A stretch of DNA of 64,000 nt, from the NCBI RefSeq assembly GCF_004135735.1, contig NZ_CP012670.1, forward strand, positions 1,550,001-1,614,000, in the 5' to 3' direction. Below the pieces are notes generated by a model. The model had not been told where the DNA came from, ran no database searches, and saw only the letters and a list, made by a program, of their open reading frames with translations. How positions within the stretch are numbered: the first letter of the stretch is position 1; every line of letters begins with the position of its first letter. This stretch comes from Sorangium cellulosum. Lineage in GTDB: Bacteria > Myxococcota_A > Polyangia > Polyangiales > Polyangiaceae. The position numbers and the translations under genes are program-made. Below, one piece after another: positions 1 to 64,000 of the stretch.

Positions 1-130
1 CGCGCTTGATCACTGACGTCGCGCCGATGGGCGTGGCCAGCTCGGAGACGTCGAAGCCGGCCCTGACCAGGACGGTGCGCATCGCCTCGCGGGCGATGTC
101 GTCGTCATCGATCACGAGCACCCGGATCAT
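1..130 (-). CDS. response regulator receiver domain, C-terminus off the window
   Basis: The reverse complement starts with ATG at 130 and reads 43 codons to the window edge. The N-terminus MIRVLVIDDDDIAREAM is a textbook CheY-like first strand with the acidic pocket (DDDD at residues 9-12). The phosphoacceptor Asp and any output domain lie outside the window. It is 168 bp downstream of two same-strand genes for periplasmic binding-like proteins, so it may belong to a signalling operon that senses through them; that link is inference from position. Only the receiver fold is supported. Confidence 0.8.
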   Translation of the reverse strand, partial: MIRVLVIDDDDIAREAMRTVLVRAGFDVSELATPIGATSVIKR

Positions 131-298
131 GTGCGCATCCTCCTGGTCAGGCCGCGACGCGCGCGGGATCCACGGCCCGGCGGGGGGGGCGGAGCCAGGC
201 CCGGGCGTTCCATGGCTCGAGGCGACCGGTAGCTTCGTGACCATGTGTCCGGTGGAAGAGGTATTCGCATGGCTTCTCCATTCCCCCCCGCTACGCGC

Positions 299-1330
299 TC
301 ACCGCCCGACGAGGTGATCGACTTGCCCGAACTGGCTCGAATCAAGTCCGAAGCGCCGCGCGAGCCGCACGTCGACCAGGCGCTTCACGGAGATGGGCAG
401 GCGCACGTCGGCCGCCCGGAGCTTCCAGTCGGCGTCCGCGAGCTCGTACAGGAGATCGGCCGCCTGCACCGCGAGCGCCTGGGTGTCCGGGATGGCCGCG
501 AACGTCCCGAACTCCGCGTGCTCGTTCACGAGCGAGCGCACGGCCACGACCACCGGCGCGTCGAGCCGATCCACGTAGGGGAGCCAGACGTTGGTCAGGA
601 GCCCCGGGCTCAGGAGGCCGTTGTCGTTCGGCAGCCAGATCGCGTCCACGTCCGCGCGCTGGAGGTTCACCAGCGCGGCGCGGAGGTCCTGGACGCGCGG
701 CCTGTTCGAGAGCTGTTGCCTCACGAAGGTCAGCTCCTCGACCTGCATGAGGGCCTCCTGCCGCGCGATGTGACGGGCGAAGCCCTGGCGGTACACGACG
801 CCGACGCGGCGGACGTCGAGGCCGAGCGTGCGGAGCCCCACCATGGCCGTGACCGTCGGCACCTCGTAGGAGATCGCCACCGAGTTGGGGACGGTGCGCT
901 GGAGCTCCTCGGCGAAGGACGCCATCAGGATCAGCGCGACCGGCGGCGCCTCCGCCGTGCGCGCCCAGGTGCGGTACAGGAGCACGGTGGAGTTGTTGAC
1001 CAGCACCACCGCCCGCGGGCGATCTCGCGCCATGAGCCGCGCCACGAGCTCGGGGCTCGAGTCCTCGATGCGGATCGGCGAGATGGTGACGCGGTATTCG
1101 TCAGCGAGCTCGACGCGGAGCGATTTCAGCATGTCGTCGAGCTGCGAGTCCGATGGCGCGATGATGGAGATGACGGGCCTGCCGTCCGGAGGCGGCGCCT
1201 CGGGCAGCGGACCCGGATCTCGGGGGCTCTGGGAGGCCGGGCCCGACGAGCAGCTCAGCGTCAGCAAGAGGCCGGCGAGGGCGGAGGCTCGCCGCAGCAG
1301 GCGAGCGCCGCGGGGGCGCGTCCACCTCAT
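299..1330 (-). CDS. ABC substrate-binding-like lipoprotein (PF04392-type)
   Basis: This is a protein of about 343 residues with a lipoprotein signal peptide (basic n-region, then LLLTLSC; lipid Cys near residue 27) and a Pro-rich linker. The mature part resembles the ABC_sub_bind (TrpX/DUF534) family: an ISIIAPSDS strand near the N-terminus, VVLVNNSTVLLY in the middle, and an IWLPNDNGLLSP region matching the second lobe. Such proteins bind small ligands outside the membrane; in sensor clusters they present ligand to a kinase rather than to a permease. No ABC permease or ATPase is nearby, which favours a sensory role (inference). The start at 1330 overlaps the upstream stop as ATGA; an in-frame ATG at 1336 is an alternative. 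Confidence 0.75.
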   Translation of the reverse strand: MRWTRPRGARLLRRASALAGLLLTLSCSSGPASQSPRDPGPLPEAPPPDGRPVISIIAPSDSQLDDMLKSLRVELADEYRVTISPIRIEDSSPELVARLMARDRPRAVVLVNNSTVLLYRTWARTAEAPPVALILMASFAEELQRTVPNSVAISYEVPTVTAMVGLRTLGLDVRRVGVVYRQGFARHIARQEALMQVEELTFVRQQLSNRPRVQDLRAALVNLQRADVDAIWLPNDNGLLSPGLLTNVWLPYVDRLDAPVVVAVRSLVNEHAEFGTFAAIPDTQALAVQAADLLYELADADWKLRAADVRLPISVKRLVDVRLARRFGLDSSQFGQVDHLVGR

Positions 1331-2286
1331 TTCCATTCGTCCACCCCCAGATCGGCCAGCACGTCCTTGGGGAGCCTCCGGAGCGCGCCCTCGACAGACT
1401 GACGCTCGCCGAGGAACGAGACGGCCACCAGCCCGACCTTGGCCGTCGAGAGACTGAGGATAGTGAAGTTCATCTTGCTCTTGGACTCGAAATCGGCGCG
1501 AAAGCGCTCCGGGAGGAGCACCGCGTCCGCCGTCTGAAACTGAAGGAGCTGCAGCAAATCTTCGATCTTCGTGACGCGCTGGACCTCCGGCGCGGCGCTC
1601 ACGCCCAGGAGCCCGGCGACGAACCTCGGGAGCGCTCTCCGCTCCACGAGGTCGACGATCCCGTACCTGAAGGACGAGAGCATGTCCCTGTTCAGCGTCC
1701 TCGTAGAGACCAGGAGATACTGCTCCGCGTCGCTCCCCGCCCGCGTGCCCTGGAGGTCCGCGGCCCGATTGAGCGAGGCCAGGACCGGCTTCGGCGACAG
1801 CGCCGCGTCGGGCGGGTTCGCCTCGAGCGCGACCTTGAAATCGCTCAGCTTGCCGAACACCGTGACATCGACGCCGGGCATCGCGTCCTCGATCTTCTGT
1901 TCGAGGGCCCGGGCCCGGAGCGGCGTCACCGCATAAACGTAGAGCGTGGTGTCGGGGCGCGCCGTGGTCGGTGGGCTGAGCAGCAAAAGGCCGCTCCCGA
2001 CGAGCAGCGCCGCCGCGATGAGGACCGCCGGCACGCGCGCGGGCTGGAGCGCTCGCCGGAGCCACGCCCGGGCTGTGCCGAGGCGAACATGCGCGGCCAG
2101 GATCCCGATAATGGCGCGAAATGTCCCGGGCCGAACAGCGGCGGCCAGGCGGTTGTTCTGCGGCCCACACGACAGCATCAAACGGTATGCAAATCGCGCC
2201 AGATTGGCGACGTGGCCCGAGGGCACCCTGTCCGCTGATCGTCGTCCCCGCATGGATCGCCTGCGTATTTTCTCCACCCCCGTCAT
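1327..2286 (-). CDS. membrane-anchored extracytoplasmic solute-binding-like protein
   Basis: The product has up to 319 residues. After a basic N-terminal stretch there is one hydrophobic segment at about residues 88-106 (VPAVLIAAALLVGSG), followed by a domain starting TTLYVYAVTPLRARALEQ. The layout of that domain recalls PhnD/phosphate-type type 2 periplasmic binding proteins. The predicted topology is N-in with the sensor domain outside. The N-terminal 80 residues before the membrane segment look unusual, and the true start may lie downstream (ATGs at 2253 and 2178). The stop overlaps the next gene by four bases (ATGA), so the two are very likely translationally coupled. Ligand unknown; the family assignment is tentative. 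Confidence 0.6.
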   Translation of the reverse strand: MTGVEKIRRRSMRGRRSADRVPSGHVANLARFAYRLMLSCGPQNNRLAAAVRPGTFRAIIGILAAHVRLGTARAWLRRALQPARVPAVLIAAALLVGSGLLLLSPPTTARPDTTLYVYAVTPLRARALEQKIEDAMPGVDVTVFGKLSDFKVALEANPPDAALSPKPVLASLNRAADLQGTRAGSDAEQYLLVSTRTLNRDMLSSFRYGIVDLVERRALPRFVAGLLGVSAAPEVQRVTKIEDLLQLLQFQTADAVLLPERFRADFESKSKMNFTILSLSTAKVGLVAVSFLGERQSVEGALRRLPKDVLADLGVDEWK

Positions 2287-2879
2287 GCCCTCCCGGTCAT
2301 CCTGAGTAGTTAGCGTAGCCGACGATTAACCCTCCTTGTCAAGCGCCCCCTAGGAGACGAGCCCGCGATTCGATCGAGCCTGGTGAAATGGGGATGCTGG
2401 AGAGGGCCGTAACACCGGGGAGCCGCTCGCGCGTCACCTCCGGGCCGAGAGGGCCCCGCCGGCGCCGCCGCGCGCGCAGGAAACCCGCACGCGCGCTTGA
2501 CATGTCTTCCTCTCTCAGGGCCCAATATCGCGCCCCGAGCGTCATGCCCCCCGCTCGCGCTGCGCCCGTGGGGCGCGGCGTCCCTCTCCGGCGGGAGCGG
2601 CGGATCGCAACCGCGAATTCTCGCGGTACATCATGCCTCGTTGTCCCACATGTGGAGCGATGGTGTAGGGGATGCGTGATGATTTCACCTTATCACGCAC
2701 GAGCAGCGGAGTCGGTGGGGGCGCGCACGCTCTCCATCGCAGCGCTCGAGAGGCGCGCTCCGAGAGGCGCTCTTGATACCACCTTGTGATCCACGGGCCG
2801 CGCGGGCCACGCGGCGGGCGCGCGCGCGGCCTCCGCTCGCCGGGCCCGGCGAGCGCTGATCAGACCCCGCGACGCGGCG
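2287..2879. other. intergenic region, no convincing gene
   Basis: These 593 bp separate two minus-strand genes. Open frames on both strands here are GC-rich chance frames without family resemblance or ribosome binding sites. The right end holds the putative glpD terminator (2834-2855). The left end, with somewhat AT-richer stretches near 2310-2350 and 2620-2700, should contain the promoter for the binding-protein pair. No promoter could be assigned with confidence. Confidence 0.5.
2834..2855 (-). terminator. perfect 22-bp palindrome after glpD
   Basis: An uninterrupted palindrome (CGCTCGCCGGG followed by its exact complement) lies 24 bp beyond the glpD stop codon on the minus strand. Folded as RNA it gives a GC stem of about nine pairs with a tight loop. 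There is no T-run, so it may act as a factor-assisted terminator or 3'-end stabiliser rather than a classical intrinsic terminator. Confidence 0.45.
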
Positions 2880-4571
2880 TCACTCGACCGGCGGCGCCGC
2901 GACGGGCGCCGCGCCCTCCGCGGGCGCCCGCTCGCCGGGCTGCTCGAAGTACTCCGCGAGCCGCTGGTCGGCCTCGTCCCCGAACAGGATCCGGCACGCC
3001 TCCCGGAGGCCGGGCGATCTCGCGAGCTCCTCGCGGCGGAGCAGCAGCGCGATCCTCGTGCGCCGCCGCAGGAAATCCTCGAGCTTCGCGACCATCTCGG
3101 CCCGGGCGGCGTGCGCGACCTCGCACCGGAGGTCGTCCACCCCCTCGATCAGGGCGTCGGCCATCCGCCGGTCGCGCCGGATCTCCTCGAGCATCCCGAG
3201 CGCCTGCGCGCCGTACCGGCGCCACAGGCGCTCGCTGAGCTTCTCCGTGGCGCGCGGCGGCGCCAGCGCGTCGAGGTCGAGGGCGCGCGCCCTCTCGAGG
3301 AACGCGCGGCGGACCTCCTCGCCCGGCTCGCCGTACCAGCGCTCCCCCGGCCGGGGCAGCGCGACGCCGAGCTCCTCGGCGGCGGCGCAGATCTCCTCGC
3401 CCACGTTGATGCAATCGGTGAGCTTGCCGCCGAAGATGCTCACGTGGCGACCTGCCCGGTCGATCTCGATGGCGTGCTTGCGCGAGAGCTGCAGCCAGTC
3501 CTCGCCGCCGCCGCCGCCGTCCCGGACCGCGAGGGGGCGCACGCCGCAGCGCTCGGCGATGATGTCCGCCTCGGTCAGCGGCCGGGGCAGGGCGAGCCGC
3601 TTGTTGATGTTGGAGAGCACGAAGCGCCGGTCCTCGGGCGTCACCTCGGCGCGCGGGCTCTCGACGCGGGTGTCGGTCGTGCCGATGCACGTCCGCGGGC
3701 CCATCGGGATCACGAAGAACAGCCGGCCGTCGTCCGCGAAGAACGTGAGCACCCGCCGGCTCGGCGTGAGCCGATCCACGATGAGGTGGATGCCCTTCGA
3801 GAAGATGTGACGGTGGCCCGTCCGCTGGCCCGTGAGCGCGTTGTGCGCGTCCACGAACGGCCCGCACGCGTTCACGAGCACGCGCGACCGGATGGCGAGC
3901 TCCCGGCCCGACAGGACGTCGCGGGCGCGCGTGACCCACGCGTCCCCCTCGCGCCGCGCCCCCAGCGACTCGACGTAGTTGGCCGCCCGGGCGCCGCGGT
4001 CGAGCGCGGCGCGGACGAAGCCCCACACGAACCGCGCGTCGTTGTCGACCAGGTACGCGTCGGAGTACTCGATGCCGCCGTCGCAGCCGTCGAGGTTGAT
4101 GAGGGGCTCTTCCCGCGCCATCACCCGGCGGGAGAGCAGGCGCGGGATCCGCGTGAAGAAGCTGCCGATGATCCAGTAGAGCCAGGTGCCCAGGAAGAGC
4201 TTGAACAGGCCGTGACGGAAGCCCCGCTCGTGCGCCGTGTAGAACCGGATCTCCCGCACCGACGAGGGATAACTCCTGAGGAGGAGATTCCTGGATTTGC
4301 AGAGCTTGCGCACGAGCCAGAGCTCGAAGCTCTCCATGTACTTGATGCCGCCCCAGGCCAGGTTCGACGACTCCTGGCTGGTGAAGCCGGCGAAGTCGCC
4401 CCGGTCGATCAGGGCGACCTTCGCCCCCTTCGCGGCGAGGGCGGCGGCCGAGACGGCGCCGTTGATGCCGGCGCCGAGGACGAGGACGTCGAACGTCTCT
4501 CGGCTCAGACTGTCGATGTTCGTGGCCCGCAGCATCGGTGATCCGGTGTCCATCGCGGCGTACGCGCGCAC
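2880..4571 (-). CDS. glpD: FAD-dependent glycerol-3-phosphate dehydrogenase
   Basis: This 563-residue enzyme oxidises sn-glycerol-3-phosphate to dihydroxyacetone phosphate and feeds electrons to the quinone pool from the inner face of the membrane. The N-terminal dinucleotide fold is clear (VLVLGAGINGAVSA with the acidic strand end VALIDRGDFAGFTS), followed by the family block SSNLAWGGIKYME. Further family blocks are LVNACGPFVDAHN, SKGIHLIVDR, the PMGPRTCIGTTDTRVESP region and SIFGGKLTDCINVGEE. The C-terminus ends in an Ala/Pro-rich tail of about 20 residues. The GTG start at 4571 has AGAGG five bases upstream; ATGs at 4553 and 4535 are alternatives. Gene order suggests single-gene transcription. 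Confidence 0.92.
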   Translation of the reverse strand: MRAYAAMDTGSPMLRATNIDSLSRETFDVLVLGAGINGAVSAAALAAKGAKVALIDRGDFAGFTSQESSNLAWGGIKYMESFELWLVRKLCKSRNLLLRSYPSSVREIRFYTAHERGFRHGLFKLFLGTWLYWIIGSFFTRIPRLLSRRVMAREEPLINLDGCDGGIEYSDAYLVDNDARFVWGFVRAALDRGARAANYVESLGARREGDAWVTRARDVLSGRELAIRSRVLVNACGPFVDAHNALTGQRTGHRHIFSKGIHLIVDRLTPSRRVLTFFADDGRLFFVIPMGPRTCIGTTDTRVESPRAEVTPEDRRFVLSNINKRLALPRPLTEADIIAERCGVRPLAVRDGGGGGEDWLQLSRKHAIEIDRAGRHVSIFGGKLTDCINVGEEICAAAEELGVALPRPGERWYGEPGEEVRRAFLERARALDLDALAPPRATEKLSERLWRRYGAQALGMLEEIRRDRRMADALIEGVDDLRCEVAHAARAEMVAKLEDFLRRRTRIALLLRREELARSPGLREACRILFGDEADQRLAEYFEQPGERAPAEGAAPVAAPPVE

Positions 4572-4748
4572 CGGACCTCTATCACGTCCGCGGCGCGTCG
4601 TGATGGCGCGCCGCGGCGAAAAGCGATCGGGCGGGCTCGTGGGGACGCTGTCCGAAACGTCCCTCGTCGCGCCCGCCGCCCCCTGCGCCCGCCGGTGGCC
4701 CAGCGCGAGCGCGCTGCGACCACCGGCCGCTCTGGCAGGGTCCCGGAT

Positions 4749-6785
4749 TCAGCTCATCGCCGCGTCGTCGGCGCGAGAGGGCTCCGCCGAGATCGGGTGA
4801 GCGCGACGGGCCGCGCTCCGCTGCGTCGGCGGCGCGACCTCGCCCCCGTGCGCGACGTGGTCGGGGTGCAGGAGCTGCCAGCGCGCCATCCGGGTGTACA
4901 CGCCGCCTCGCCGGAGCAGCTCCGCGTGCGCGCCGCGCTCGACGATGCGGCCGCGCTCCATCACGAAGACCTGATCACAGTCGACCACCGTGCTCAGGCG
5001 GTGGCTCAAGAGGATGATCGTGCGCTGGCCCTTGAGCGCGCGCAGCGCCTTGCCGAGCGTCCGCTCGTGCTCGGCGTCGAGCCCGTCCGTCGGCTCGTCG
5101 AGCACCAGGATCGGCGCGTCGGTGAGCAGCGCGCGCGCGATCGCGATGCGCTGCCGCTGGCCGGCGGACAGGTTCAGCCCGCCGTCCGCGATCTGCGTGT
5201 CGTAGCCGTCCGGCAGCGCCTCGATGAAGCCGGCCGCCCCGGCCCGCTGGGCCGCCTCCCGGATCTCCGCGTCCGTCGCGGTGGGCCGGCCATAGGCGAT
5301 GTTCTCCGCGATCGTCGTCGGCAGGAGGACGCTGTCCTGGAGGACGAGCGCGACGTGCTTGCGCAGGTCGGAGAGGCGGATCGTGCCGATGTCGATGCCG
5401 TCGAGCCGGAGCGCCCCGCGCGTGGGGTTGTGGAAGCGAGGCAGCAGGCTGAACAGCGTCGTCTTGCCCGCGCCGGCCGAGCCCAGGAAGGCCACCATCT
5501 CCCCCGGCCGGATCGTCGCGTCGATCCCGCGCAGGACCGGGTGCCCGGCGCGGTACTCGAACTCGACGCCCTCGATATCGAGCGTGCGCGGCTGCTGGGG
5601 GAGGTGGATCGCGGCGTGCCCGTCGGTCACGGCCTGGTCGCGATCCAGGACGTCGAACACGCGCTGCGCGCCCGCCACGCCGCCCTGCACCGCGGCGCCC
5701 GCGCCCGTCAGCTTGCAGAGCGGGTCGTAGAGCATGCCCAGGTAGCCGAGGAACGCCGTCAGCGCGCCCAGCGTCATGCCCGACGAGCCCCCGCTCGTCC
5801 GGGCCTCGACGACGAGGTAGCCGCCGTAGCCGAGCACCAGCGCGATCCCCAGCCCGAGGATCGAGCCCATGGTCAGCACGTGGCGGAGCTCGTCCTGGTG
5901 GAGCCGGAGCCAGGCCCTCACGCTGTTGCGCAGCGTGGCGTGGAACCGCGCCTCCTCGTCCGCCTCGCGCCCGCACGCCTGCACCAGGCCGATCGACGCC
6001 ATGGAGCGCTGCACGGACGTCGTGAGCTGGCTCTCGACCTCCTTCGCCTCGGTGCACTTCCGGCGCAGCACGCTGCCGAACCTGGCGTTGGCGAGGAGGA
6101 GCGGCGGCACGACCGCGAGCGCGAGCAGCGTGAGCGGCGCGCTGCGCGAGGCCATGATGCAGATCATGACGACGAGCGTCAGCGCGCTCCCCATCACCGA
6201 CACGGCCACGTTGAGGATGCCGTGGAACCCCGCGGCGTCCTGGTTGAGGCGGTAGATGGCGTCGCCTTGCGGCTGGGCCCGGTGATAGCCGAGGTGGAGC
6301 GCCTGGAGCTTCCGGTAGAGGTCGCCGCGCACGCGCATGAGGCCGCCGTAGCCGATGCGGAAGTTGAGCAGGGCGCGGCCCATGCCCACGCACTCCTGCG
6401 CGACGCGGAGGACGAGCGTGATCACGGCGAGCCCGATGACGCGGCCGAGCAGGCTGTCCGGAAGCGGCGCCAGCAAGATGCGATGGACGAGGTCGTCCTC
6501 GCGCGGCCCCGACGAGATGAGGTCCACGATCACGGCGACGGGCCATACCTGCAGCAGGCTGATCACGATGGAGACGGCGACCAGCGCGAAGAGCGCCCCG
6601 AGGCGCGCCCACTCGTCCTTGAAATACGCGCCTACCCGGAGGAAGAACCGGAGTCGCTCCGAGCCCGCCGGGCGGCTGGACGCGACGAGCCGGAGCGCGA
6701 TCCTCCCCTGGAGGATGCTCGAGGTGCGGCCTGCCCACCGCGGCAGCGGGGACTTCTGGTACGTGCGCTGGGCGAATGCGCTCAT
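4749..6785 (-). CDS. ABC exporter, fused permease and ATPase (MsbA/ABCB type)
   Basis: The protein has 678 residues. The first ~330 form a type I exporter membrane domain (hydrophobic stretches such as LGALFALVAVSIVISLLQ and LLALAVVPPLLLANARF). The C-terminal ATPase has Walker A GSAGAGKTT (Lys near 441), signature LSAGQRQR, Walker B ILVLDEPTDGLD and the switch histidine in LLSHRLST. Half-transporters of this type work as homodimers and export lipids, peptides or drugs; the substrate cannot be read from the sequence. The ATG at 6785 was preferred over one at 6827 because GGGAG precedes it and the extra residues add nothing. No accessory export genes flank it. Confidence 0.9.
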   Translation of the reverse strand: MSAFAQRTYQKSPLPRWAGRTSSILQGRIALRLVASSRPAGSERLRFFLRVGAYFKDEWARLGALFALVAVSIVISLLQVWPVAVIVDLISSGPREDDLVHRILLAPLPDSLLGRVIGLAVITLVLRVAQECVGMGRALLNFRIGYGGLMRVRGDLYRKLQALHLGYHRAQPQGDAIYRLNQDAAGFHGILNVAVSVMGSALTLVVMICIMASRSAPLTLLALAVVPPLLLANARFGSVLRRKCTEAKEVESQLTTSVQRSMASIGLVQACGREADEEARFHATLRNSVRAWLRLHQDELRHVLTMGSILGLGIALVLGYGGYLVVEARTSGGSSGMTLGALTAFLGYLGMLYDPLCKLTGAGAAVQGGVAGAQRVFDVLDRDQAVTDGHAAIHLPQQPRTLDIEGVEFEYRAGHPVLRGIDATIRPGEMVAFLGSAGAGKTTLFSLLPRFHNPTRGALRLDGIDIGTIRLSDLRKHVALVLQDSVLLPTTIAENIAYGRPTATDAEIREAAQRAGAAGFIEALPDGYDTQIADGGLNLSAGQRQRIAIARALLTDAPILVLDEPTDGLDAEHERTLGKALRALKGQRTIILLSHRLSTVVDCDQVFVMERGRIVERGAHAELLRRGGVYTRMARWQLLHPDHVAHGGEVAPPTQRSAARRAHPISAEPSRADDAAMS

Positions 6786-7324
6786 GGGTTGACGAGCTCC
6801 CTTGTCCTCTGCGGCTCTCAGGTTCACGGGGGCCCGGGGTCAGGTGGTGCCTGATCGACCATCGGTGCCGGCCCGTATCGAAGTGCGCACAGGTGTATCA
6901 GCCCTTCGCGTCGGCGCCTACGGCATGTGCATGAAAGGCGGTGAGTTCCTGCTGATTTCCTGCGCGCTCCTCCGGGACTCCAGGGTGGCGGCGCGGGCCG
7001 CCGGCGGCGCGCGGATACGGCACAGGCTGACAGCGCGGCGCGCTCTCCGCGCCTGCCCGCGACTCCGCCCCTCGCGCGCGGCGAGCCGCGGCCGAGCGCG
7101 CACGCCGGCGTGCGCGCGGCGCTCAGCCCGTCGCGCTCGCGCCCGATTGCAGGCACGCCGCGCTCGGCCCGTCGCGCTCGCGCCCGCCGGGGCTCCGAGC
7201 AGCGCTGTCGAGCCCGCCTTCTCCGTGTCTCGGCACGATCGATCTCGCCATCGCGAACGGGCGCGAGGGCCGCGCGGGGGATTCAAATTGCGCGTCGCGG
7301 AGGGGCGCTTTATGGGTACCGTCG
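6786..7324. other. divergent intergenic region with a short direct repeat
   Basis: These 539 bp lie between the divergent ABC exporter and response-regulator genes, and must hold both promoters, although none could be assigned. The sequence is extremely GC-rich between 6960 and 7290. It contains a 25-bp imperfect direct repeat and several CGCG-rich self-complementary stretches. No coding frame here looks real. Confidence 0.5.
7121..7186. repeat. 25-bp direct repeat, two copies
   Basis: Copies at 7121-7145 and 7162-7186 differ at one base (GCTCAGCCCG versus GCTCGGCCCG, then TCGCGCTCGCGCCCG in both). They lie within the region upstream of the response regulator. They could be a duplicated operator or a simple local duplication; nothing distinguishes these. 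Confidence 0.5.
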
Positions 7325-7825
7325 ATGGGCACCGACGAACGGCGCGGGGACGGCGCCGCCGCCGTCCAGCGCGACACCTCGCAGGCGCTCGATGGAGCCG
7401 AGGACGACGCCCCCGCCGCGCCGCTCCCGCTGCGCCCGCCCGGGCTCGGCAGCGTGCGGCGTGAGCCCCGGCGACCCGGCACGATCTTCATCGTCGAGGA
7501 CGACCGAGGCGTCAGCGACGCGCTCGCGAGCGTCCTGTCGGACGAGGGGTATGACGTGACGGTGGCCGCGAATGGCGCCGAGGCCCTGGCCAGGCTCCGC
7601 GATGCGCCGACTCCGGCGCTCATCGTGCTCGACCTGATGATGCCGGTGATGGACGGGTACGAGTTCCGCGCCGAGCAGCTCCGGACCCCCGCGATCGCCG
7701 ACGTCCCCGTGGTCGTCCTCACGGCGGGGACGGCGCCGCGGGCGAGCGAGCTCGGTGCCGTCGACATCCTCAAGAAGCCCATCGATCTCGTCCTCTTGCT
7801 CGACGCGGTCGGACGCTACGTCTGA
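7325..7825 (+). CDS. single-domain response regulator
   Basis: This is a 166-residue protein with a disordered Ala/Pro-rich N-terminus of about 50 residues followed by one CheY-like receiver domain. Seen directly: the acidic pair in TIFIVEDDRG, phosphoacceptor Asp103 in IVLDLMMPVMDG, the conserved Thr in VVVLTAG and the conserved Lys in ILKKPIDL. There is no DNA-binding or enzymatic output domain, so it probably acts by protein contact or as a phosphorelay intermediate. No histidine kinase is adjacent. The start is uncertain; a later GTG start would remove much of the low-complexity leader. Confidence 0.85.
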   Translation: MGTDERRGDGAAAVQRDTSQALDGAEDDAPAAPLPLRPPGLGSVRREPRRPGTIFIVEDDRGVSDALASVLSDEGYDVTVAANGAEALARLRDAPTPALIVLDLMMPVMDGYEFRAEQLRTPAIADVPVVVLTAGTAPRASELGAVDILKKPIDLVLLLDAVGRYV

Positions 7826-7881
7826 CAGCGCCCCCCGGGGTTTTCATCCAGGAGCGGACGCGATAAGGTGATTCCTGCGTC

Positions 7882-9312
7882 ATGCCAGGAAGTTCCCGAC
7901 CACCGCTCTTCACCAGCCTCTTGCTTGCCATCGCCGCGATCGGTTGCGCGGAAGCGTCCTCCGAGCGATCCCAGCCGGAAGGGTGGGACAGCGCGGTTCA
8001 GCTGCGCCCGGCGCGCGACCTCGACGCGAGCCCCGGGGTGGTCGAGGTCGATCTGACGGCGCGGGTCGAGGAGGTGGAGATCGTGCCCGGCACGAGGACG
8101 CCTGTCTGGACCTACGACGGCGGCATTCCCGGGCCGCTGCTCAAGGCGAGGGTCGGCGATCGCGTGATCGTCCATTTCCGCAACGACCTCCCCGCGCCCA
8201 CGACCATCCACTGGCACGGCGTGCGCCTGCTCGCGGAGATGGACGGCGCGCCCGGGCACAGCCAGGCCGAGACGCCGCCCGGCGGCAGCTTCACCTACGA
8301 CTTCGTCGTGCCCGACGCGGGGCTCTTCTGGTACCACCCGCACGTCGACTCCGCCGCGCAGCAGGGCAACGGCCTCTATGGCGCGCTGCTGGTCGACGAC
8401 CCGGACGAGCCCGCGGAGCTCGGCGACGAGCTCGTCCTCGTGCTGAGCGACATCATGGTGCACGAGGACGGCGCGCTCGGGGACCCGCGCGCAGGCGGCA
8501 ACTTCGGCACGCTGTTCGGGCGCGAGGGCGACCAGCTGCTCGTCAACGGGCGGCTCAACCCGGTGATCGAGGCGCGCGGCGGGCTCAGGCAGCGGTGGCG
8601 CATCGTGAACGCGGCGAAGAGCCGCTATTACCAGCTCGCGCTCGCCGGCCACCGCTTCACCCGCATCGGCGGCGACGGCGGGCTCATGGAGCGCCCGGTC
8701 GAGACGGAGATGCTCGTCCTCACGCCGGGCGAGCGCGCGGACGTGCTCGTGACGCCGCGGGGGGCGCCGGGCGCGACGCTCCCGGTGCGCTGGGTGCCGT
8801 ACGACCGCGGCTACGGCACCACCTTCCAGCGGCCGGAGGTCGAGGTCTTCCGCATCCGCCTCGCCGACGCGCCCGAGGCGGAGGACGCGCCGGTCCCGGC
8901 CGTCGCGCGCGCCATCCCGGCCCTCGATCCGGCGGCGGCGGTGAGGCGCGTGGACCTGAAGCTGACGATGGAGGAGGGCGAGGGCGACCTCGTGATGGGC
9001 ATCAACGACGTGCCCTTCTGGGAGGCGGAGCCGCTCATGGCGACCGTGGGCGACACCGAGGTGTGGACCGTCGAGAACACGTTTGATTTCGACCACCCGT
9101 TCCACCTGCACGGCTTCTTCTTCCAGGTGCTCGGCGAGGACGGGCGGCCGGCCAGGCCGATGGAGTGGAAGGACACGGTGAACGTGCCTGTGGGCGGCGC
9201 GGCGCGCTTCGTCGTTCGCTATGACAACCGGCCCGGCATGTGGATGTTCCACTGTCATATCCTGGATCACGCCGACGCCGGCATGATGGGGATGCTGCAC
9301 CTCGTGCGCTGA
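7882..9312 (+). CDS. multicopper oxidase lipoprotein
   Basis: The 476-residue protein has a lipoprotein signal (LLLAIAAIGC, lipid Cys at residue 22), so it should be anchored in an envelope membrane facing the periplasm or exterior. The four copper-ligand motifs are intact and in order: HWHG and WYHPH in the first cupredoxin domain, HPFHLHG and HCHILDHADAGMM in the last. The final motif ends in a Met, the axial ligand type typical of CueO-like and laccase-like enzymes. It oxidises metals or phenolic compounds with reduction of O2 to water; the substrate is not deducible. No copper-export gene is adjacent. A hairpin follows the stop codon. Confidence 0.93.
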   Translation: MPGSSRPPLFTSLLLAIAAIGCAEASSERSQPEGWDSAVQLRPARDLDASPGVVEVDLTARVEEVEIVPGTRTPVWTYDGGIPGPLLKARVGDRVIVHFRNDLPAPTTIHWHGVRLLAEMDGAPGHSQAETPPGGSFTYDFVVPDAGLFWYHPHVDSAAQQGNGLYGALLVDDPDEPAELGDELVLVLSDIMVHEDGALGDPRAGGNFGTLFGREGDQLLVNGRLNPVIEARGGLRQRWRIVNAAKSRYYQLALAGHRFTRIGGDGGLMERPVETEMLVLTPGERADVLVTPRGAPGATLPVRWVPYDRGYGTTFQRPEVEVFRIRLADAPEAEDAPVPAVARAIPALDPAAAVRRVDLKLTMEEGEGDLVMGINDVPFWEAEPLMATVGDTEVWTVENTFDFDHPFHLHGFFFQVLGEDGRPARPMEWKDTVNVPVGGAARFVVRYDNRPGMWMFHCHILDHADAGMMGMLHLVR

Positions 9313-9316
9313 GGCT

Positions 9317-9335
9317 GAGCCTGTCGTCCAGGCTC
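9317..9335 (+). terminator. hairpin after multicopper oxidase gene
   Basis: GAGCCTG and its exact complement CAGGCTC flank a five-base loop, starting four bases after the stop codon. There is no U-tract, but location and perfect 7-bp stem suggest a transcription terminator or 3' stabiliser. Confidence 0.5.
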
Positions 9336-9549
9336 GCTCCTGACGGCGCGCGCGGGAGGCCGTGCCCGCGGCGACGGCGCGGATCACCTTCGGATTTCCA
9401 ACCCTCCCGGCTCGCGCGGGACATGGGGGTGCGGGACAGGCATTGACGGCTCTGTCCCCGAACTCAATGTCTCCGCTGCTCGCGCGTGGCGGCGCGGCCC
9501 GACCTCGATGTCCGCCGCCAGGACGCGACATGGGCAAATCGGGGGGAAC

Positions 9550-10479
9550 ATGGATTCCGATCATCACCCAGCACGTCTCGAGGCGCCGCCGGCTTCGCCT
9601 TCGCGCTCGATGTCCTGTGTGGCCGCGGCCGCGCTGGCGCTGGCCGGCTGCGTGGCGGGGGCCGAGGGGAGCGACGGCGGCGCGGAGCCCGAGGGCTCCG
9701 CGGCGATGCCCATTCAGGGCGGGTATGCCGACGGCCGCCACGACGCCGTCGTCGGGCTGCGGATCTTCGCCGACGAGGGCCGGCGGACGTGCTCGGGCAC
9801 GCTCATCGCCCCGAACCTCGTCATGACGGCGCAGCACTGCGTCGCGGAGACCCCGCGTCGCGTCGCGTGCGCGACATCGAGGTTCGGAGAGCTCGTCGCG
9901 CCGGACCGGGTTTACGCCACCCCCTCTGTCCTCATGTGCGAGCGGTGCGACACGCCCTGGTTCTCGGTGCGCGAGGTGCTGCGGCCGCCGGGCGGCGGCG
10001 GCAGGGTGTGCGGGCGCGATATCGCCCTCCTCGTGCTCCGCTCGCCCGTGCCCGCGGAGCGCGCCATCCCCTTCGAGCCCCGGCTCGACGCGCCGCCCGA
10101 GGAGGGCGAGCGCTACGCCGCGGTCGGCTTCGGCCTGTCGGGCGCGCTGCGCAGGGACAGCGGCGTCCGGCGGTACCTCGGCCCGCTTTCGATCGCGTGC
10201 GTCGGCGCGGCCTGCGGCGACGCGGAGCGCATCGCGCCGGGCGAGTGGCGCGGCGAGACCGGCGCGTGCAAGGGCGACTCGGGCGGCCCCGCGCTGGACG
10301 CGGGCTCGCGGGTGATCGGCGTCGGCTCGCGCGGGCGGATCGACTGCGAGCGCCCGATCTACACCGGGCTCCTCCCGCACCGGGCGTGGATCGTCGCCGT
10401 GGGGGGGCGGGCGGCCGCGATCGGGCGCTATGCGCCGCCCGCCTGGGTCACGGGCGACCTGCTCCAGGCCGCGCCGTGA
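9550..10479 (+). CDS. secreted trypsin-like serine protease (S1 family)
   Basis: This is a 309-residue chymotrypsin-fold protease. The catalytic triad is visible: His96 in MTAQHC, Asp157 in GRDIALL and Ser244 in GDSGGP. The IQGGYADG segment near residue 56 fits the zymogen activation site, where cleavage frees a new N-terminus. The N-terminal region carries a lipoprotein-like signal (AAALALAGC). The start at 9550 was chosen because a run of six G lies four bases upstream (9541-9546 region), better than the in-frame ATG at 9508. Several Cys pairs suggest disulfides outside the cytoplasm. It ends 12 bp before the convergent M13 peptidase gene. Likely roles are predation or nutrient digestion (inference). 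Confidence 0.9.
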   Translation: MDSDHHPARLEAPPASPSRSMSCVAAAALALAGCVAGAEGSDGGAEPEGSAAMPIQGGYADGRHDAVVGLRIFADEGRRTCSGTLIAPNLVMTAQHCVAETPRRVACATSRFGELVAPDRVYATPSVLMCERCDTPWFSVREVLRPPGGGGRVCGRDIALLVLRSPVPAERAIPFEPRLDAPPEEGERYAAVGFGLSGALRRDSGVRRYLGPLSIACVGAACGDAERIAPGEWRGETGACKGDSGGPALDAGSRVIGVGSRGRIDCERPIYTGLLPHRAWIVAVGGRAAAIGRYAPPAWVTGDLLQAAP

Positions 10480-10491
10480 GCGGCGCCGCCG

Positions 10492-12606
10492 CTACCAGAC
10501 CGCGCACGTCTCCGCCGGCCTCATCGGCGTGCCGGGCGCGCACTGGAACGCCTCGCCGAACTCCGGGAGGTTCGCGAGCGGCCCGTTCACCCGGAACCGG
10601 GGCGGAGCGTGCGGGTCCACCTGCACCATCATCCTGAGCGCCTCGTCGCGGATCTTGCCGCACCAGGCCTGCCCGTGCGCCAGGAAGAACTGCTGATCTT
10701 CCGTGAAGCCGCCCGCGATCGTCTGCTCGGCCGCGCCCCTCCGCATCGCGCGGTAAGCCCGGAACGCGAGCTTCACGCCCCCGAGATCCGCGATGTTCTC
10801 GCCCAGCGTCAGCTTGCCGTTCAGCGTGAGCCCCGGCAGCGCCTCGCGGGCCGAGTACTGCGCCTCGACGCAGCCGGTCTTCTCCTTGAACGCCGCCGCG
10901 ACCTCCTTCGACCACCAGTCCTCCAGGTTGCCCTTCTCGTCGAACTGCGACCCCTGGTCGTCGTACCCGTGCGTGAGCTCGTGCCCGACCACCATGCCGA
11001 TGCCGCCCAGGTTCACTGGCACGCTCGATTTCACGCTGTAGAACGGCGGCTGCAGGATGCCGGCGGGGAACACCATGTGGTTCCGCTGCAGATCGTAATA
11101 CGCGTTCACGGTGGGCGGGCTCATCTGCCACTCGTCGCGATCGAGCGGCTCGTCGATCTTCCCGAGATCCCAGCTCGTGTGGAACGCGCGCGCCGCGAGC
11201 GCGCTCTTCGCGTACGACCTCGGATCGATCTCGAAATCGTACGTCCTCCACCTGTCCGGATAGCCGATGAGGTACGCCATCGCGTCGAGCTTCGCGAGCG
11301 CGCGCCGCTTCGTCCCCTCGTCCATCCAGTCGAGCGACCGGACGTCGCGCCGGAACGCCTCGCTGACCTCGCGCACCATCGCCTCGGCCGCCGGCTTGCT
11401 CGCGCCGGGGAAGCTCGTCTTGACGAACGGCTGCGCGAGGAGCTCGCCGAGCGCGCCGTCGGTCGCGTCCACGCAGCGCTTCCAGCGCGCCTCCACCTCC
11501 CGCTTCCCGGTGAGCGCCGCCTCCAGCGTGAGGCTCTCGTCGACGAACGCCCTGGGCAGGAGCGGCGCCGTGGAGCGCACGACGTGCCACGCGAGGTAGC
11601 TCTGCCACGCCGCGGGCTTCACCGCCGTGAGCAGCCGGGAGAGCCCCTCGAAGAAGCGGACGGAGGTCACGTTCACCTCCTTGATGTCCGGACGGCCGAT
11701 CCCCTGGAAGTACGCGTCCCACGGGAAACTGGGCGCCGCCTTCGCGAGCGCCGCCCGGTCCAGCTTGTTGTAAAGCCCCTTCGGATCCCGCCGCTCGACC
11801 CGCGTCTTCGAGATCTTCGCGAGCTCGGTCTCGATCTGCATCACCGCCGCCGCCGCCGCCGTCGCCGCGGCCCCCTTCGCCCCCGCGAGCCGCATCATCC
11901 GCGCGACGTGCTCTTCATACGTCCTGCGGAGCGCCTTCGACTTGTCGTCCTCCTTGAGGTAGTAGTCGCGGTCCGGCAAGCCGAGGCCGTTCTGGTCGAG
12001 CATCGCGATGACGCGCGTCGCGTCCTTCATGTCCTGCGCTGACGAGATGTCGAAGAGCGCCCAGATGCGGCGGCGGTGCAGCTCGGTGATCAGCGCCCCG
12101 AGGCCCTTCGGATCCCGCACCTTCTGCGCCCTGGCGAGCAGGTCCGCGATGGGCGCCACGCCGGCGGCCTCGATCGCGGGCTCGTCCATGCAGGCGCCGT
12201 AGAACGCCCCGATCTTCTGGCTCACCGGATCCCGGCCGCCGGCGCTGGCGGCGTCCTCGAGGATGCGCCGGAGCTCTGCCTTGTTGCGCTTCTCGATCTC
12301 GTGAAAGCTCCGGTACCAGGCGCGCTCGTCCCCCGGGATCTCGGCCTTCGCGAGCCAGCCGCCGCAGGCGAACTGGTAGAAGTCGTCGCAGGGGCTCACC
12401 GACCGGTCGAGCGCGGCCCCGTCGAGCCCCACCGCCTCGAGCGTCGTCTCGACGACCGGCAGCCCCTGCGGCGCCGGCTGGGGCGACGGCAGCGCGGCGC
12501 CGGCGGGGGGGAGCGGCGGCGGGCTCGCGGCGGGGCCGCAGCCCAGCAGCGCAGAGAGGGCCAGGGGGATCGCGAGGGTGGCAGCAGGCTGTCGCTTCGT
12601 GCGCAT
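10492..12606 (-). CDS. M13-family zinc metallopeptidase lipoprotein (neprilysin/PepO-like)
   Basis: The protein has 704 residues, the usual length for this family of oligopeptidases. The lipoprotein signal is clear (MRTKRQPAAT then LALSALLGC), followed by a Pro/Ala linker. The N-terminal M13 block CDDFYQFACGGWL is present. The zinc site is intact: HELTH with the first His near 542, and the third ligand in GENIADLGG. NAYYDLQRN is the conserved substrate-backbone-binding block, and the chain ends with CAVW, matching the family's typical Cx-x-W C-terminus. It should cleave small peptides in the periplasm or at the cell surface. An ATG 15 bp upstream (12621) is possible, but 12606 gives the better signal peptide. 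Confidence 0.93.
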   Translation of the reverse strand: MRTKRQPAATLAIPLALSALLGCGPAASPPPLPPAGAALPSPQPAPQGLPVVETTLEAVGLDGAALDRSVSPCDDFYQFACGGWLAKAEIPGDERAWYRSFHEIEKRNKAELRRILEDAASAGGRDPVSQKIGAFYGACMDEPAIEAAGVAPIADLLARAQKVRDPKGLGALITELHRRRIWALFDISSAQDMKDATRVIAMLDQNGLGLPDRDYYLKEDDKSKALRRTYEEHVARMMRLAGAKGAAATAAAAAVMQIETELAKISKTRVERRDPKGLYNKLDRAALAKAAPSFPWDAYFQGIGRPDIKEVNVTSVRFFEGLSRLLTAVKPAAWQSYLAWHVVRSTAPLLPRAFVDESLTLEAALTGKREVEARWKRCVDATDGALGELLAQPFVKTSFPGASKPAAEAMVREVSEAFRRDVRSLDWMDEGTKRRALAKLDAMAYLIGYPDRWRTYDFEIDPRSYAKSALAARAFHTSWDLGKIDEPLDRDEWQMSPPTVNAYYDLQRNHMVFPAGILQPPFYSVKSSVPVNLGGIGMVVGHELTHGYDDQGSQFDEKGNLEDWWSKEVAAAFKEKTGCVEAQYSAREALPGLTLNGKLTLGENIADLGGVKLAFRAYRAMRRGAAEQTIAGGFTEDQQFFLAHGQAWCGKIRDEALRMMVQVDPHAPPRFRVNGPLANLPEFGEAFQCAPGTPMRPAETCAVW

Positions 12607-12733
12607 GAGGCGCTCTACCACGGGGCCGCCGCGGCGCCGATCCGGCGGCGTCTGCCCCTGTCGGGCCCGGGGCGAGGTTCCCCCGGAGCGCGGTTCGCCC
12701 GGAGCGTGCAGCGCCGCCGAGGGGGCGACCGCG

Positions 12734-14206
12734 TCACTCCCGGTCGAGCTTGCCCATCAGGCTGAGGGTGAAATAGGCCCCCATGTACTTGAGGTGCGGG
12801 CGCACCTCGAGGTGCACCCGATACCAGCCCGCGCTCCCCTCGACCTCGGTCACCGTCGTCCGCGCCTTGCGGAGCGGCCTGCGGGCGCGCACCGTCGGTG
12901 ACACGACATCCATGTCGGCGACGAACTGGCCAAGCCAGCCGTTCAGCTCCCGCTCGAGGTCGCCGCGCTCCTTCCACGTGCCGATCTGCTCGCGCTGCAT
13001 CACCTTGAGATAGTGGGCGAGCCGGCTGACGAGGAAGATGTAGGGTAGCTGCGCGCCGAGGCGGTAGTTGACCTCCGCGGCGCGCCCCTCCTCGGTCTGG
13101 GCGAAGACCTTGGGCTTCTGCACCGAGTTGGCGGAGAAGAAGCAGGCGTTGTCCGTGTCCTTGCGGAACGTGAGCCCGATGAAGCCCTCCTCGCTGAGCT
13201 CGAACTCGCGGCGCTCCGTCAGCATGATCTCGGTCGGGATCTTCGTCTGGATGGCGCCCATCGCCTCGTACTCGTGCAGCGTGAGCCCCTCGACCGTGCC
13301 GCCTGATTGAGGCCCGATGATGTGCAGGCACCACCGGTACCGGGCGAAGCTCTCGGCGAGCCGCGTCGCGAACGCGTAGGTCGGGGCGCCCCAGCAGTAG
13401 GCCGCGTGGTTGCCGACGACGTCCTCCTCGTAGGAGAACGCCTTGACCGGGACGGTGGCCGCGCCGTAGGGCAGGCGCAGGAGGAAGCGGGGGAGGAGCA
13501 GGCCCACGTAGCGCGCGTCCTCGGTCTCGCGGAAGGCGTTGTACTTGATGTACTGCGGCCCCTCGAAGAGCGCCTTGACGTCGCCGAGGTGCGGCACCTT
13601 CCGGTAGTCCGTGAGCCCGAAGAACTGCGGGCCCGCGACGGCGAGGAACGGCGCGTGCGCCATCGTCGCCACCGCCGCGCATTTCTGGAGGAGCGCGATG
13701 TCCTGGGGCACCGGGCCAAACTCGTAATGCGAGATGATGGCCGCGAACGGCTTGCCGCCGAAGGAGCCGAACTCCGAGGAGTAGACGATCTTGTAGAGAC
13801 CGCTCCTCACCACCTCCGACGAGTCCTCGAAATCCGCGAGCAGGTCGTCCTTGGAGCAGCTCAGGATCTCGACCCGGATGTTCTCGCGGAAATCGATGTG
13901 GTCGACCGCGAACTTGAGCCCGCGCCACGCGGCCTCGAGCCGCTGGAACACCGGGTGATGCAGGATCTCGTCGATCTGGCGGGACAGCCGGCGGTCGATC
14001 TCGGCGATCCACAGGTCGACCAGGGCATTGTCGAGCGCCGCGCCGTCCGGCCGGTGCGCCGCCCTGCCCAGGGCCGCCTCCGTGCCCTCCTTCACGTCCT
14101 GGTAGGCCGGGTCGGCCGGCGCGAGCCCCGTCTCCGCCAGGAGCTCGGCGAGGAGAGATCCTCCGCTGTCCCTTCCGGGCTCGTCGTGCTGCTGCCCCGC
14201 TTGCAT
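12734..14206 (-). CDS. tssC: type VI secretion contractile sheath large subunit (TssC/VipB), isolated
   Basis: The product has 490 residues, normal for TssC, which together with TssB builds the contractile sheath in the cytoplasm. Family blocks are recognisable: AWRGLKFAVDHIDFRENIRV, SGLYKIVYSSEFGSFGGKPF, VGLLLPRFLLRLPYG and the C-terminal MGAYFTLSLMGKLDRE. The gene stands alone: upstream and downstream genes are unrelated, and no tssB, clpV, hcp or baseplate gene is in the window. No Shine-Dalgarno sequence precedes the ATG at 14206; the frame stays open upstream but that part is low-complexity Arg/Ala and unlikely to be translated. It may complement a T6SS elsewhere or serve another contractile system. 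Confidence 0.88.
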   Translation of the reverse strand: MQAGQQHDEPGRDSGGSLLAELLAETGLAPADPAYQDVKEGTEAALGRAAHRPDGAALDNALVDLWIAEIDRRLSRQIDEILHHPVFQRLEAAWRGLKFAVDHIDFRENIRVEILSCSKDDLLADFEDSSEVVRSGLYKIVYSSEFGSFGGKPFAAIISHYEFGPVPQDIALLQKCAAVATMAHAPFLAVAGPQFFGLTDYRKVPHLGDVKALFEGPQYIKYNAFRETEDARYVGLLLPRFLLRLPYGAATVPVKAFSYEEDVVGNHAAYCWGAPTYAFATRLAESFARYRWCLHIIGPQSGGTVEGLTLHEYEAMGAIQTKIPTEIMLTERREFELSEEGFIGLTFRKDTDNACFFSANSVQKPKVFAQTEEGRAAEVNYRLGAQLPYIFLVSRLAHYLKVMQREQIGTWKERGDLERELNGWLGQFVADMDVVSPTVRARRPLRKARTTVTEVEGSAGWYRVHLEVRPHLKYMGAYFTLSLMGKLDRE

Positions 14207-14766
14207 GACGGGAAATTTACCACGGTCGCTCGCGCGCTGGAAGCGACGGACACGCGGGCGTCGCCGCGCGCCCGCGGCCCTCGCCGCCCGCGCGAGCCTC
14301 GCCCGCGACGCGCGGCGCGGCGGGCGGCGCGCGCCCCGGGCGTCCGGACAGAACGCTCCGCCAGCACGCAAGTCAGGTGTCGATTGGACATGAAAAGCAC
14401 GTGGCGAGCGGGCGACACCGATGTTACAAACCGCTTGTGAGGACTCTCGCGGAAGTTGCAGAAACGGAGTCTTTCGTTCGAAGGTGCCCTCTCACGTTCC
14501 CGGATCGGGCGCTCTCGCCCGCGCGGCGGCGCCCGTCCTGGTCGTGGCCGCGGCGGGACGGCGCCGCGCGGCGCCAGGGCCGTTGCGCCGGACCGATCGA
14601 GATCTTGAAGAGCTGACCCCAGAGGCACAGGGCGCGCAGAGGAGGGATATCCTGGTTCTGATCCTCTCTGCGTCTCTGTGCCTTTGTGGTCCATGAATCT
14701 CTGTCTTGCAGCGGATTGACGTGCTCGGCGCCGGCGCGCGCGGGGGTGCGAGGAGGGGAGGGGGCG
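14207..14766. other. divergent intergenic region between tssC and the metal-ATPase operon
   Basis: No convincing gene lies in these 560 bp. The left part (14210-14370) is Arg/Ala-type GC-rich sequence. An AT-richer patch at 14380-14480 is the best place for promoters. The right part carries a long imperfect inverted repeat (14615-14692) ahead of the plus-strand operon. Confidence 0.5.
14615..14692. repeat. imperfect ~31-bp inverted repeat
   Basis: Left arm 14615-14647 and right arm 14661-14692 are complementary over about 31 positions with a few mismatches and a small bulge. Shared blocks are GACC, AGGCACAG and GCAGAG. The arm text (CTCTGTGCCTTTGTGG) resembles short purine/pyrimidine-biased palindromes scattered through many bacterial genomes; that comparison is from memory. 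It lies about 75 bp before the first gene of the metal-ATPase operon, so it may be in the 5' leader. Confidence 0.6.
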
Positions 14767-15006
14767 ATGGAACGCATCGGGCTCGGCATCATCATCGGCG
14801 TGGGGCTCGCCAGCCTGGCGAGGATCACCCGCCCGACCGCCAAGAAGGCGTTGAAGCTCGGCTTTGCCGCGATCGAGGCGGTCAAGGGGGCGCTCGGCGA
14901 AGGGAGGGAGAGGGTCGCCGACCTCGTCGCCGAGGTGAAGGACGAGATGGCCCGGGAGCCGGAGGGCGCCGGGGTGCGCGCCCGGGTCGAGCCGCCCGCG
15001 GGCTGA
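14767..15006 (+). CDS. small protein of metal-ATPase operon (DUF5132-like)
   Basis: The 79-residue protein starts with a hydrophobic segment (IGLGIIIGVGLASLARIT, residues 4-21), followed by an amphipathic helix with TRPTAKKALKLGFAAIEAV and a charged tail. It resembles the short DUF5132-type proteins encoded next to HMA-domain P-type ATPases; this match is by size, layout and context and is tentative. The ATG at 14767 has GGAGGGGG directly upstream, an excellent ribosome binding site that rules out the longer in-frame start at 14686. It is followed 49 bp later by the HMA-like gene, so the three genes probably form one operon. Role unknown, possibly a membrane-bound partner of the ATPase. Confidence 0.7.
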   Translation: MERIGLGIIIGVGLASLARITRPTAKKALKLGFAAIEAVKGALGEGRERVADLVAEVKDEMAREPEGAGVRARVEPPAG

Positions 15007-15055
15007 CGGGGGACGCGTTCTGGACGACCCGGCCCCGCCGGCCGGGAGGTGAGCC

Positions 15056-15640
15056 ATGCCGACCGATCGAGAGGTCTTCATCATCCATCGCATCCCGGGG
15101 CGCGTGCGCATCGGCGTCGGCGCGCTCCGCCGAGACCCGGCGAGGGCGGAGCCGATCGCGGAGATGGCGCGCGAGTGCCCGTCGGTCGTCGACGCGCGGG
15201 TGAGCCCGTGGGCGGCCTGCCTCGTGGTCGAGCACGAGCCCGACGCGCCGATCGAGGCCGTCCTCGACGAGCTCGCGCGGATCCCGGAGCTCGCGTGCTG
15301 CTGCGGCTCGTCGATCGACGATCTCGCGCCGCCCTGCGCCACGCCGGCGGAGCCGCCGAGCCCGGGCCGGACCGCGCGCCTCGTGCGCGACGCCGCGGTC
15401 CGGCTGAACGTGGCGTCGCAGGCGATCCCGCCGCCCCAGATCGACCTCACGATCCTGGTCCCGTGCGTGCTCGTCGGCTCCGGGCTGCTCCAGGCGCTGA
15501 TGCGGCGCGCCCCGGACGCGCCCCACTGGATCACGCTCATCAAGTATGGAGTCGACGCCTTCGTGCTGCTCAACCACGATCGCCTCCAGAGCCTCCTCGC
15601 GAGCCCGGGGGCGCCCGAGGGCGGCGAGACGGGGCGATGA
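15056..15640 (+). CDS. HMA-like domain membrane protein of metal-ATPase operon
   Basis: The protein has 194 residues. Residues 6-75 form a ferredoxin-like HMA-type domain whose first strand carries HRIPGRVRIG instead of the metal-binding CxxC motif. This is followed by a cysteine cluster (Cys81-Cys83 and Cys94) that could bind metal. The C-terminal half has a hydrophobic segment (LTILVPCVLVGSGLLQAL). The same IPGRVR signature opens the ATPase encoded next, so the protein looks like a stand-alone relative of that N-terminal domain, perhaps a regulatory or docking partner. It overlaps the ATPase gene by four bases (ATGA), implying coupled translation. Confidence 0.72.
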   Translation: MPTDREVFIIHRIPGRVRIGVGALRRDPARAEPIAEMARECPSVVDARVSPWAACLVVEHEPDAPIEAVLDELARIPELACCCGSSIDDLAPPCATPAEPPSPGRTARLVRDAAVRLNVASQAIPPPQIDLTILVPCVLVGSGLLQALMRRAPDAPHWITLIKYGVDAFVLLNHDRLQSLLASPGAPEGGETGR

Positions 15641-17790
15641 CGGCGGCGCTCCCGTCGAGCGAGGCCGGGCCCGTCTCGGTGGTCCACGCGATCCCCGGCA
15701 GGGTCCGCCTGCGGCTCGCGCGCCTGCGGCGCGACGCGGCGTTCGGCCCGCAGCTCGAGGCGGGGCTCGCCGCCGTGCCCGGGGTCGTGTCCGTGCGCGT
15801 CGCCGAGGCGGCGTCGAGCGTCGTGGTCGAGCACGACCCGCGGCAGGCGGACGTCGCGGCGATCGCGCGCGCCGCCCAGGTCGTCGCGGCGACCCCGGCC
15901 CCGCGGGGCGCGCTGCGGCTCGCGCGCCGGGCCCGCGAGGCGCGCCGGGCGTCCGCCCTCGCGAGGGGCCCGCTCTACCTCTCGAGCGCCGGCATGGTCC
16001 TGTCGCTCGGCGGCGTCGTCAGCCCGCTGCTCGCGTATCCGTTCATCTTCGCGACGTCGGTCCCGATCCTCAGGCGGGCGTGGGACGCGGTGGTGCGGCG
16101 GCGCGAGCTGAACGTCGACCTGCTCGACAGCCTGGCGATCGCCTCGGCCGTGGCCACCGGGGACGCCGTCAACGCGGCCGGCATCATCTGGCTGGTCACG
16201 CTCGGCGACCACATCCGCGATCTCACCCAGGCGCGCGCCCGGCGCGCGATCCGCGGCCTGCTCGGCTACCAGCTGGACCTCGCGTGGGTGGTCCGGGGCG
16301 ACGCGAAGGTGCAGATCCCGGTGACCGAGCTCGCGGTGGGGGACGTGCTCGTCGTCTACACCGGCTCGGTGATCCCCGTCGACGGGACGGTGACGGACGG
16401 GGAGGGGCTCGTCGATCAGCAGACGCTGACCGGCGAGTCGATGCCGGTGCTCAAGGGCCCTGGCGACCGCTGCTTCGCCGCGACCGTCCTCCGGGACGGC
16501 AAGCTGTACATCCGCGCCGAGCGGGTGGGCGGTGACACGACGGCCGCGAGCACGGCGCGGCTGATCGAGAACGCGCCCGCGCTGGAGACGCGCGCGCAGA
16601 ACTACGCCGAGGTGGTGGCGAACCGGCTGGTCCCGCCGGCGCTCGCCTGCTCGGCCGTCGTGCTCGCGGCCACGCGGGACATCGGCCGCGTGTCGGCGAT
16701 CCTCACGATCGACTTCGGCACCGGCCCGCGCGTCTCGGCGCCGACGACGGTGCTCGCCTCGATGAACGCCGCGGCGAGGCGCGGGATCCTCATCAAGGGG
16801 GGCGCCCACATCGAGAAGCTCGCCAGGGTGTCGACCGTGGTGTTCGACAAGACAGGCACGCTGACGTCCGGCGTCCCGGAGGTGACGGATTTCCTCGTCC
16901 ACGACGCGCTGTCGGAGCGCGAGGCGGCGGCGCTGGCCGCCGCGGTGTCGGCGCGGCAGACCCACCCTGTCTCCCAGGCCGTGCTCCGCCTGGCCGAGGC
17001 GTGGCGGCTGCCGATCCCGGAGCGGGAGGAGTCCCGCTATCTCGTCGGCAAGGGGGTGCAGGCGCGGGTCCACGGCCACGTCGTGCAGCTCGGCAGCCCG
17101 CGCTTCATGGAGGAGATCGGCGTCGCCTGCCGCACCGAGGCGGCGGCGAGGGAGGCGCTCGAGGGCGCGGCGAAGTCGCTCCTCTTCCTCGCCGTCGACG
17201 GACGGCACGTGGCCACGCTCGCGTGCCGCGACGCGATCCGGGCCGAGAGCCGCGCCACCATCCGGAGCCTGCGCGAGCGCGGGATCGACGATATCGTCAT
17301 GCTGACGGGCGACAGCCGCGAGGTGGCCCGGCAGGTCGCCCAGGAGCTCGGCATCACGCGCTTCTTCGCGGAGATGCTGCCCGAGGACAAGGCCGAGATC
17401 ACGCGCCGGCTGACGCAGGAGGGCCGCACGGTCGCGGTGGTGGGGGACGGCATCAACGACTCACCCGCGCTGTCGTATGCGGACATCGGCATTTCCGTGT
17501 CCGCGGGCGCTGAGATCGCCCGGGAGACGGCGGGTGTCGTCCTCGTCGAGGACGATCTGTCCAAGCTCGTCGAGGCGATCGACATTTCGCGCAGCGCGAT
17601 GCGCCTCATTCACCAGAACTTCTCGATGATCCTCGGCGTGAACGCGGTCGCGTATGCGCTGTCGATCCCGGGGTTCCTGAACCCGGTGATGGCGACGCTC
17701 ATGAACAACGGCTCGGCGGTCCTCGCCTGCGTCAACGGGCTGCGACCGCTCATGGCGGCGCCGGACGGGGGGCGCGAGCGCAGGCGGTAG
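15637..17790 (+). CDS. P1B-like P-type ATPase lacking canonical metal-site cysteine
   Basis: The product has 717 residues. An N-terminal Cys-less HMA-like domain (HAIPGRVRLR) is followed by membrane helices, the actuator TGES loop, a second membrane pair, phosphorylation site Asp404 in DKTGT, HP in TTHPVS-like context (RQTHPVSQAV), TGD and GDGINDSPAL. The general design is a heavy-metal exporter of the inner membrane. In place of the usual Cys motif before the P-domain it reads DFGTGPRVSAPTT (residues 359-371): the position normally Cys is Thr362. Specificity is therefore uncertain. The start overlaps the preceding stop; the last residues are Arg-rich. Repeat copies of the dispersed family follow about 45 bp after the stop. 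Confidence 0.9.
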   Translation: MTAALPSSEAGPVSVVHAIPGRVRLRLARLRRDAAFGPQLEAGLAAVPGVVSVRVAEAASSVVVEHDPRQADVAAIARAAQVVAATPAPRGALRLARRAREARRASALARGPLYLSSAGMVLSLGGVVSPLLAYPFIFATSVPILRRAWDAVVRRRELNVDLLDSLAIASAVATGDAVNAAGIIWLVTLGDHIRDLTQARARRAIRGLLGYQLDLAWVVRGDAKVQIPVTELAVGDVLVVYTGSVIPVDGTVTDGEGLVDQQTLTGESMPVLKGPGDRCFAATVLRDGKLYIRAERVGGDTTAASTARLIENAPALETRAQNYAEVVANRLVPPALACSAVVLAATRDIGRVSAILTIDFGTGPRVSAPTTVLASMNAAARRGILIKGGAHIEKLARVSTVVFDKTGTLTSGVPEVTDFLVHDALSEREAAALAAAVSARQTHPVSQAVLRLAEAWRLPIPEREESRYLVGKGVQARVHGHVVQLGSPRFMEEIGVACRTEAAAREALEGAAKSLLFLAVDGRHVATLACRDAIRAESRATIRSLRERGIDDIVMLTGDSREVARQVAQELGITRFFAEMLPEDKAEITRRLTQEGRTVAVVGDGINDSPALSYADIGISVSAGAEIARETAGVVLVEDDLSKLVEAIDISRSAMRLIHQNFSMILGVNAVAYALSIPGFLNPVMATLMNNGSAVLACVNGLRPLMAAPDGGRERRR

Positions 17791-17836
17791 GCGGTGGGCG
17801 GTAGCGGGGCGTCGGCCAGGTCTTGCCGAGTTGCCC

Positions 17837-17922
17837 GGCCCCCGGAGAGAGGACGTCCACCGGGCTCAAACACGGTCCGTCCCCCACGCCGCCCCACGAC
17901 ACGAACACCCTCTCCGGGGGCC
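17837..17922. repeat. dispersed inverted-repeat element, copy 1
   Basis: Outer arms GGCCCCCGGAGAG (17837-17849) and CTCTCCGGGGGCC (17910-17922) are exact complements. The right half (17871-17927) is the conserved core of a repeat family: an ACACGGYCCGTCCCC block, then CCCCACGACACGAACACCC, then the arm. It lies between the convergent ATPase and cytochrome c-like genes and could also terminate transcription. Confidence 0.75.
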
Positions 17923-17952
17923 TACGGTTCGCTTGATTTGAACCCGAGCCAA

Positions 17953-18010
17953 CACGGCCCGTCCCCCCCCGCCGCCCCACGACACGAACACCCTCTCCGG
18001 GGGCCTACGG
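17953..18010. repeat. dispersed repeat element, copy 2 (right arm only)
   Basis: This 58-bp segment is nearly identical to 17871-17927 in the same orientation (only about four differences including a short C-run length change). No matching left arm is present, so the element is partial or was duplicated from copy 1. Confidence 0.75.
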
Positions 18011-18077
18011 CTGTTCCGAGGAGAGCAAGCCTCGGCGATCGGCGGCGAGCGCTCTCTCGGGGGATCTGGGGCGATAC

Positions 18078-18659
18078 CTAGCCGCCGCCGGGGTGCTGGG
18101 GGACCATCAGGATGTAGGGGGTCCGGGGCTCCTGGCCCGGGGGCACGGGCTGCGGCGTGGGGACGCCCTTTTCTCCGAGGCTCCGGATGAACCGGTACAT
18201 GGCCACGAGATCGCGCTCGGGCATGGTCGTGTAGTTGAGCCAAGGCATGGGCGGGAGGCCGACGCCGGCGCGGAACATCGCCACCCAGGCCTCCTCGCTG
18301 AGGCGCTGGGCGGAGAGCCGGAGGTTCGCCGCATAGCTCGTCCCCCACGGCCCCCGGTAACCAATGTCATTGCCAGTGAGCCACTCCGAGGTCGGGAGCC
18401 TGCCGCTCGATCGATCCCAGCCGGGCGTATGGCAGTCGTTGCAGCCGCCGACGAGGATCAGGTATCGACCTGCCTCCTCCGGGCTGGACGCGCTCACGTG
18501 GGGAGAGCCCTCCGGCTGCGCACCGAGCGCACAGCCGATCATCGCCGCGAGCGCCGCGCCCAGCAGCGTGCGCGCAGCCCAGCGCGCCGCGCGCGCAGGC
18601 GCCCGCGCCGCGGCCGGCGAGGACAGGTCAGGTTGCGGTCCGGTGCTCATGCGAAGCAT
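18078..18659 (-). CDS. cytochrome c-like lipoprotein
   Basis: The protein has about 193 residues with a long N-region, then a hydrophobic segment ending in a lipobox-like AAMIGC. The mature part carries one haem attachment site, CNDCH, in the context GGCNDCHTPGWD, as found in the diheme/monoheme c-type cytochromes that end dehydrogenase or sulfite-oxidase chains. MPWLNYTTM supplies plausible Met ligands. The C-terminal region ends in a Pro/Gly-rich tail (TPYILMVPQHPGGG). ATGs at 18659, 18650 and 18692 are all possible starts; no good ribosome binding site decides. Copies of the dispersed repeat lie on both sides of the gene in opposite orientation. Confidence 0.8.
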   Translation of the reverse strand: MLRMSTGPQPDLSSPAAARAPARAARWAARTLLGAALAAMIGCALGAQPEGSPHVSASSPEEAGRYLILVGGCNDCHTPGWDRSSGRLPTSEWLTGNDIGYRGPWGTSYAANLRLSAQRLSEEAWVAMFRAGVGLPPMPWLNYTTMPERDLVAMYRFIRSLGEKGVPTPQPVPPGQEPRTPYILMVPQHPGGG

Positions 18660-19456
18660 GCTACCCGGATTGCAGCGCGCATGCCGGAACACCGTCGTGC
18701 AAAACGGGTCCGCTCACGTTAAAACCGTGGTGAGCGCCCTCTCGCCACGACCGCATCGTCCGGATTCGTCGTGCAACCATGGATCTCTTCGGAACGGCCG
18801 TGGCTCCCCGGAGAGGGTGCTCGTGGGACGGACCGATGTCCGTCGACATCCATCGCGAGATCCATGGGCCCCCGGAGAGGGCGCTCGTGGGGCGGCGTGG
18901 GGGATGGACCGAGGCTGGCGTTTCGAGCAGGCCCGAGCGCACCTGCTCCGGCCTGCTCCTCGCGGCGGCCCCGACGTCGCGTTCGACCCGGGCGACCTCC
19001 GCGTCCACGAGCAGGCGCCGCGGGCGGAAGTTCTCCGCGCCGCCCGCCTCCCACCGCGCGAGGACCCGCCCCACGCCGGCCACGTTCCGGTCCGCGAAAG
19101 GTGGTCTCGCTGCTCCCCGCCGGGCCGCGCGGCGGCGCTGCACCACCCGGGCCGCCCGGCGCCGGCGCCCTCGCCGCGTGTCGCCGACGCCCTCGCCGCC
19201 GCGCCCCCGTTCGCCTGTCCCCGGTCGTCAGCGCGCGTCGCTTCTGGCGATCTCGTCAGGAGGCGCGCGACGTGTCTGGCAACATGACGAATTCACTGCC
19301 TCTCTCGCCACCGCCGGCGCGAGGCGGCCGGAGCGCCCGTGGCGGCGCGCGCGATGGCAGCCAATCCGGCGCACCTGCGTGGTAAGATGCTGGGCACGCA
19401 GGCGCGGGGGTGGGCGGCGCGAGCCCCCACGCCGGTGCGCGCCGCGGGGAGCCTCG
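18660..19456. other. intergenic region with repeat copies, no convincing gene
   Basis: This 797-bp divergent gap contains two further copies of the dispersed repeat (18798-18913) and a long Arg/Pro-type GC-rich segment without codon structure. The stretch 18700-18790 is the least GC-rich and the best candidate for the promoter of the cytochrome c-like gene. A clear ribosome binding site (GGGGAG) marks the start of the kinase-like gene at its right end. Confidence 0.5.
18798..18913. repeat. dispersed repeat element, copies 3 and 4 (inverted orientation)
   Basis: Two adjacent copies lie at about 18798-18836 (shortened in the middle) and 18862-18913 (nearly complete). Both carry the CCCCGGAGAGGG arm followed by GCTCGTGGG and a GGACCGA end, and are inverted relative to the copies at 17.9-18.0 kb. 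Between them sits a small perfect hairpin, GATGTC-CGTC-GACATC. Confidence 0.7.
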
Positions 19457-20668
19457 ATGAACGTGCCTGTCGTCGCAGGGGACGTGATCGCTGAGAAATA
19501 CCGGATCGACCGGGTGCTGGGCAGCGGCGGCACGGGGGTGGTGGTCGGCGCGAGCCACCTCGTCCTCCCGCAGCGCGTCGCCATCAAGCTCCTGCTCGAC
19601 GGCTCCAGCAAGGACGTCGCCGAGCGGCTGCTCCGCGAGGCGCGCGCGGCGATGCAGCTCCGGGGCGAGCACGTCGTGCGCGTGCTCGACGTGGGCCAGC
19701 TCGGGTCGGGCGTCCCCTACGTCGTGATGGAGCAGCTCGAGGGGCAGAGCCTCTCCGAGCTGCTCCGCGACCGGGGCCAGCTCGATCTGCCGGAGGCCCT
19801 CGACCACGTGATGCAGGCCTGCGTGGCGCTGGCCGAGGCGCATGCCGCGGGGATCGTGCACCGCGGCCTCGAGCCGGCGAGCCTGTTCCTCGCGAGGACG
19901 CCCGGCGGGACATCGCTCCTCAAGGTGCTCGACTTCGGCGTCTCCGGGCCGCTGCCCGGCGCGGGCGAGGGCGGCGGCGGCTCGCCGGCGCAAGCGCGGC
20001 AGAGGCCCGGCGCCGCCCTCTACCAGGCGCCCGAGCAGCTGCGGTCGCCCGCCGACGCCGACGCCCGCGCCGATCTCTGGTCGCTCGGCGCGATCCTCTA
20101 CCGGCTCCTGACGGGGCAGCCGCCGTTCGACGCGAGCTCGCCCACCGACCTCGCGGCGCGCATCGCGGGCGCGGAGCCGGAGCTCCCGAGCGCGCTCCGC
20201 AGCGACATCCCCCCCGAGGTCGAGCGCGTCGTCCTCGGCTGCCTCGAGAAGGACCCGGCGCGGCGGCCCGCGAACGTGGCCGAGCTCGCGATCGCGCTCG
20301 CCCCGTTCGCGTCGGAGGCGAGCCAGGGGCACGCGGAGCGCGCCGCGCGGATCCTCGGGGCGACGCTCCCGCCCCGCCACCGCGCCTCGCTCCCGACGAT
20401 CGGGCTCGGGCTGAAGGCGGCGCCGGGCGCCGCGCTGCTCCCGCCGGACAGCGTCGGGCCGAGCTCGCGCGCGCTCGCGCGGGCCGCCCCTCTCGACGCG
20501 CCGGCGAGGGGGAGCGCGCGGGCGCGCTTCGGCGCGATCGTGGCCATCGCGTCGCTCATCGCGCTCGCGGCCCTGGTCGCATCGCGCTCCGGGAGCTCCG
20601 GCGAGCCAGAGGCGGAGCGCTCGCAGGAGCCCGCGGCGCCCGCCGCGCGGGGCGACGCGCCGGAGTAG
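19457..20668 (+). CDS. Ser/Thr kinase-like membrane protein with degenerate catalytic loop (predicted pseudokinase)
   Basis: This is a 403-residue protein with a protein-kinase domain at residues 15-280 and a C-terminal hydrophobic helix (AIVAIASLIALAALVA, about 358-373) followed by a short acidic tail. The glycine loop (GSGGTGVV), VAIK lysine 44 and D159FG are intact. The catalytic loop is not: the usual HRDxKPxN reads HRGLEPAS (135-142), so the catalytic Asp, the Lys and the metal-binding Asn are all replaced. The expected result is ATP binding without normal phosphotransfer. APEQ and DLWSLG of the C-lobe are normal. A strong ribosome binding site (GGGGAG) precedes the ATG at 19457. No partner kinase is adjacent. 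Confidence 0.85.
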   Translation: MNVPVVAGDVIAEKYRIDRVLGSGGTGVVVGASHLVLPQRVAIKLLLDGSSKDVAERLLREARAAMQLRGEHVVRVLDVGQLGSGVPYVVMEQLEGQSLSELLRDRGQLDLPEALDHVMQACVALAEAHAAGIVHRGLEPASLFLARTPGGTSLLKVLDFGVSGPLPGAGEGGGGSPAQARQRPGAALYQAPEQLRSPADADARADLWSLGAILYRLLTGQPPFDASSPTDLAARIAGAEPELPSALRSDIPPEVERVVLGCLEKDPARRPANVAELAIALAPFASEASQGHAERAARILGATLPPRHRASLPTIGLGLKAAPGAALLPPDSVGPSSRALARAAPLDAPARGSARARFGAIVAIASLIALAALVASRSGSSGEPEAERSQEPAAPAARGDAPE

Positions 20669-20840
20669 GCCACCCGGGCGCCGGAGAGGCCGTGCCCGAC
20701 GGGCCCCACCGCCAGCAGGCATGGAGAAGCCGGAGACCTGTCGTGGCGCCGCGGGCGCGCGGCGCGGCCCCGGGCGCGGGGCCTCGCGGCGTCGAGAAAA
20801 CGTGACATCGGCGTACACCGACTGTCGTAGTATCCGCCGC

Positions 20841-21947
20841 ATGCCGCATTCCCTCCCACATTCCGGGGGCGGTTCCGCTCCGCCCGCGCGCATTGGCAAG
20901 GTCGCATTCCTCGGGTATGGCCGCTTCGGCGCGGCGCTCGGCTCGCTCCTGCAGGACGAGGGGATCGCGGTGCGCGCGCTCGACCCGGGCGCCGACATCC
21001 CGGAGGCCACGCGCGCCGCCTCGCTGCCGGAGCTCGTGGACGGCGCGGACCTCGTCCTCGTCGCGGTCCCGGTCCCGGCGGTGCGCGAGGCGATCGTGTC
21101 GCTGCGCCCGCACCTCGCGCCGGGGCAGGTGGTGGCCGACGTGGGCAGCGTGAAGACGGTGCCGGCGCGCGCCATGGCCGAGGTGCTCGGCGATGCGCGG
21201 CCGTGGGTGGCGACGCACCCGCTCTTCGGTCCGGCGAGCCTCGCCCGCGGCGAGCGCCCGCTGCGCGCCGTCGTCTGCCCGAACCCCGCGCACCCGGACG
21301 CGGTGCGCCGCGTCGTCGCGCTGTTCGAGCGGATCGGGTGCCAGGTGCTCGAGCAGGGCCCGGAGGAGCACGATCGGGTGATGGCCTTCACGCACGCGCT
21401 CGCGTTCTTCATGGCGAAGGGCATGATGGACGCGGGCGTGCCCGCGGGCGCGCCGTACGCGCCGCCGTCGTTCCAGGGGATCGCCCGAACGATCGAGACG
21501 GTGCGCGCGGACGCGGGGCACCTGTTCGCGGCGCTGCACCGCGAGAACCCGTTCGCGGGCGAGGCGCGGCGCCGGCTCATCGACGCGCTCACCGCGGTCG
21601 ATCGCAGCCTCGACGTCGCGGCGAAGGACGCCGCGCCCGAGGATCTCGCCGCGCTCGCGATCCCCGACCTCGGCGCGCTCTCCCCCGAGCTCCGCGAGAC
21701 GCGGGAGCTCATCGACGAGGTGGACCTGGAGCTCGTCGGCCTGCTCGCGCGGCGCACCGAGCTCGTCCAGCGCGCCGCGCGCGCCAAGGCCACGATCGGC
21801 GCGGCGGTCCGGGATCCGGTGCGGGAAGCGCGGCTGATGGAGTCGCGCCGCCGCGCCGCCGCCGAGCTCGGGCTCGACCCGGACGGTGTGGCCGAGGTCT
21901 TCGAGGTGATCCTGCGGCACTCGCGGTCTCTGCAGGAGCGCCGCTAG
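20841..21947 (+). CDS. tyrA: prephenate dehydrogenase fused to C-terminal chorismate mutase
   Basis: The 368-residue protein should make 4-hydroxyphenylpyruvate for tyrosine synthesis. Residues 18-270 are a prephenate dehydrogenase: NAD-binding GYGRFG (25-30), VAVPVPA, DVGSVK, and the substrate-site segment THPLFGP; HALAFFMAKGMMDAG also matches the family. The last ~80 residues (ELRETRELIDEVDLELVGLLARR) form an AroQ-type chorismate mutase helix bundle. In enterobacterial TyrA the mutase is at the N-terminus; here the order is reversed. The ATG at 20841 is preferred; an in-frame ATG at 20721 would add 40 Arg/Gly-rich residues. A strong hairpin follows the stop. Confidence 0.88.
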   Translation: MPHSLPHSGGGSAPPARIGKVAFLGYGRFGAALGSLLQDEGIAVRALDPGADIPEATRAASLPELVDGADLVLVAVPVPAVREAIVSLRPHLAPGQVVADVGSVKTVPARAMAEVLGDARPWVATHPLFGPASLARGERPLRAVVCPNPAHPDAVRRVVALFERIGCQVLEQGPEEHDRVMAFTHALAFFMAKGMMDAGVPAGAPYAPPSFQGIARTIETVRADAGHLFAALHRENPFAGEARRRLIDALTAVDRSLDVAAKDAAPEDLAALAIPDLGALSPELRETRELIDEVDLELVGLLARRTELVQRAARAKATIGAAVRDPVREARLMESRRRAAAELGLDPDGVAEVFEVILRHSRSLQERR

Positions 21948-22677
21948 CACGCTGCCCCCCGAGCTCGTCCCGGGGGCGTCGGCTCAACGGTCCTCCCCGC
22001 CGGAGGAACGTTGAGCTGCAGAAACACGGATGACACGGAGAGGATCGAGACGCGCCGCTGCGTCCTCACTGTGGTGAGCGAGCGATGCAGTCAGGTCCTT
22101 CGGTGTCGCGGCGAGACATGCCGTATCCGGCGCTTCCACTCACGATGTATGTCTCGATGTGCAATGTACCGCACGGCGCCTCCGAGCGGGCGCCGGCCTC
22201 GGGCGCACCGGAATCCTCTTTCCAGGCGAGCGCGCTCCAGTGTAGGGTCCGAGTCCGGGGATCATGGAGCGCCGTCAGGAAACTACTTATTGGCACTGCA
22301 GGCCAGCCCTGGGTCGCGGGTAAGTCGGCGCATCGACTACGATATTACCTCGTCGGTACGGTTCAGGGAGGGCTGGAATGGAACAATCGTGCGGCCTTGC
22401 CAGGGGAGCCCAGCAATCCGGAGACGAACGCGAGCGGCACGAGCGCGGCGCGCCGGCGTTGCCCGGGAGGGCGGCGGAGCGGTCGTCCACCGCGGCCGCG
22501 GGGTGCGCTCCTCTGCGCGCAAGGGAGGCGTTGGGCCCCCTGGGCCTCCTCGAGCGAGGCCCCGGTCCGGGCAGGGTCGCCTGAAAGCGGTGGACAGAAC
22601 AGCGTTCCTGAGGGTGTTGATGTTGCGAGATCGGCGGCGTCGGTGACGCCGGAGGGGGTGGGGCAAGGAGACACGGG
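21948..22677. other. intergenic region, no convincing gene
   Basis: These 730 bp begin with the tyrA terminator hairpins. The middle (22030-22380) is less GC-rich than the surroundings and probably holds the promoter of the hybrid kinase gene downstream. A few short open frames (for example 22378-22584) have no ribosome binding site and no recognisable product. Confidence 0.5.
21954..22016 (+). terminator. double hairpin after tyrA
   Basis: Two successive hairpins start seven bases after the stop. The first pairs GCCCCC (21954-21959) with GGGGGC (21972-21977). The second pairs GCTCAACG (21982-21989) with CGTTGAGC (22009-22016), with an inner CCTCC/GGAGG stem around a five-base loop. No T-run follows, but the strength and position support transcription termination. 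Confidence 0.6.
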
Positions 22678-24810
22678 ATGAGGGCAGAAGTAGGCAGGGT
22701 CAACATCCTGGTCGTGGACGACAGGTCCGAGCAGCTCCTCTCCCTGGGGGCTGTTCTCGAGCCGCTCGGCGAGAACATCATCAAGGCTGGGTCCGGGAGG
22801 GAGGCGCTCCGCTGCCTCCTTCAGGAGGAGTTCGCGGTCATCCTCCTGGACATCAACATGCCGGAGATCGACGGGTTCGAGACGGCGAGCCTCATCCGCA
22901 AGCGGAAGAGCACGCGGCACACGCCGATCATCTTCCTGACGGCGCACACCGAGCGCGTCTACGTCGAGCGCAGCTATTCGCTCGGGGCAGTCGACTACAT
23001 CATGACGCCGTTCGCGCCCGAGGTCCTCCGCACCAAGGTGTCTGTCTTCGTCGACCTCTTCAAGAAGACGCAGAAGATCAAGCTCCAGGCCGAGTCGCTG
23101 CGCGCGCACGCGGAGCAGCTCCAGCGGCTCAACCGCGCCGCGGTCACCATCAACTCGGCCCGGTCGCTCGACGACATGGTCGCGGCGATCACGGAGGCGG
23201 CGCGCGACGTCGCCGGCGCCCATCAGGCCATGACGCTCGTGAAGGTGGAGAGGCCCGGCGAGCCGGCGCGGACGGCGGTGTCGATCTCGGAGCGGTACGC
23301 GACGTTCCAGCAGGAGTCGCCGACGCCCATCGCGGGCAGGCTGGGCGCGTTCGTGTACGGCCGGAACAGGCCCCTCCGGATGACGCAGCGAGAGCTCTCC
23401 CAGCACCCGGAGTGGCTGGACGACGGCGGGCAGACGCCGCCGCGGGGGTACCTCGCCGTGCCCCTCACGGCGCCGGACGGCCGGAACATGGGGACCATCC
23501 AGCTCTCGGACCGTCACGACGGCGAGTTCTCGGACGACGACGAGACCGTCCTCGTGCAGCTCGCGCAGCTCGCCTCCATCGCCATCCAGAACCGCATGTA
23601 CGCCGAGGCGCGCGAGGCGAGCCGCGTGAAGGACGAGCTCCTCGCGACGCTCTCGCACGAGCTGCGCAGCCCGCTCAGCGCGATCCTCGGCTGGACGCAC
23701 CTCCTGCGCAGCGAGCCGCTCGACGAGCGGCGGGTGGCCCACGGGCTCGAGGTGATCGAGCGCAACGTGGTCGCGCAGACGAAGCTCATCGAGGACCTGC
23801 TCGACGTCTCCCGGATCTCCGCGGGCAAGCTGCGCATCAGCGCGGCCCCGATGGCGCTCGCGCCCGTCGTGGAGACCGCCCTCGACGCGATCCGCCCCGC
23901 CGCCGCGGCCAGGCAGCTCGCGCTCGACGCGTCGCTCGACCCCTCCCTCGAGGTGAACGGCGACGCGGATCGGATCCTCCAGGTCGCCTCGAACCTCCTC
24001 TCCAACGCGCTCAAGTTCACGCGCCCCGGAGGCCGCGTCGACGTCTCGCTCCGGCGGGCCGGCGCCCGCGCCGAGCTCGCGGTGCGCGACACGGGGGAGG
24101 GGATCGCGCCCGACTTCCTGCCGTTCGTCTTCGAGTGCTTTCGCCAGGCGGACAGCTCGAGCCGCAGGGCGTACGGGGGCCTCGGCATCGGGCTGTCGCT
24201 CGTGCGCACCATCGTCGAGGCCCACGGCGGCTCGGTCACCGCCGAGAGCCCGGGGCTACAGCAGGGGTCGACGTTCGTGGTCCGGCTCCCGCTCCTCGGC
24301 GCCGAGCGCGGCCTCCCCGCGGGGCCGCTCCGGGAGGCGCGCCCGCGCGCGCGCGCGGCCTGCTCCGGGGCCGCGCGCGACCTCGGGGGGCTCCGCGTCC
24401 TGCTCGTCGAGGACGACGCGGACGCCAGGGAGCTGCTCCAGGAGGTGCTGGTCCAGCACCACGCCGAGGTGACCGCCGTGGCGTCGGTGCGCGAGGCGCT
24501 CGCGGCGTTCGGCGCGGCGCGCCCGCACGTGCTCGTGAGCGACATCGCGATGCCGGGCGAGGACGGATACGAGCTCATCCGCCGCATCCGCCAGCGCCCG
24601 GCGCACGCCGGCGGCGACCTGCCCGCGCTGGCGCTGACGGCCTATGCCCGCAAGGAGGATCAGAGACGCGCGCTCGACGCCGGCTTCCACATGCACGCCG
24701 CCAAGCCGATCGAGCCCGCCGCCCTCGTCGCGGCGGTGGCGAGCCTCGCGGCCAGAGCCCGCGCCGGTGAGCCCTCCGGCGACAGGAGCGGGGCTCGGAC
24801 GAGCCGGTAG
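22678..24810 (+). CDS. hybrid histidine kinase: REC-GAF-HisKA-HATPase-REC
   Basis: The 710-residue protein is cytoplasmic (no membrane segment). Domains in order: receiver with phosphoacceptor Asp58 (ILLDINMPEIDG), a short coiled linker, GAF-like sensor (about 160-300), HisKA with His327 in SHELRSPL, HATPase with NLLSNALKF, DTGEGIAPDF and GLGIGLSLV, then a C-terminal receiver with Asp622 (SDIAMPGEDG). An N-terminal receiver means it can be controlled by another kinase, and the C-terminal one passes phosphate on. The ATG at 22678 has AAGGAG eight bases upstream. No dedicated partner is adjacent. A hairpin follows the stop. Confidence 0.93.
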   Translation: MRAEVGRVNILVVDDRSEQLLSLGAVLEPLGENIIKAGSGREALRCLLQEEFAVILLDINMPEIDGFETASLIRKRKSTRHTPIIFLTAHTERVYVERSYSLGAVDYIMTPFAPEVLRTKVSVFVDLFKKTQKIKLQAESLRAHAEQLQRLNRAAVTINSARSLDDMVAAITEAARDVAGAHQAMTLVKVERPGEPARTAVSISERYATFQQESPTPIAGRLGAFVYGRNRPLRMTQRELSQHPEWLDDGGQTPPRGYLAVPLTAPDGRNMGTIQLSDRHDGEFSDDDETVLVQLAQLASIAIQNRMYAEAREASRVKDELLATLSHELRSPLSAILGWTHLLRSEPLDERRVAHGLEVIERNVVAQTKLIEDLLDVSRISAGKLRISAAPMALAPVVETALDAIRPAAAARQLALDASLDPSLEVNGDADRILQVASNLLSNALKFTRPGGRVDVSLRRAGARAELAVRDTGEGIAPDFLPFVFECFRQADSSSRRAYGGLGIGLSLVRTIVEAHGGSVTAESPGLQQGSTFVVRLPLLGAERGLPAGPLREARPRARAACSGAARDLGGLRVLLVEDDADARELLQEVLVQHHAEVTAVASVREALAAFGAARPHVLVSDIAMPGEDGYELIRRIRQRPAHAGGDLPALALTAYARKEDQRRALDAGFHMHAAKPIEPAALVAAVASLAARARAGEPSGDRSGARTSR

Positions 24811-25288
24811 CGGCCTGAGCGCCTCTCAAGCCCTCCCATCGCCCGGCGGCCGAGGGAGGGCACATTCTTCTCCTCGTGGCAACGGGAGAGCAGGATTGTT
24901 TACGCCTTCAGCACGTTTTCGTCGGAGGCCGTCTTTCCTGGAAAGTTGTTTGTTGCGACGGATACGAGTCAAGTCCAATTGCCCCCATTCCTGGCGGGCA
25001 CAGCCAGAGGATGGGCTTGACGCAGCGAGTGTTCGCGGCTCGTGGGCCATCTGCAACGATGATGCAGCGAGACAAAAAGCTTGCCTTGTCCAGTATGGTG
25101 GCCTATTGTCCATGATAACGGAATTGCCGTGGTGCTGACACCGAATCATTGCATGCGGAGCGTTCGTGAGGTCCGCGGACGCGGATCTCGCGCAATTTTC
25201 TTCGCAAACAGGTCGCATGCGGGCGGCTGTCGGCACAGGGCGTACCGAGCCATTCTTTGGGAAACAACCCGACGGAGAGAATGAGACC
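24811..25288. other. intergenic region ahead of repeat lipoprotein
   Basis: After the terminator-like hairpin at 24830-24861 these 478 bp become clearly less GC-rich (24890-25270) than the rest of the window, as expected for a promoter/leader region or for acquired DNA. Small open frames at 24876-25115 and 25081-25284 lack family resemblance and good starts and were not called. Confidence 0.5.
24830..24861 (+). terminator. hairpin after hybrid kinase gene
   Basis: GCCCTCCC (24830-24837) and GGGAGGGC (24854-24861) are exact complements around a 16-base GC-rich loop, 20 bp after the stop codon. A pyrimidine-rich stretch (ATTCTTCTCC) follows, giving a fair intrinsic-terminator appearance. Confidence 0.6.
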
Positions 25289-25690
25289 ATGAAAGCTTCC
25301 ATGAGCATCCTTGCCAGCGCGCTTCTCCTTGGTGCGACCGTGATGATCGGCGCCGGATGCGGCGACGATGAGGAGGGCGATACGACCTCCACGTCGGCCA
25401 CCACGGGTGGCGGCGAGGGCGGCAGCACCGGTGAGGGCGGCAGCACCGGCGAGGGCGGCAGCACCGGTGAGGGCGGCAGCACCGGTGAGGGCGGCAGCAC
25501 CGGCGAGGGCGGCAGCACCGGTGAGGGCGGCAGCACCGGCGAGGGCGGCAGCACCGGTGAGGGCGGCAGCACCGGTGAGGGTGGCAGCACCGGTGAGGGC
25601 GGCAGCACCGGCGAGGGCGGCAGCACCGGCGAGGGCGGCAGCACCGGCGAGGGCGGCAGCACCGGCGAGGGCGGCGGGGACGGCGCCTGA
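25289..25690 (+). CDS. lipoprotein with 14 tandem GGSTGE repeats
   Basis: The 133-residue product has a standard lipoprotein signal (MKASMSILAS, then VMIGAGC; lipid Cys near residue 27), an acidic/Ser-Thr stretch, and then 14 perfect copies of the hexapeptide STGEGG before the end GGDGA. Nothing else is present: the mature protein is essentially one flexible, acidic, Gly/Ser/Thr-rich repeat. Myxobacterial lipoproteins often carry short linkers of this kind after the signal, but here the linker is the whole protein. The stop directly follows the array, so a downstream domain may have been lost or never existed. The start has GGAG about 12 bases upstream. Function unknown; a surface spacer or glycosylated coat is possible. 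Confidence 0.8.
   Translation: MKASMSILASALLLGATVMIGAGCGDDEEGDTTSTSATTGGGEGGSTGEGGSTGEGGSTGEGGSTGEGGSTGEGGSTGEGGSTGEGGSTGEGGSTGEGGSTGEGGSTGEGGSTGEGGSTGEGGSTGEGGGDGA
25415..25666. repeat. 18-bp tandem array, 14 copies
   Basis: Unit GAGGGCGGCAGCACCGGY repeats 14 times without indels. Variation is almost confined to the last base (C or T, GGC/GGT Gly codons) and one GGT/GGC exchange near 25581, so copies are being homogenised or were recently amplified. All units stay in frame with the lipoprotein. Confidence 0.95.
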
Positions 25691-25850
25691 GATCAGCTCG
25701 CCTGATGCGTTCCTCCCTGGATGGGCCCGCGGTGCGGGGTAGTCCGGGGAAGCGCCCCGCATCAGCTCGATAGGCAATCACCGGAAGGTGGGGAGTGGCC
25801 AGGGCGCTTTGCGCCTTCGACTTCCCAGCCTCCGGTGAGGGCCGACCGGT

Positions 25851-28340
25851 TCACCTCGGAGCCTGTGCGCGCCGGTGCCGGCTCATCCCGGCACGGAGGG
25901 ACAGCGCACCGGGCTGCGTCCGCGCTGCCACGCGTCTTCGGCAGCGCCGCGCGCCTCGCGCGAGCTCCAGCGCGCAGGCGAGCCCGCTCTGGAGCGTCCG
26001 GCGCGTGACGAGGACCGACAGATCGACGCCGAGCTCGGCGAGCGCCTGCGCGGCCTCGGGGCAGATGCCGGTGGCGACCACCTGCGCCCCGAGCGGGCGC
26101 AGCGCTGCGGCCGCTTGCGTCAACGCGATGGCCAGGCCGGCCTCGACGCGCCTCGCGCCGCTGACGTCGATGACGACGACCCTGGCGCGGCGCGCTGCAG
26201 CGCCCGTCACGATCCTCTCGAGCGCCCGCGCCACGCGCGCCGGGGTCATCTCCCCGGCGAGGGGCAATACCAGGATGCGGCCGGGGATCGGGAGGAGCGT
26301 TGCGGTGGGCTCCGGCCGCGGCTCTCGCGGCGCCTGGGAGAGCTCCTCCATGCTGGCCGGCGGCGGCGCCACGCTGGCTGGAGGCGCCACGTGGGCTGGA
26401 GGCGCCACGTGGGCTGGAGGCGCCACGTGGACTGGAAGCGCCACGGTGGCCGGATACGCCAAGGCTGGAGACGCCACGGTGGCCGGGGGCGCGATGGTGG
26501 CCGGGGGCGCGATGGTGGCCGGGGGCGCCACGGTGGCCGGGGGCGCCACGGTGGCCGGGGGCGCGATGGTGGCCGGGGGCGCGATGGTCGCCGGAGGCGC
26601 GATGGTGGCCGGAGACGCCATGGTGGCCGGGGGCGGCACGCTGGCCGGGGGCGGCACGCTGGCCGGGAACACCGACGGTGGCCGGCTGGAGTGCCCGGCG
26701 AGCGCGGCCTGCGCGACGAGGTGCGGGTACCTTCGTGACAGCTGCCTCAGCTTGGCCGTGGCGCCCCACCGCAGGTAGCCGTCGTAGGCGTCGCTCATGT
26801 AGACGTGGGCGATCCGCTCCCGCCCGCTCGCCAGATGGAACTTCGCGCAGAGCTCGCTGGCGAGCGCCTCGTCACGGACGAACCCGTTCACCCTCGCCGC
26901 CTCGATCGCCTGATCGTAGAGCTTCATCGCCGCGAGCTCCTCGCCGGCGGCGCGCGCGGACTCCGCGCGGACCAGGAGGTGCTTGTGACGGTAGTTGTCG
27001 GGGCACTGCTCGGCCCACTCCGCGAGCCGGTCCCGGTAGCTCTGCAGCGAGACGGAGGTCAGCTGCCGGTCGCGCGGCCTCGCGGGCGAGAGCTGCGCGA
27101 GGCAGGTGTAGAAGACGACCTCCGTCGCGAGGTGGTCGCCGGCCCCGCCCTGCATCCTGGCCTCGGCGAGGGATCCCATCCGCAGCGCGCCCTCGGGGTC
27201 CTCGAACAGAAAGCAGAGCTGCTGCCGCAGCGCGTGGTGGATGAACGCGACGGCGCCGTAGCCCGGCCCCGAGATCGTCTCCTCGTGGGCCGCCTCGTCG
27301 GAGGCGGCGCTGCCCGGCGCGCGCCGGGCCGGCGAGGCGCCCGTCAGGACATCGAGCGCCCGGCGCACGCTGGTCAGCGCCGCGGCGGCGAGCTCGTCCC
27401 GCGCGCGCTGCACCACCGTGAGGAACCCGTCGACCTCGTCCCGCACCGCCTCGCACTCGTCCCCGAGGCCGAAGCGGACGAGGGAGGCGTGGACGCACGT
27501 GTGGGACAGGTAGGTCAGATCGCCCGTCCTGAGCCCGTCCTCGTGGGCCTGCGTGAAGAGATCGAGGCTCGAGAGCAGGTGCTTCGTGAAGACGCTGATG
27601 TGCGCGCCGAGCAGGAGCCGAAGCCGGCACGACAGCTCGCGCTGGTCGGACCGCTCGCTCAGGTCGAGCGCGAGCGCGCCGAGCTCGTAGGCCTCCTCGT
27701 ACCGCCGGAACATGCGCGCCACGACCCAGGCGTAGGCCATGTAGCCGAACGGCGAGGCGCCGCCGTGCCCGCGCTCCAGCGCGAGGTTGACCTGCCTCGC
27801 CGCGATGAAGGCGCAGAGCGGCGGGCTCACCATCGCGGCGGGCATGAACAGGGACATCAGGAGCCGGAGCGCCGCGCGCGTCCGGTCGTCCGATGTCTCG
27901 GGCTCGTCGAGCAGATCCTTGATCCGACGCCTGCCCAGCGCCGCGCGCGCGGCCGCGAGCTCGGCGTCCGCGGCCGCCTTCCGCGCCGGCCCGTCGTCGG
28001 GGAGGTTCTCGCCGAGCATCGCGAGCGCCGACCGCCCGATCCGGAGCGCCTCGTCGAGCCGGCCTTGCGCGGTGAGGATCGCGATCCTGAGCTCGTGCGC
28101 CCGGACGCGCTCGAGATCCGAGCGCGCCGCCGCCCCGAGCGCTTCGAGCATCGACGCCGCGCGCTCGATCTGACCGCCGAGGTACGCGCGCTCGGCTGCC
28201 TCCGCGCACCGCGAGAAGGCGAGGCCGTCGTCCCGACCGAGGCCATCCGCCGGCGGCGCCGGGGACCTGGCCTCGAAGACGCCACTGGCCCCCTCGCCCG
28301 CATCGAGCTCCTTCGCGATCATGGTGGGGGAAGGGATCAT
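25851..28340 (-). CDS. helical-repeat protein with hexapeptide linker and C-terminal STAS domain
   Basis: The protein has 829 residues. Residues ~35-540 are TPR-like helical repeats resembling the region between the AAA domain and the sensor part in large myxobacterial kinase/AAA/GAF proteins; here no kinase or NTPase precedes them. Residues ~555-665 are a Pro/Ala/Thr/Val linker of about 17 six-residue units (type APPATI). Residues ~690-800 fit a STAS domain of the RsbR/RsbS group (RILVLPLAGEMTPARVARAL, then VVIDVSGARRVEAGLAIAL, with GAQVVATGICPEAAQAL). STAS proteins of that kind work in partner-switching stress signalling; the conserved phosphorylatable Thr position is taken by other residues (DVSGARRVEAG), so its regulation may differ. 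Start 28340 or 28322. Confidence 0.75.
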   Translation of the reverse strand: MIPSPTMIAKELDAGEGASGVFEARSPAPPADGLGRDDGLAFSRCAEAAERAYLGGQIERAASMLEALGAAARSDLERVRAHELRIAILTAQGRLDEALRIGRSALAMLGENLPDDGPARKAAADAELAAARAALGRRRIKDLLDEPETSDDRTRAALRLLMSLFMPAAMVSPPLCAFIAARQVNLALERGHGGASPFGYMAYAWVVARMFRRYEEAYELGALALDLSERSDQRELSCRLRLLLGAHISVFTKHLLSSLDLFTQAHEDGLRTGDLTYLSHTCVHASLVRFGLGDECEAVRDEVDGFLTVVQRARDELAAAALTSVRRALDVLTGASPARRAPGSAASDEAAHEETISGPGYGAVAFIHHALRQQLCFLFEDPEGALRMGSLAEARMQGGAGDHLATEVVFYTCLAQLSPARPRDRQLTSVSLQSYRDRLAEWAEQCPDNYRHKHLLVRAESARAAGEELAAMKLYDQAIEAARVNGFVRDEALASELCAKFHLASGRERIAHVYMSDAYDGYLRWGATAKLRQLSRRYPHLVAQAALAGHSSRPPSVFPASVPPPASVPPPATMASPATIAPPATIAPPATIAPPATVAPPATVAPPATIAPPATIAPPATVASPALAYPATVALPVHVAPPAHVAPPAHVAPPASVAPPPASMEELSQAPREPRPEPTATLLPIPGRILVLPLAGEMTPARVARALERIVTGAAARRARVVVIDVSGARRVEAGLAIALTQAAAALRPLGAQVVATGICPEAAQALAELGVDLSVLVTRRTLQSGLACALELARGARRCRRRVAARTQPGALSLRAGMSRHRRAQAPR
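26356..26670. repeat. 18-bp tandem repeats in STAS-protein linker
   Basis: About 17 units of 18 bp (on the plus strand of the type GCCACGGTGGCCGGGGGC) encode the PPATVA-like linker of the minus-strand gene. Units are diverged at the edges and nearly identical in the centre (26480-26600), the usual pattern of slippage-driven growth from the middle. Confidence 0.85.
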
Positions 28341-28460
28341 GGGAGGGGCCGTCGCTCACGGAAGCGGGAACCTCAGGCGCGACCGTTCGCCGGAGCCGTG
28401 TGATGGCATCCTACCGGAAGCAGCACGTGTGCGCTACGGTGCGCTCCGCCTTGTTCTTGC

Positions 28461-28545
28461 GCCGCGCGCGTCACGCATTCAGGCGCTCCGGCCGCGCGCA
28501 TCACGCCCTCAGGCGCTCTGGCCGCGCGCGTCACGCGTGCCGTGG
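28461..28545. repeat. 30-bp tandem repeat, 2.8 copies
   Basis: Units start at 28461, 28491 and 28521 with GCCGCGCGCGTCACGC (one G/A difference in the second) and continue with TCAGGCGCTC in the first two. The third is incomplete. The repeat is non-coding and lies upstream of both divergent genes. Confidence 0.8.
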
Positions 28546-28565
28546 TTTGGGTGCTTACTGGAGGC

Positions 28566-28611
28566 GCTTGCGTTCCGGCGAGCCACGAAAGGGGCTCACC
28601 GGAACGCAAGC
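28566..28611. repeat. 19-bp-arm inverted repeat (hairpin)
   Basis: Arms 28566-28584 and 28593-28611 pair over 13 perfect base pairs (GCTTGCGTTCCGG), one mismatch, then five more (GAGCC/GGCTC), around an eight-base loop. In a divergent promoter region it is unlikely to be a plain terminator; an operator, a small RNA or a remnant of a mobile element are possible. Confidence 0.75.
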
Positions 28612-28840
28612 CCCGGAGGTGAGCCAGCGTGCTGCACCGCCGTCCTGTACGGGGCGTGACGAGGGCATGGCGCGGCCTCGTCGCGGCGAGCGTGCCGCTC
28701 CCCGATGAACCCGCGACGGACGCGACATTCCAGCCCCTTCTGTGCCTCGTGGAACCTTGAAAGGACCTGGGCATCGCGCTGGTCCGCATCGTGCAGCGTT
28801 TCCAGTCTGCCCGCCTCGGAGCGGGCGAGGAGAAAGCTGT

Positions 28841-30286
28841 ATGCAGTCTGTCTGGCGAGCGTCGAGCGCGCTCTGTGGGGTCCTCTGCTGGGGCGCTGGC
28901 TGTTGTTCAGGACCCGCGGATGGGGTGATGGAAAGCGTGCCGGAGCGCGAGCGCGCCGAGACGTCACGGGCGAACACGGAGCACGGCGTGTCGCCGAGGA
29001 TGTGCAGGACGGGATCAGCGGGGCTCGACGGCGTGTGTCAAGGTGCCGCGGTCCCGGTCGGCGATGGGGAGCGAGCCCAGCCGGGGTGTCAGCGCGCGCC
29101 GTTCAGCCGGATGTTCCCGGGCAGCGGCGCGACCCTGCGCGGCTTCGCGGTCGACCGCGCCGGGAACGCGCTCCTCGCCGGCGCCTTCGAGGGCGGGCTG
29201 GCGTTCGGCGCCGCCCGGCTGGAGAGCGCGGGGGACGCGGACGCGTTCGTGGCGAAGGTCGACGCGTGCGGCGTCCCGCTCTGGAGCCGGCGGTTCGGCG
29301 ACGGGGCGGCGCAGGGCGCGCTCGACGTCGCCGCCGCCGGCGGCCACACGCTCGTGCTCGGCGATTTCTCGGGCACCCTCGATCTCGGGGGGCGCCGGCT
29401 CACGGCGTCGCCCGCGGGGGGGGATCTGTTCCTCGTGAAGCTGGGCCCGGACGGCAGCACGCGCTGGGCGGTGCAGCTCTCCGCCGAGGAGGGCAGCATC
29501 CTGAGCGGCACCGCGCTGGCCGCCGACGGCAGCGGCGGCGTGCTCCTGCTCGGCCGGCTCGAGGGCGCGGCCACGATCGACGGCGCGCGGATCGAGCGGC
29601 GGGCGATCGGCGCCTTCGTCGCGCGGCTCGACGCGTCCGGCCGCCTGCGCTGGGCGAGCTTGCCGCCGAGCGGCTCCGACAGCGAGGAGATCGGCGTCGA
29701 GGCCGACGAGCGCGGCAACGTGCTCCTCGCGGCCCAGGACGCGCGGGGCACCGCGACGTTCGTGACCAAGCTGGACCCGTCGGGAGAGCTCCTCTGGCAC
29801 AAGCGGTTCCGCGGCTCGCCGGAGCAGCTCGAGGAGGCGTACGATCTCGCCGTGGCGCCGGACGGCTCGGCGCTGCTCTCCGGCAGCGGCGTCTTCGGCG
29901 ATCCGGCGCTGCGGGGCGGGCCGCGGACGTTCGTGGCCAGGCTCAGCCCGGAGGGGGACGTGCGCTGGGTGAAGGGGTTCGGCGAGCAGAGCCCCCGCCG
30001 GATCACGGCGGCCGACGAGCGCGTGGTGCTGGCCGGCGACGCGCTGTGCGGGGCCACGGACGAGTCGACGTCGTGCAGCGCCTGGACGGCCGAGCTCAGC
30101 CTGAGCGGAGAGGAGCGGTGGACCCAGCGCATCGGCGAGGACGTCCGCGTCGCCGGGCTGAAGATGGACCCGTGGGGGAGCCCGATCCTGGCCGGGTCCT
30201 TCCAGGGGACGCTCGCGCTGGGGGGCGACCCGCTCTCCAGCGCGGAGGGCGCGCTGTTCCTGAGCCGCCTGCCCGCGTCGCCCTGA
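28841..30286 (+). CDS. secreted lipoprotein with predicted beta-propeller repeats
   Basis: The 481-residue protein begins with a lipoprotein signal (MQSVWRASSALCGVLCWG then AGCC). From about residue 70 it is built of repeats of ~50 residues with the pattern GNALLAGAF...G...ADAFVAKVDACGVPLWSRRFG, repeated as DLFLVKLGPDGSTRWAVQ, AFVARLDASGRLRWAS, TFVTKLDPSGELLWHKRF and TFVARLSPEGDVRWVKGF. This is the SBBP-like beta-propeller type common in myxobacterial secreted proteins. The start at 28841 has AGGAG eight bases upstream and gives the only sensible signal peptide; longer starts (28742) do not. No enzymatic domain is attached. Likely a surface or periplasmic binding scaffold. Confidence 0.82.
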   Translation: MQSVWRASSALCGVLCWGAGCCSGPADGVMESVPERERAETSRANTEHGVSPRMCRTGSAGLDGVCQGAAVPVGDGERAQPGCQRAPFSRMFPGSGATLRGFAVDRAGNALLAGAFEGGLAFGAARLESAGDADAFVAKVDACGVPLWSRRFGDGAAQGALDVAAAGGHTLVLGDFSGTLDLGGRRLTASPAGGDLFLVKLGPDGSTRWAVQLSAEEGSILSGTALAADGSGGVLLLGRLEGAATIDGARIERRAIGAFVARLDASGRLRWASLPPSGSDSEEIGVEADERGNVLLAAQDARGTATFVTKLDPSGELLWHKRFRGSPEQLEEAYDLAVAPDGSALLSGSGVFGDPALRGGPRTFVARLSPEGDVRWVKGFGEQSPRRITAADERVVLAGDALCGATDESTSCSAWTAELSLSGEERWTQRIGEDVRVAGLKMDPWGSPILAGSFQGTLALGGDPLSSAEGALFLSRLPASP

Positions 30287-30366
30287 CGCCGGCGACCCGC
30301 GCCTGTGCGCTGACGCTCGGACTGCGCGCGCCGCGTGGATTGCGGTCGCGCCGGGTCATCGAGCCC

Positions 30367-30416
30367 GGCGCCGTCGGTCCGGCGCCGTCGGTCCGGCGCC
30401 GTCGGGTCCGGCGCCG
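30367..30416. repeat. 14-bp tandem repeat between convergent genes
   Basis: GGCGCCGTCGGTCC repeats at 30367, 30381 and 30395 (with one extra G), ending in a partial fourth copy. Each unit contains the palindrome GGCGCC, so transcripts from either side can fold here. It lies between the propeller lipoprotein stop and the gluconokinase stop. Confidence 0.85.
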
Positions 30417-30427
30417 TTGAGCCCGGC

Positions 30428-30913
30428 TCAGAGGCCGATCGCGCGGCGGATGGCGGCGGTGATCTCGCCCGGGGTCCGGCCGATGTCCACGCGCACCGCG
30501 TCCTCGGGCGGCTCCAGCGCGGCGAGCTGGGTCGGGAGGAGGCCGGGGGGCATGAAGTGGTCTGTCCGCGCCGACAGGCGCGCCGCGATCAGCGCGGGAT
30601 CGCCGGTCAGGTGCACGACGCGCATCCGCGCGGGGTCGACGAGCAGCCGCGCGCGGTGCGCCGCCTTGAGCGCCGAGCAGGCGAGCACGGCGTCGCTCCC
30701 CTGGTCGAGGAGCTGGGCGATGCGGGCCGAGAGCGCGGCGATCCACGGCGTCCGGTCCTGCTCATCGAGCGGCTTGCCAGCGCGCATCTTCTCGATGTTC
30801 GCGGCGGGGTGGAGGTCGTCGGCGTCGACGAACGTCCACCCGAGCTCGCGCGCGAGGCGCGCGCCCACCGTCGTCTTCCCGGCGCCGCTCACGCCCATCA
30901 CGAGCACGATCAC
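30428..30913 (-). CDS. gntK: gluconokinase
   Basis: The 161-residue enzyme phosphorylates D-gluconate to 6-phosphogluconate with ATP in the cytoplasm. It has the family's usual length and signature: P-loop GVSGAGKTT (residues 7-15), DADDLHPAANIEKMRAGKPL with its substrate-binding Asp/His, DRTPWI, and ACSALK. RTDHFMPPGLLPTQLAALE is the typical lid/C-terminal segment. The gene stands alone; no gluconate permease or Entner-Doudoroff gene is nearby. The ATG at 30913 gives a start one residue before the first beta strand (MIVLVMGVSG). Confidence 0.95.
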   Translation of the reverse strand: MIVLVMGVSGAGKTTVGARLARELGWTFVDADDLHPAANIEKMRAGKPLDEQDRTPWIAALSARIAQLLDQGSDAVLACSALKAAHRARLLVDPARMRVVHLTGDPALIAARLSARTDHFMPPGLLPTQLAALEPPEDAVRVDIGRTPGEITAAIRRAIGL

Positions 30914-31124
30914 GGGAGCCGCACCTCGGTCTCTCGCCCTCTCCGCACGATGCCATCCATCCTATCACGCGCGCCCGCCCTCCATCCCGCGCAGCGTCCC
31001 ACCGGGCCGGCGCCTGCCCCCGCGGCCGGCCGCTGCGGACCGCGCGTCCGGCGCGGTGGGACAACGGCGCCCGGGGTCGGCCCCGCCCCGGCACCCCGGC
31101 ACAGCGCCTGCTCTGCACGGCGCC

Positions 31125-32441
31125 ATGGGCATTCATCCGATCTCCGCATTCCTGTTGCCGCTATCCCTCGTGCTGGCCGGCTGCGTCTCGGACAGCACCG
31201 ATCCGGAGCCGCAGCCCTCGCCGCCCGAGTGCCGCGATCCCGACACCGCGGGCTGCGTCGTCGCCTCCGAAAAAACGCGGATCCTCGAGCCGTCCGTGCC
31301 GGACGCGGACCGCAAGGAGCTCGCCGACGGCAACACCACGTTCGCGCTGGAGCTCTACCGGCGGCTCGGCGCCGAGCCGGGCAACCTCTTCTGTTCGCCC
31401 CACAGCGTGTCGAGCGCGCTGGCGATGACCTACGCGGGCGCGCGCGGGGAGACCGCGGCGCAGATGGCCGGCGCGCTGCGGTTCACGCTGCCCGGGGAGC
31501 GGCTGCACCCCGCGTTCAACGCGCTCGACCTCGCGCTCGCGGGCCGCGGCAAGGGCGCCGAGGGGCGGGACGGCGGCGGGTTCCGGCTCCACGTCGCCAA
31601 CGCGATCTGGGGGCAGGTCGGTTATTCCTTCCAGCCCTCGTTCCTCGACGTGCTCGCCCAGAGCTACGGGGCCGGCCTGCGCGTCGTCGACTTCGTGGAG
31701 GCGCCCGAGGCGGCGCGGGGGATCATCAACGCCTGGGTGGCGAGGCGCACCGAGGATCGGATCCGGGACATCCTGCCCGAGGGAGCGATAGGCCCGTCCA
31801 CCCGGCTCGTGCTGACGAACGCCATCTATTTCAATGCAGCATGGCAGTTCCCGTTCAAGGAGGAGCAGACGACCCCGGGCGATTTCACGCTGGCGGGCGG
31901 CTCCACCGTCTCCGTTCCGATGATGGCCGGCGTCGCGCAGCTCCGTTATGGCGAGGGCGACGGCTACCAGGCGCTGGAGATGCCTTACGAGGGCGGCGAG
32001 CTGTCGATGTTGCTCGTGCTCCCGTCGGCGCTCGGCGAGCTCGAGGCGGGCCTCGACAGGGCGCGCCTCGACGGTATCCTCGACTCGCTGGGGGAGCGGA
32101 GCGTCGCCATCACGCTGCCGCGGTTCAAGGTCGAGTCGACCTTCGACCTCGTGCCGCCGCTCAGCGAGCTCGGCATGCCCATCGCCTTCCGCGGTGACGC
32201 GGACTTCTCGGGGATCAGCGGGCAGGGAGGGCTGTCCATCACCGACGTGATCCACAAGGCGTTCGTCTCCGTGGACGAGGCGGGCACCGAGGCCGCGGCG
32301 GCGACGGCCGTTGTCATCGGCGAGACCGCGGCGCCCGAGCCCGCGACCATCCGATTCGACCGTCCGTTCCTCTTCTTCATTCGCGATCACGCGACGGGCG
32401 CGATCCTGTTCGTCGGCCGCGTGGCCAACCCGTCCGCGTGA
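31125..32441 (+). CDS. serpin-family lipoprotein
   Basis: The 438-residue protein carries a lipoprotein signal (MGIHPISAFLLPLSLVLAGC) and then a full serpin fold of about 380 residues. Landmarks: NLFCSPHSVSSALAMTYAGA (helix B/shutter), RLVLTNAIYFNAAWQ, MPMM-like strand PMMAGVAQ, and the C-terminal FDRPFLFFIRDHATGAILFVG. The reactive-loop hinge reads GTEAAAATAVV, with small residues at P14-P9, as in inhibitory serpins that insert their loop after protease cleavage. By spacing, the scissile bond should fall near the ETA segment. Bacterial serpins are thought to protect against host or own proteases. It ends 13 bp before the convergent methyltransferase-like gene. Confidence 0.93.
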   Translation: MGIHPISAFLLPLSLVLAGCVSDSTDPEPQPSPPECRDPDTAGCVVASEKTRILEPSVPDADRKELADGNTTFALELYRRLGAEPGNLFCSPHSVSSALAMTYAGARGETAAQMAGALRFTLPGERLHPAFNALDLALAGRGKGAEGRDGGGFRLHVANAIWGQVGYSFQPSFLDVLAQSYGAGLRVVDFVEAPEAARGIINAWVARRTEDRIRDILPEGAIGPSTRLVLTNAIYFNAAWQFPFKEEQTTPGDFTLAGGSTVSVPMMAGVAQLRYGEGDGYQALEMPYEGGELSMLLVLPSALGELEAGLDRARLDGILDSLGERSVAITLPRFKVESTFDLVPPLSELGMPIAFRGDADFSGISGQGGLSITDVIHKAFVSVDEAGTEAAAATAVVIGETAAPEPATIRFDRPFLFFIRDHATGAILFVGRVANPSA

Positions 32442-32454
32442 GGCGAGCGCCCCC

Positions 32455-33117
32455 TCAATAAACGCCAGGGACGAGCCGCGCGGTGGTCCGGCGCGCGTAC
32501 TCGTCGTATTCGGGGAAGGTGTCGCGCAGCACGCGCTCCTCGTACCTCATGCGCATGATCTGCAGGATGAGCTCCACCGTGAACAGGAGCAGCGCCGCGA
32601 GCGACGGATAGAGCACGACCAGCGCGGCGGCCTGGATCGTCCCGGCGAGGTAGAGCGGATGGCGCACGAGCTGATAAGGCCCGCCCGTGACGAGGCGGCG
32701 CGCCTCGGGCATGACGCTGAACGATTTGCCCAGCCACCCGAGGCAGACCAGGGAGAGCGTCAGGCCCGCGGCCATGAGCAAGGTGCCCGCCATCTGGCGG
32801 GCGGGCGTCGGCTCGACCCTGGGCAACCACGCCAGGCTCCCCGGCAGGAGGCCGGCGGCGAGCGCGGTGATCCGCGGCACGATGCCCCCCAGCTTGCGTA
32901 GCGGGCGGAGGCGCACCAGCGTCAGCGTCGCGACGAGAAGCAGATAGGCCTCCGTGGCCAGGAGCGCAGCCACCGTCGTCCCGTACGTGAGCCCCGTGGG
33001 CCCGCGCCACTCAAACAGGTGAACGTAGATATCCCTGCTGACGAACAGGGCGTTATAGAGCATCAGGGCGGCGAGCGGCAGCCGCATCACGAGATCATAG
33101 AGCCGTGCCCCATTCAT
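32455..33117 (-). CDS. ICMT/PEMT-like membrane methyltransferase family protein
   Basis: The 220-residue protein has about five hydrophobic segments. The C-terminal half holds the isoprenylcysteine carboxyl methyltransferase-type core: LVTGGPYQLVRHPLYLAGT, then a membrane hairpin, then MRYEERVLRDTFPEYDEYARR. The RHP and the E-x-x-L...F.xxYxxY pattern form the cofactor and substrate site in this family. In bacteria the methyl acceptor is usually unknown (lipids, quinones or isoprenoids are possible). Transcribed alone toward the serpin gene. Confidence 0.85.
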   Translation of the reverse strand: MNGARLYDLVMRLPLAALMLYNALFVSRDIYVHLFEWRGPTGLTYGTTVAALLATEAYLLLVATLTLVRLRPLRKLGGIVPRITALAAGLLPGSLAWLPRVEPTPARQMAGTLLMAAGLTLSLVCLGWLGKSFSVMPEARRLVTGGPYQLVRHPLYLAGTIQAAALVVLYPSLAALLLFTVELILQIMRMRYEERVLRDTFPEYDEYARRTTARLVPGVY

Positions 33118-33459
33118 TGTGAGCCCCCTTACAATTTAGCGTGAGAGCGGGCGCGGGTGCGGTCAAGCCAGCTTCGCAGTTCGTCTTGGCGGTTCCCAAG
33201 GGTCCATGGTTCATCCGGCGCGGGCGCAGCGCGCGGCGGTCCGGCGCGCCGCGGGCCTGTTCGCGACGGTCGGTCCGGGCGAACAGCGCGGGATCAAGGC
33301 CTCCGCGACATGGCGGACACACACACGCTGCGTTCTGTCGTGACCGCGCGAGAGCCCTTCACCGCCCGCGGCGAAAGGGCCTGTGTCGCTTCAGGACACA
33401 GGCGCTCGGGCGGCAGGAGCGTCGGGGCGTGTCGCGCGTTGAACCGCGGCGAGCGAGCG
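33118..33459. other. intergenic region with a perfect hairpin
   Basis: No gene is supported in this stretch. It contains a 9-bp perfect hairpin (GCCTGTGTC at 33379-33387 with GACACAGGC at 33395-33403, seven-base loop) and grades into the tandem repeats of the decayed gene to its right. Confidence 0.5.
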
Positions 33460-33498
33460 CTCCGCGGCGAGCGAGCGCTCCGTGGCGAGCGAGCGCTC
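33445..33498. repeat. 18-bp tandem repeat, three copies
   Basis: CGCGGCGAGCGAGCGCTC repeats at 33445, 33463 and 33481 (one G/T change in the third). On the minus strand it extends the end of the MocR-like remnant as ERSLAA repeats, so it arose within the decaying coding sequence. Confidence 0.9.
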
Positions 33499-33790
33499 CG
33501 CCCACCCGTCGAGGTCGAGCCCGGCGTCGGGATCGACCCCGGCCCACGGGGCCACGCCCCCCGGACGGCACGCGGAAACGGCACGCGGAAGCCGAGCTCG
33601 CCCCCGACGCGCGCGCAGCGCGTCCACGAGCGCGTCGTGCCGCGCAGCACCCCGTCGCGCGCGCTGGGCGTGGCGCTGCACCTCGCCGTCCTCGAGCAGC
33701 TCGGCGACGGCGCGCTCCACCGCGTGATCGCCTTGCCGATCAACGAAGGTGCGGAGCGCGTCGCGCGCTCGACGAGGGGCATGGCCACGC
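33460..33790 (-). pseudogene. decayed C-terminal piece of a MocR/PdxR-type PLP-domain regulator
   Basis: Reading the minus strand with frame changes gives TFVDRQGDHAVERAVAELL, then LEDGEVQRHAQRARR and ARHDALVDALRAR, then VGGELGFRVP, then SGGVAPWAGVDPDAGLDL and WAERSLA. This matches the C-terminal aminotransferase-like part of MocR-family GntR regulators. Three lesions break it: an extra base in the CG-run near 33610, an exact 13-bp tandem duplication (33565-33577 and 33578-33590), and an extra G in the G-run just left of it (about 33558-33563). Together they add 15 bases and restore the frame. The N-terminal DNA-binding and most of the PLP domain are absent. Confidence 0.75.
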
Positions 33791-33847
33791 CGCCCAGGCG
33801 GAGCCCGGGGGGCGGTGAACGGGAACTCGGGAACTGGAGAAACCCTG

Positions 33848-33921
33848 CGCGCCACAGTGGATTCGAACCACTGGCCTTCGGCTCCGGAGGCCGACGCTCT
33901 ATCCAGCTGAGCTAGTGGCGC
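33848..33921 (-). tRNA. tRNA-Arg (anticodon CCG)
   Basis: All four stems pair: acceptor GCGCCAC with GTGGCGC, D stem GCTC/GAGC, anticodon stem TCGGC/GCCGA and T stem AGTGG/CCACT with the TTCGAAT loop. The anticodon loop CTCCGGA gives anticodon CCG (complement of 33885-33887), reading CGG, a common Arg codon at this GC content. The discriminator is G and CCA is not encoded. It lies between the pseudogene and the divergent L,D-transpeptidase gene. Confidence 0.95.
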
Positions 33922-34091
33922 ACGCTCGCGGGGTTCGCGAGGGCCCCGAACCTAGCCGGGGTCGGGCCTCTGCGCAACCCTTTCCAGCAACATCGTGCAC
34001 CACCCGGCGCGGAGCATCGATCGGCGCGGAGCATCGGGCCAGGGCTGGCCAAAACTTGGCCACGCGCCTGGCTGTCCGGCATCCCCGGAGC

Positions 34092-35720
34092 ATGCACGCC
34101 CGACAGCGAAGCTCTGCGCTCCCGGCGGTCCTCCCGCGCGCGGCCCTCCCGGTCGGCCTGGCGATCGCCGCCCTCTCCTTGCCGGCCTGTCAGGACGGCG
34201 AGAACGCCCTGCCCGAGGGCATCATCAGCCTCTCCTCGGGGGCAGCCCAGCCCCGGTCGCCCGCGGACGACCCCGCCACCATCCCGCGCGTCGACGGGCC
34301 CCGCATCGGGGCGGTGGAGATGGTGGCGCCCATCTACGAGAAGGCGGATCGCCGCTCGACGAAGCTCGGGTACCTCCGCGCGGGCGGCACGATCCCGCGC
34401 GGGGAGAAGCCCGTCGCCTTCGACGACTGCCAGGGCGGCTACTACCGCGTGCTGCCCGCCGGGTTCGTCTGCGCCGAAGGCGACGCCACGATCGACATGA
34501 AGCACCCGATCCTCCGGGCGCTCACGCGGCGGCCCGACCTGTCGAAGCCGATGCCGTACCCGTACGCCTTCGTCCGGGCCATCGCACCGAACTACTACCG
34601 CATGCCGTCCGAGAAGGAGCAGCTCCGCTACGAGATGAGCCTGGAGCGGCACCTCCGCAGCTACAAGAAGCTCAAGAAGAAGTGGGACGCGATCAAGGTC
34701 GGATCGAACGACGTGCCGCTCGACGAGCAGGGCAACGCCGTCGGCGAGCCGCCCGAGGATCCGCCGGAGCTCAGCGACAGCGAGCTCTACGGCGGCAACG
34801 GGAGCGACGAGATCCCCTGGTTCTTCAAGGGCGGGCGGCAGATCCCGAACATCTCGTCGTTCAAGGTGCCGGGCTACGCGGTCATCACGAACCGCATCGC
34901 GCGCAAGGCGGGGCTCGCGCTCATCGACACGTTCATGGGCGACGGGGAGCGGCGCTTCGCGATGACGACGGACGCGCGGCTCGTGCCGACCTCGAAGCTC
35001 AAGCCGGCGCGCGGCTCCACGTTCCACGGGGTCGACATGACGAAGGGCTGGGAGCTGCCGCTCGCGTTCGTGCACCGGCAGGGCGCGAAGCGCTACGATC
35101 TCTCGCGCCTCGCGCTCGACAAGGAGAGCGATCTGCCGTGGCACGCGGCCGTGCAGCTCACGGGGCGCGTGAAGATGCTGGGCGACACGCGCATGGTCGA
35201 GGCGAAGGACGGGACGTGGGTGCGCAACGCCGACGTGGCCATCGCCGTGAAGCCGTCGGAGCTGCCGTGGTTCGCGAAGGACGGCGTGAAGTGGATCGAC
35301 ATCTCGATCCACAACCAGACGCTCATCCTGTACGAGGGGAGGAAGCCCGTGTACGCGACCGCGGCCGCGACGGGCCGCGACGGGCTCGGCGACCCGAAGA
35401 AGACGTTCTCGACGGTGCGCGGGACGTTCCGGATCCGCGACAAGCACGTCACGACGACGATGGACTCGCACGAGGTCGGCAACCAGTTCGAGCTGCGCGA
35501 CGTGCCGTGGGTGCAGTATTTCGAGGCGGGCTACGCGATCCACGCGTCGCCGTGGCACGACGACTACGGCAAGCCGCGCAGCCACGGCTGCATCAACCTC
35601 TCGCCCATCGACGCGCGCCGGGTGTTCCTCTGGACCGATCCGCCGGTGCCCGACGGGTGGCACGGGGTCAGCGCGGGCGAGGCGACGGGCGAGGGGACCC
35701 TCGTCCACATCCATCCCTGA
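34092..35720 (+). CDS. L,D-transpeptidase (YkuD) lipoprotein
   Basis: The 542-residue protein has a lipoprotein signal (ALPVGLAIAALSLPAC). Residues ~75-130 look like an SH3-type domain (PIYEKADRRSTKLGYLRAGG). After a long middle region the C-terminal YkuD catalytic domain begins near 400 (KWIDISIHNQTLILYEGRKP) and ends with the active-site motif HASPWHDDYGKPRSHGCIN; the nucleophile is Cys500. Such enzymes form 3-3 cross-links in peptidoglycan or attach lipoproteins to it. The ATG at 34092 has GGAG very close upstream; an in-frame ATG at 33915 would overlap the tRNA and is rejected. Confidence 0.9.
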   Translation: MHARQRSSALPAVLPRAALPVGLAIAALSLPACQDGENALPEGIISLSSGAAQPRSPADDPATIPRVDGPRIGAVEMVAPIYEKADRRSTKLGYLRAGGTIPRGEKPVAFDDCQGGYYRVLPAGFVCAEGDATIDMKHPILRALTRRPDLSKPMPYPYAFVRAIAPNYYRMPSEKEQLRYEMSLERHLRSYKKLKKKWDAIKVGSNDVPLDEQGNAVGEPPEDPPELSDSELYGGNGSDEIPWFFKGGRQIPNISSFKVPGYAVITNRIARKAGLALIDTFMGDGERRFAMTTDARLVPTSKLKPARGSTFHGVDMTKGWELPLAFVHRQGAKRYDLSRLALDKESDLPWHAAVQLTGRVKMLGDTRMVEAKDGTWVRNADVAIAVKPSELPWFAKDGVKWIDISIHNQTLILYEGRKPVYATAAATGRDGLGDPKKTFSTVRGTFRIRDKHVTTTMDSHEVGNQFELRDVPWVQYFEAGYAIHASPWHDDYGKPRSHGCINLSPIDARRVFLWTDPPVPDGWHGVSAGEATGEGTLVHIHP

Positions 35721-35730
35721 GGGGCAGGTC

Positions 35731-35749
35731 GGGCCGGGCCGCCCGGCCC
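35731..35749. terminator. hairpin between ldt and EF-G paralogue genes
   Basis: GGGCCGGG and CCCGGCCC pair perfectly around a three-base loop, 10 bp after the ldt stop and about 65 bp from the convergent EF-G-like stop. It can serve both directions; there is no T-run. Confidence 0.55.
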
Positions 35750-35813
35750 TCGCCGAGGGCCCGTCGCGGCGCGCGATGGGCCTCGATCCCTGGCCGCCGC
35801 GCGAGGCGCCGCG

Positions 35814-37925
35814 TCAGTCCTCGTCGGCCTCGGCCTTGAACCCGCTCTCCTTGATCACCTTCTCCTGCACCGCCGGCGGGCAGATCTCGAGGTGCTCGAC
35901 CTGCATCGTGAACGTGCCTTTCCCCTGGGTCATGCTCTTCAGCTTCGACTCGTACTCGAGCACCTCCGCGAGCGGCACGAACGCGTTCACGATCGTCTGA
36001 TCGTCGACCGAGTCCGTGCCGACGATCCTCCCGCGGCGGCTGTTGATGTCGCCGATCACGTCGCCCATCGTCGCGCTCGGGACCGTCACCGAGAGCCGCA
36101 CGATGGGCTCGAGCAGCACCGGCGCGCACTGCGCCGCGGCGGCCTTGAACGCCTTGCTGCCCGCCATCTGGAAGGCCGCGTCCGAGGAGTCGACGTCGTG
36201 GTACTTGCCGTCGAAGAGCCGCACCTTCACGTCGACCATCGGGAAGCCGGCCAGGAAGCCCTTCGACATCGCCTTGACGATGCCCTTCTCGACCGAGGGG
36301 ATGAACTGCCGCGGCACGGCGCCGCCCACGACCGCGTCCTCGAAGACGAAGCCGCCGCCGCGCGGCAGGGGCTCCATGTCGATGTAGCAGACGCCGAACT
36401 GGCCGTGCCCGCCGGTCTGCTTCTTGTGCTTCCCCTCGACGTTCGTGGCCTTCCTCGTGATCGTCTCCTTGTACGCGATGTGCGGCGGGCCGAGCCGGCA
36501 GTCGACCCCGATGCGCCGGCGGATGCGCTCGACCGTGATCTCGAGGTGCAAGGCGCCGAGCCCCGAGACCACGAGCTCGCGCGTCGCCGGGTCCTGGTGC
36601 ACGCTGAGCCCCGGGTCCTCCTCCGTGAGCCGGTAGAGCGCGTTGCCGACCTTGTCCTCGCCGCCCTTCGCGTCGAACCGCACGCCGCGCGAGAAGAGCG
36701 CCGGCGGCAGCTCCGGCGCGCCGAGCAGGAACGGGTGCCTGTCGTCGCTGAGCGTGTGCCCGCTCAGCGTGGTCTTCAGCTTGTGCAGCGCGACGATGTC
36801 CCCGGCGCGCGCCTCGTCCACCTGCTTGTGGTCCTTGCCGACGACGTGGTGGATCTTGCCGAGGCGCTCGGCGTTGCCCGTGCTCGCGTTGAGCAGCGTG
36901 GCGTCGGGCCGCAGCGCCCCCGAGAGCACGCGCGCGAACGACGTGCGGCCGGCGTGCGGATCGATCGAGGTCTTGAAGACGAACGCCGCCGCCGGCGCGT
37001 CCGCCGACGCCGGCCGCTCCGCGGGCTGGGGCGCGGCCCCGGGCTTGCCGGGCGGGGCGACGCCGCCCCACGCCGGGTGCTCGGTCGGGGGAGGCACGAG
37101 CTCGACGATGCCGTCGAGCAGCGCGGCGACGCCGCTCGGGCGCACCCCGGAGGCGTAGTAGACCGGGAGGAGCGCGCCCCGCTGGACCGCGGCGCGGAGC
37201 CCTTGGTCGAGCTCCTCCTGGGTGAGATCGCCCTCGGTCAGGTACTTCTCGGTGAGGACGTCATCGCTGCCCGCGACGTCGTCGACGAGCTTCCCCCGGG
37301 CCGCCTCGACGCGGCCGGCGACGTCGGCCGGCACCGGGGCGCCCGCGGCCGCGCTGGGCGCCTCGGGCTTGTCGAGCCACGCCTTCTTCGTGCGGACCGC
37401 GACGACCCCCCGGTACGCCAGCCCCTCGCCGACGCGCTCCTCCATCACCGCGAGCGGCGCCTTGAGGCGGGCCCGGACCTCGGCGACGACCTCGTCCGGC
37501 CGCGCGTTCTCGGCGTCGATCTTGGTCACCACGATCATGCACGGGAGCTTCGCCTCCTTCACCCAGCCGAAGACGCGCTCGGTGATCGGCTGCACGCCGT
37601 CCTTGCCGCTCACGACGAGGATCGCCGCGTCCACCGCCGCGAGCGCGAGCCGCGTCTCGGCCAGGAAGCTCCCCTCTCCGGGCGTGTCGACGAGGTTGAT
37701 CTTCTTCCCGCCCCAGGCGAGGTGCGCGACGCTCGCCTCGAACGAGCAGCCGTGCTCTTTTTCCTCGGCGGCGTCGTCGAGGACACTCGACCTGTCGTCC
37801 ACCTTGCCGAGCCTGGTCGTCGCCTTGGCGACGTACAGCATCGCCTCGGCCAGCGACGTCTTCCCAGCCCCCTTGTGCCCGATGATTGCAACGTTCCTGA
37901 TGTCCCCTGCCTCAGTCGTTGTCAT
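35814..37925 (-). CDS. elongation factor G-like GTPase (EF-G paralogue)
   Basis: The 703-residue protein has the full EF-G domain set. G-domain motifs: G1 GHKGAGKTS, G3 DTPGEG, G4 VTKID (usual Asn replaced by Thr). The switch I segment usually RGITI reads HGCSF, typical of EF-G-like paralogues rather than the main translocase. Domain IV (VDCRLGPPHIAYKETITRKA) and domain V (VIGDINSRRGRIVGT) are recognisable, with an insertion of Pro/Ala residues near 285-310. Such paralogues act in ribosome recycling, tetracycline-type protection or unknown roles; none can be assigned here. No str operon genes are near, confirming it is not the housekeeping copy. Confidence 0.88.
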   Translation of the reverse strand: MTTTEAGDIRNVAIIGHKGAGKTSLAEAMLYVAKATTRLGKVDDRSSVLDDAAEEKEHGCSFEASVAHLAWGGKKINLVDTPGEGSFLAETRLALAAVDAAILVVSGKDGVQPITERVFGWVKEAKLPCMIVVTKIDAENARPDEVVAEVRARLKAPLAVMEERVGEGLAYRGVVAVRTKKAWLDKPEAPSAAAGAPVPADVAGRVEAARGKLVDDVAGSDDVLTEKYLTEGDLTQEELDQGLRAAVQRGALLPVYYASGVRPSGVAALLDGIVELVPPPTEHPAWGGVAPPGKPGAAPQPAERPASADAPAAAFVFKTSIDPHAGRTSFARVLSGALRPDATLLNASTGNAERLGKIHHVVGKDHKQVDEARAGDIVALHKLKTTLSGHTLSDDRHPFLLGAPELPPALFSRGVRFDAKGGEDKVGNALYRLTEEDPGLSVHQDPATRELVVSGLGALHLEITVERIRRRIGVDCRLGPPHIAYKETITRKATNVEGKHKKQTGGHGQFGVCYIDMEPLPRGGGFVFEDAVVGGAVPRQFIPSVEKGIVKAMSKGFLAGFPMVDVKVRLFDGKYHDVDSSDAAFQMAGSKAFKAAAAQCAPVLLEPIVRLSVTVPSATMGDVIGDINSRRGRIVGTDSVDDQTIVNAFVPLAEVLEYESKLKSMTQGKGTFTMQVEHLEICPPAVQEKVIKESGFKAEADED

Positions 37926-38144
37926 TCCTCGTTCGTATCAATCCCCGTCGAGGACGAGAAGGCCGGCAAGCGATTTTTGCGGCGCTCTCCTCGACGCAGG
38001 ACGACGGCGACGGCGAGGGGCGGCGGTCCATCGCTCACCCGGGCTCTGCCGCAACGCGCTGCGGCGTGCGCGACGGACACACGCGTGTCCGGCGCCGCGG
38101 GGGAGGATCTCGCGCGCGGGCTGCACACGGCGTCGGGGCGCGAC

Positions 38145-38483
38145 ATGAGCGCGCTCCGCCTCGCGCTCCAGATGGCGCTCGGCGTCGCGCTGCCGCTCGC
38201 AGTGCAGCTCTGGGATCGCCGCCGGCTCACGCCGGAGCAGCGCGCGGCCTGCTGGAACGGCGCCACGTGGGGCGCCGCCCTGTACGCGTTCGGGCCGCTG
38301 TCCATGCTCGGGTGGTGCTGGGTCACGCGCGGCGTCCACCGCGGCCGACCGGGCGTGAGCGGGCGGCGATTCGGGCGCGCGCTCGGGGCGCTCGGGCTCG
38401 GCGCGGCGTCGTCCGCGGCGCTCGTCCTGGTCATGAGCGGCGTCGATGCCCTGATCGCGCTCGCGCTGGGGCTCCCGCCCTGA
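38145..38483 (+). CDS. small integral membrane protein
   Basis: The 112-residue product has three hydrophobic segments (LALQMALGVALPLAVQLW, WGAALYAFGPLSMLGWCW and ALGALGLGAASSAALVLV) separated by short basic loops. It has no recognised family. The ATG at 38145 follows GGGGCGCGAC, a moderate ribosome binding site. It is divergent from the EF-G-like gene and upstream of a Ser/Thr kinase. Coding character and membrane pattern support a real gene; function unknown. Confidence 0.6.
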   Translation: MSALRLALQMALGVALPLAVQLWDRRRLTPEQRAACWNGATWGAALYAFGPLSMLGWCWVTRGVHRGRPGVSGRRFGRALGALGLGAASSAALVLVMSGVDALIALALGLPP

Positions 38484-38635
38484 GGCCCCGGAGGTGAGCC
38501 CCCCGAACGTGACCACCACCCTCGCGAGGACGGACGCGGCTCGGCGCGCCGGACTTTCGGCCTTCAGCCGGCGACCGGCGGGCATGTCATGGACAGGATT
38601 ACCGCGCTATAAATCTGATATTCAGGGGACGGGTT

Positions 38636-40756
38636 TTGATTCCGCGACAGCGCTCGCGGACACACCGAGGCAGTGCGTTGACGTCGCTGAAGCCCAGAGC
38701 AGAGGATCGCGTGGCCCCGGGGCAGCGGGCCGACGCCGAGCCCGCGCCGCGGGCGGCCGAGGGGAGCCCGGGGACGCAGGAGCTCGTCGCCGGCAGGTAC
38801 GCGGTGGAGACCCGGATCGGCGCCGGCGGCCTGGGCGTCGTCCAGCTCGCGAGCGATCTCCGGTCGGGCCGGCGCGTCGCGCTGAAGCGGGTGGATCCGA
38901 GGATCGCCGAGAACGAGCTCGCCGTCGAGCGGCTGCTCCGGGGCGCTCGCGCCGCGCGCTCGCTCTCGGGCCGGTACGTCGCGCGCATCCTCGACGTGGG
39001 GAGCCACCGCGGCGCGCCGTTCGTCGCCAGCGAGTACGTCGAGGGGAGCGATCTGACGAGCTACCTGAAGCGCCGCGGGCCGCTCCGGACCAGGGAGGCG
39101 GTGAAGTACCTGCTGCAGGTCTGCGAGGCCGTCGCCGAGGCGCACGCGATCGGGATCCTCCACCGCGACATCAAGCCCGAGAACCTGATCCTCGGCTTCG
39201 ACGCGGACGGCGCGCCCAGCGTGAAGGTGCTCGATTTCGGCGTCTCGGCCGTGGCCTGCGGCCTCGAGAGCGAGGGGCCGAACGCCGCCTCGGGCGCCAT
39301 GCGGAGCTCGCTGCTCTACATGGCGCCGGAGCAGATGCGGTCGGCGGGCGGCATCGACGAGCGCGCCGACCTCTGGTCGATCGGCGCGGTCGGGTACGCG
39401 CTCGTGTGCGGCGCGAGCCCGTTCGAGGCGGAGACCGAGATCGACATCTGCTCCAGGGTCCTGCACGAGCCGCCCGCGCGCATCCCCAAGCACATCAAGC
39501 TCGGCGAGCTCGAGGCGGTGCTGATACGCTGCCTCGAGAAGGACCCGGACGGGCGCTTCCCGGACGTCGCGAAGCTCGCGTTCGCCCTCGCGCGCTTCGG
39601 CGGCGAGGCCGCGGAGGCCGCGGCCGAGCGCGTCTGGGAGGTGCTCCGGGCCGACGAGACCGTCCGTATGGCGAAACCGAACCCCGACCCTGCCGCCGAT
39701 GAGTGGGCGCCCGATACGCTGGCCGACCTGCCGAGGATGTCGCCGGACGAGCTCCTCCCGGCCGACCTCGAGTCGACGGCCAAGTGGGACGCGTCCATGA
39801 TCAGCGGTAGCCACTCCGAGATCACGCTGGTGTCGCACGCGGGCGCGTCATGGGACGGCGGCGAGACCCTCCGGACGAGCCGCCCGCCCCCCGAGGTCGT
39901 GACGGTGAGCCCGGCGGAGCGGCCCCGCGAGCGCGCCGCGATGCAGGCGGGGCCGCCCGCGACAGGGGAGGAGCCGGGGTCGCCGGCGGCGGAGGACGAC
40001 GCGGCCGCTCCGCGCGATCGCGCGTCCACGCATCGCGTCAGCGCGCCAGCGGCGCCGCGCGTCACGCCGTCGCCCGAGGCGCGGGGGCCGGCCAGGACGG
40101 AGCGGCTCACGCGGGTGCGCCGCGCGCCGTCGCTGTGGGCGCCGCGGCTCGCGGTCGGGCTCGCCGCCGTCGGGTTGCTCGCGGGGATCGGCGGCGTGTG
40201 GGTCGTTCAGGCGGGGAACCTCGATGGCGGGGAGCCTGCGCGCCCTGCGACCAGGGGCGTGGCGAGCCGCGTGAGCCAGGCGGCGCGTTCCCTGGCCGCG
40301 ACGGTGCGGCCGAGCGAGCCCGCCCCGCCCCCGCCGGAGGAGCCTGTTCAGGCCCCGCCTGCCGCCGCCGCGGGCTCGGTCGGCGCGCTGCCGGAGGCGG
40401 TGGCGCCGGGCGGGTTCCCCCACGAGGTGCGGCCCCCTCCGGGGCTCGCCGAGGCCGAGCGCGAGCGGTTGCGACGCGAGATCATCGAGCGCGAGCGGCA
40501 GTGGCGCGAGCGCCTCGAGTACGCGCGGAGGCAGCGTGACGAGCTCGCGCGCGCGCTGAAGCAGCGCGAGGAGGCCGAGCGCGCACAGAAGCAGCCGGAG
40601 CAGGACGCGGGCGCGCAGGGCAGGCCCGACGAGAGCGCGGACGCGCAGGACCCGTACGAGGAGAGCGCGGGCACGCAGGGCAAGCCCGGGGCGAGCGGCG
40701 GCGCGAAGGGCAAGCCCGAGGAGGGCAGCGGCGCGCAGCGCCCAAAGGCCGAGTGA
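38636..40756 (+). CDS. Ser/Thr protein kinase with transmembrane segment and long charged tail
   Basis: This is a PknB-type kinase of up to 706 residues. The kinase domain spans ~53-330: IGAGGLGVV, VALKRV, catalytic Asp178 in HRDIKPEN, D200FG, APEQ and DLWSIG, all intact. A long disordered region follows, then one membrane helix (LAVGLAAVGLLAGIGGVWVV, about 505-524). The remainder, outside the membrane, has a Pro-rich stretch, an Arg/Glu-rich coiled coil (EAERERLRREIIERERQW) and short repeats of the type AGAQGRPDES. The start is uncertain: TTG at 38636 is used here; the kinase fold begins only ~50 residues later. No phosphatase or partner is adjacent. Confidence 0.9.
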   Translation: MIPRQRSRTHRGSALTSLKPRAEDRVAPGQRADAEPAPRAAEGSPGTQELVAGRYAVETRIGAGGLGVVQLASDLRSGRRVALKRVDPRIAENELAVERLLRGARAARSLSGRYVARILDVGSHRGAPFVASEYVEGSDLTSYLKRRGPLRTREAVKYLLQVCEAVAEAHAIGILHRDIKPENLILGFDADGAPSVKVLDFGVSAVACGLESEGPNAASGAMRSSLLYMAPEQMRSAGGIDERADLWSIGAVGYALVCGASPFEAETEIDICSRVLHEPPARIPKHIKLGELEAVLIRCLEKDPDGRFPDVAKLAFALARFGGEAAEAAAERVWEVLRADETVRMAKPNPDPAADEWAPDTLADLPRMSPDELLPADLESTAKWDASMISGSHSEITLVSHAGASWDGGETLRTSRPPPEVVTVSPAERPRERAAMQAGPPATGEEPGSPAAEDDAAAPRDRASTHRVSAPAAPRVTPSPEARGPARTERLTRVRRAPSLWAPRLAVGLAAVGLLAGIGGVWVVQAGNLDGGEPARPATRGVASRVSQAARSLAATVRPSEPAPPPPEEPVQAPPAAAAGSVGALPEAVAPGGFPHEVRPPPGLAEAERERLRREIIERERQWRERLEYARRQRDELARALKQREEAERAQKQPEQDAGAQGRPDESADAQDPYEESAGTQGKPGASGGAKGKPEEGSGAQRPKAE

Positions 40757-42087
40757 CGCGGCGCCCGGGCGCTGCGTCACGTCTGCGATCCCGCGCGCGG
40801 CTCGCCTGTGTATAACGCGCCCGTGCCAGCGATGAGTCGAGAGGGACGTGCGCTCGCCCGCGCGGCCGCCGCCGCGCTCGCCGTGACCGCGGCGGGGGTC
40901 TGTGGACCTGCGCGCGCCGCGCTGCCGGGCGCCGCGCTGCCGGGCATCGCGACGCCGGGCGCCGCGCCGCCGATCGCGCCGGAGCACCTGCCCTACGGGG
41001 CGGCAGGGTGGGCCAAGTCGGGCTGGGGCGGCGTGCGCGGCGTGACGATCGGGCCGATCGAGAACCAGCGGCACCCGGGCCGCGGCTACGGCACCGCGGC
41101 GAGCGCGCGGGCGATGGATGAGGCGGTGGCCATGGGCGCGACCTGGGTCAGCCTGACGCCGTTCGGGCGCGTGTGGGACGGCAAGGGCACCGGCGTCGAC
41201 CTCGTCTTCGAGGCGCCGTTCGAGGAGAACCGGCGCAACGTGCTCTCGGCGATCGCGCAGGCGCACGCGCGCGGGCTCAAGGTGCTGATCGTCCCGCACC
41301 TCTGGGTCGAGAGCGGCGAGTGGCGGGCGCTGATCGACCCCGGGGACGACGCCGGCTGGGCGCGGTGGGCCGCGTCGTACCGGAGGTTCCTGCTCGCGTG
41401 GGCCGAGGTCGCGCGCGAGGGCGGCGCCGAGATGCTCAGCGTGGGCGTCGAGCTGCGGAGCTGGGTGACGACGCCGCGGGCCGAGAGCTTCCTGCCGATC
41501 ATCGAGGCGGTGCGCCGCGTGTACCCGGGGCTGCTCACCTACTCGGCGAACTGGGACGACGTCGAGCACACGATGATCCTCGACGCCCTGGACCTCATCG
41601 GCATCAACGCGTTCTACCCGCTCGCGGAGCGGGAGGGCGCGTCGTTCGAGGAGCTCCTGCGCGGCGGTCGCGAGGTGGCGGCCGAGGTGGACGCGGTGGC
41701 GCGCGCGTGGGGAAAGCCGGTCCTGCTCACCGAGATCGGCTACACCACGCGGCGGGACCCCGCGGTGCGGCCGTGGGAGTGGCCCGACGGGATGAAGGAC
41801 GTCGTCGTCGATCAGCGCGCGCAGGCCGAGGCCTACGCGGCGGTGATGGCGCCGTTCCTCGACGCGCGCACCTGCGCCGGGTTCTTCGTCTGGCGGCTCT
41901 ACGCCGATCCGGACGACGTCTCGCAGGAGGCCGAGTGGGGCTTCTCGCCGCGGGGCAAGCTGGCCGAGCTCGTGCTGCGCGACGCCTTCGCCGCCCGCTG
42001 GGCCGCCGACGGCCCCCGGCTGCCCGGCGACACGCTCGGCAGGCACCGCGCGCGCACGCCCGGGCTCCTCGGCTGGGAGCTCGACCC

Positions 42088-43554
<1,467 letters not shown>

Positions 43555-43648
43555 CGTGGCTTCCTTCGGTTCCGGCCCTGGGCGCGGAGAGCGCGCGAGG
43601 AGCGTAGCGCCTCGACGCCCGGGCGCCGTCCTCGCGAGGCGGGCCGGC

Positions 43649-44365
43649 TCAGGCAGGAGGCGCTTCCGCCACGGTCGGCGGCGAGAGCGCCGCGCTCGCG
43701 ATCGCCATCTGCCGCTCCAGCTCCTCCGGCGTGGCCGGCGCCTCCAGGATCAGCGCCGCGTCGCCCGGGACGTGGGCGGCGACCCGCTGGAACGCGTGCG
43801 CCGCGCACTGGCTCAGGGCGTCGTGGCGGCTGCCCGCGTTCACCTCGCTCACGTGGAGCTGCCTCAGCCTCGGCCCGTGCTGCTTCACGAGGAAATGGGC
43901 CTCCGTCATCGTGCGATCGACCTGGTGCGCGTGGCCGATATCGAAGCAGAACGACGCCTCCGGCAGCGCCTCGAAGAACGCCTTCAGCTCCTCGACCGTG
44001 CGGCCGGTCCGCTTGCGCTTGTCCATGTTCTCGATGGCGAGCAGGCCCCCGAGCTGCCGCCACGCCGCGAGATCATGGACGGTGTCGGGGTGCAGGACGA
44101 CCCGGAACCCGAGCGCGGCCACCTCCGCCATCGCGTCGGCGACGGCGCGCTCCTCCGCCGCGTCGAAGCGGCTCGGCGCGTGGAACGACACGTAGCGGTA
44201 CCGCGAGAGGTCCAGCGAGCCGAGCAGCCGGAGCAGCGGCCTGAGCTCCGAGATGCGCAGCGCGGAGAGCTCCACCGCGGTCGCGGAGCTGCCTTCCAGC
44301 ATCGCGAGCGCGCGCTCGACGTCGCTCAGCGCGAGCGCCCCTGTCGAGTACCCTATCGGTCGCAT
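43649..44365 (-). CDS. xylose isomerase-like TIM-barrel protein (sugar-phosphate isomerase/epimerase family)
   Basis: The 238-residue protein fits the AP-endonuclease-2-like TIM barrel group: start GYSTGALALSDVERALAML, strand VSFHAPSRF, VVLHPDTV, LAIENMDKRK and CFDIGHAHQVD. His, Glu and Asp residues at the strand ends (HAP, HPD, ENMD, DIGHAH) are the expected metal ligands of this fold. Members isomerise or epimerise sugars or act on inositols and phosphates. The ATG overlaps the stop of the upstream gene by one base (TGATG), so it belongs to a tightly coupled trio with a nucleotidyltransferase and a kinase-like protein. Reaction unknown. Confidence 0.78.
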   Translation of the reverse strand: MRPIGYSTGALALSDVERALAMLEGSSATAVELSALRISELRPLLRLLGSLDLSRYRYVSFHAPSRFDAAEERAVADAMAEVAALGFRVVLHPDTVHDLAAWRQLGGLLAIENMDKRKRTGRTVEELKAFFEALPEASFCFDIGHAHQVDRTMTEAHFLVKQHGPRLRQLHVSEVNAGSRHDALSQCAAHAFQRVAAHVPGDAALILEAPATPEELERQMAIASAALSPPTVAEAPPA

Positions 44366-45444
44366 CAGAACACCCCGTACCGCTGGATGAGTTCGCGGAG
44401 CTCGTCGTCCTCCTTGAAGAAGAGCCGGTTGAGCCCGTCCTGGAACGCGCGCCCGATGTCGCGCACCCGCTTGAAGGTCGGATCATGGCCCAGGTAGTCG
44501 TCGAGCGGTAGCTGCTTCAGCCGGCCGCGCTCCTCCTCGTTCGACAGGAGCGCGAGGAACGCGTCGTAGCTGTCGAACAGCGCGCGCGCCGTCTCCGCCG
44601 AGATCGAGGGCCGGAGCAGCACCTCGGCCAGGCTCTCCAGCGGGGTCACCCGGATGCGCTCCCTCAGGAAGCGGACGAGCGCCGGCGTCGAGATGACGCC
44701 ATCGCCGGCCCACGCCGCCCGGTCCTTGCCGAACAGCTCGAAGCCGAAGCAGGTGATGAGCCCGCTGACGAAGATGAGCTTCCGCGACATCCTGAGCTTC
44801 GCGTTGCGCAGCGCCCAGCCCGAGCTCCGCTCCCGCTGCTTGTAGACGAAATCGACGGCGACCGTGCGCCAGTACCGGACGATGTCGTTCAAGAGGAACA
44901 TCGGGATGATCTCGCGCTTGCTGCCGTAGTGCAGCCCGCGATCGTCCTCCACGTAGCGCGAGAGCACGAGCCGGAGCACCCGCTCGTGCGCGTCCGGCTT
45001 GCCGATCGCGAGCGACTCCAGGAGCAGCAGGATGCGCTGGGTCGTGTTCTTGTTCGTGTCCTCCTGCCCGCCGATCTGGTGCAGGATCGGGTGGCTGAAC
45101 GCCACGTTGCCGAACACGCCCGTCGGCCCCGGCTCGTGGAACCTCGCCTCCCTCAGGATCTTCGTGATGGCCTGGACCTGGCTGAAGTGCCCCTCGTCCG
45201 CCTGGCCGTCGATGAGCAGCGTCCAGTCCAGATCGCTGCCGGTCGTGTACTCGCCCCGCGCGAGCGAGCCGAAGACCACGACGCTCGTGTCGCACGGGAT
45301 CTCCTCGCGGAGCAGCGCCGCGAGCCGCGCCCGGGTCTCCGCGGAGAGCCGCGCGGCCGCCTCGATGCTCGGCCACGCCCGCCCGGCCTTGTCCCCGAGC
45401 CGCTCGATGGCGCTCCGCGCCGCTCCGCCTCGATCACCTGTCAT
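44365..45444 (-). CDS. nucleotidyltransferase-fold protein
   Basis: The 359-residue protein has an N-terminal Pol-beta-type nucleotidyltransferase domain: Gly59-Ser60 in VVVFGSLARGE and the catalytic carboxylates Asp71 and Asp73 in SDLDWTLLIDG. The rest is helical (RNAKLRMSRKLIFVSGL; FELFGKD; LLSNEEERGRLKQL), in the style of DUF294/GlnD-like enzymes that pair the domain with a helical substrate region. It could nucleotidylylate a protein, RNA or small molecule. The start at 45444 has GGGGGCG upstream; an ATG at 45474 overlapping the previous stop (TGATG) is also possible. Middle gene of a coupled trio. Confidence 0.8.
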   Translation of the reverse strand: MTGDRGGAARSAIERLGDKAGRAWPSIEAAARLSAETRARLAALLREEIPCDTSVVVFGSLARGEYTTGSDLDWTLLIDGQADEGHFSQVQAITKILREARFHEPGPTGVFGNVAFSHPILHQIGGQEDTNKNTTQRILLLLESLAIGKPDAHERVLRLVLSRYVEDDRGLHYGSKREIIPMFLLNDIVRYWRTVAVDFVYKQRERSSGWALRNAKLRMSRKLIFVSGLITCFGFELFGKDRAAWAGDGVISTPALVRFLRERIRVTPLESLAEVLLRPSISAETARALFDSYDAFLALLSNEEERGRLKQLPLDDYLGHDPTFKRVRDIGRAFQDGLNRLFFKEDDELRELIQRYGVF

Positions 45445-45473
45445 TCGATCGCCCCCGCCGCGCCCGGCGCGCA

Positions 45474-46370
45474 TCACGCTCCGCCGTCGCCTGGGAGCGC
45501 GATCCCGAACCACTGAGTCACGAGGCCATGGTGCTCGGCGAGGCGCTCTCGGTAGTGGGGGATGCCCTCGAGCGCGGCGCGCTCGAAATCGACCCAGTAC
45601 AGGCCGCCCGTCTTCTGGCCGACGATCACGTTGCCGAGCTTGACGTCGAGCGGCGCGACGCCGCGCGCGCGCATCGCCCGGAGGATCTCCTCGACGCGGC
45701 CGCGGTAGGCGTCGCCGCCGCCCCGCGCGAACGCCTCGATCTCTCGCCGGTCGCGATCCGGATCGAACAGCTGCCCGAGCGGCGCGAGGTCGATGTCGAG
45801 CACCTTCTGGCCGCCCTCGGCGACCTTGTGCTGCAGCGTCTGGCCGCGCACGAAATCCATGAACAGCGTGCGCGTGGCGAGCTGGAGATCCCGGATCCTC
45901 GGGACGCCGGGGAGGTCGCGCAGGCGGAAGAGCGCCGCCGCCTCGTTGTAGAAGAACAGGCCGGCCAGGCTGAACAGGTGCGCGCTCAGCGCGGCGTTCT
46001 TTGGCTGGCCGACGAAGCGCTTGCGGACGCAGACGTAGCCCTTGCGCAGCACGACGTGCAGCCGGTAGCGAAGGCGCGGCATCTTCTCGCTGCGGCGGTT
46101 GAAGAAGGGGACGTCGGCCGGGTGGATGGCGAAGGCGAAGCCGTCTTGATCGATCTCGGCGAGCACCCGGTCCCCAGGGCCGAGCTCCGCGACGGACGGG
46201 ATCTCGCCCGGGGTCACGGCGTCGGGCACCGGCAGCGGGTGCTCGTCGAGCCGCCGCGCGAGGAGCGCCCGGAGCGTCTCGAGCCGCACGGTGAGCAGCC
46301 ACCTCGCGGCGTCCATGCCTGGCACGCGGCGCAAACCCTGGTCGAGGGCGCGCCGAAGTTCAGGGGTCAT
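45474..46370 (-). CDS. kinase-fold protein (LPS-kinase/RIO-like)
   Basis: The 298-residue protein has the residue pattern of an atypical kinase: Lys117 in VCVRKRF, Glu143 in YNEAAALF, Asp242 and Asn247 in LDVKLGNVIV (HRDxxxxN equivalent) and Asp261 in WVDFERA (DFG equivalent). Kinases with this trimmed core phosphorylate LPS heptose (WaaP/RfaP type), proteins (RIO type) or other sugars. No signal peptide or membrane helix is seen, so it is cytoplasmic. First gene of the coupled trio and divergent from the GT4 genes, which favours a glycan-related substrate (inference). Confidence 0.72.
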   Translation of the reverse strand: MTPELRRALDQGLRRVPGMDAARWLLTVRLETLRALLARRLDEHPLPVPDAVTPGEIPSVAELGPGDRVLAEIDQDGFAFAIHPADVPFFNRRSEKMPRLRYRLHVVLRKGYVCVRKRFVGQPKNAALSAHLFSLAGLFFYNEAAALFRLRDLPGVPRIRDLQLATRTLFMDFVRGQTLQHKVAEGGQKVLDIDLAPLGQLFDPDRDRREIEAFARGGGDAYRGRVEEILRAMRARGVAPLDVKLGNVIVGQKTGGLYWVDFERAALEGIPHYRERLAEHHGLVTQWFGIALPGDGGA

Positions 46371-46544
46371 GCTCGTTTAGTACCCGCTTCCGCGCGCCAA
46401 ATCAAAAAGCGAGGTGGCGGTGAGGCGAGGTGGTAACGTGATCTCCGACCGCCGCGCGGCGCCCGCCGCGCGGGGGACACGGCAGCGTGGTTGACGGTGC
46501 CGTTTGGACTTCAACAAGAGACCCGATTCGGGTAGCAAGCTTCC

Positions 46545-47657
46545 ATGGGGATTTCTACGCTCCGGATCGTCCATGCGGTGAGCAGCCTGAACGGCGGAGG
46601 CATGGAGCACTTCGTGCTGCGCCTGGCCGAGGCGCAGCGGCGCCACGGCCACGACGCTTCCATCCTCGCGTTGAACGGCGGGCCCCTCGAGGACCTGGCG
46701 CGGCAGCGGGCGCTGCCGGTCACGGTGCTGCGCGGGCGCGTGCTCGCGCGGGTCGCCCGGGCGTCGCTCGCCTTCGCGCGCCGGCGGCCGCACGTCATCC
46801 ACGCGCACAACCCCACGTCGCTCCACTACGCCACGGTCGGCAAGCTGCTCACGCGGGCGCGGCTCGTCTTCACGGATCACGCCCAGACGCGCGGTATCAT
46901 CCGTGTCCCTTCGCGCTTCGAGTGGCGCGAGGCGGACGCCGTCGTCGGCTGCTCGCAGGACACCGCGAACAAGAGCGGCGCCGTGGGCGTGGCCAGGAAC
47001 ATCTCTGTCATCCACAACGGAATCGACATCGCGCCGCCGCGGCGGACGCGCGACGAGGTGCGCGCCGAGCTCGGCCTCGGCGCGGGCGCGGCGCAGGGGG
47101 CGGCGGCCCCGTCCGGCGGCGCGCTCGTCGGGATCATGCCGGCGGCGTTCCATCCGGTGAAGGGGCACGACGTGCTGCTCCGGGCGCTCGCGCGGCTCAA
47201 GGAGCGCGGCGTCCCGGTCACGGTGCTCATCGTGGGCGATGGGGCCGAGCGCGACCGCATCCACGAGCTCGCGCGGGCGCTCGGGATCGACGGCGGGGAG
47301 GCGCGCTTCCTCGGGTTCCGCAAGGACGTGCCCGACCTGCTCCTCGCCGCCGACTTCTTCGTGTTGCCCTCGCGCGACGAGGGGCTGCCGCTCGCGGTGC
47401 TCGAGGCCATGGCGCGCGGCCTGCCGGTCGTGGTGACGCCGGTCGGCGGCGTGCCGGAGGTGGTGCGGAGCGAGGAGCACGGCCTGCTCGTCCCGGTGGA
47501 CGATCCCGAGTCGCTCGCGGGCGCGATCGAGCGGCTCGCGCGCGATCCGGCGCTCGGGCGGCGGTTCGGCGAGGCGGGGCACGCCCGGGTCCGCGACGAC
47601 TTCTCGTTCGAGGAGATGACGCGCAAGTACGAGCAGCTCTACTTCGGCCTCCTGTGA
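46545..47657 (+). CDS. GT4-family glycosyltransferase
   Basis: The 370-residue enzyme has the GT-B fold with both Rossmann halves. N-terminal: IVHAVSSLNGGGMEHFVL and VIHAHNPTSLHYATVGKLL. C-terminal: GIMPAAFHPVKGHDVLLRAL, nucleotide-site segment LIVGDGAERDRI, and the E-x7-E motif SRDEGLPLAVLEA followed by VVTPVGGVPEVV. It is a retaining glycosyltransferase that uses a nucleotide-sugar to extend a glycan on the cytoplasmic side of the membrane. The gene is followed ten bases later by a second GT4, so both are co-transcribed. Donor and acceptor unknown. Confidence 0.92.
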   Translation: MGISTLRIVHAVSSLNGGGMEHFVLRLAEAQRRHGHDASILALNGGPLEDLARQRALPVTVLRGRVLARVARASLAFARRRPHVIHAHNPTSLHYATVGKLLTRARLVFTDHAQTRGIIRVPSRFEWREADAVVGCSQDTANKSGAVGVARNISVIHNGIDIAPPRRTRDEVRAELGLGAGAAQGAAAPSGGALVGIMPAAFHPVKGHDVLLRALARLKERGVPVTVLIVGDGAERDRIHELARALGIDGGEARFLGFRKDVPDLLLAADFFVLPSRDEGLPLAVLEAMARGLPVVVTPVGGVPEVVRSEEHGLLVPVDDPESLAGAIERLARDPALGRRFGEAGHARVRDDFSFEEMTRKYEQLYFGLL

Positions 47658-47667
47658 CCGGCGCGCG

Positions 47668-48861
47668 ATGAGAGTCCTCGTCTTCACGCATCATTATCCC
47701 TCTCAGCGGCAGCCGACGATGGCGCCGTACAGCTACCAGACGTACCGGGCGCTCGCGCGCCGCTGCGATCTCAGGCTGGTGGCCCCGACGCCGTGGTGGA
47801 CGCGGGCGCGCGGGGCGCGCCACGAGATCCTCCGCGGCACGCGCGAGACGCACACGGGCATCGACGCGCTCTTCCCGACCTACTGGTCGATCCCGGGGCT
47901 GCCGGCCCTGCACGCGCGGGGGGTCCACGCGTCGCTCCGGGGCACGATGGCCGAGCTGCGCCGCGAGTTCCCCTACGACGTGATCCTGGCCGCGTGGGCC
48001 TACCCCGACACGGTCGCGGCGGAGCTGTTCGCGCGCGAGGCGGGGGTGCCGATCGTCACGACGGTGCTCGGCAGCGACATCAACGAGCAGCCGAGGAGCG
48101 CCGTGCTGCGGGCGCAGATCGCGCCGGCGCTCCGGCGCTGCGCCCGGGTCGTGGCGGTGAGCGGCGCGCTCGGCGACCGCCTCGTGGAGCTCGGGGTGCC
48201 GCGGGGGCGCGTCGTCGTGCAGCACAACGCGGTCGACGGCGAGCGGTTCGTGATCCGGGAGCGGGCCGCGCCGCGGCAGCGGTTCGGCGTCCCGGCGGAC
48301 GCCAAGGTGGTGCTCTACGCCGGCTACCACGTGCCGGAGAAGGGGGTGGACGTCCTCGTGGAGGCGATGGCGCACCTCGACCGGACGGGCCGCCGCGATG
48401 TGCACCTCATGATGGTGGGCGGCGGCGAGCTGCTCGAGCCGCTGCGCGCGCGGGTGAGCGAGCTCGGCCTGTCGGGCCGCGTGCAGCTCTTCGGCTGGGT
48501 GTTGCCGGCGGAGATTCCGGACTACATGGCGGCGTGTGACGTGTTCTGTCTGCCGAGCCGCCGGGAGGGCTGTCCGAACGTGGTCCTGGAGGCGCTCGCC
48601 TCGGGCCGGCCCGTGGTGGCGAGCCGGGTGGGCGGCGTGCCGGAGCTGCTGCGGGAGGGGCAGGGGGGCAATGGCCTGCTGGTCCCGGCCGGCGATCCGG
48701 AGGCGCTCGCGGCCGCGCTGGTGCGCGCGCTGGAGACCGCGTGGGAGCCGGAGGCGCTGCGGGGGACGGTGGGGGCGCTCTCGTGGGATGTCGTTGGCAG
48801 GCGTTATCGGGCGCTCCTGGAGGAGGTGGTCGGCGCCTCGAACAGCAGGGAGCGCGAGTAA
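47668..48861 (+). CDS. GT4-family glycosyltransferase
   Basis: The 397-residue enzyme starts MRVLVFTHHYPSQRQPTMAP, the N-terminal loop typical of GT4 enzymes with a long substrate region. Other blocks: ILAAWAYPDTVAAELFARE, TTVLGSDINE, VLYAGYHVPEKGVDVLVEAM, GGGELLEPLRARV, and the E-x7-E motif SRREGCPNVVLEA with VVASRVGGVPELL. It resembles colanic-acid/exopolysaccharide-type glycosyltransferases. It should act after or beside the preceding GT4. A 151-bp palindromic element begins eight bases after its stop codon. Confidence 0.92.
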   Translation: MRVLVFTHHYPSQRQPTMAPYSYQTYRALARRCDLRLVAPTPWWTRARGARHEILRGTRETHTGIDALFPTYWSIPGLPALHARGVHASLRGTMAELRREFPYDVILAAWAYPDTVAAELFAREAGVPIVTTVLGSDINEQPRSAVLRAQIAPALRRCARVVAVSGALGDRLVELGVPRGRVVVQHNAVDGERFVIRERAAPRQRFGVPADAKVVLYAGYHVPEKGVDVLVEAMAHLDRTGRRDVHLMMVGGGELLEPLRARVSELGLSGRVQLFGWVLPAEIPDYMAACDVFCLPSRREGCPNVVLEALASGRPVVASRVGGVPELLREGQGGNGLLVPAGDPEALAAALVRALETAWEPEALRGTVGALSWDVVGRRYRALLEEVVGASNSRERE

Positions 48862-48868
48862 GTTGCCC

Positions 48869-49019
48869 GGCCCGGGGAGGGGGTGTTCGTCGCGCGCTGT
48901 GGGGCCCCGCCGAGCTCGCCTGGGCCATGAATCCTCCGGCGGAACCGGAGGATTCATGGCAACTGGGCTCAGACACGGCCCGTCCCCACAGCGCGCGACG
49001 AACACCCCCTCCCCGGGCC
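48869..49019. repeat. 151-bp element: 36-bp perfect terminal inverted repeats around a perfect inner hairpin
   Basis: Outer arms 48869-48904 and 48984-49019 are exact complements over 36 bp (left arm begins GGCCCGGGGAGGGGGTGTTC). Inside, GCCATGAATCCTCCGG (48924-48939) and its exact complement (48945-48960) form a second hairpin with loop CGGAA. The right arm with its preceding GGGCTCAGACACGGCCCGTC block matches the repeats at 17.9-18.0 kb. The inner hairpin is less GC-rich and unrelated to the flanks. The element sits between convergent genes. It has no coding capacity. Confidence 0.95.
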
Positions 49020-49114
49020 TGCGGCGTGGATGAATGGTGTTCTGAGCTGCGGCGGCTCCGCGCACGACATCGCTCCTCCTCGAGAGCCGTCGCAGATCAG
49101 GACCCGCGCCCGCG

Positions 49115-50248
49115 TCAGCTCGCGCAAGGCGGCGGCTTCAGCCGGTGATCCCGGTAATCCCCAGCGTCCCCCGTCTTCCCCTCCAGCGCCGCGAGCGCGA
49201 TGTTGTACATCTCCCGCGCCGTCACGTAGTGGAGCACCCACTCCTTGCCATCGTTGTACCGGGTCGTGAGCTCCCGGTGCAACGCATGGCCCCCCGCGCC
49301 GAGCAAAGACTCCGCCTGGTCCTCCGGCGCACCGTGCGCGTAGACCTTCACGAACACCCACTCAGGCCGCCCCTCGATGTGAATGTTCTGATCCACCCAC
49401 GTCTTCACCCGCTCCGGCGTCGGCGGATCGATCGCCTGGAGCGCCCCGTACTCCATCCGCACCCGCAGCCGGCTCCCGCGCCGCCTCAGCGCCAGCGCCA
49501 GCGGCCCCTCGATCATCAGGATCCTGTCCTCCAGCACCTCGCCAACCCTGGCCCGCTCCCCCACCGTATGGGCCCCCCGGCGCGCCAGGTTGCCCGTCGG
49601 CCAGTAAATCTGGTTCACGATGCCGTGCTGCGATTCGTCCGGAGCCGACGGGAACGTGTAGTCGGCATAACAGCCCGTCTCGAAGAGGAGCGGCAGCTCC
49701 GCATCGACCCCGCAGTTGCTCGAGTCCCTCCCCGAGTTCGCCAGACACCAGTTGCCATGGATGAACCCGTAACGCATGCGTCCGTCCGCGTCGCGCGAGA
49801 AGTGCCCGTGCTTCCCCAGGATGTCGAGGTATCTGAGGATGTCCGCGCGCAGGTTCTCCAGCGTGTCGTTGTGATGATGCAGGTGCAGCTCCACCTCGCC
49901 GAAGCCGCGCCGCGTGAGGCCCGCCAGCGCGTCGAGCCAGCCCGGCGTGTACTGCTCCCCCGGAAAGAAGAAGCTGTGACGCGGGTGCCGGCCGTCCGCG
50001 TCGCGATACGCCCCGGCCATCTCCGGATACCGCTCTGACCACGCCCTCACGCGCGCGTCACCGACCTCGGGTGTGGCGTTCTCCCACCCAGGCTCCCAGT
50101 GATCGCAGACCGCGAACAGGAGGTGCCGCGGGCCGCTCGGGCGTGGAGCGCGGGCGTTCTCGAGCCTCTGCCGGGCATAACCGCCAAGCCATTTGTGGAT
50201 GTTCTTGCTCCTGAGATACTCGAGCTTCGCCTGGAGTGTTCCGATCAT
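49115..50248 (-). CDS. polysaccharide deacetylase-like (NodB-fold) protein, tentative
   Basis: The 377-residue protein has no signal peptide. Early in the chain LLFAVCDHWEPGW (Asp49, His50) and later VELHLHHHNDTLENL (His122-His126, Asn127-Asp128) resemble, by position and metal-ligand type, the first two NodB motifs of carbohydrate esterase family 4. FIHGNWCLANSG and GNWCLANSGRDSSNCG follow as a conserved-looking core. Families of this kind occur in exopolysaccharide clusters. The catalytic assignment is by motif style only. The location, downstream of a convergent pair of glycosyltransferases, supports a polysaccharide role. It ends about 95 bp from the palindromic element. Confidence 0.6.
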   Translation of the reverse strand: MIGTLQAKLEYLRSKNIHKWLGGYARQRLENARAPRPSGPRHLLFAVCDHWEPGWENATPEVGDARVRAWSERYPEMAGAYRDADGRHPRHSFFFPGEQYTPGWLDALAGLTRRGFGEVELHLHHHNDTLENLRADILRYLDILGKHGHFSRDADGRMRYGFIHGNWCLANSGRDSSNCGVDAELPLLFETGCYADYTFPSAPDESQHGIVNQIYWPTGNLARRGAHTVGERARVGEVLEDRILMIEGPLALALRRRGSRLRVRMEYGALQAIDPPTPERVKTWVDQNIHIEGRPEWVFVKVYAHGAPEDQAESLLGAGGHALHRELTTRYNDGKEWVLHYVTAREMYNIALAALEGKTGDAGDYRDHRLKPPPCAS

Positions 50249-50438
50249 GGGCTCTCTCGACCGCAGCGCGCTCGACCGGCGGCTGTCACGGTGAGGCCGA
50301 TACTAACCTGACGCCAGGGGCGCTGCTACCGCCCCTTGTGACCACGGGAAAAACACCGCTCGGTTCGCATCCCGGAAGCCGAGTCCCGTCTGACATGGGT
50401 GGTACGATCCCGAGCGAGCGAGGGGGGCGCTCCGGGCG

Positions 50439-50457
50439 CCTCTCTCCTCGAGAGAGG
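50439..50457 (+). promoter_or_regulatory. hairpin covering the Shine-Dalgarno sequence of the SIR2-AAA gene
   Basis: CCTCTCTC (50439-50446) and GAGAGAGG (50450-50457) are exact complements around a three-base loop. The 3' arm is also the ribosome binding site of the ATG at 50462 (spacing four bases). In mRNA the stem would hide the site, so translation should be low unless the stem is opened. Confidence 0.6.
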
Positions 50458-50461
50458 TTTC

Positions 50462-52438
50462 ATGGACGGCTGGCTCATGGACGACCCAGGCAACCGGAGA
50501 GCGCTCGACGAGCTCGTCGAGGCGCTCCGGCCCGGCGCCGCGCTCGCGCTCGTCGGGGCGGGCAGCAGCGCGCGCGTGGGCTATCCCCTCTGGACCGGGC
50601 TCCTCGATCGCATGGCCGCGCGCATCGTCGAGGACGATCCGCTGGCGCAGCCCAAGATCGACGCGCTCGCCGCCGAGGCGGATCTGCTCTGGAAGGCGGA
50701 AGAGTACCGGCGATTGCTCGGGGCCGACAGGTACGCCGAGCTCCTGCGGGCGCTGTTCGGCCCGGAGGAGGCCGCCTTCGACGAGCTCCACCGCGATCTC
50801 GTGGCGCTGCCGTTCCGGCACGTGCTGACCACCAACTACGACGCCGTCCTCGAGCAGGCCCACGCCGCCGTCTTCCATCGATCCAGGGCGCTCGCGGTGT
50901 GCTGGAGCGAGGCCGCGAACCTGCGCGACCTCATCCAGCGCATCGGCGACGCGCAGTTCGGCCGGCGCTACGTCTACCTCCACGGCCGCTTCGACAACCC
51001 GGACAGCATCGTCCTCACCGAGCGCGACTACACCGAGCGCTACGTCCGGGCGAGCGACACCTGGCCCAGGCTCTTCGCGCTGCTCGCCGCGCAGCGGGTC
51101 GTGTCCATCGGCTTCTCGCTCTCCGATCTCGACCTCATGGGGATGTTCCGGGCCGTCAAGGCGCACATGGGGCCCGGCGAGCCGCGGCACTTCGCGATCC
51201 TGCCGCACGACGCCGAGAAGGAGACCGGGACGTCGCGCCAGCGGCTGCAGGGCAAGTACGGCGTCCAGCCCGTCTTCTACCGGTGGTCCGAGCGCCACGA
51301 GGGGCTGCACGCGGTCGTCCGCGCGCTCAGGGCCGCGCTCGGGCCGGAGCGGCCGGCCGCCCCCGGGTCGTCGGCCCCGCCGCCCGGGCGCGCCTCCGCA
51401 CCCCCGCCGGCCGCGATGGCGCCGACCGCGGGCTACGATCCCGACTGCTACGTCAAGCACGGCGACCTCGAGCGGCGCACGCTCGCCGGCCTCTCCGACG
51501 CCGGCAGCCCCGTGGTGCTGCTCGGCCCGGCGCGCTCCGGCAAGACCGCGGTGCTCCGCCACGTGCTCGACGCCGCCCTGCGCGACGACGCCGCCGCCGG
51601 CAAGCAGAGCCGCGCCGTCCTCGTCGAGCTCGCGGCGTTCGGGCCCGAGGCCCAGGACTCGTACGAGGACTTCCTCCACGAGCTCGCCTCGCGCGTCGTC
51701 GAGGGCGTCGAGGGCGATGACGCCTGGACCGCCGAGGCGTGGGCGCGCCCGCTCACGCCGGCGCGCCGGCTGTCGTGGCTGCTCAAGCACCACGTGCTGC
51801 ACAGGGTCACCGGGCGGCTCATCCTCGCCATCGAGTCGGCCGACCAGCTCCCGCGCTTCAACTTCTGGGAGAACGTGCTCGGGCTGCTCCGCTCCTGGGC
51901 GCAGGAGAGCAACACCCCGCCCTGGGACCGGCTGCGCATCGCGATCGCGGTGTCGACCGAGCCGACGCTGCTCAGGGAGGAGATCCACCGCTCGCCGTTC
52001 TTCAACGCGGCGCTCCTCGTGCGGCTCGACGACCTCGGGGACGCGCAGGTCCGCGAGCTCCAGGCGCTCTACCGGCTGCCGTGGACCGACGAGGAGCGGG
52101 CCCTGCTCACCGGCCTCGTCGGCGGCCACCCGTACCTGCTCCGCGTCGCGATGTACGAGGCGGCGCTGCACGGCGCCTCCGTCCGCGCGCTCGTCGAGGG
52201 CGCCGCGAGCGGCGGCGGCGTCTACGCGGATTTCCTCGGCCAGCTCCGCCGCAAGCTCAGCCCCGAGCTGCTCGAGGCGGTCTGCGGCCTGCTCGCGGAC
52301 GGCGGCGCCGAGCTCCACCCGGACGTCGAGGACCGCCTGCGCGGCGCCGGCCTCCTGCGCGGCGGCCCCGGGGCGTACCAGATCCGGTATCCGCTCTACG
52401 AGGGCTACCTCCGCGGGGTGTGCGATCGATGCCTGTAG
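50462..52438 (+). CDS. SIR2-domain protein fused to AAA-type ATPase (STAND-like)
   Basis: The 658-residue protein has two domains. Residues ~15-245 form a SIR2-type NAD-binding domain: GAGSS (32-36), FRHVLTTNYD with Asn125 and Asp127, the catalytic-His motif YLHG (His174) and GFSLSD near the end; all key residues remain. A Pro/Ala linker (295-322) leads to an ATPase of the AAA_35/STAND style: GPARSGKT P-loop at 355-362, a Walker B-like LILAIESAD, and a helical C-terminal part (VGGHPYLLRVAMYEAAL). In known immune proteins, SIR2 domains destroy NAD+ after ligand-driven ATPase assembly. The ATG at 50462 is preferred over GTG 50399. It overlaps the next gene by ten bases. Confidence 0.85.
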   Translation: MDGWLMDDPGNRRALDELVEALRPGAALALVGAGSSARVGYPLWTGLLDRMAARIVEDDPLAQPKIDALAAEADLLWKAEEYRRLLGADRYAELLRALFGPEEAAFDELHRDLVALPFRHVLTTNYDAVLEQAHAAVFHRSRALAVCWSEAANLRDLIQRIGDAQFGRRYVYLHGRFDNPDSIVLTERDYTERYVRASDTWPRLFALLAAQRVVSIGFSLSDLDLMGMFRAVKAHMGPGEPRHFAILPHDAEKETGTSRQRLQGKYGVQPVFYRWSERHEGLHAVVRALRAALGPERPAAPGSSAPPPGRASAPPPAAMAPTAGYDPDCYVKHGDLERRTLAGLSDAGSPVVLLGPARSGKTAVLRHVLDAALRDDAAAGKQSRAVLVELAAFGPEAQDSYEDFLHELASRVVEGVEGDDAWTAEAWARPLTPARRLSWLLKHHVLHRVTGRLILAIESADQLPRFNFWENVLGLLRSWAQESNTPPWDRLRIAIAVSTEPTLLREEIHRSPFFNAALLVRLDDLGDAQVRELQALYRLPWTDEERALLTGLVGGHPYLLRVAMYEAALHGASVRALVEGAASGGGVYADFLGQLRRKLSPELLEAVCGLLADGGAELHPDVEDRLRGAGLLRGGPGAYQIRYPLYEGYLRGVCDRCL

Positions 52439-54696
52439 CCCCCGCGAGCGGCGCGCGCGCTCCCCGGCCGGACGGCGGCGCGCCTTCACGACCCGCGCCC
52501 GCGCCCGCGGGCCGCTTCCAGCCCGAGGGGCGCGGGATCGTCGACGCGTCGGGCGCGGGGCTCTACGTCGTGCGCGGCTCCGACGACGAGCTCTTCGAGC
52601 GGCTCTCCCGCGGCGAGCCGTGCCACGTGCTCGCCCCGCGGCAGATCGGCAAATCGAGCCTGCGCGTGCGGACCCAGGAGCGGCTGCGCGCGGACGGCGT
52701 CCGCTGCGCCTCGATCGATCTCACCAGCATCGGCAGCGGCGCCAGCGCGGACGCGTGGTACTTCAGCGTCGCGTCCGCCGTCGCCGAGGAGCTCGCGATC
52801 GGGGACGACCTCGACGGCTTCTGGCGCCGGCACCGCCGCATGTCCGCGGTGCGCCGCTTCCGGCAGTTCCTTCACGATCTCGTCCTCGGCGAGGAGGGCC
52901 CCCCGGCGGTCATCTTCCTCGACGAGATCGACGTCACCCTCTCGCTGCCCTTCTCGCGCGACGACCTCTTCGGCCTGATCCGCGCGACGCACCAGGCGCG
53001 GAGCGAGGGCCCGCGCTGGTCCCGGCTCACGTTCTGCCTCATCGGCGTGGCGGCGCCGCTCGATCTCGTGGCCGATCCGGAGCGCACGCCGTTCAACACC
53101 TCGCTCGCGGTGCGCCTCGACGACTTCACCCGCGACGAGGCGCGCACGTTCCTGCCGGGCCTCGCGTGCGCCGGCGGCGATCCCGCGCCGCTGCTCGACG
53201 CGGTGCTCGACTGGACCGACGGCCACCCGGCGCTCACGCAGCGGCTCTGCTACTGGCTCACGCGGGAGGGCCCGGACGAGCGCGGCCTCCCGGCCGGCGA
53301 GCGCGTCGCGGCGCTCGTGCGGCGGCTGTTCCTGTCGAGCGGCCGCGTCGACGATCCCATCCTGCTCGACGCCGAGCGGCGCTTCGCGGGCGACCGGCCG
53401 GACGCCCGCATCCCGGTGATGCTCCACCTCTACCAGCGCCTGCTCGACGGCGAGCCCGTGCCCGTGGACGGCAACAACCCGCGCCAGCTCGGGCTGCGCA
53501 TCGCGGGGCTCGCGGCCGAGCGGCGCGCGGGCGACGCCGCCGTGCTCCGCGTCCGGTGCCGCATCTTCGCCGAGGTGTTCAACCGCGCCTGGGTCGAGGA
53601 GAAGCTCGCCCGGCGCTTCCTCACGGAGCCGCTCCAGATCTGGAAGGACTCGGGCAAGAAGGACGACCACGTGCTCCGCGGCGGCACCCTGGAGATCGCG
53701 CTCGCCTGGGCGACCGGGCGCGACGACGTGACCCCGGACGAGCGCGACTTCCTGCAGGCGTCGCAGGCGGTGTGGAGCCGCGAGCAGCAGGGGAGGCAGC
53801 AGGCCGAGCTCGATCGGACCCAGCGCGAGCGCGCCGAGCAGCAGGTGCGCGCGCAGCGCCGCATGGTCTCGGTCCTCGCCGCGAGCGTGGCCCTCATGGC
53901 CGGGTCGCTCATCGTGGCGCTCGTCCTCTACCAGCGGCTGCAGCTCGCGCTGGAGGAGGAGAGCGCGCGGCGGGATCGGGACCAGCAGGTGATCGAGCGG
54001 CTGGAGCAGGGCAACGAGGCGCGCCTCGCGGCGCTGGAAGAGGCGCGGCGGCGGGCGGAGCAGGAGCTCGCCGAGGCGATCCGGGGCCGCGACGCGGCCG
54101 CGGCGCTCGCGCGGGAGCGGCGCTCCCAGGCGGACGCGGCGCAGCGCGCGGCGGAGGACGCGCGCAGGCGGGCGGGGCGGTCGGCCGGGCGCGCGCGGCG
54201 GGCGCAGCAGCTCGAGAGGGCCGCGACGAGGATGGCCGACGAGGCCGCGGCGCTCGAGGTCAAGGCGCACCACGCCGCGGCGGCGGCCGAGCTCGCCGCC
54301 CGGAAGCTGGAGGGCGCGCGCGCGGCGGCACACCAGGTGTCAATCCCGACCCAGCGCCCAGCGCAATCGGTGCTCGGCTCCGTGGAAGATGCGCTCAGGG
54401 CGGAACGCGCCGCCACGGCGCGGTTGCAGGACGAGCTGCGCCGGACGAGCGCCGAGGTCGACAGGCAACGCGCCGAGGTCGAGCGCCTCACGGGAATCAC
54501 GGCGCAACTCCAGGAGAAAACGGACCAGCTCACCCAGATGCGGAACGCGGCGCGGGAGCAGGCCGCGAGCGCCCGTGCATCCGTCCGCTCGCCTCAAGGT
54601 GGAACGCCGGCCACGGCCGATGGAGGCGCGCTCCTCCCCGACAGACCGCTTGATTCGCACAAGGACGGAATTGCCCCTGACCAGGACCGGCGATGA
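52429..54696 (+). CDS. AAA-like ATPase with membrane segment and coiled-coil tail
   Basis: The 755-residue protein starts with a Pro/Ala-rich leader, then an AAA_35-like ATPase (VVRGSDDELFERLSRGEPCH, P-loop APRQIGKSS near 69-77, Walker B AVIFLDEID, sensor region TFCLIGVAAPLDLV, and the helical TDGHPALTQRLCYWL element). A single hydrophobic helix follows at ~479-503 (MVSVLAASVALMAGSLIVAL), then a predicted coiled coil of ~200 residues rich in Ala/Glu/Arg. The P-loop lacks the usual first Gly (Ala instead). The gene overlaps the SIR2-AAA gene by ten bases, so the two are translated together. The same TDGHP/GGHPYLL element recurs in both ATPases, suggesting a shared partner or co-assembly. Function inferred only. 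Confidence 0.82.
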   Translation: MPVAPASGARAPRPDGGAPSRPAPAPAGRFQPEGRGIVDASGAGLYVVRGSDDELFERLSRGEPCHVLAPRQIGKSSLRVRTQERLRADGVRCASIDLTSIGSGASADAWYFSVASAVAEELAIGDDLDGFWRRHRRMSAVRRFRQFLHDLVLGEEGPPAVIFLDEIDVTLSLPFSRDDLFGLIRATHQARSEGPRWSRLTFCLIGVAAPLDLVADPERTPFNTSLAVRLDDFTRDEARTFLPGLACAGGDPAPLLDAVLDWTDGHPALTQRLCYWLTREGPDERGLPAGERVAALVRRLFLSSGRVDDPILLDAERRFAGDRPDARIPVMLHLYQRLLDGEPVPVDGNNPRQLGLRIAGLAAERRAGDAAVLRVRCRIFAEVFNRAWVEEKLARRFLTEPLQIWKDSGKKDDHVLRGGTLEIALAWATGRDDVTPDERDFLQASQAVWSREQQGRQQAELDRTQRERAEQQVRAQRRMVSVLAASVALMAGSLIVALVLYQRLQLALEEESARRDRDQQVIERLEQGNEARLAALEEARRRAEQELAEAIRGRDAAAALARERRSQADAAQRAAEDARRRAGRSAGRARRAQQLERAATRMADEAAALEVKAHHAAAAAELAARKLEGARAAAHQVSIPTQRPAQSVLGSVEDALRAERAATARLQDELRRTSAEVDRQRAEVERLTGITAQLQEKTDQLTQMRNAAREQAASARASVRSPQGGTPATADGGALLPDRPLDSHKDGIAPDQDRR

Positions 54697-54983
54697 GCCG
54701 CCCGAGGCTGGAAATGGGCCCGCCCGGGATCGGAAATGAGGGTCACTGGCCGTCCGGCGTGTACCGTGGGCCCCGGCGGATGCTGGCCTTCCGGACGGAC
54801 CTGCGGACTGATCCTGTGGGGGGACAGATCGCCCCACCTGTGGCGGCTTTGCGACGGCGCCTTTCGGGAGCGGTGGCGCCCTGTTGCGTCCGCGATGGGT
54901 GGTCGCGCTCGAGCGACTCTGGCATGATGCCTGCTCGTCGCGGTAGCGGACTGTAGGCATCACTGATATCGAAGGAGCCAGAC

Positions 54984-55235
54984 ATGATTTCAACCACGAT
55001 GACGCCGACCGACGATCTGGTCTCCCACGCCTCGCGCAGGACCCCCCTCGATGCATCACCCTCCATGGCCGAGGCGTGCGAGCTAGCCCGGCGGCTAGCG
55101 GACACGATCGAACGCCTGCGGGTGTGCTCCCCCGATGGCGACCAGGCGGATACGCTCCGGGTCGCGGAGGGCATGGCGCGCAGCGTGGCGGACGCGGTGA
55201 CGGACGTCATGCACAGCCGGCGCGCTCGCGCCTGA
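54984..55235 (+). CDS. small hypothetical protein
   Basis: The 83-residue product has a disordered N-terminus and an amphipathic helical part (AEACELARRLADTIERLR; TLRVAEGMARSVADAV). It has no signal or membrane segment and no recognised family. The ATG at 54984 has AAGGAG seven bases upstream, which is strong support for translation. It lies 72 bp before glgX and may share its transcript, but no functional link is visible. Confidence 0.6.
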   Translation: MISTTMTPTDDLVSHASRRTPLDASPSMAEACELARRLADTIERLRVCSPDGDQADTLRVAEGMARSVADAVTDVMHSRRARA

Positions 55236-55307
55236 GCGAGCGCAGCAGCCACATCGCCCATCTCTGGGGGCCGACGAGGGGGGACCGCAGTCGGCCTGGA
55301 GTCCACC

Positions 55308-57437
55308 ATGATCTCCAAGCGCAAGGGGTTGCGACCGGGGGACCCGTACCCGCTCGGCGCGACGTGGGACGGCGCCGGGACGCAGTTCGCGCTCTACTCG
55401 GAGAACGCGGAGGCCGTCGAGCTGTGCCTCGTCGATGACGAGGGGAACGAGCAGCGCCTCCCGGTGCGACACCGCACCTCCTTCGTCTGGCACGTGTACG
55501 TGCCGGAGATTGGACCAGGCCAGAAGTACGCCTACCGCGTCCACGGGCCGTGGGCTCCGGAGCGGGGGCTGCGCTTCAACCCGCGGGCGCGCCTCCTCGA
55601 CCCGTACGCGAAGGCGCTCGCGTCGCGAGTGCAGTGGGACGCCGACGCCTTCGCCCATCGCATCGACGAGCCAGACGGCGATCTCCTCGCGTCGGAGGGC
55701 GAGGCGCTCGGCGCTCCCCTCGGCGTCGTGGTCGATCCCTCCTTCGACTGGGGCAACGACCGGCGCCCGTGCATCCCGTTTCACCGCAGCGTCCTCTACG
55801 AGGCGCACGTCCGCGGCCTGACGATGCTGCACCCGGAGGTGCCGGAGGAGCTGCGCGGCACCTACCTGGGCATCGCGCACCCGGCCATCCTCGGGTACCT
55901 GCGGTACCTGGGCATCACGGCCATCGAGCTCCTGCCCGTGCACGCGTTCGTGCACGAGAAGCTCCTGCTCGACAAGGGGCTCCGCAACTACTGGGGCTAC
56001 CACACGATCGGCTTCTTCGCGCCGGAGGTCGGCTACCGGGCGGGCGCCGAGGTGGCCTCGGAGGTGCGGCAGTTCAAGGAGATGGTGAAGGCGCTCCACG
56101 CCGCCGGCATCGAGGTCATCCTCGACGTCGTCTACAACCACACGGCGGAGGGCAACCACCTGGGCCCCACGCTCAGCCTGCGCGGCATCGACAACCCGAC
56201 GTACTACCGGCTCGTGCCCGGCAACGAGCGCTACTACTTCGATTACACCGGCACGGGGAACACCCTCAACGTGCGCCACCCGCAGGCGCTCCAGCTCATC
56301 ATGGACTCGCTGCGGTACTGGGTCCTCGACATGCACGTCGACGGGTTCCGGTTCGACCTGGCGGCGGCGCTGGCGCGCGGCCTCCACGACGTCGACCAGC
56401 TCTCGAGCTTCTTCACCATCGTCCATCAGGACCCGGTGCTCAGCCAGGTGAAGCTCATCGCCGAGCCGTGGGACGTCGGCCCCGGCGGCTACCAGGTGGG
56501 CAACTTCCCGGTGCGCTGGGCGGAGTGGAACGGCCGCTACCGGGACACGCTGCGCGACTTCTGGCGCGGCTCCGGCGGCATCGCCTCGGACCTCGGGTTC
56601 CGGCTCACCGGGAGCAGCGACCTCTACGAGAACAGCGGGCGCAAGCCGTACACGAGCGTCAACTTCGTCACGTGCCACGACGGCTTCACCCTGGCCGACC
56701 TGGTCTCGTACAACCACAAGCACAACGAGGCCAACGGGGAGGGCGGCTGCGACGGCGCGGACGACAACCGATCCTGGAACTGCGGCGTCGAGGGCCCCAC
56801 CGACGACCCCGAGATCCTCGCGCTGCGCGCCCGGCAGACGCGGAACATCATGGCGTCGCTCCTCTTCTCGCAGGGCACGCCCATGATCCTCCACGGCGAC
56901 GAGCGGGGGCGCACGCAGCACGGGAACAACAACGGATACTGCCAGGACAGCCCGCTCACGTGGCAGCCGTGGGCCTGGGACGAGCCGGCGCGGGCGCTCC
57001 TCGAGTTCACGCGCAAGTGCATCCGCATCCGGCACGAGCACCCCGCGCTCCGGCGCTCGACCTTCTTCAAGGGGCGGCCGATCCGCGGCGGCAAGACCTA
57101 CGATATCCAGTGGTACCGCCTCGACGGAGAGCTGATGACCGACGAGGACTGGGCGAACCCGTGCACGCAGAGCCTGGGCGTGTTCCTGTCGGGCGAGGGG
57201 CTGGACGACGTGGACGAGGTCGGCGATCGCCTGGTCGACGACGACTTCGTGCTGATGCTGAACGCGTCCCCCGAGGACCTCCCCTTCTGCCTCCCCTTCG
57301 GCGAGGATCCCAGGCCGTGGCAGCTCCTCGTCGACACGGCCGACGACCTCGCCACCGAGACGCGGCGCGGCGGGGAGGCGACGCGGCTGATCTCGCGCTC
57401 GCTCAAGCTCTTCCTCCGGAGCCGCCGCGTCGGCTGA
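55308..57437 (+). CDS. glgX: glycogen debranching enzyme GlgX
   Basis: The 709-residue enzyme is a GH13 isoamylase-type debranching enzyme that cleaves alpha-1,6 branches of glycogen after phosphorylase has trimmed them. An N-terminal CBM48-like domain ([16 protein letters not shown]) is followed by the catalytic barrel: [12 protein letters not shown], nucleophile in DGFRFDLA, acid/base in LIAEPWDVG, and [20 protein letters not shown]. The segment [14 protein letters not shown] is typical of GlgX. The gene stands apart from other glycogen genes in the window. The ATG at 55308 has GGAG six bases upstream. A 10-bp inverted repeat overlaps its stop codon and that of the convergent gene. Confidence 0.95.
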
Positions 57438-57468
57438 GCGCCGCGCCCCGTCGCGCCTCGGCGCTCAG
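57434..57468. terminator. shared bidirectional terminator between glgX and acetyltransferase genes
   Basis: CTGAGCGCCG (57434-57443) and its exact complement (57459-57468) flank a 15-base loop. The arms contain both stop codons: the glgX TGA in one, the acetyltransferase stop in the other. Each gene therefore ends inside the hairpin that can stop transcription of the other. Confidence 0.65.
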
Positions 57469-58784
57469 AACCCGTTGTAGGCGCCGAGGAACAGGGGAGG
57501 CCCGGCGAACGCGGCGTCGAGGAGCGCGGCCGCCTTGGCGCTGCCCACCACGAAGCCCTGGCTCAGGAGATCGCGCGCCGAGGCGGCCCCGAAATAGATC
57601 TGCGTGAGCCGCTCGATCGAGAGCGAGAGCCGGTCTCCCGCCGCGCTGCCGGGCGTCGTCTGGACGCCGCGCGCGGCGAAGGTGACGTCGAAGGCGCGCG
57701 GCGCGTCGGTGAACACGGGATCCTCGACGTCGAGGCCGATGGTGCCCCGGACGCCGTGCCGCCTCGGCGAGGGGTGCAGCGCGAGCGCGGCGGCGACGTC
57801 GACGATGCGCCCCATCGCGCCGGCCGCCGTCAGGCCGAGGACGTTGCGGCGGCGCGTCACGGGCGTGGGCGGGCACAGGCCGGGGTGCCGCGACGCGCCG
57901 TCGACGAGGAGCGGCTCGTCGCGGACGCCCGGCTCGTCGAGCAGGGGCGCGCCCTGGCCGCGCGGGAGCATGAGCTCCACGACCTCGTACTGGTCGCCGA
58001 GCGCGCCGAGGAAGCCGATGAGCCCCCGGTACGCGCCGGGCGTCGGCGCGCGCAGCTCGCGGACGAGCAGGTGCTGGACGCCGTAGGCGTCGCCCTCCGG
58101 CACGTCGAAGAGCAGGTAGCCGGCGATCGCCTTGGAGCCGGGGTCGACGTAGACCGCGCCGCTGGAGGAGCGCTTGAAGACGCGCACGTCCCACCAGTAG
58201 TCGCTCCTCTTGAGCTGCCCCGTCGTGTCGGCGCGCGCGTGATCGTAGGCCTGCTTGACGAGCGCCTCGTCCCGCGGGCGGGAGAAGGCGCGCACGTGGC
58301 GGCGCAGCACCGAGTCCGGGAGCCGATCGGGCGAGGTGCGCACGACGTCCCTGAGCTCGCAGACGCCGTAGCCGAACCTGCGGTAGAACGAGAGCCGGAA
58401 GGGGTGGAGCAGCGTGAGCGCCTCGCCGCGGCGGCGCATGCGGCGGAGGCTCTCGCGCACGAGCCGATCCGCGATGCCGCGGCGGCGGAACTCCGGCAGC
58501 ACCGCGACCGAGGCGAGGCCCTGGAAGGGCACGTCCGCGCCCGCGAAGCTCATCGTCAGGTCGAGCGAGGTGGCGTGCCCGACGAGCTGACCGTCGGTCT
58601 CGGCGACGATCACGTTCTCGATGGCGAGGTGCGCGTGCTCGGTGAAATGACGCAGCCAGGCCTCCGGGTCGCCCGCCTGGAACGCGCGGTAGGCGACCGT
58701 GGCGAGCGTCCCCTCCTCGCCCTTGCGGGCGCTGCGGAACACGAGCTCGTGGTTCGACCGCCTCGGGATGCGGGCGCGCGCCAT
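57465..58784 (-). CDS. Eis-like GNAT N-acetyltransferase
   Basis: The 439-residue protein has two parts typical of the Eis family. The first ~150 residues are a GNAT domain: LVGHATSLDLTMSFAG, VAVLPEFRRRGIADRLV (the acetyl-CoA loop, RRRGIA), and FYRRFGYGVCEL. A second GNAT-like and a C-terminal sterol-carrier-like part follow, ending in FVVGSAKAAALLDAAF and a free C-terminal Phe as in Eis, where the carboxylate acts in catalysis. Eis enzymes acetylate aminoglycosides or lysines; the natural substrate here is unknown. The gene begins five bases after the kinase gene stop, so the two are likely one operon. Confidence 0.85.
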   Translation of the reverse strand: MARARIPRRSNHELVFRSARKGEEGTLATVAYRAFQAGDPEAWLRHFTEHAHLAIENVIVAETDGQLVGHATSLDLTMSFAGADVPFQGLASVAVLPEFRRRGIADRLVRESLRRMRRRGEALTLLHPFRLSFYRRFGYGVCELRDVVRTSPDRLPDSVLRRHVRAFSRPRDEALVKQAYDHARADTTGQLKRSDYWWDVRVFKRSSSGAVYVDPGSKAIAGYLLFDVPEGDAYGVQHLLVRELRAPTPGAYRGLIGFLGALGDQYEVVELMLPRGQGAPLLDEPGVRDEPLLVDGASRHPGLCPPTPVTRRRNVLGLTAAGAMGRIVDVAAALALHPSPRRHGVRGTIGLDVEDPVFTDAPRAFDVTFAARGVQTTPGSAAGDRLSLSIERLTQIYFGAASARDLLSQGFVVGSAKAAALLDAAFAGPPLFLGAYNGF

Positions 58785-58789
58785 GAGGA

Positions 58790-59689
58790 CTAGCCCGCCT
58801 CGCCGGGCGCGCGCGCCGGGACCGGCGCGCCGGCCGGCTGCCCGAAGGCCGCCCGGCGCAGCGCGTCCGCCATCTGCTCGGCCGTGTCGAAGCGGTCGGA
58901 CGGCTTGCGGGACAGGGCCTTGATGAACCACGCGTCCACCGCAGGCGTGACGTCGGCGCGGCGCTGGCTCGGCAGGGGAAAGGTGCCGACCCGGATGGCC
59001 TCCAGCAAGGCCTCGAGCCCCCTCTGCTCGAACGGCGGAGCGCCGGTGAGCGCCTCGTACGCCATGACGGCCACGGACCAGAGATCCGAGCGGCCGTCGA
59101 CCTCCTTCGGGTTGAAGAACTGCTCGGGGCTCATGTAAACGATGCTGCCGACGACCGCGCCCGTGGCCGTCAGCGTGGTCCCGTCGGGGTCGACCTCGCC
59201 CCTGGCCACGCCGAAATCGAGCAGCTTGACGCAGGGGCCCCCGCCGGCGTCGGCGAGGAAGACGTGCTCGGGCGTGATGTCCCGATGGATGATCCCGAGT
59301 CGGTGCGCCTCGGCGAGCCCCTGGCAGAGGCCCTCGACGAGGGCGGCCGTCTCCTCGAGCGAGAGGCGCCCGGCGCGCGCGAGCCGGTCGGACAGCCCCT
59401 CCCCGCGGAGCAGCTCCATCACGATGTACGGGAGGCCGTCGTCGGTGACGCCGTGCTCGTGGACCTCGGCGACGTGAGGGCTCTTGATCCGCGCCATGAG
59501 CGCGCCCTCGCGGTGAAACCGGGCGACCGCGGTCCGGTCGGTCGCGAGCCACGCCGAGATGAACTTGACGGCGACCTCCCTGTCGAGCCCGAGGTGGTGT
59601 GCCGTCCAGATGCTCCCGTCCCCCCCCATCCTGAGGAGGCCCGCGAGCCTGAGGTGCGGCGCTACGTGGGATCCAGGCTCAAGCCGCAT
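58790..59689 (-). CDS. soluble Ser/Thr protein kinase
   Basis: The 299-residue protein is a kinase domain without membrane segment. VAVK lysine 42, the catalytic HRD (135-137) and D158FG are present, as are SPEQ and DLWSVA. The metal-binding Asn after HRD is replaced by His (HRDITPEH, residue 142), which may change metal binding or slow the enzyme. The ATG at 59689 gives a kinase starting almost at the fold; longer frames add only basic low-complexity residues. It precedes the Eis-like acetyltransferase gene by five bases; kinase control of the acetyltransferase is possible but unproven. Confidence 0.87.
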   Translation of the reverse strand: MRLEPGSHVAPHLRLAGLLRMGGDGSIWTAHHLGLDREVAVKFISAWLATDRTAVARFHREGALMARIKSPHVAEVHEHGVTDDGLPYIVMELLRGEGLSDRLARAGRLSLEETAALVEGLCQGLAEAHRLGIIHRDITPEHVFLADAGGGPCVKLLDFGVARGEVDPDGTTLTATGAVVGSIVYMSPEQFFNPKEVDGRSDLWSVAVMAYEALTGAPPFEQRGLEALLEAIRVGTFPLPSQRRADVTPAVDAWFIKALSRKPSDRFDTAEQMADALRRAAFGQPAGAPVPARAPGEAG

Positions 59690-59842
59690 CGGTTGTCCGT
59701 AGCATGAAGGATCCTCTCCTGGCCACAAGGCGAGGCGGCGCCGGGCGGCGCCTCGCGGCGAGCGTCGATGACGTCGTGGCATCGCGCGCCTCGCGCCGGT
59801 CACGCCGGCGCGCGGGCCCCACCTCGCGTGTCGTCGCGCGGC

Positions 59843-61618
59843 TCAATACAGCCCCTCGGGCGGCCGCCCATCGCACATGAACTTCCTCGCCACGGCCGCC
59901 ATCCGCCGCACGCGGAGCTCCTGCCGGGCCGGCACGATCGTGGTGAGCAGCGCCTCCAGGTACGCGCCGTCGGGCGCGGGATCGGCCGCCTCCAGCCGGT
60001 GCAGCGCCTCGAGCGTCTTCACCGCGTGCGCCGTGAAGATCGGCCGGACCGCGGCGTCGAACGCGGCGAAGGGGGCGAGCTCGGCGTAGGCGCGGCGGCG
60101 GCCCTCGGCGTCGAGCTCCCGCGCGACGGCGAGCGCCGCGCCGACGTCGCGCGCCGCGGCCGCCTGGAGCAGCGCGCCGCCCCCCGGCCGGGCGGGCGGC
60201 GCGGGCGGCGCGGCGGCGTCCGCCTTGCGGAGCTTGCCCACGAAGGCGGCCGCGAGCACGGCGAGCTGCGCCGCCTCCCGCGGGAGCGCCTCGCGGCCGA
60301 GCGCGATGGCCGCCTCCGCGAACGTGACCGCGTGGGTGACGTCGAGCACCCCGACCTCCGCGTCGAGGCGCTGCTCCCAGGCCGCGTCGAAGCGCGCGAG
60401 GCGCACGGCCGCGGCGTGCCCGATCGCGCCGAGCAGCGCGAGCGGGGCCGCGCCGCGCGCGAGCCGGTCGACGGTCGCCTCGGCGGCCGAGCGCTCCCCG
60501 GCGAGCACCTCCGCCTCGAAGGCGGCGCGCTCCGCCGCGTCGAGCGGCGCCGCGCCAGCGCCCTCCGCCGCGGGGCGCTCGTCGGCGCGCGCGGGCAGCG
60601 AGAGCCCGGCGAGGCGCGCGAGCGCGGCGCGCGTGGCGGCGAAGGGGGGGAGGCTCGTGTCGACGGTGGCCCAGGCGAGGTGCACCGTGGAGGCGGCGAG
60701 GACCTCGTCGGCGGCGGCGGAGAACCGCCCGGCCAGCTCGAGCGCCTTCGCGAGGAAGATCGCGCCGTGCCCGTAGTCGTAGAGGTGCCGCGCGACGAAC
60801 GGCATGAGGGCCCGGCGCGCGCCGGCGGCGCCGCGGACCTCGACGAGCTCGCGCATCCGCGCCTCGGCCTCGTCGCGCCGCTCGGCCGCGAGCGCCTCGC
60901 TCACCTTCGCGGGCTCGTCGTGCTCGAAGTCGGCGATGCGCGCGAGCGGCGAGCCGCCCCCGGCCCTGCCGGCGCCCTTGCCGCGCGGGCCGAGCCGCGC
61001 GGACGCCTGGCCGACCGCGTGGGCGGCGACCACGAACGCCTCCTCGGGGGGGACCCAGCCGCGCTCGATCCAGGCGCAGAGGTCCGCGAGCAGCGCGAGG
61101 CCGTGGTCGAAGCCGTGCTCGGCGCGCTCCGCCCCGTCCTTGGCGAGCACCTCGAAGGCGAGGTGGAGGGCGCCGAGCCCGCCCTCCGCGTGGTGGAGCG
61201 GGAGCGCGCCGAGCCGGAGGCCCTCGCGCAGGGCGCGCTCCGGCTCGTCGCGCAGGATCGCCTCGCGGAGGCCGGCGACGAGGCGCCGCACCTCGGCCGC
61301 GGTGTCGACGGCCCGGTTGAGCAGCACGCGCCCGCCGTCGACGCGGGTGGCGTAGCGCCGCACCGGCTCGCCGCCGAACGTGCAGGCGCCCGAGGCGACG
61401 TCGAACTTCCAGTTGTGCCACGGGCAGGTCAGCACGCCGCCGCGCAGCGCCCCCTCCGAGAGCGGGTACCCCTGGTGGGGGCACCGATCGTCGAGCGCAT
61501 GCACCTCGCCGCCCCGGAGGACGCAGGCGAAGCGCCGCCCCTCGCCGTCCTTGCGCAGCACCGGCTGCTCCTCCGCAAATTCGGAGAGGGGCCCGAGATC
61601 GATCCAGTCCGATTTCAT
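59843..61618 (-). CDS. Rieske iron-sulfur protein with long helical extension
   Basis: The 591-residue protein starts with a complete Rieske ferredoxin domain (~100 residues): cluster ligands Cys46 and His48 in CPHQG, Cys65 and His68 in CPWHN. The remaining ~490 residues are Ala/Arg/Glu-rich helices with many histidines (for example GFDHGLALL, ADFEHDEP, FVARHLYDYGHGAIFL, STVHLAW), possibly a metal or haem site. No signal peptide or membrane anchor is seen, so it is cytoplasmic. It is not an oxygenase alpha subunit in sequence. The ATG at 61618 has GGAGC six bases upstream. No redox partner is adjacent; function unknown. Confidence 0.82.
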   Translation of the reverse strand: MKSDWIDLGPLSEFAEEQPVLRKDGEGRRFACVLRGGEVHALDDRCPHQGYPLSEGALRGGVLTCPWHNWKFDVASGACTFGGEPVRRYATRVDGGRVLLNRAVDTAAEVRRLVAGLREAILRDEPERALREGLRLGALPLHHAEGGLGALHLAFEVLAKDGAERAEHGFDHGLALLADLCAWIERGWVPPEEAFVVAAHAVGQASARLGPRGKGAGRAGGGSPLARIADFEHDEPAKVSEALAAERRDEAEARMRELVEVRGAAGARRALMPFVARHLYDYGHGAIFLAKALELAGRFSAAADEVLAASTVHLAWATVDTSLPPFAATRAALARLAGLSLPARADERPAAEGAGAAPLDAAERAAFEAEVLAGERSAAEATVDRLARGAAPLALLGAIGHAAAVRLARFDAAWEQRLDAEVGVLDVTHAVTFAEAAIALGREALPREAAQLAVLAAAFVGKLRKADAAAPPAPPARPGGGALLQAAAARDVGAALAVARELDAEGRRRAYAELAPFAAFDAAVRPIFTAHAVKTLEALHRLEAADPAPDGAYLEALLTTIVPARQELRVRRMAAVARKFMCDGRPPEGLY

Positions 61619-61832
61619 CGCTGCTCCGCGCGGCGGCGCACCCCGCTGTCTGGCGTGCGTCGCGCCCGCGCCGCGTAGGGTAGCCGAGAGCGGCGAGGGA
61701 AGCCTCCTCCGGGCGGATCCACGGCTCGATATCGACGTTCCTGCCCTGGATCGGCGCGGGGGCCGAGGCGGCAGGACAGCGCGGCGCCGGGCGCCCGCGG
61801 CGCCCGGCGCGCATCAGCCCGCTGGGCGGCGC

Positions 61833-64000
61833 CTACTCGGCCGGGCCGAGGAGGTTCGACGCGTCGAGGTCGAGCTGGAAGATGCCGAACCGCCGCGCGG
61901 GCACGAGGACCTCGCCCCGGTCGATCAGGAAGTCGCCGTCCCACGACCAGAAGAAGGCCTGCGACACGGGCCGCCGCGGGTCTTCGATGTCGACCATCAG
62001 CGTGCCGGCTTGCGACCTGAAGAACGCCCGCCGCGCGGCGGTGATGGGCCGCAGCGACATCACGTGGTCGATGGGCGTCTCCGAGAGCACGTCGAACCCG
62101 TTCGGGGTGCGCACGTACTCCGGCTGGAGGATCGCGAGCTTGCGGCCGGAGCCCAGGCTGCCGGGCCATCCAGCGTACGCCCAGACGGGGCCGTGCGTGA
62201 GGAGCGTCCTCCGGTGCTCGTCGACGGCGATGTTGCCGACGCTCTTGTCCGGGAACCGGTGGACGTTGTTCAGGTGCGCGGCCCCGTTGTGGAGCGTGAT
62301 CCTCGCGAGCGCGGTCTCCATGAACTGGCTCCCCCACACCCGGTCGCGCGTGATGAGCTTCGCGCCCTTCACGTCGATGACCTCGCCGGGCACGTTGATC
62401 GCGGGGCCGACGGCGGGCGCCGCCGGACGGGAGAGGTCGATGTGCCGGAGGAAATAGCGCGCATGGGGGCGCGGGTCGTCCGGCACCGTCGTCGGCTGCT
62501 TGACCGTGACGTACAGGTCGCCGTGCTGCGCCAGCGCGCTCACGCCCTCCTCGCCCGCCGGGGGCGTGATCGCGGGCGAGAGGCGGGGGTGATCGGGATC
62601 CGAGAGATCGATGACGTGGATCGCCAGCTCCTCCTCCGCGCGGCTGCCCTGCTGGTCACGACAGAACGTGGAGAGCTGGCCCTCGATCGCGGCCTCGTCG
62701 ACGACGGGCGTGCAGACCACCTCGGCGCCGGGGCGCTTCACGCACTCGGCGAAGCCGCCGACGCAGTACTCCGGGCCGCCGTCGAGGGTCCTGCAGGAGC
62801 GACGCCCGACGATCTGCGTGCAATCGCCCGAGGTGGGGCAGGCGGGATGACGCGAGACGTACGTTTCGCACTGGGTCATCGGGCCGTGGTTGTCCCATGT
62901 CTCGCGGCGCCGCACGGCGGCGAGCGACCGGTTCGTGACATGGTACGACGGCATCTCGTAGCCGTCGCCCTGGGAGGCGAGCTCCGTCGTGACGAGCTGC
63001 CCCGCCGGCCGCGGGCGCGTCGGATCGGAGAGATCGAACACGCGGACCGTGGTCTCGAACACGGGCCAGCCCACGGCCCGTGTGGCCACGACGGCGAGCA
63101 GGTCGCCCACCTGGAAGTAGGACGCGTCCGGCGCCACCTCGAAGCTCGCCACCGGCGTCGCGATATCGGCGATGTCGGTCGCGGCGATCACCTCCGCCAT
63201 GGCCGTCCTGTCCTGCTTCGGCACCCAGGCGTCCTCCTCGGGGCCCCGGATGCGCACGCGGTGATCGCCGTACGCGAAGACCTTGACGTAATCCGGCGCG
63301 AGGTAGAGCCGGCCGAGCCGCGCCGGGCTGTCGAGATCGGTCCGATCGTAGAGGCTCAGCTCCATGTCGGACAGGTTCGCGGCGACGGTCGGGCCGGCGG
63401 GGAACGCGCGGCGCACGGGCGACCCGTGGGGCATCACGCCGCGGCGGGTCACGGTCGTGCTCGAGAAGGTGAAGATCTGCACGGCCGACACCCAGGCCCG
63501 CCGTCCATTCTGCTGGCTCCATCCGGAGAACGGCAGCAGCACGAGCCCCGTCTCGGTCTCACCGCCCGGCGCCGTCACGCTCACCGCGTCGTCGAGCACG
63601 GTGAACGCCCGGTGATCCCAGCTGGCCTCCGACCAGTTCCAGTCGCCGTCGGCCCCGGCCACCTCGCGGCGCGTGATCAGCGGGCTCGGGTTGGTCAGGT
63701 CGGTGATGTCGTACAGGCTGACCGCGAGCTTGCGCCCGTTCTCGTCGTTCATGCCGATCCCGATCAGGCGGGTCGCACCCAGCACCGGCCGGAAGAAGTC
63801 GTTCCAGCCGGAGACGATGAACTCGCTCTTCTCCTCGACGTGCCCGTCCGGATCGATCGAGAACGCGTGGAACGGATCGGTGCGCTCGTAGGTGACCGCG
63901 AACGCTCGGTCGTCGAGGAAGACGGCGCCGAAGAGCGACTGGCCGACGCCGAAGTCGTCCTGGTCGATGGGCGTGAGGCGGTGGCGATCGGAGGCGTCCC
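61833..64000 (-). CDS. secreted beta-propeller domain protein (PF09826-like), N-terminus off the window
   Basis: The frame is open to the right edge of the window, so the start is missing; about 722 residues are visible. It is built of propeller-type blocks: LFGAVFLDDRAFAVTYERTD and PFHAFSIDPDGHVEEK, then RLIGIGMNDENGRKLAVSLYD, ITDLTNPSP, and repeated VIDLSDPDHPRL-type strands. This is the secreted beta-propeller family (PF09826 style) distantly related to WD40. A Cys-rich insertion (CETYVSRHPACPTSGDC ... CTQIVGRRSCR) in the middle suggests an extra disulfide domain and an exported location. No enzymatic motif is seen. Confidence 0.8.
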   Translation of the reverse strand, partial: DASDRHRLTPIDQDDFGVGQSLFGAVFLDDRAFAVTYERTDPFHAFSIDPDGHVEEKSEFIVSGWNDFFRPVLGATRLIGIGMNDENGRKLAVSLYDITDLTNPSPLITRREVAGADGDWNWSEASWDHRAFTVLDDAVSVTAPGGETETGLVLLPFSGWSQQNGRRAWVSAVQIFTFSSTTVTRRGVMPHGSPVRRAFPAGPTVAANLSDMELSLYDRTDLDSPARLGRLYLAPDYVKVFAYGDHRVRIRGPEEDAWVPKQDRTAMAEVIAATDIADIATPVASFEVAPDASYFQVGDLLAVVATRAVGWPVFETTVRVFDLSDPTRPRPAGQLVTTELASQGDGYEMPSYHVTNRSLAAVRRRETWDNHGPMTQCETYVSRHPACPTSGDCTQIVGRRSCRTLDGGPEYCVGGFAECVKRPGAEVVCTPVVDEAAIEGQLSTFCRDQQGSRAEEELAIHVIDLSDPDHPRLSPAITPPAGEEGVSALAQHGDLYVTVKQPTTVPDDPRPHARYFLRHIDLSRPAAPAVGPAINVPGEVIDVKGAKLITRDRVWGSQFMETALARITLHNGAAHLNNVHRFPDKSVGNIAVDEHRRTLLTHGPVWAYAGWPGSLGSGRKLAILQPEYVRTPNGFDVLSETPIDHVMSLRPITAARRAFFRSQAGTLMVDIEDPRRPVSQAFFWSWDGDFLIDRGEVLVPARRFGIFQLDLDASNLLGPAE

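Follow-up and report, generated by a model that had tools for sequence, protein, structure and literature searches.

In most bacterial STAND immune proteins characterised to date, a single chain combines effector, ATPase and sensor, and phage proteins are sensed intracellularly; SIR2-HerA systems partner SIR2 with an ATPase gene, as does the locus described here. The SIR2-STAND protein Avs5 (AVAST type 5) hydrolyses NAD+ on phage sensing and is a precedent for the function of the first gene of this locus (PMC12931631). Two further papers describe VMAP and iSTAND ternary systems (PMC7159879) and related STAND systems (PMC8195603) as having interchangeable effectors, including TIR and calcineurin-type domains, and inactive STAND components, and as being enriched in multicellular bacteria. 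The present locus lies in a 64,000-nucleotide stretch (the window) of an 11.26-Mb, single-contig Sorangium genome, in which two overlapping genes, A and B, had been proposed as a NAD-depleting immune system of distinct architecture. The second part of that proposal holds in that no PADLOC model fits the pair, but A and B are not a one-off: a two-gene cassette of this kind is widespread, and they are its SIR2 form.

Gene A (50462..52438, plus strand), identified by its open reading frame, codon statistics and Pfam matches, encodes a SIR2-AAA_35 protein of 658 aa. Its reading frame is intact, and codon statistics back both genes. An alternative GTG start at 50399 gives 679 aa; ATG 50462, with a purine-rich, ribosome-site-like stretch upstream, is more likely the start and is used for numbering. 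A Rossmann start with GAGSS precedes the SIR2_2 core (PF13289, E = 3.4e-22; 50819..51271, plus), and the SIR2 motifs GAGSS, TTNYD and YLHG are all present, with the asparagine at residue 125, the aspartate at 127 and the histidine at 174. Comparison of this domain with solved structures returned KomC, ThsA and DSR2 chains at E values between 1e-8 and 1e-6; the TTN-D and HG motifs align in register, and the GAG.S motif does so as well. N125 (50834..50836, plus) is the predicted catalytic asparagine of TTNYD from its position and its alignment to solved NADases, and H174 (50981..50983, plus), the predicted catalytic histidine of LHG, aligns with KomC H146, the HG histidine that is changed in a KomC entry (H146N). 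The SIR2 domain of A is a predicted NADase that looks able to destroy cellular NAD. The AAA_35 domain follows at 51437..52414, plus (PF14516, E = 1e-45; 156.5 bits against a curated Pfam cut-off of 27), with the P-loop GPARSGKT kept and a degenerate Walker B (IESAD). An AF2 model of A from a two-row alignment, at a pLDDT of 40, was too poor to use, and the STAND features of A were taken from motifs only. The intact SIR2 domain and P-loop ATPase of the original prediction are both confirmed.

Gene B (52429..54696, plus) starts at ATG 52429, overlapping the end of A by ten bases, and encodes 755 aa; the open reading frame, Pfam, helix prediction and periodicity define an AAA_35 domain, a membrane helix and a coiled coil, in agreement with the overlap and layout first proposed. 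The ATPase domain (52564..53265, plus; PF14516, E = 4e-22, 78.9 bits against a cut-off of 27) has an intact P-loop (APRQIGKS) and Walker B (LDEID) and a GxP-type DGHPA motif, so that what had been called a P-loop ATPase in A and an AAA-like ATPase in B are one Pfam family, AAA_35. An AF2 model of B, built on a three-row alignment and of moderate confidence (pLDDT 63 overall, 74-91 for core residues ~80-200), is closest to Orc/Cdc6, and its further matches include MalT and the ZAR1 resistosome; the modelled Orc/Cdc6-like fold is as expected of a STAND ATPase and speaks to fold, not function. A single-sequence search found no solved relative of B, and RecA, the sole profile match among solved proteins, was rejected as a chance P-loop match. 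Hydrophobicity predicts a membrane helix at residues 482-500 (53872..53928, plus), more basic on its ATPase side, and a 3.5-residue periodicity over ~215 residues marks a coiled coil at about residues 506-720 (53944..54588, plus). This coiled coil, predicted to be a periplasmic sensor or a multimerisation part, has no Pfam match and no similarity to the coiled region of locus L043.

A neighbourhood survey for conserved pairing, as suggested in the original prediction, found A followed by B repeatedly. AAA_35 matches occur in 41 of 379 Myxococcota genomes, and the strong matches include 13 same-strand A-then-B pairs, that of the window among them, with a typical overlap of 4 bases. The same order is found on cyanobacterial and Abditibacteriota plasmids (the cyanobacterial counts cover plasmids only and are no census), while one Chloroflexota plasmid has B first and two plasmid loci hold the B-type domain within one long gene instead. 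Stand-alone B and unpaired A proteins also occur. The relatives are mostly paired, however, so homologues are not consistently found singly, an outcome that had been named as counting against the prediction. A tree built from the AAA_35 domains of 31 A and 29 B proteins separates A from B on one branch (support 99/83), with all sampled phyla on each side; the A protein of L065 sits on a very long branch adjoining this split, and its placement is unsure. The A and B trees are congruent (Mantel r 0.83, with 0 of 5000 permutations as high). This overall value partly reflects the split between phyla, but congruence persists inside each phylum, with r of 0.64 in Myxococcota (1 of 5000 permutations) and 0.81 in cyanobacteria (0 of 5000). 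It is therefore probable that A and B form an old pair and have been co-inherited.

Two divergent arrangements were also observed. L065:4577-10062 pairs a phosphoesterase-AAA_35 A protein with a B protein that has a Ser/Thr kinase before the membrane helix. At L066, an A-type gene with a DNA-binding N-terminus (6411-7688, minus) is transcribed divergently from a kinase with a P-loop ATPase region (7836-11249, plus), which suggests that the latter is an alternative partner in place of B.

Beyond the original prediction, comparison across the family brings out ATPase decay in A and a probable inside-to-outside topology of B. The Walker-B Asp-Glu pair is retained in 29 of 29 B proteins and in 10 of 31 A proteins (Glu-Ser in the window), and the P-loop in nearly all A proteins; the best reading of these motifs is that A is mostly a pseudo-ATPase and B a competent ATPase. 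Nearly all B proteins have a single membrane helix after the AAA region, and only one A protein reached the helix threshold, marginally. Of the 30 B helices without a tie in charge, 26 are more basic on the ATPase side (p 6e-5 in a sign test, indicative only, as the rows are related). With one helix and the ATPase inside, the C-terminus of B should be outside, and the sensor of B is probably periplasmic, with the C-terminal module beyond the inner membrane. The modules after the helix are WD40 repeats, CHASE2 (L059), a peptidoglycan amidase or a coiled coil; L093 has Amidase_3 after WD40 repeats, L038 a weak TonB_C-like end, and L039, L043 and L045 have cysteine-bearing ends; together with CHASE2, these features fit a location outside. 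GUN4, not an obvious periplasmic module, follows the helix in two B proteins (L055, L102), a contrary sign. B might instead belong to a cytosolic, Avs-like immune sensor in which the helix is a mere anchor, the AAA/winged-helix region or A does the sensing and the coiled coil multimerises B. Known SIR2-STAND proteins do sense phage proteins intracellularly (Avs5, PMC12931631), and the GUN4 modules may be cytosolic; we nevertheless consider this reading unlikely, since one helix and a cytosolic ATPase should put the C-terminus outside, and the amidase and CHASE2 lie in that part.

The N-terminus of A is exchanged between cassettes. SIR2 is found in the window, in L043 and L045 and in the unpaired A gene of L091; a calcineurin-type phosphoesterase in L005, L035, L037, L039, L041, L042 and L065; TIR in L038 and L054; CHAT in L055 and L096; and CHAT with TIR in L056 and L061. 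Further outputs are trypsin with TIR (L093), HTH with TIR (L095) and a kinase with a C-terminal GerE domain (L057). A DNA-binding-type domain alone is present in L040, L047 and L066 and, more weakly, in L059, L097 and L098. The A tree requires at least 14 changes of output label, and the repertoire is that of the conflict systems described in PMC7159879 and PMC8195603. The DNA-binding outputs imply that the cassette is broader than defence and not only lethal. The label of NAD-depleting immune system thus suits some members only, as others carry TIR, phosphoesterase, CHAT, kinase or DNA-binding outputs; for the window, its NADase part is supported by the SIR2 pocket residues that align with those of solved NADases. 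The reverse division of labour, with B as an effector whose activated helix damages the membrane and the SIR2 domain of A sensing or regulating through NAD or a nucleotide product, could account for a membrane helix in nearly every B. It is very improbable, given that the helix is constant and the N-terminus of A ranges over enzymes and DNA-binding domains, the pattern of outputs and not of sensors.

In one plasmid cassette, L093:1699-8269, the A protein carries trypsin and TIR domains, and the B protein has both WD40 repeats and a peptidoglycan amidase. A ~45-residue motif, SQFGGGLINAGTVNAGQIGGDIYNIHFGQ, starts several cyanobacterial A proteins; among neighbouring genes it also stands at the start of a NACHT protein and at the end of a pentapeptide-repeat protein (L060:371-2404, 2554-3954; L061:1744, 5545; L096:2198; L102:793-1263, 1301-2536, 2555). 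It may serve in signalling, as a motif of homotypic, amyloid-like or effector-associated type.

Links of the cassette to known defence genes are suggestive only. In genome G248, a cassette with a DNA-binding output (Trans_reg_C) and a WD40 sensor (L047:5922-10216) sits immediately upstream of an entire DISARM operon (L047:11004 to L103:15458: drmD, drmMI, drmA, drmB and drmC, with an AAA gene and one further gene between), which it might regulate. The L102 cassette has a type II methyltransferase and an annotated restriction endonuclease as neighbours. Eight neighbour genes scanned at five other paired loci gave no strong PADLOC match; the one gene with such a match lies beside the unpaired B of L049. 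Around the pair in the window, a Pfam scan identified two glycosyltransferases, a glycogen-debranching-type enzyme and a protein kinase, along with a conserved gene that has no Pfam match, and these neighbours bear out the initial statement that the pair is not in an obvious defence island.

Comparison with congeners showed that A and B are an accessory insert that five of them lack at this site. The gene to the left (49118-50248, minus) and the gene to the right (55308-57434, plus) are separated by 809 to 1103 bp in four congeners; here the distance is 5060 bp. DNA homology to the congeners ends at ~50310-50343 and restarts in most at ~54806-54819, and the insert was placed at 50344..54805, between the last flank homology (~50343) and its return (~54806). 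Because homology breaks and restarts just outside the two genes, the insert is A and B and little else. The contig of the fifth congener (G380) stops here, and the 585 bp adjoining its right flank show no similarity to B. The left flanking gene (49115-50248, minus) encodes a 377-aa protein with 89-92% identity in four congeners and no Pfam match at E 0.1. No flanking repeat of at least 10 bases, as might border a mobile element, was found at the insert. Recent foreign DNA, judged by composition, was rejected, as the GC content of A and B is close to that of the host, and a phage origin was likewise set aside after scans of IMG/VR with A and with B found no relative.

Elsewhere in their genomes, the five congeners have nothing close to A. 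The nearest gene, at 32% identity, is in a relative (G379) that we take to be Sorangium cellulosum So ce26; it is an unpaired A-type SIR2-AAA_35 gene (L091:7104-8954) with no B after it, ~13.5 kb from an unpaired B gene. Every genome of the genus has a B-type protein with 47-51% identity to that of the window and, in those examined, WD40 repeats. These WD40 proteins occur without an adjacent A throughout the genus (G000:C1:9050715, L036:7626-11168; five congeners, L085-L090), and such a stand-alone B could act with an A protein in trans.

The conservation of a stand-alone B in the genus would also suit an envelope-signal relay, or a developmental or kin-recognition death switch without anti-phage purpose, in which SIR2 would prune cells as development proceeds or when non-kin are encountered. 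The DNA-binding outputs on A point the same way, as does the occurrence of the cassette mainly in multicellular phyla among the collections searched, and a role in allorecognition has been suggested for systems of a similar kind (PMC10907252). The window cassette is, however, an accessory insert and not a conserved developmental gene; toxic outputs dominate across the family, cassettes are carried on plasmids and one adjoins DISARM. We regard such a role as rather improbable.

An immune role for A and B is likely, and we give about an even chance that the pair represents, in its SIR2 form, a membrane-spanning STAND signalling cassette of two genes with a SIR2 NADase output for immunity. B would be anchored by its one helix, with the competent AAA_35 ATPase in the cytoplasm and, in the orientation that we infer, the C-terminal coiled coil in the periplasm. 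A would be the soluble partner, with its P-loop kept, its hydrolytic Walker-B residues lost and an interchangeable N-terminal output, here SIR2. A presumed signal at the envelope would switch the nucleotide state of B, B and A would assemble through their AAA_35 domains into a putative complex, and the clustered SIR2 domains would hydrolyse NAD+, a predicted activity, so that arrest or death of the cell stops the invader. This explanation is favoured by the SIR2 motif alignment, the recurrent pairing, the two congruent lineages, the swapped conflict-type outputs, the Walker-B split, the B helix with its charge bias, CHASE2 and the amidase, the accessory insert and the DISARM neighbour. It is weakened by the lack of a defence island at the window locus, the eight neighbour genes at five other paired loci without a strong PADLOC match, the DNA-binding outputs, which show that some members do not kill, the two B proteins in which GUN4 follows the helix, the stand-alone B proteins, one of them conserved in the genus, and the unpaired A proteins.

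More broadly, and more tentatively, the cassettes may be widespread split, membrane-spanning NLR-like receptors, in which an active STAND protein B with an extracytoplasmic sensor drives a co-evolving, often pseudo-ATPase A whose cytosolic output is freely swapped among NADases, proteases, phosphoesterases and DNA-binding domains. The job would then be split between two co-inherited ATPases, with a sensor seemingly across the membrane and outputs exchanged like cartridges. If so, bacteria would recognise an invader or a neighbour at the envelope, ahead of cytosolic sensing or in its absence. The cassette would then be related, in outside-in form, to the NLRs of animals and plants, and would be a source of switches for death or transcription that are triggered at the envelope.

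Each known system shares some part with this pair. Avs5, like A, joins a SIR2 output to a STAND ATPase, but it is a single chain with its own C-terminal sensor and intracellular sensing, whereas A and B are two genes of AAA_35 type with a membrane-spanning partner; no Avs model was listed for A or B in PADLOC at E 1. Thoeris ThsA resembles A in its SIR2 NADase domain and alignable catalytic residues, but the PADLOC match is confined to the SIR2 half (positions 9-231 of 478), AAA_35 takes the place of the SLOG-like (STALD) nucleotide-sensing domain of ThsA, and no ThsB/TIR gene lies next to A. DSR2 and DSR1 also have a SIR2 domain; the Dsr2 model matched A over the first 180 of ~1220 positions with 38.9 bits and DSR1 with 12.8 bits, against NCBIfam cut-offs of 1400, and A is half the length of DSR2 and has a partner gene. 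SIR2-HerA uses HerA, a hexameric helicase-type ATPase, where the window has the AAA_35 protein B. The VMAP and iSTAND ternary systems use MoxR and vWA partners, whereas A is partnered by another AAA_35 protein, one that has a membrane helix, and neither MoxR nor vWA was recognised among the scanned genes neighbouring the window pair. The tripartite STAND layout of effector, ATPase and sensor in one chain is replaced by an output on A and a C-terminal module on B. As originally claimed with respect to ThsA, DSR and SIR2-HerA, no PADLOC model fits the pair: B has no match at E 1, and A matches SIR2 parts only.

The nearest named relatives may be the "Npun2340/2341 family" of MNS-clade STAND NTPases, named in a passage of PMC8195603 after Leipe et al. 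2004. Their consecutive cyanobacterial gene numbers hint at an adjacent STAND pair like A and B; the comparison is by name only, and the two may be the same family. That passage describes no output swapping, topology or pairing for them, and no paper on such an AAA_35 (PF14516) pair was found in the open-access literature searched. We conclude that the cassette, absent as such from PADLOC and from the literature found, is a split, apparently membrane-spanning, output-swapping pair built from parts of known kinds.
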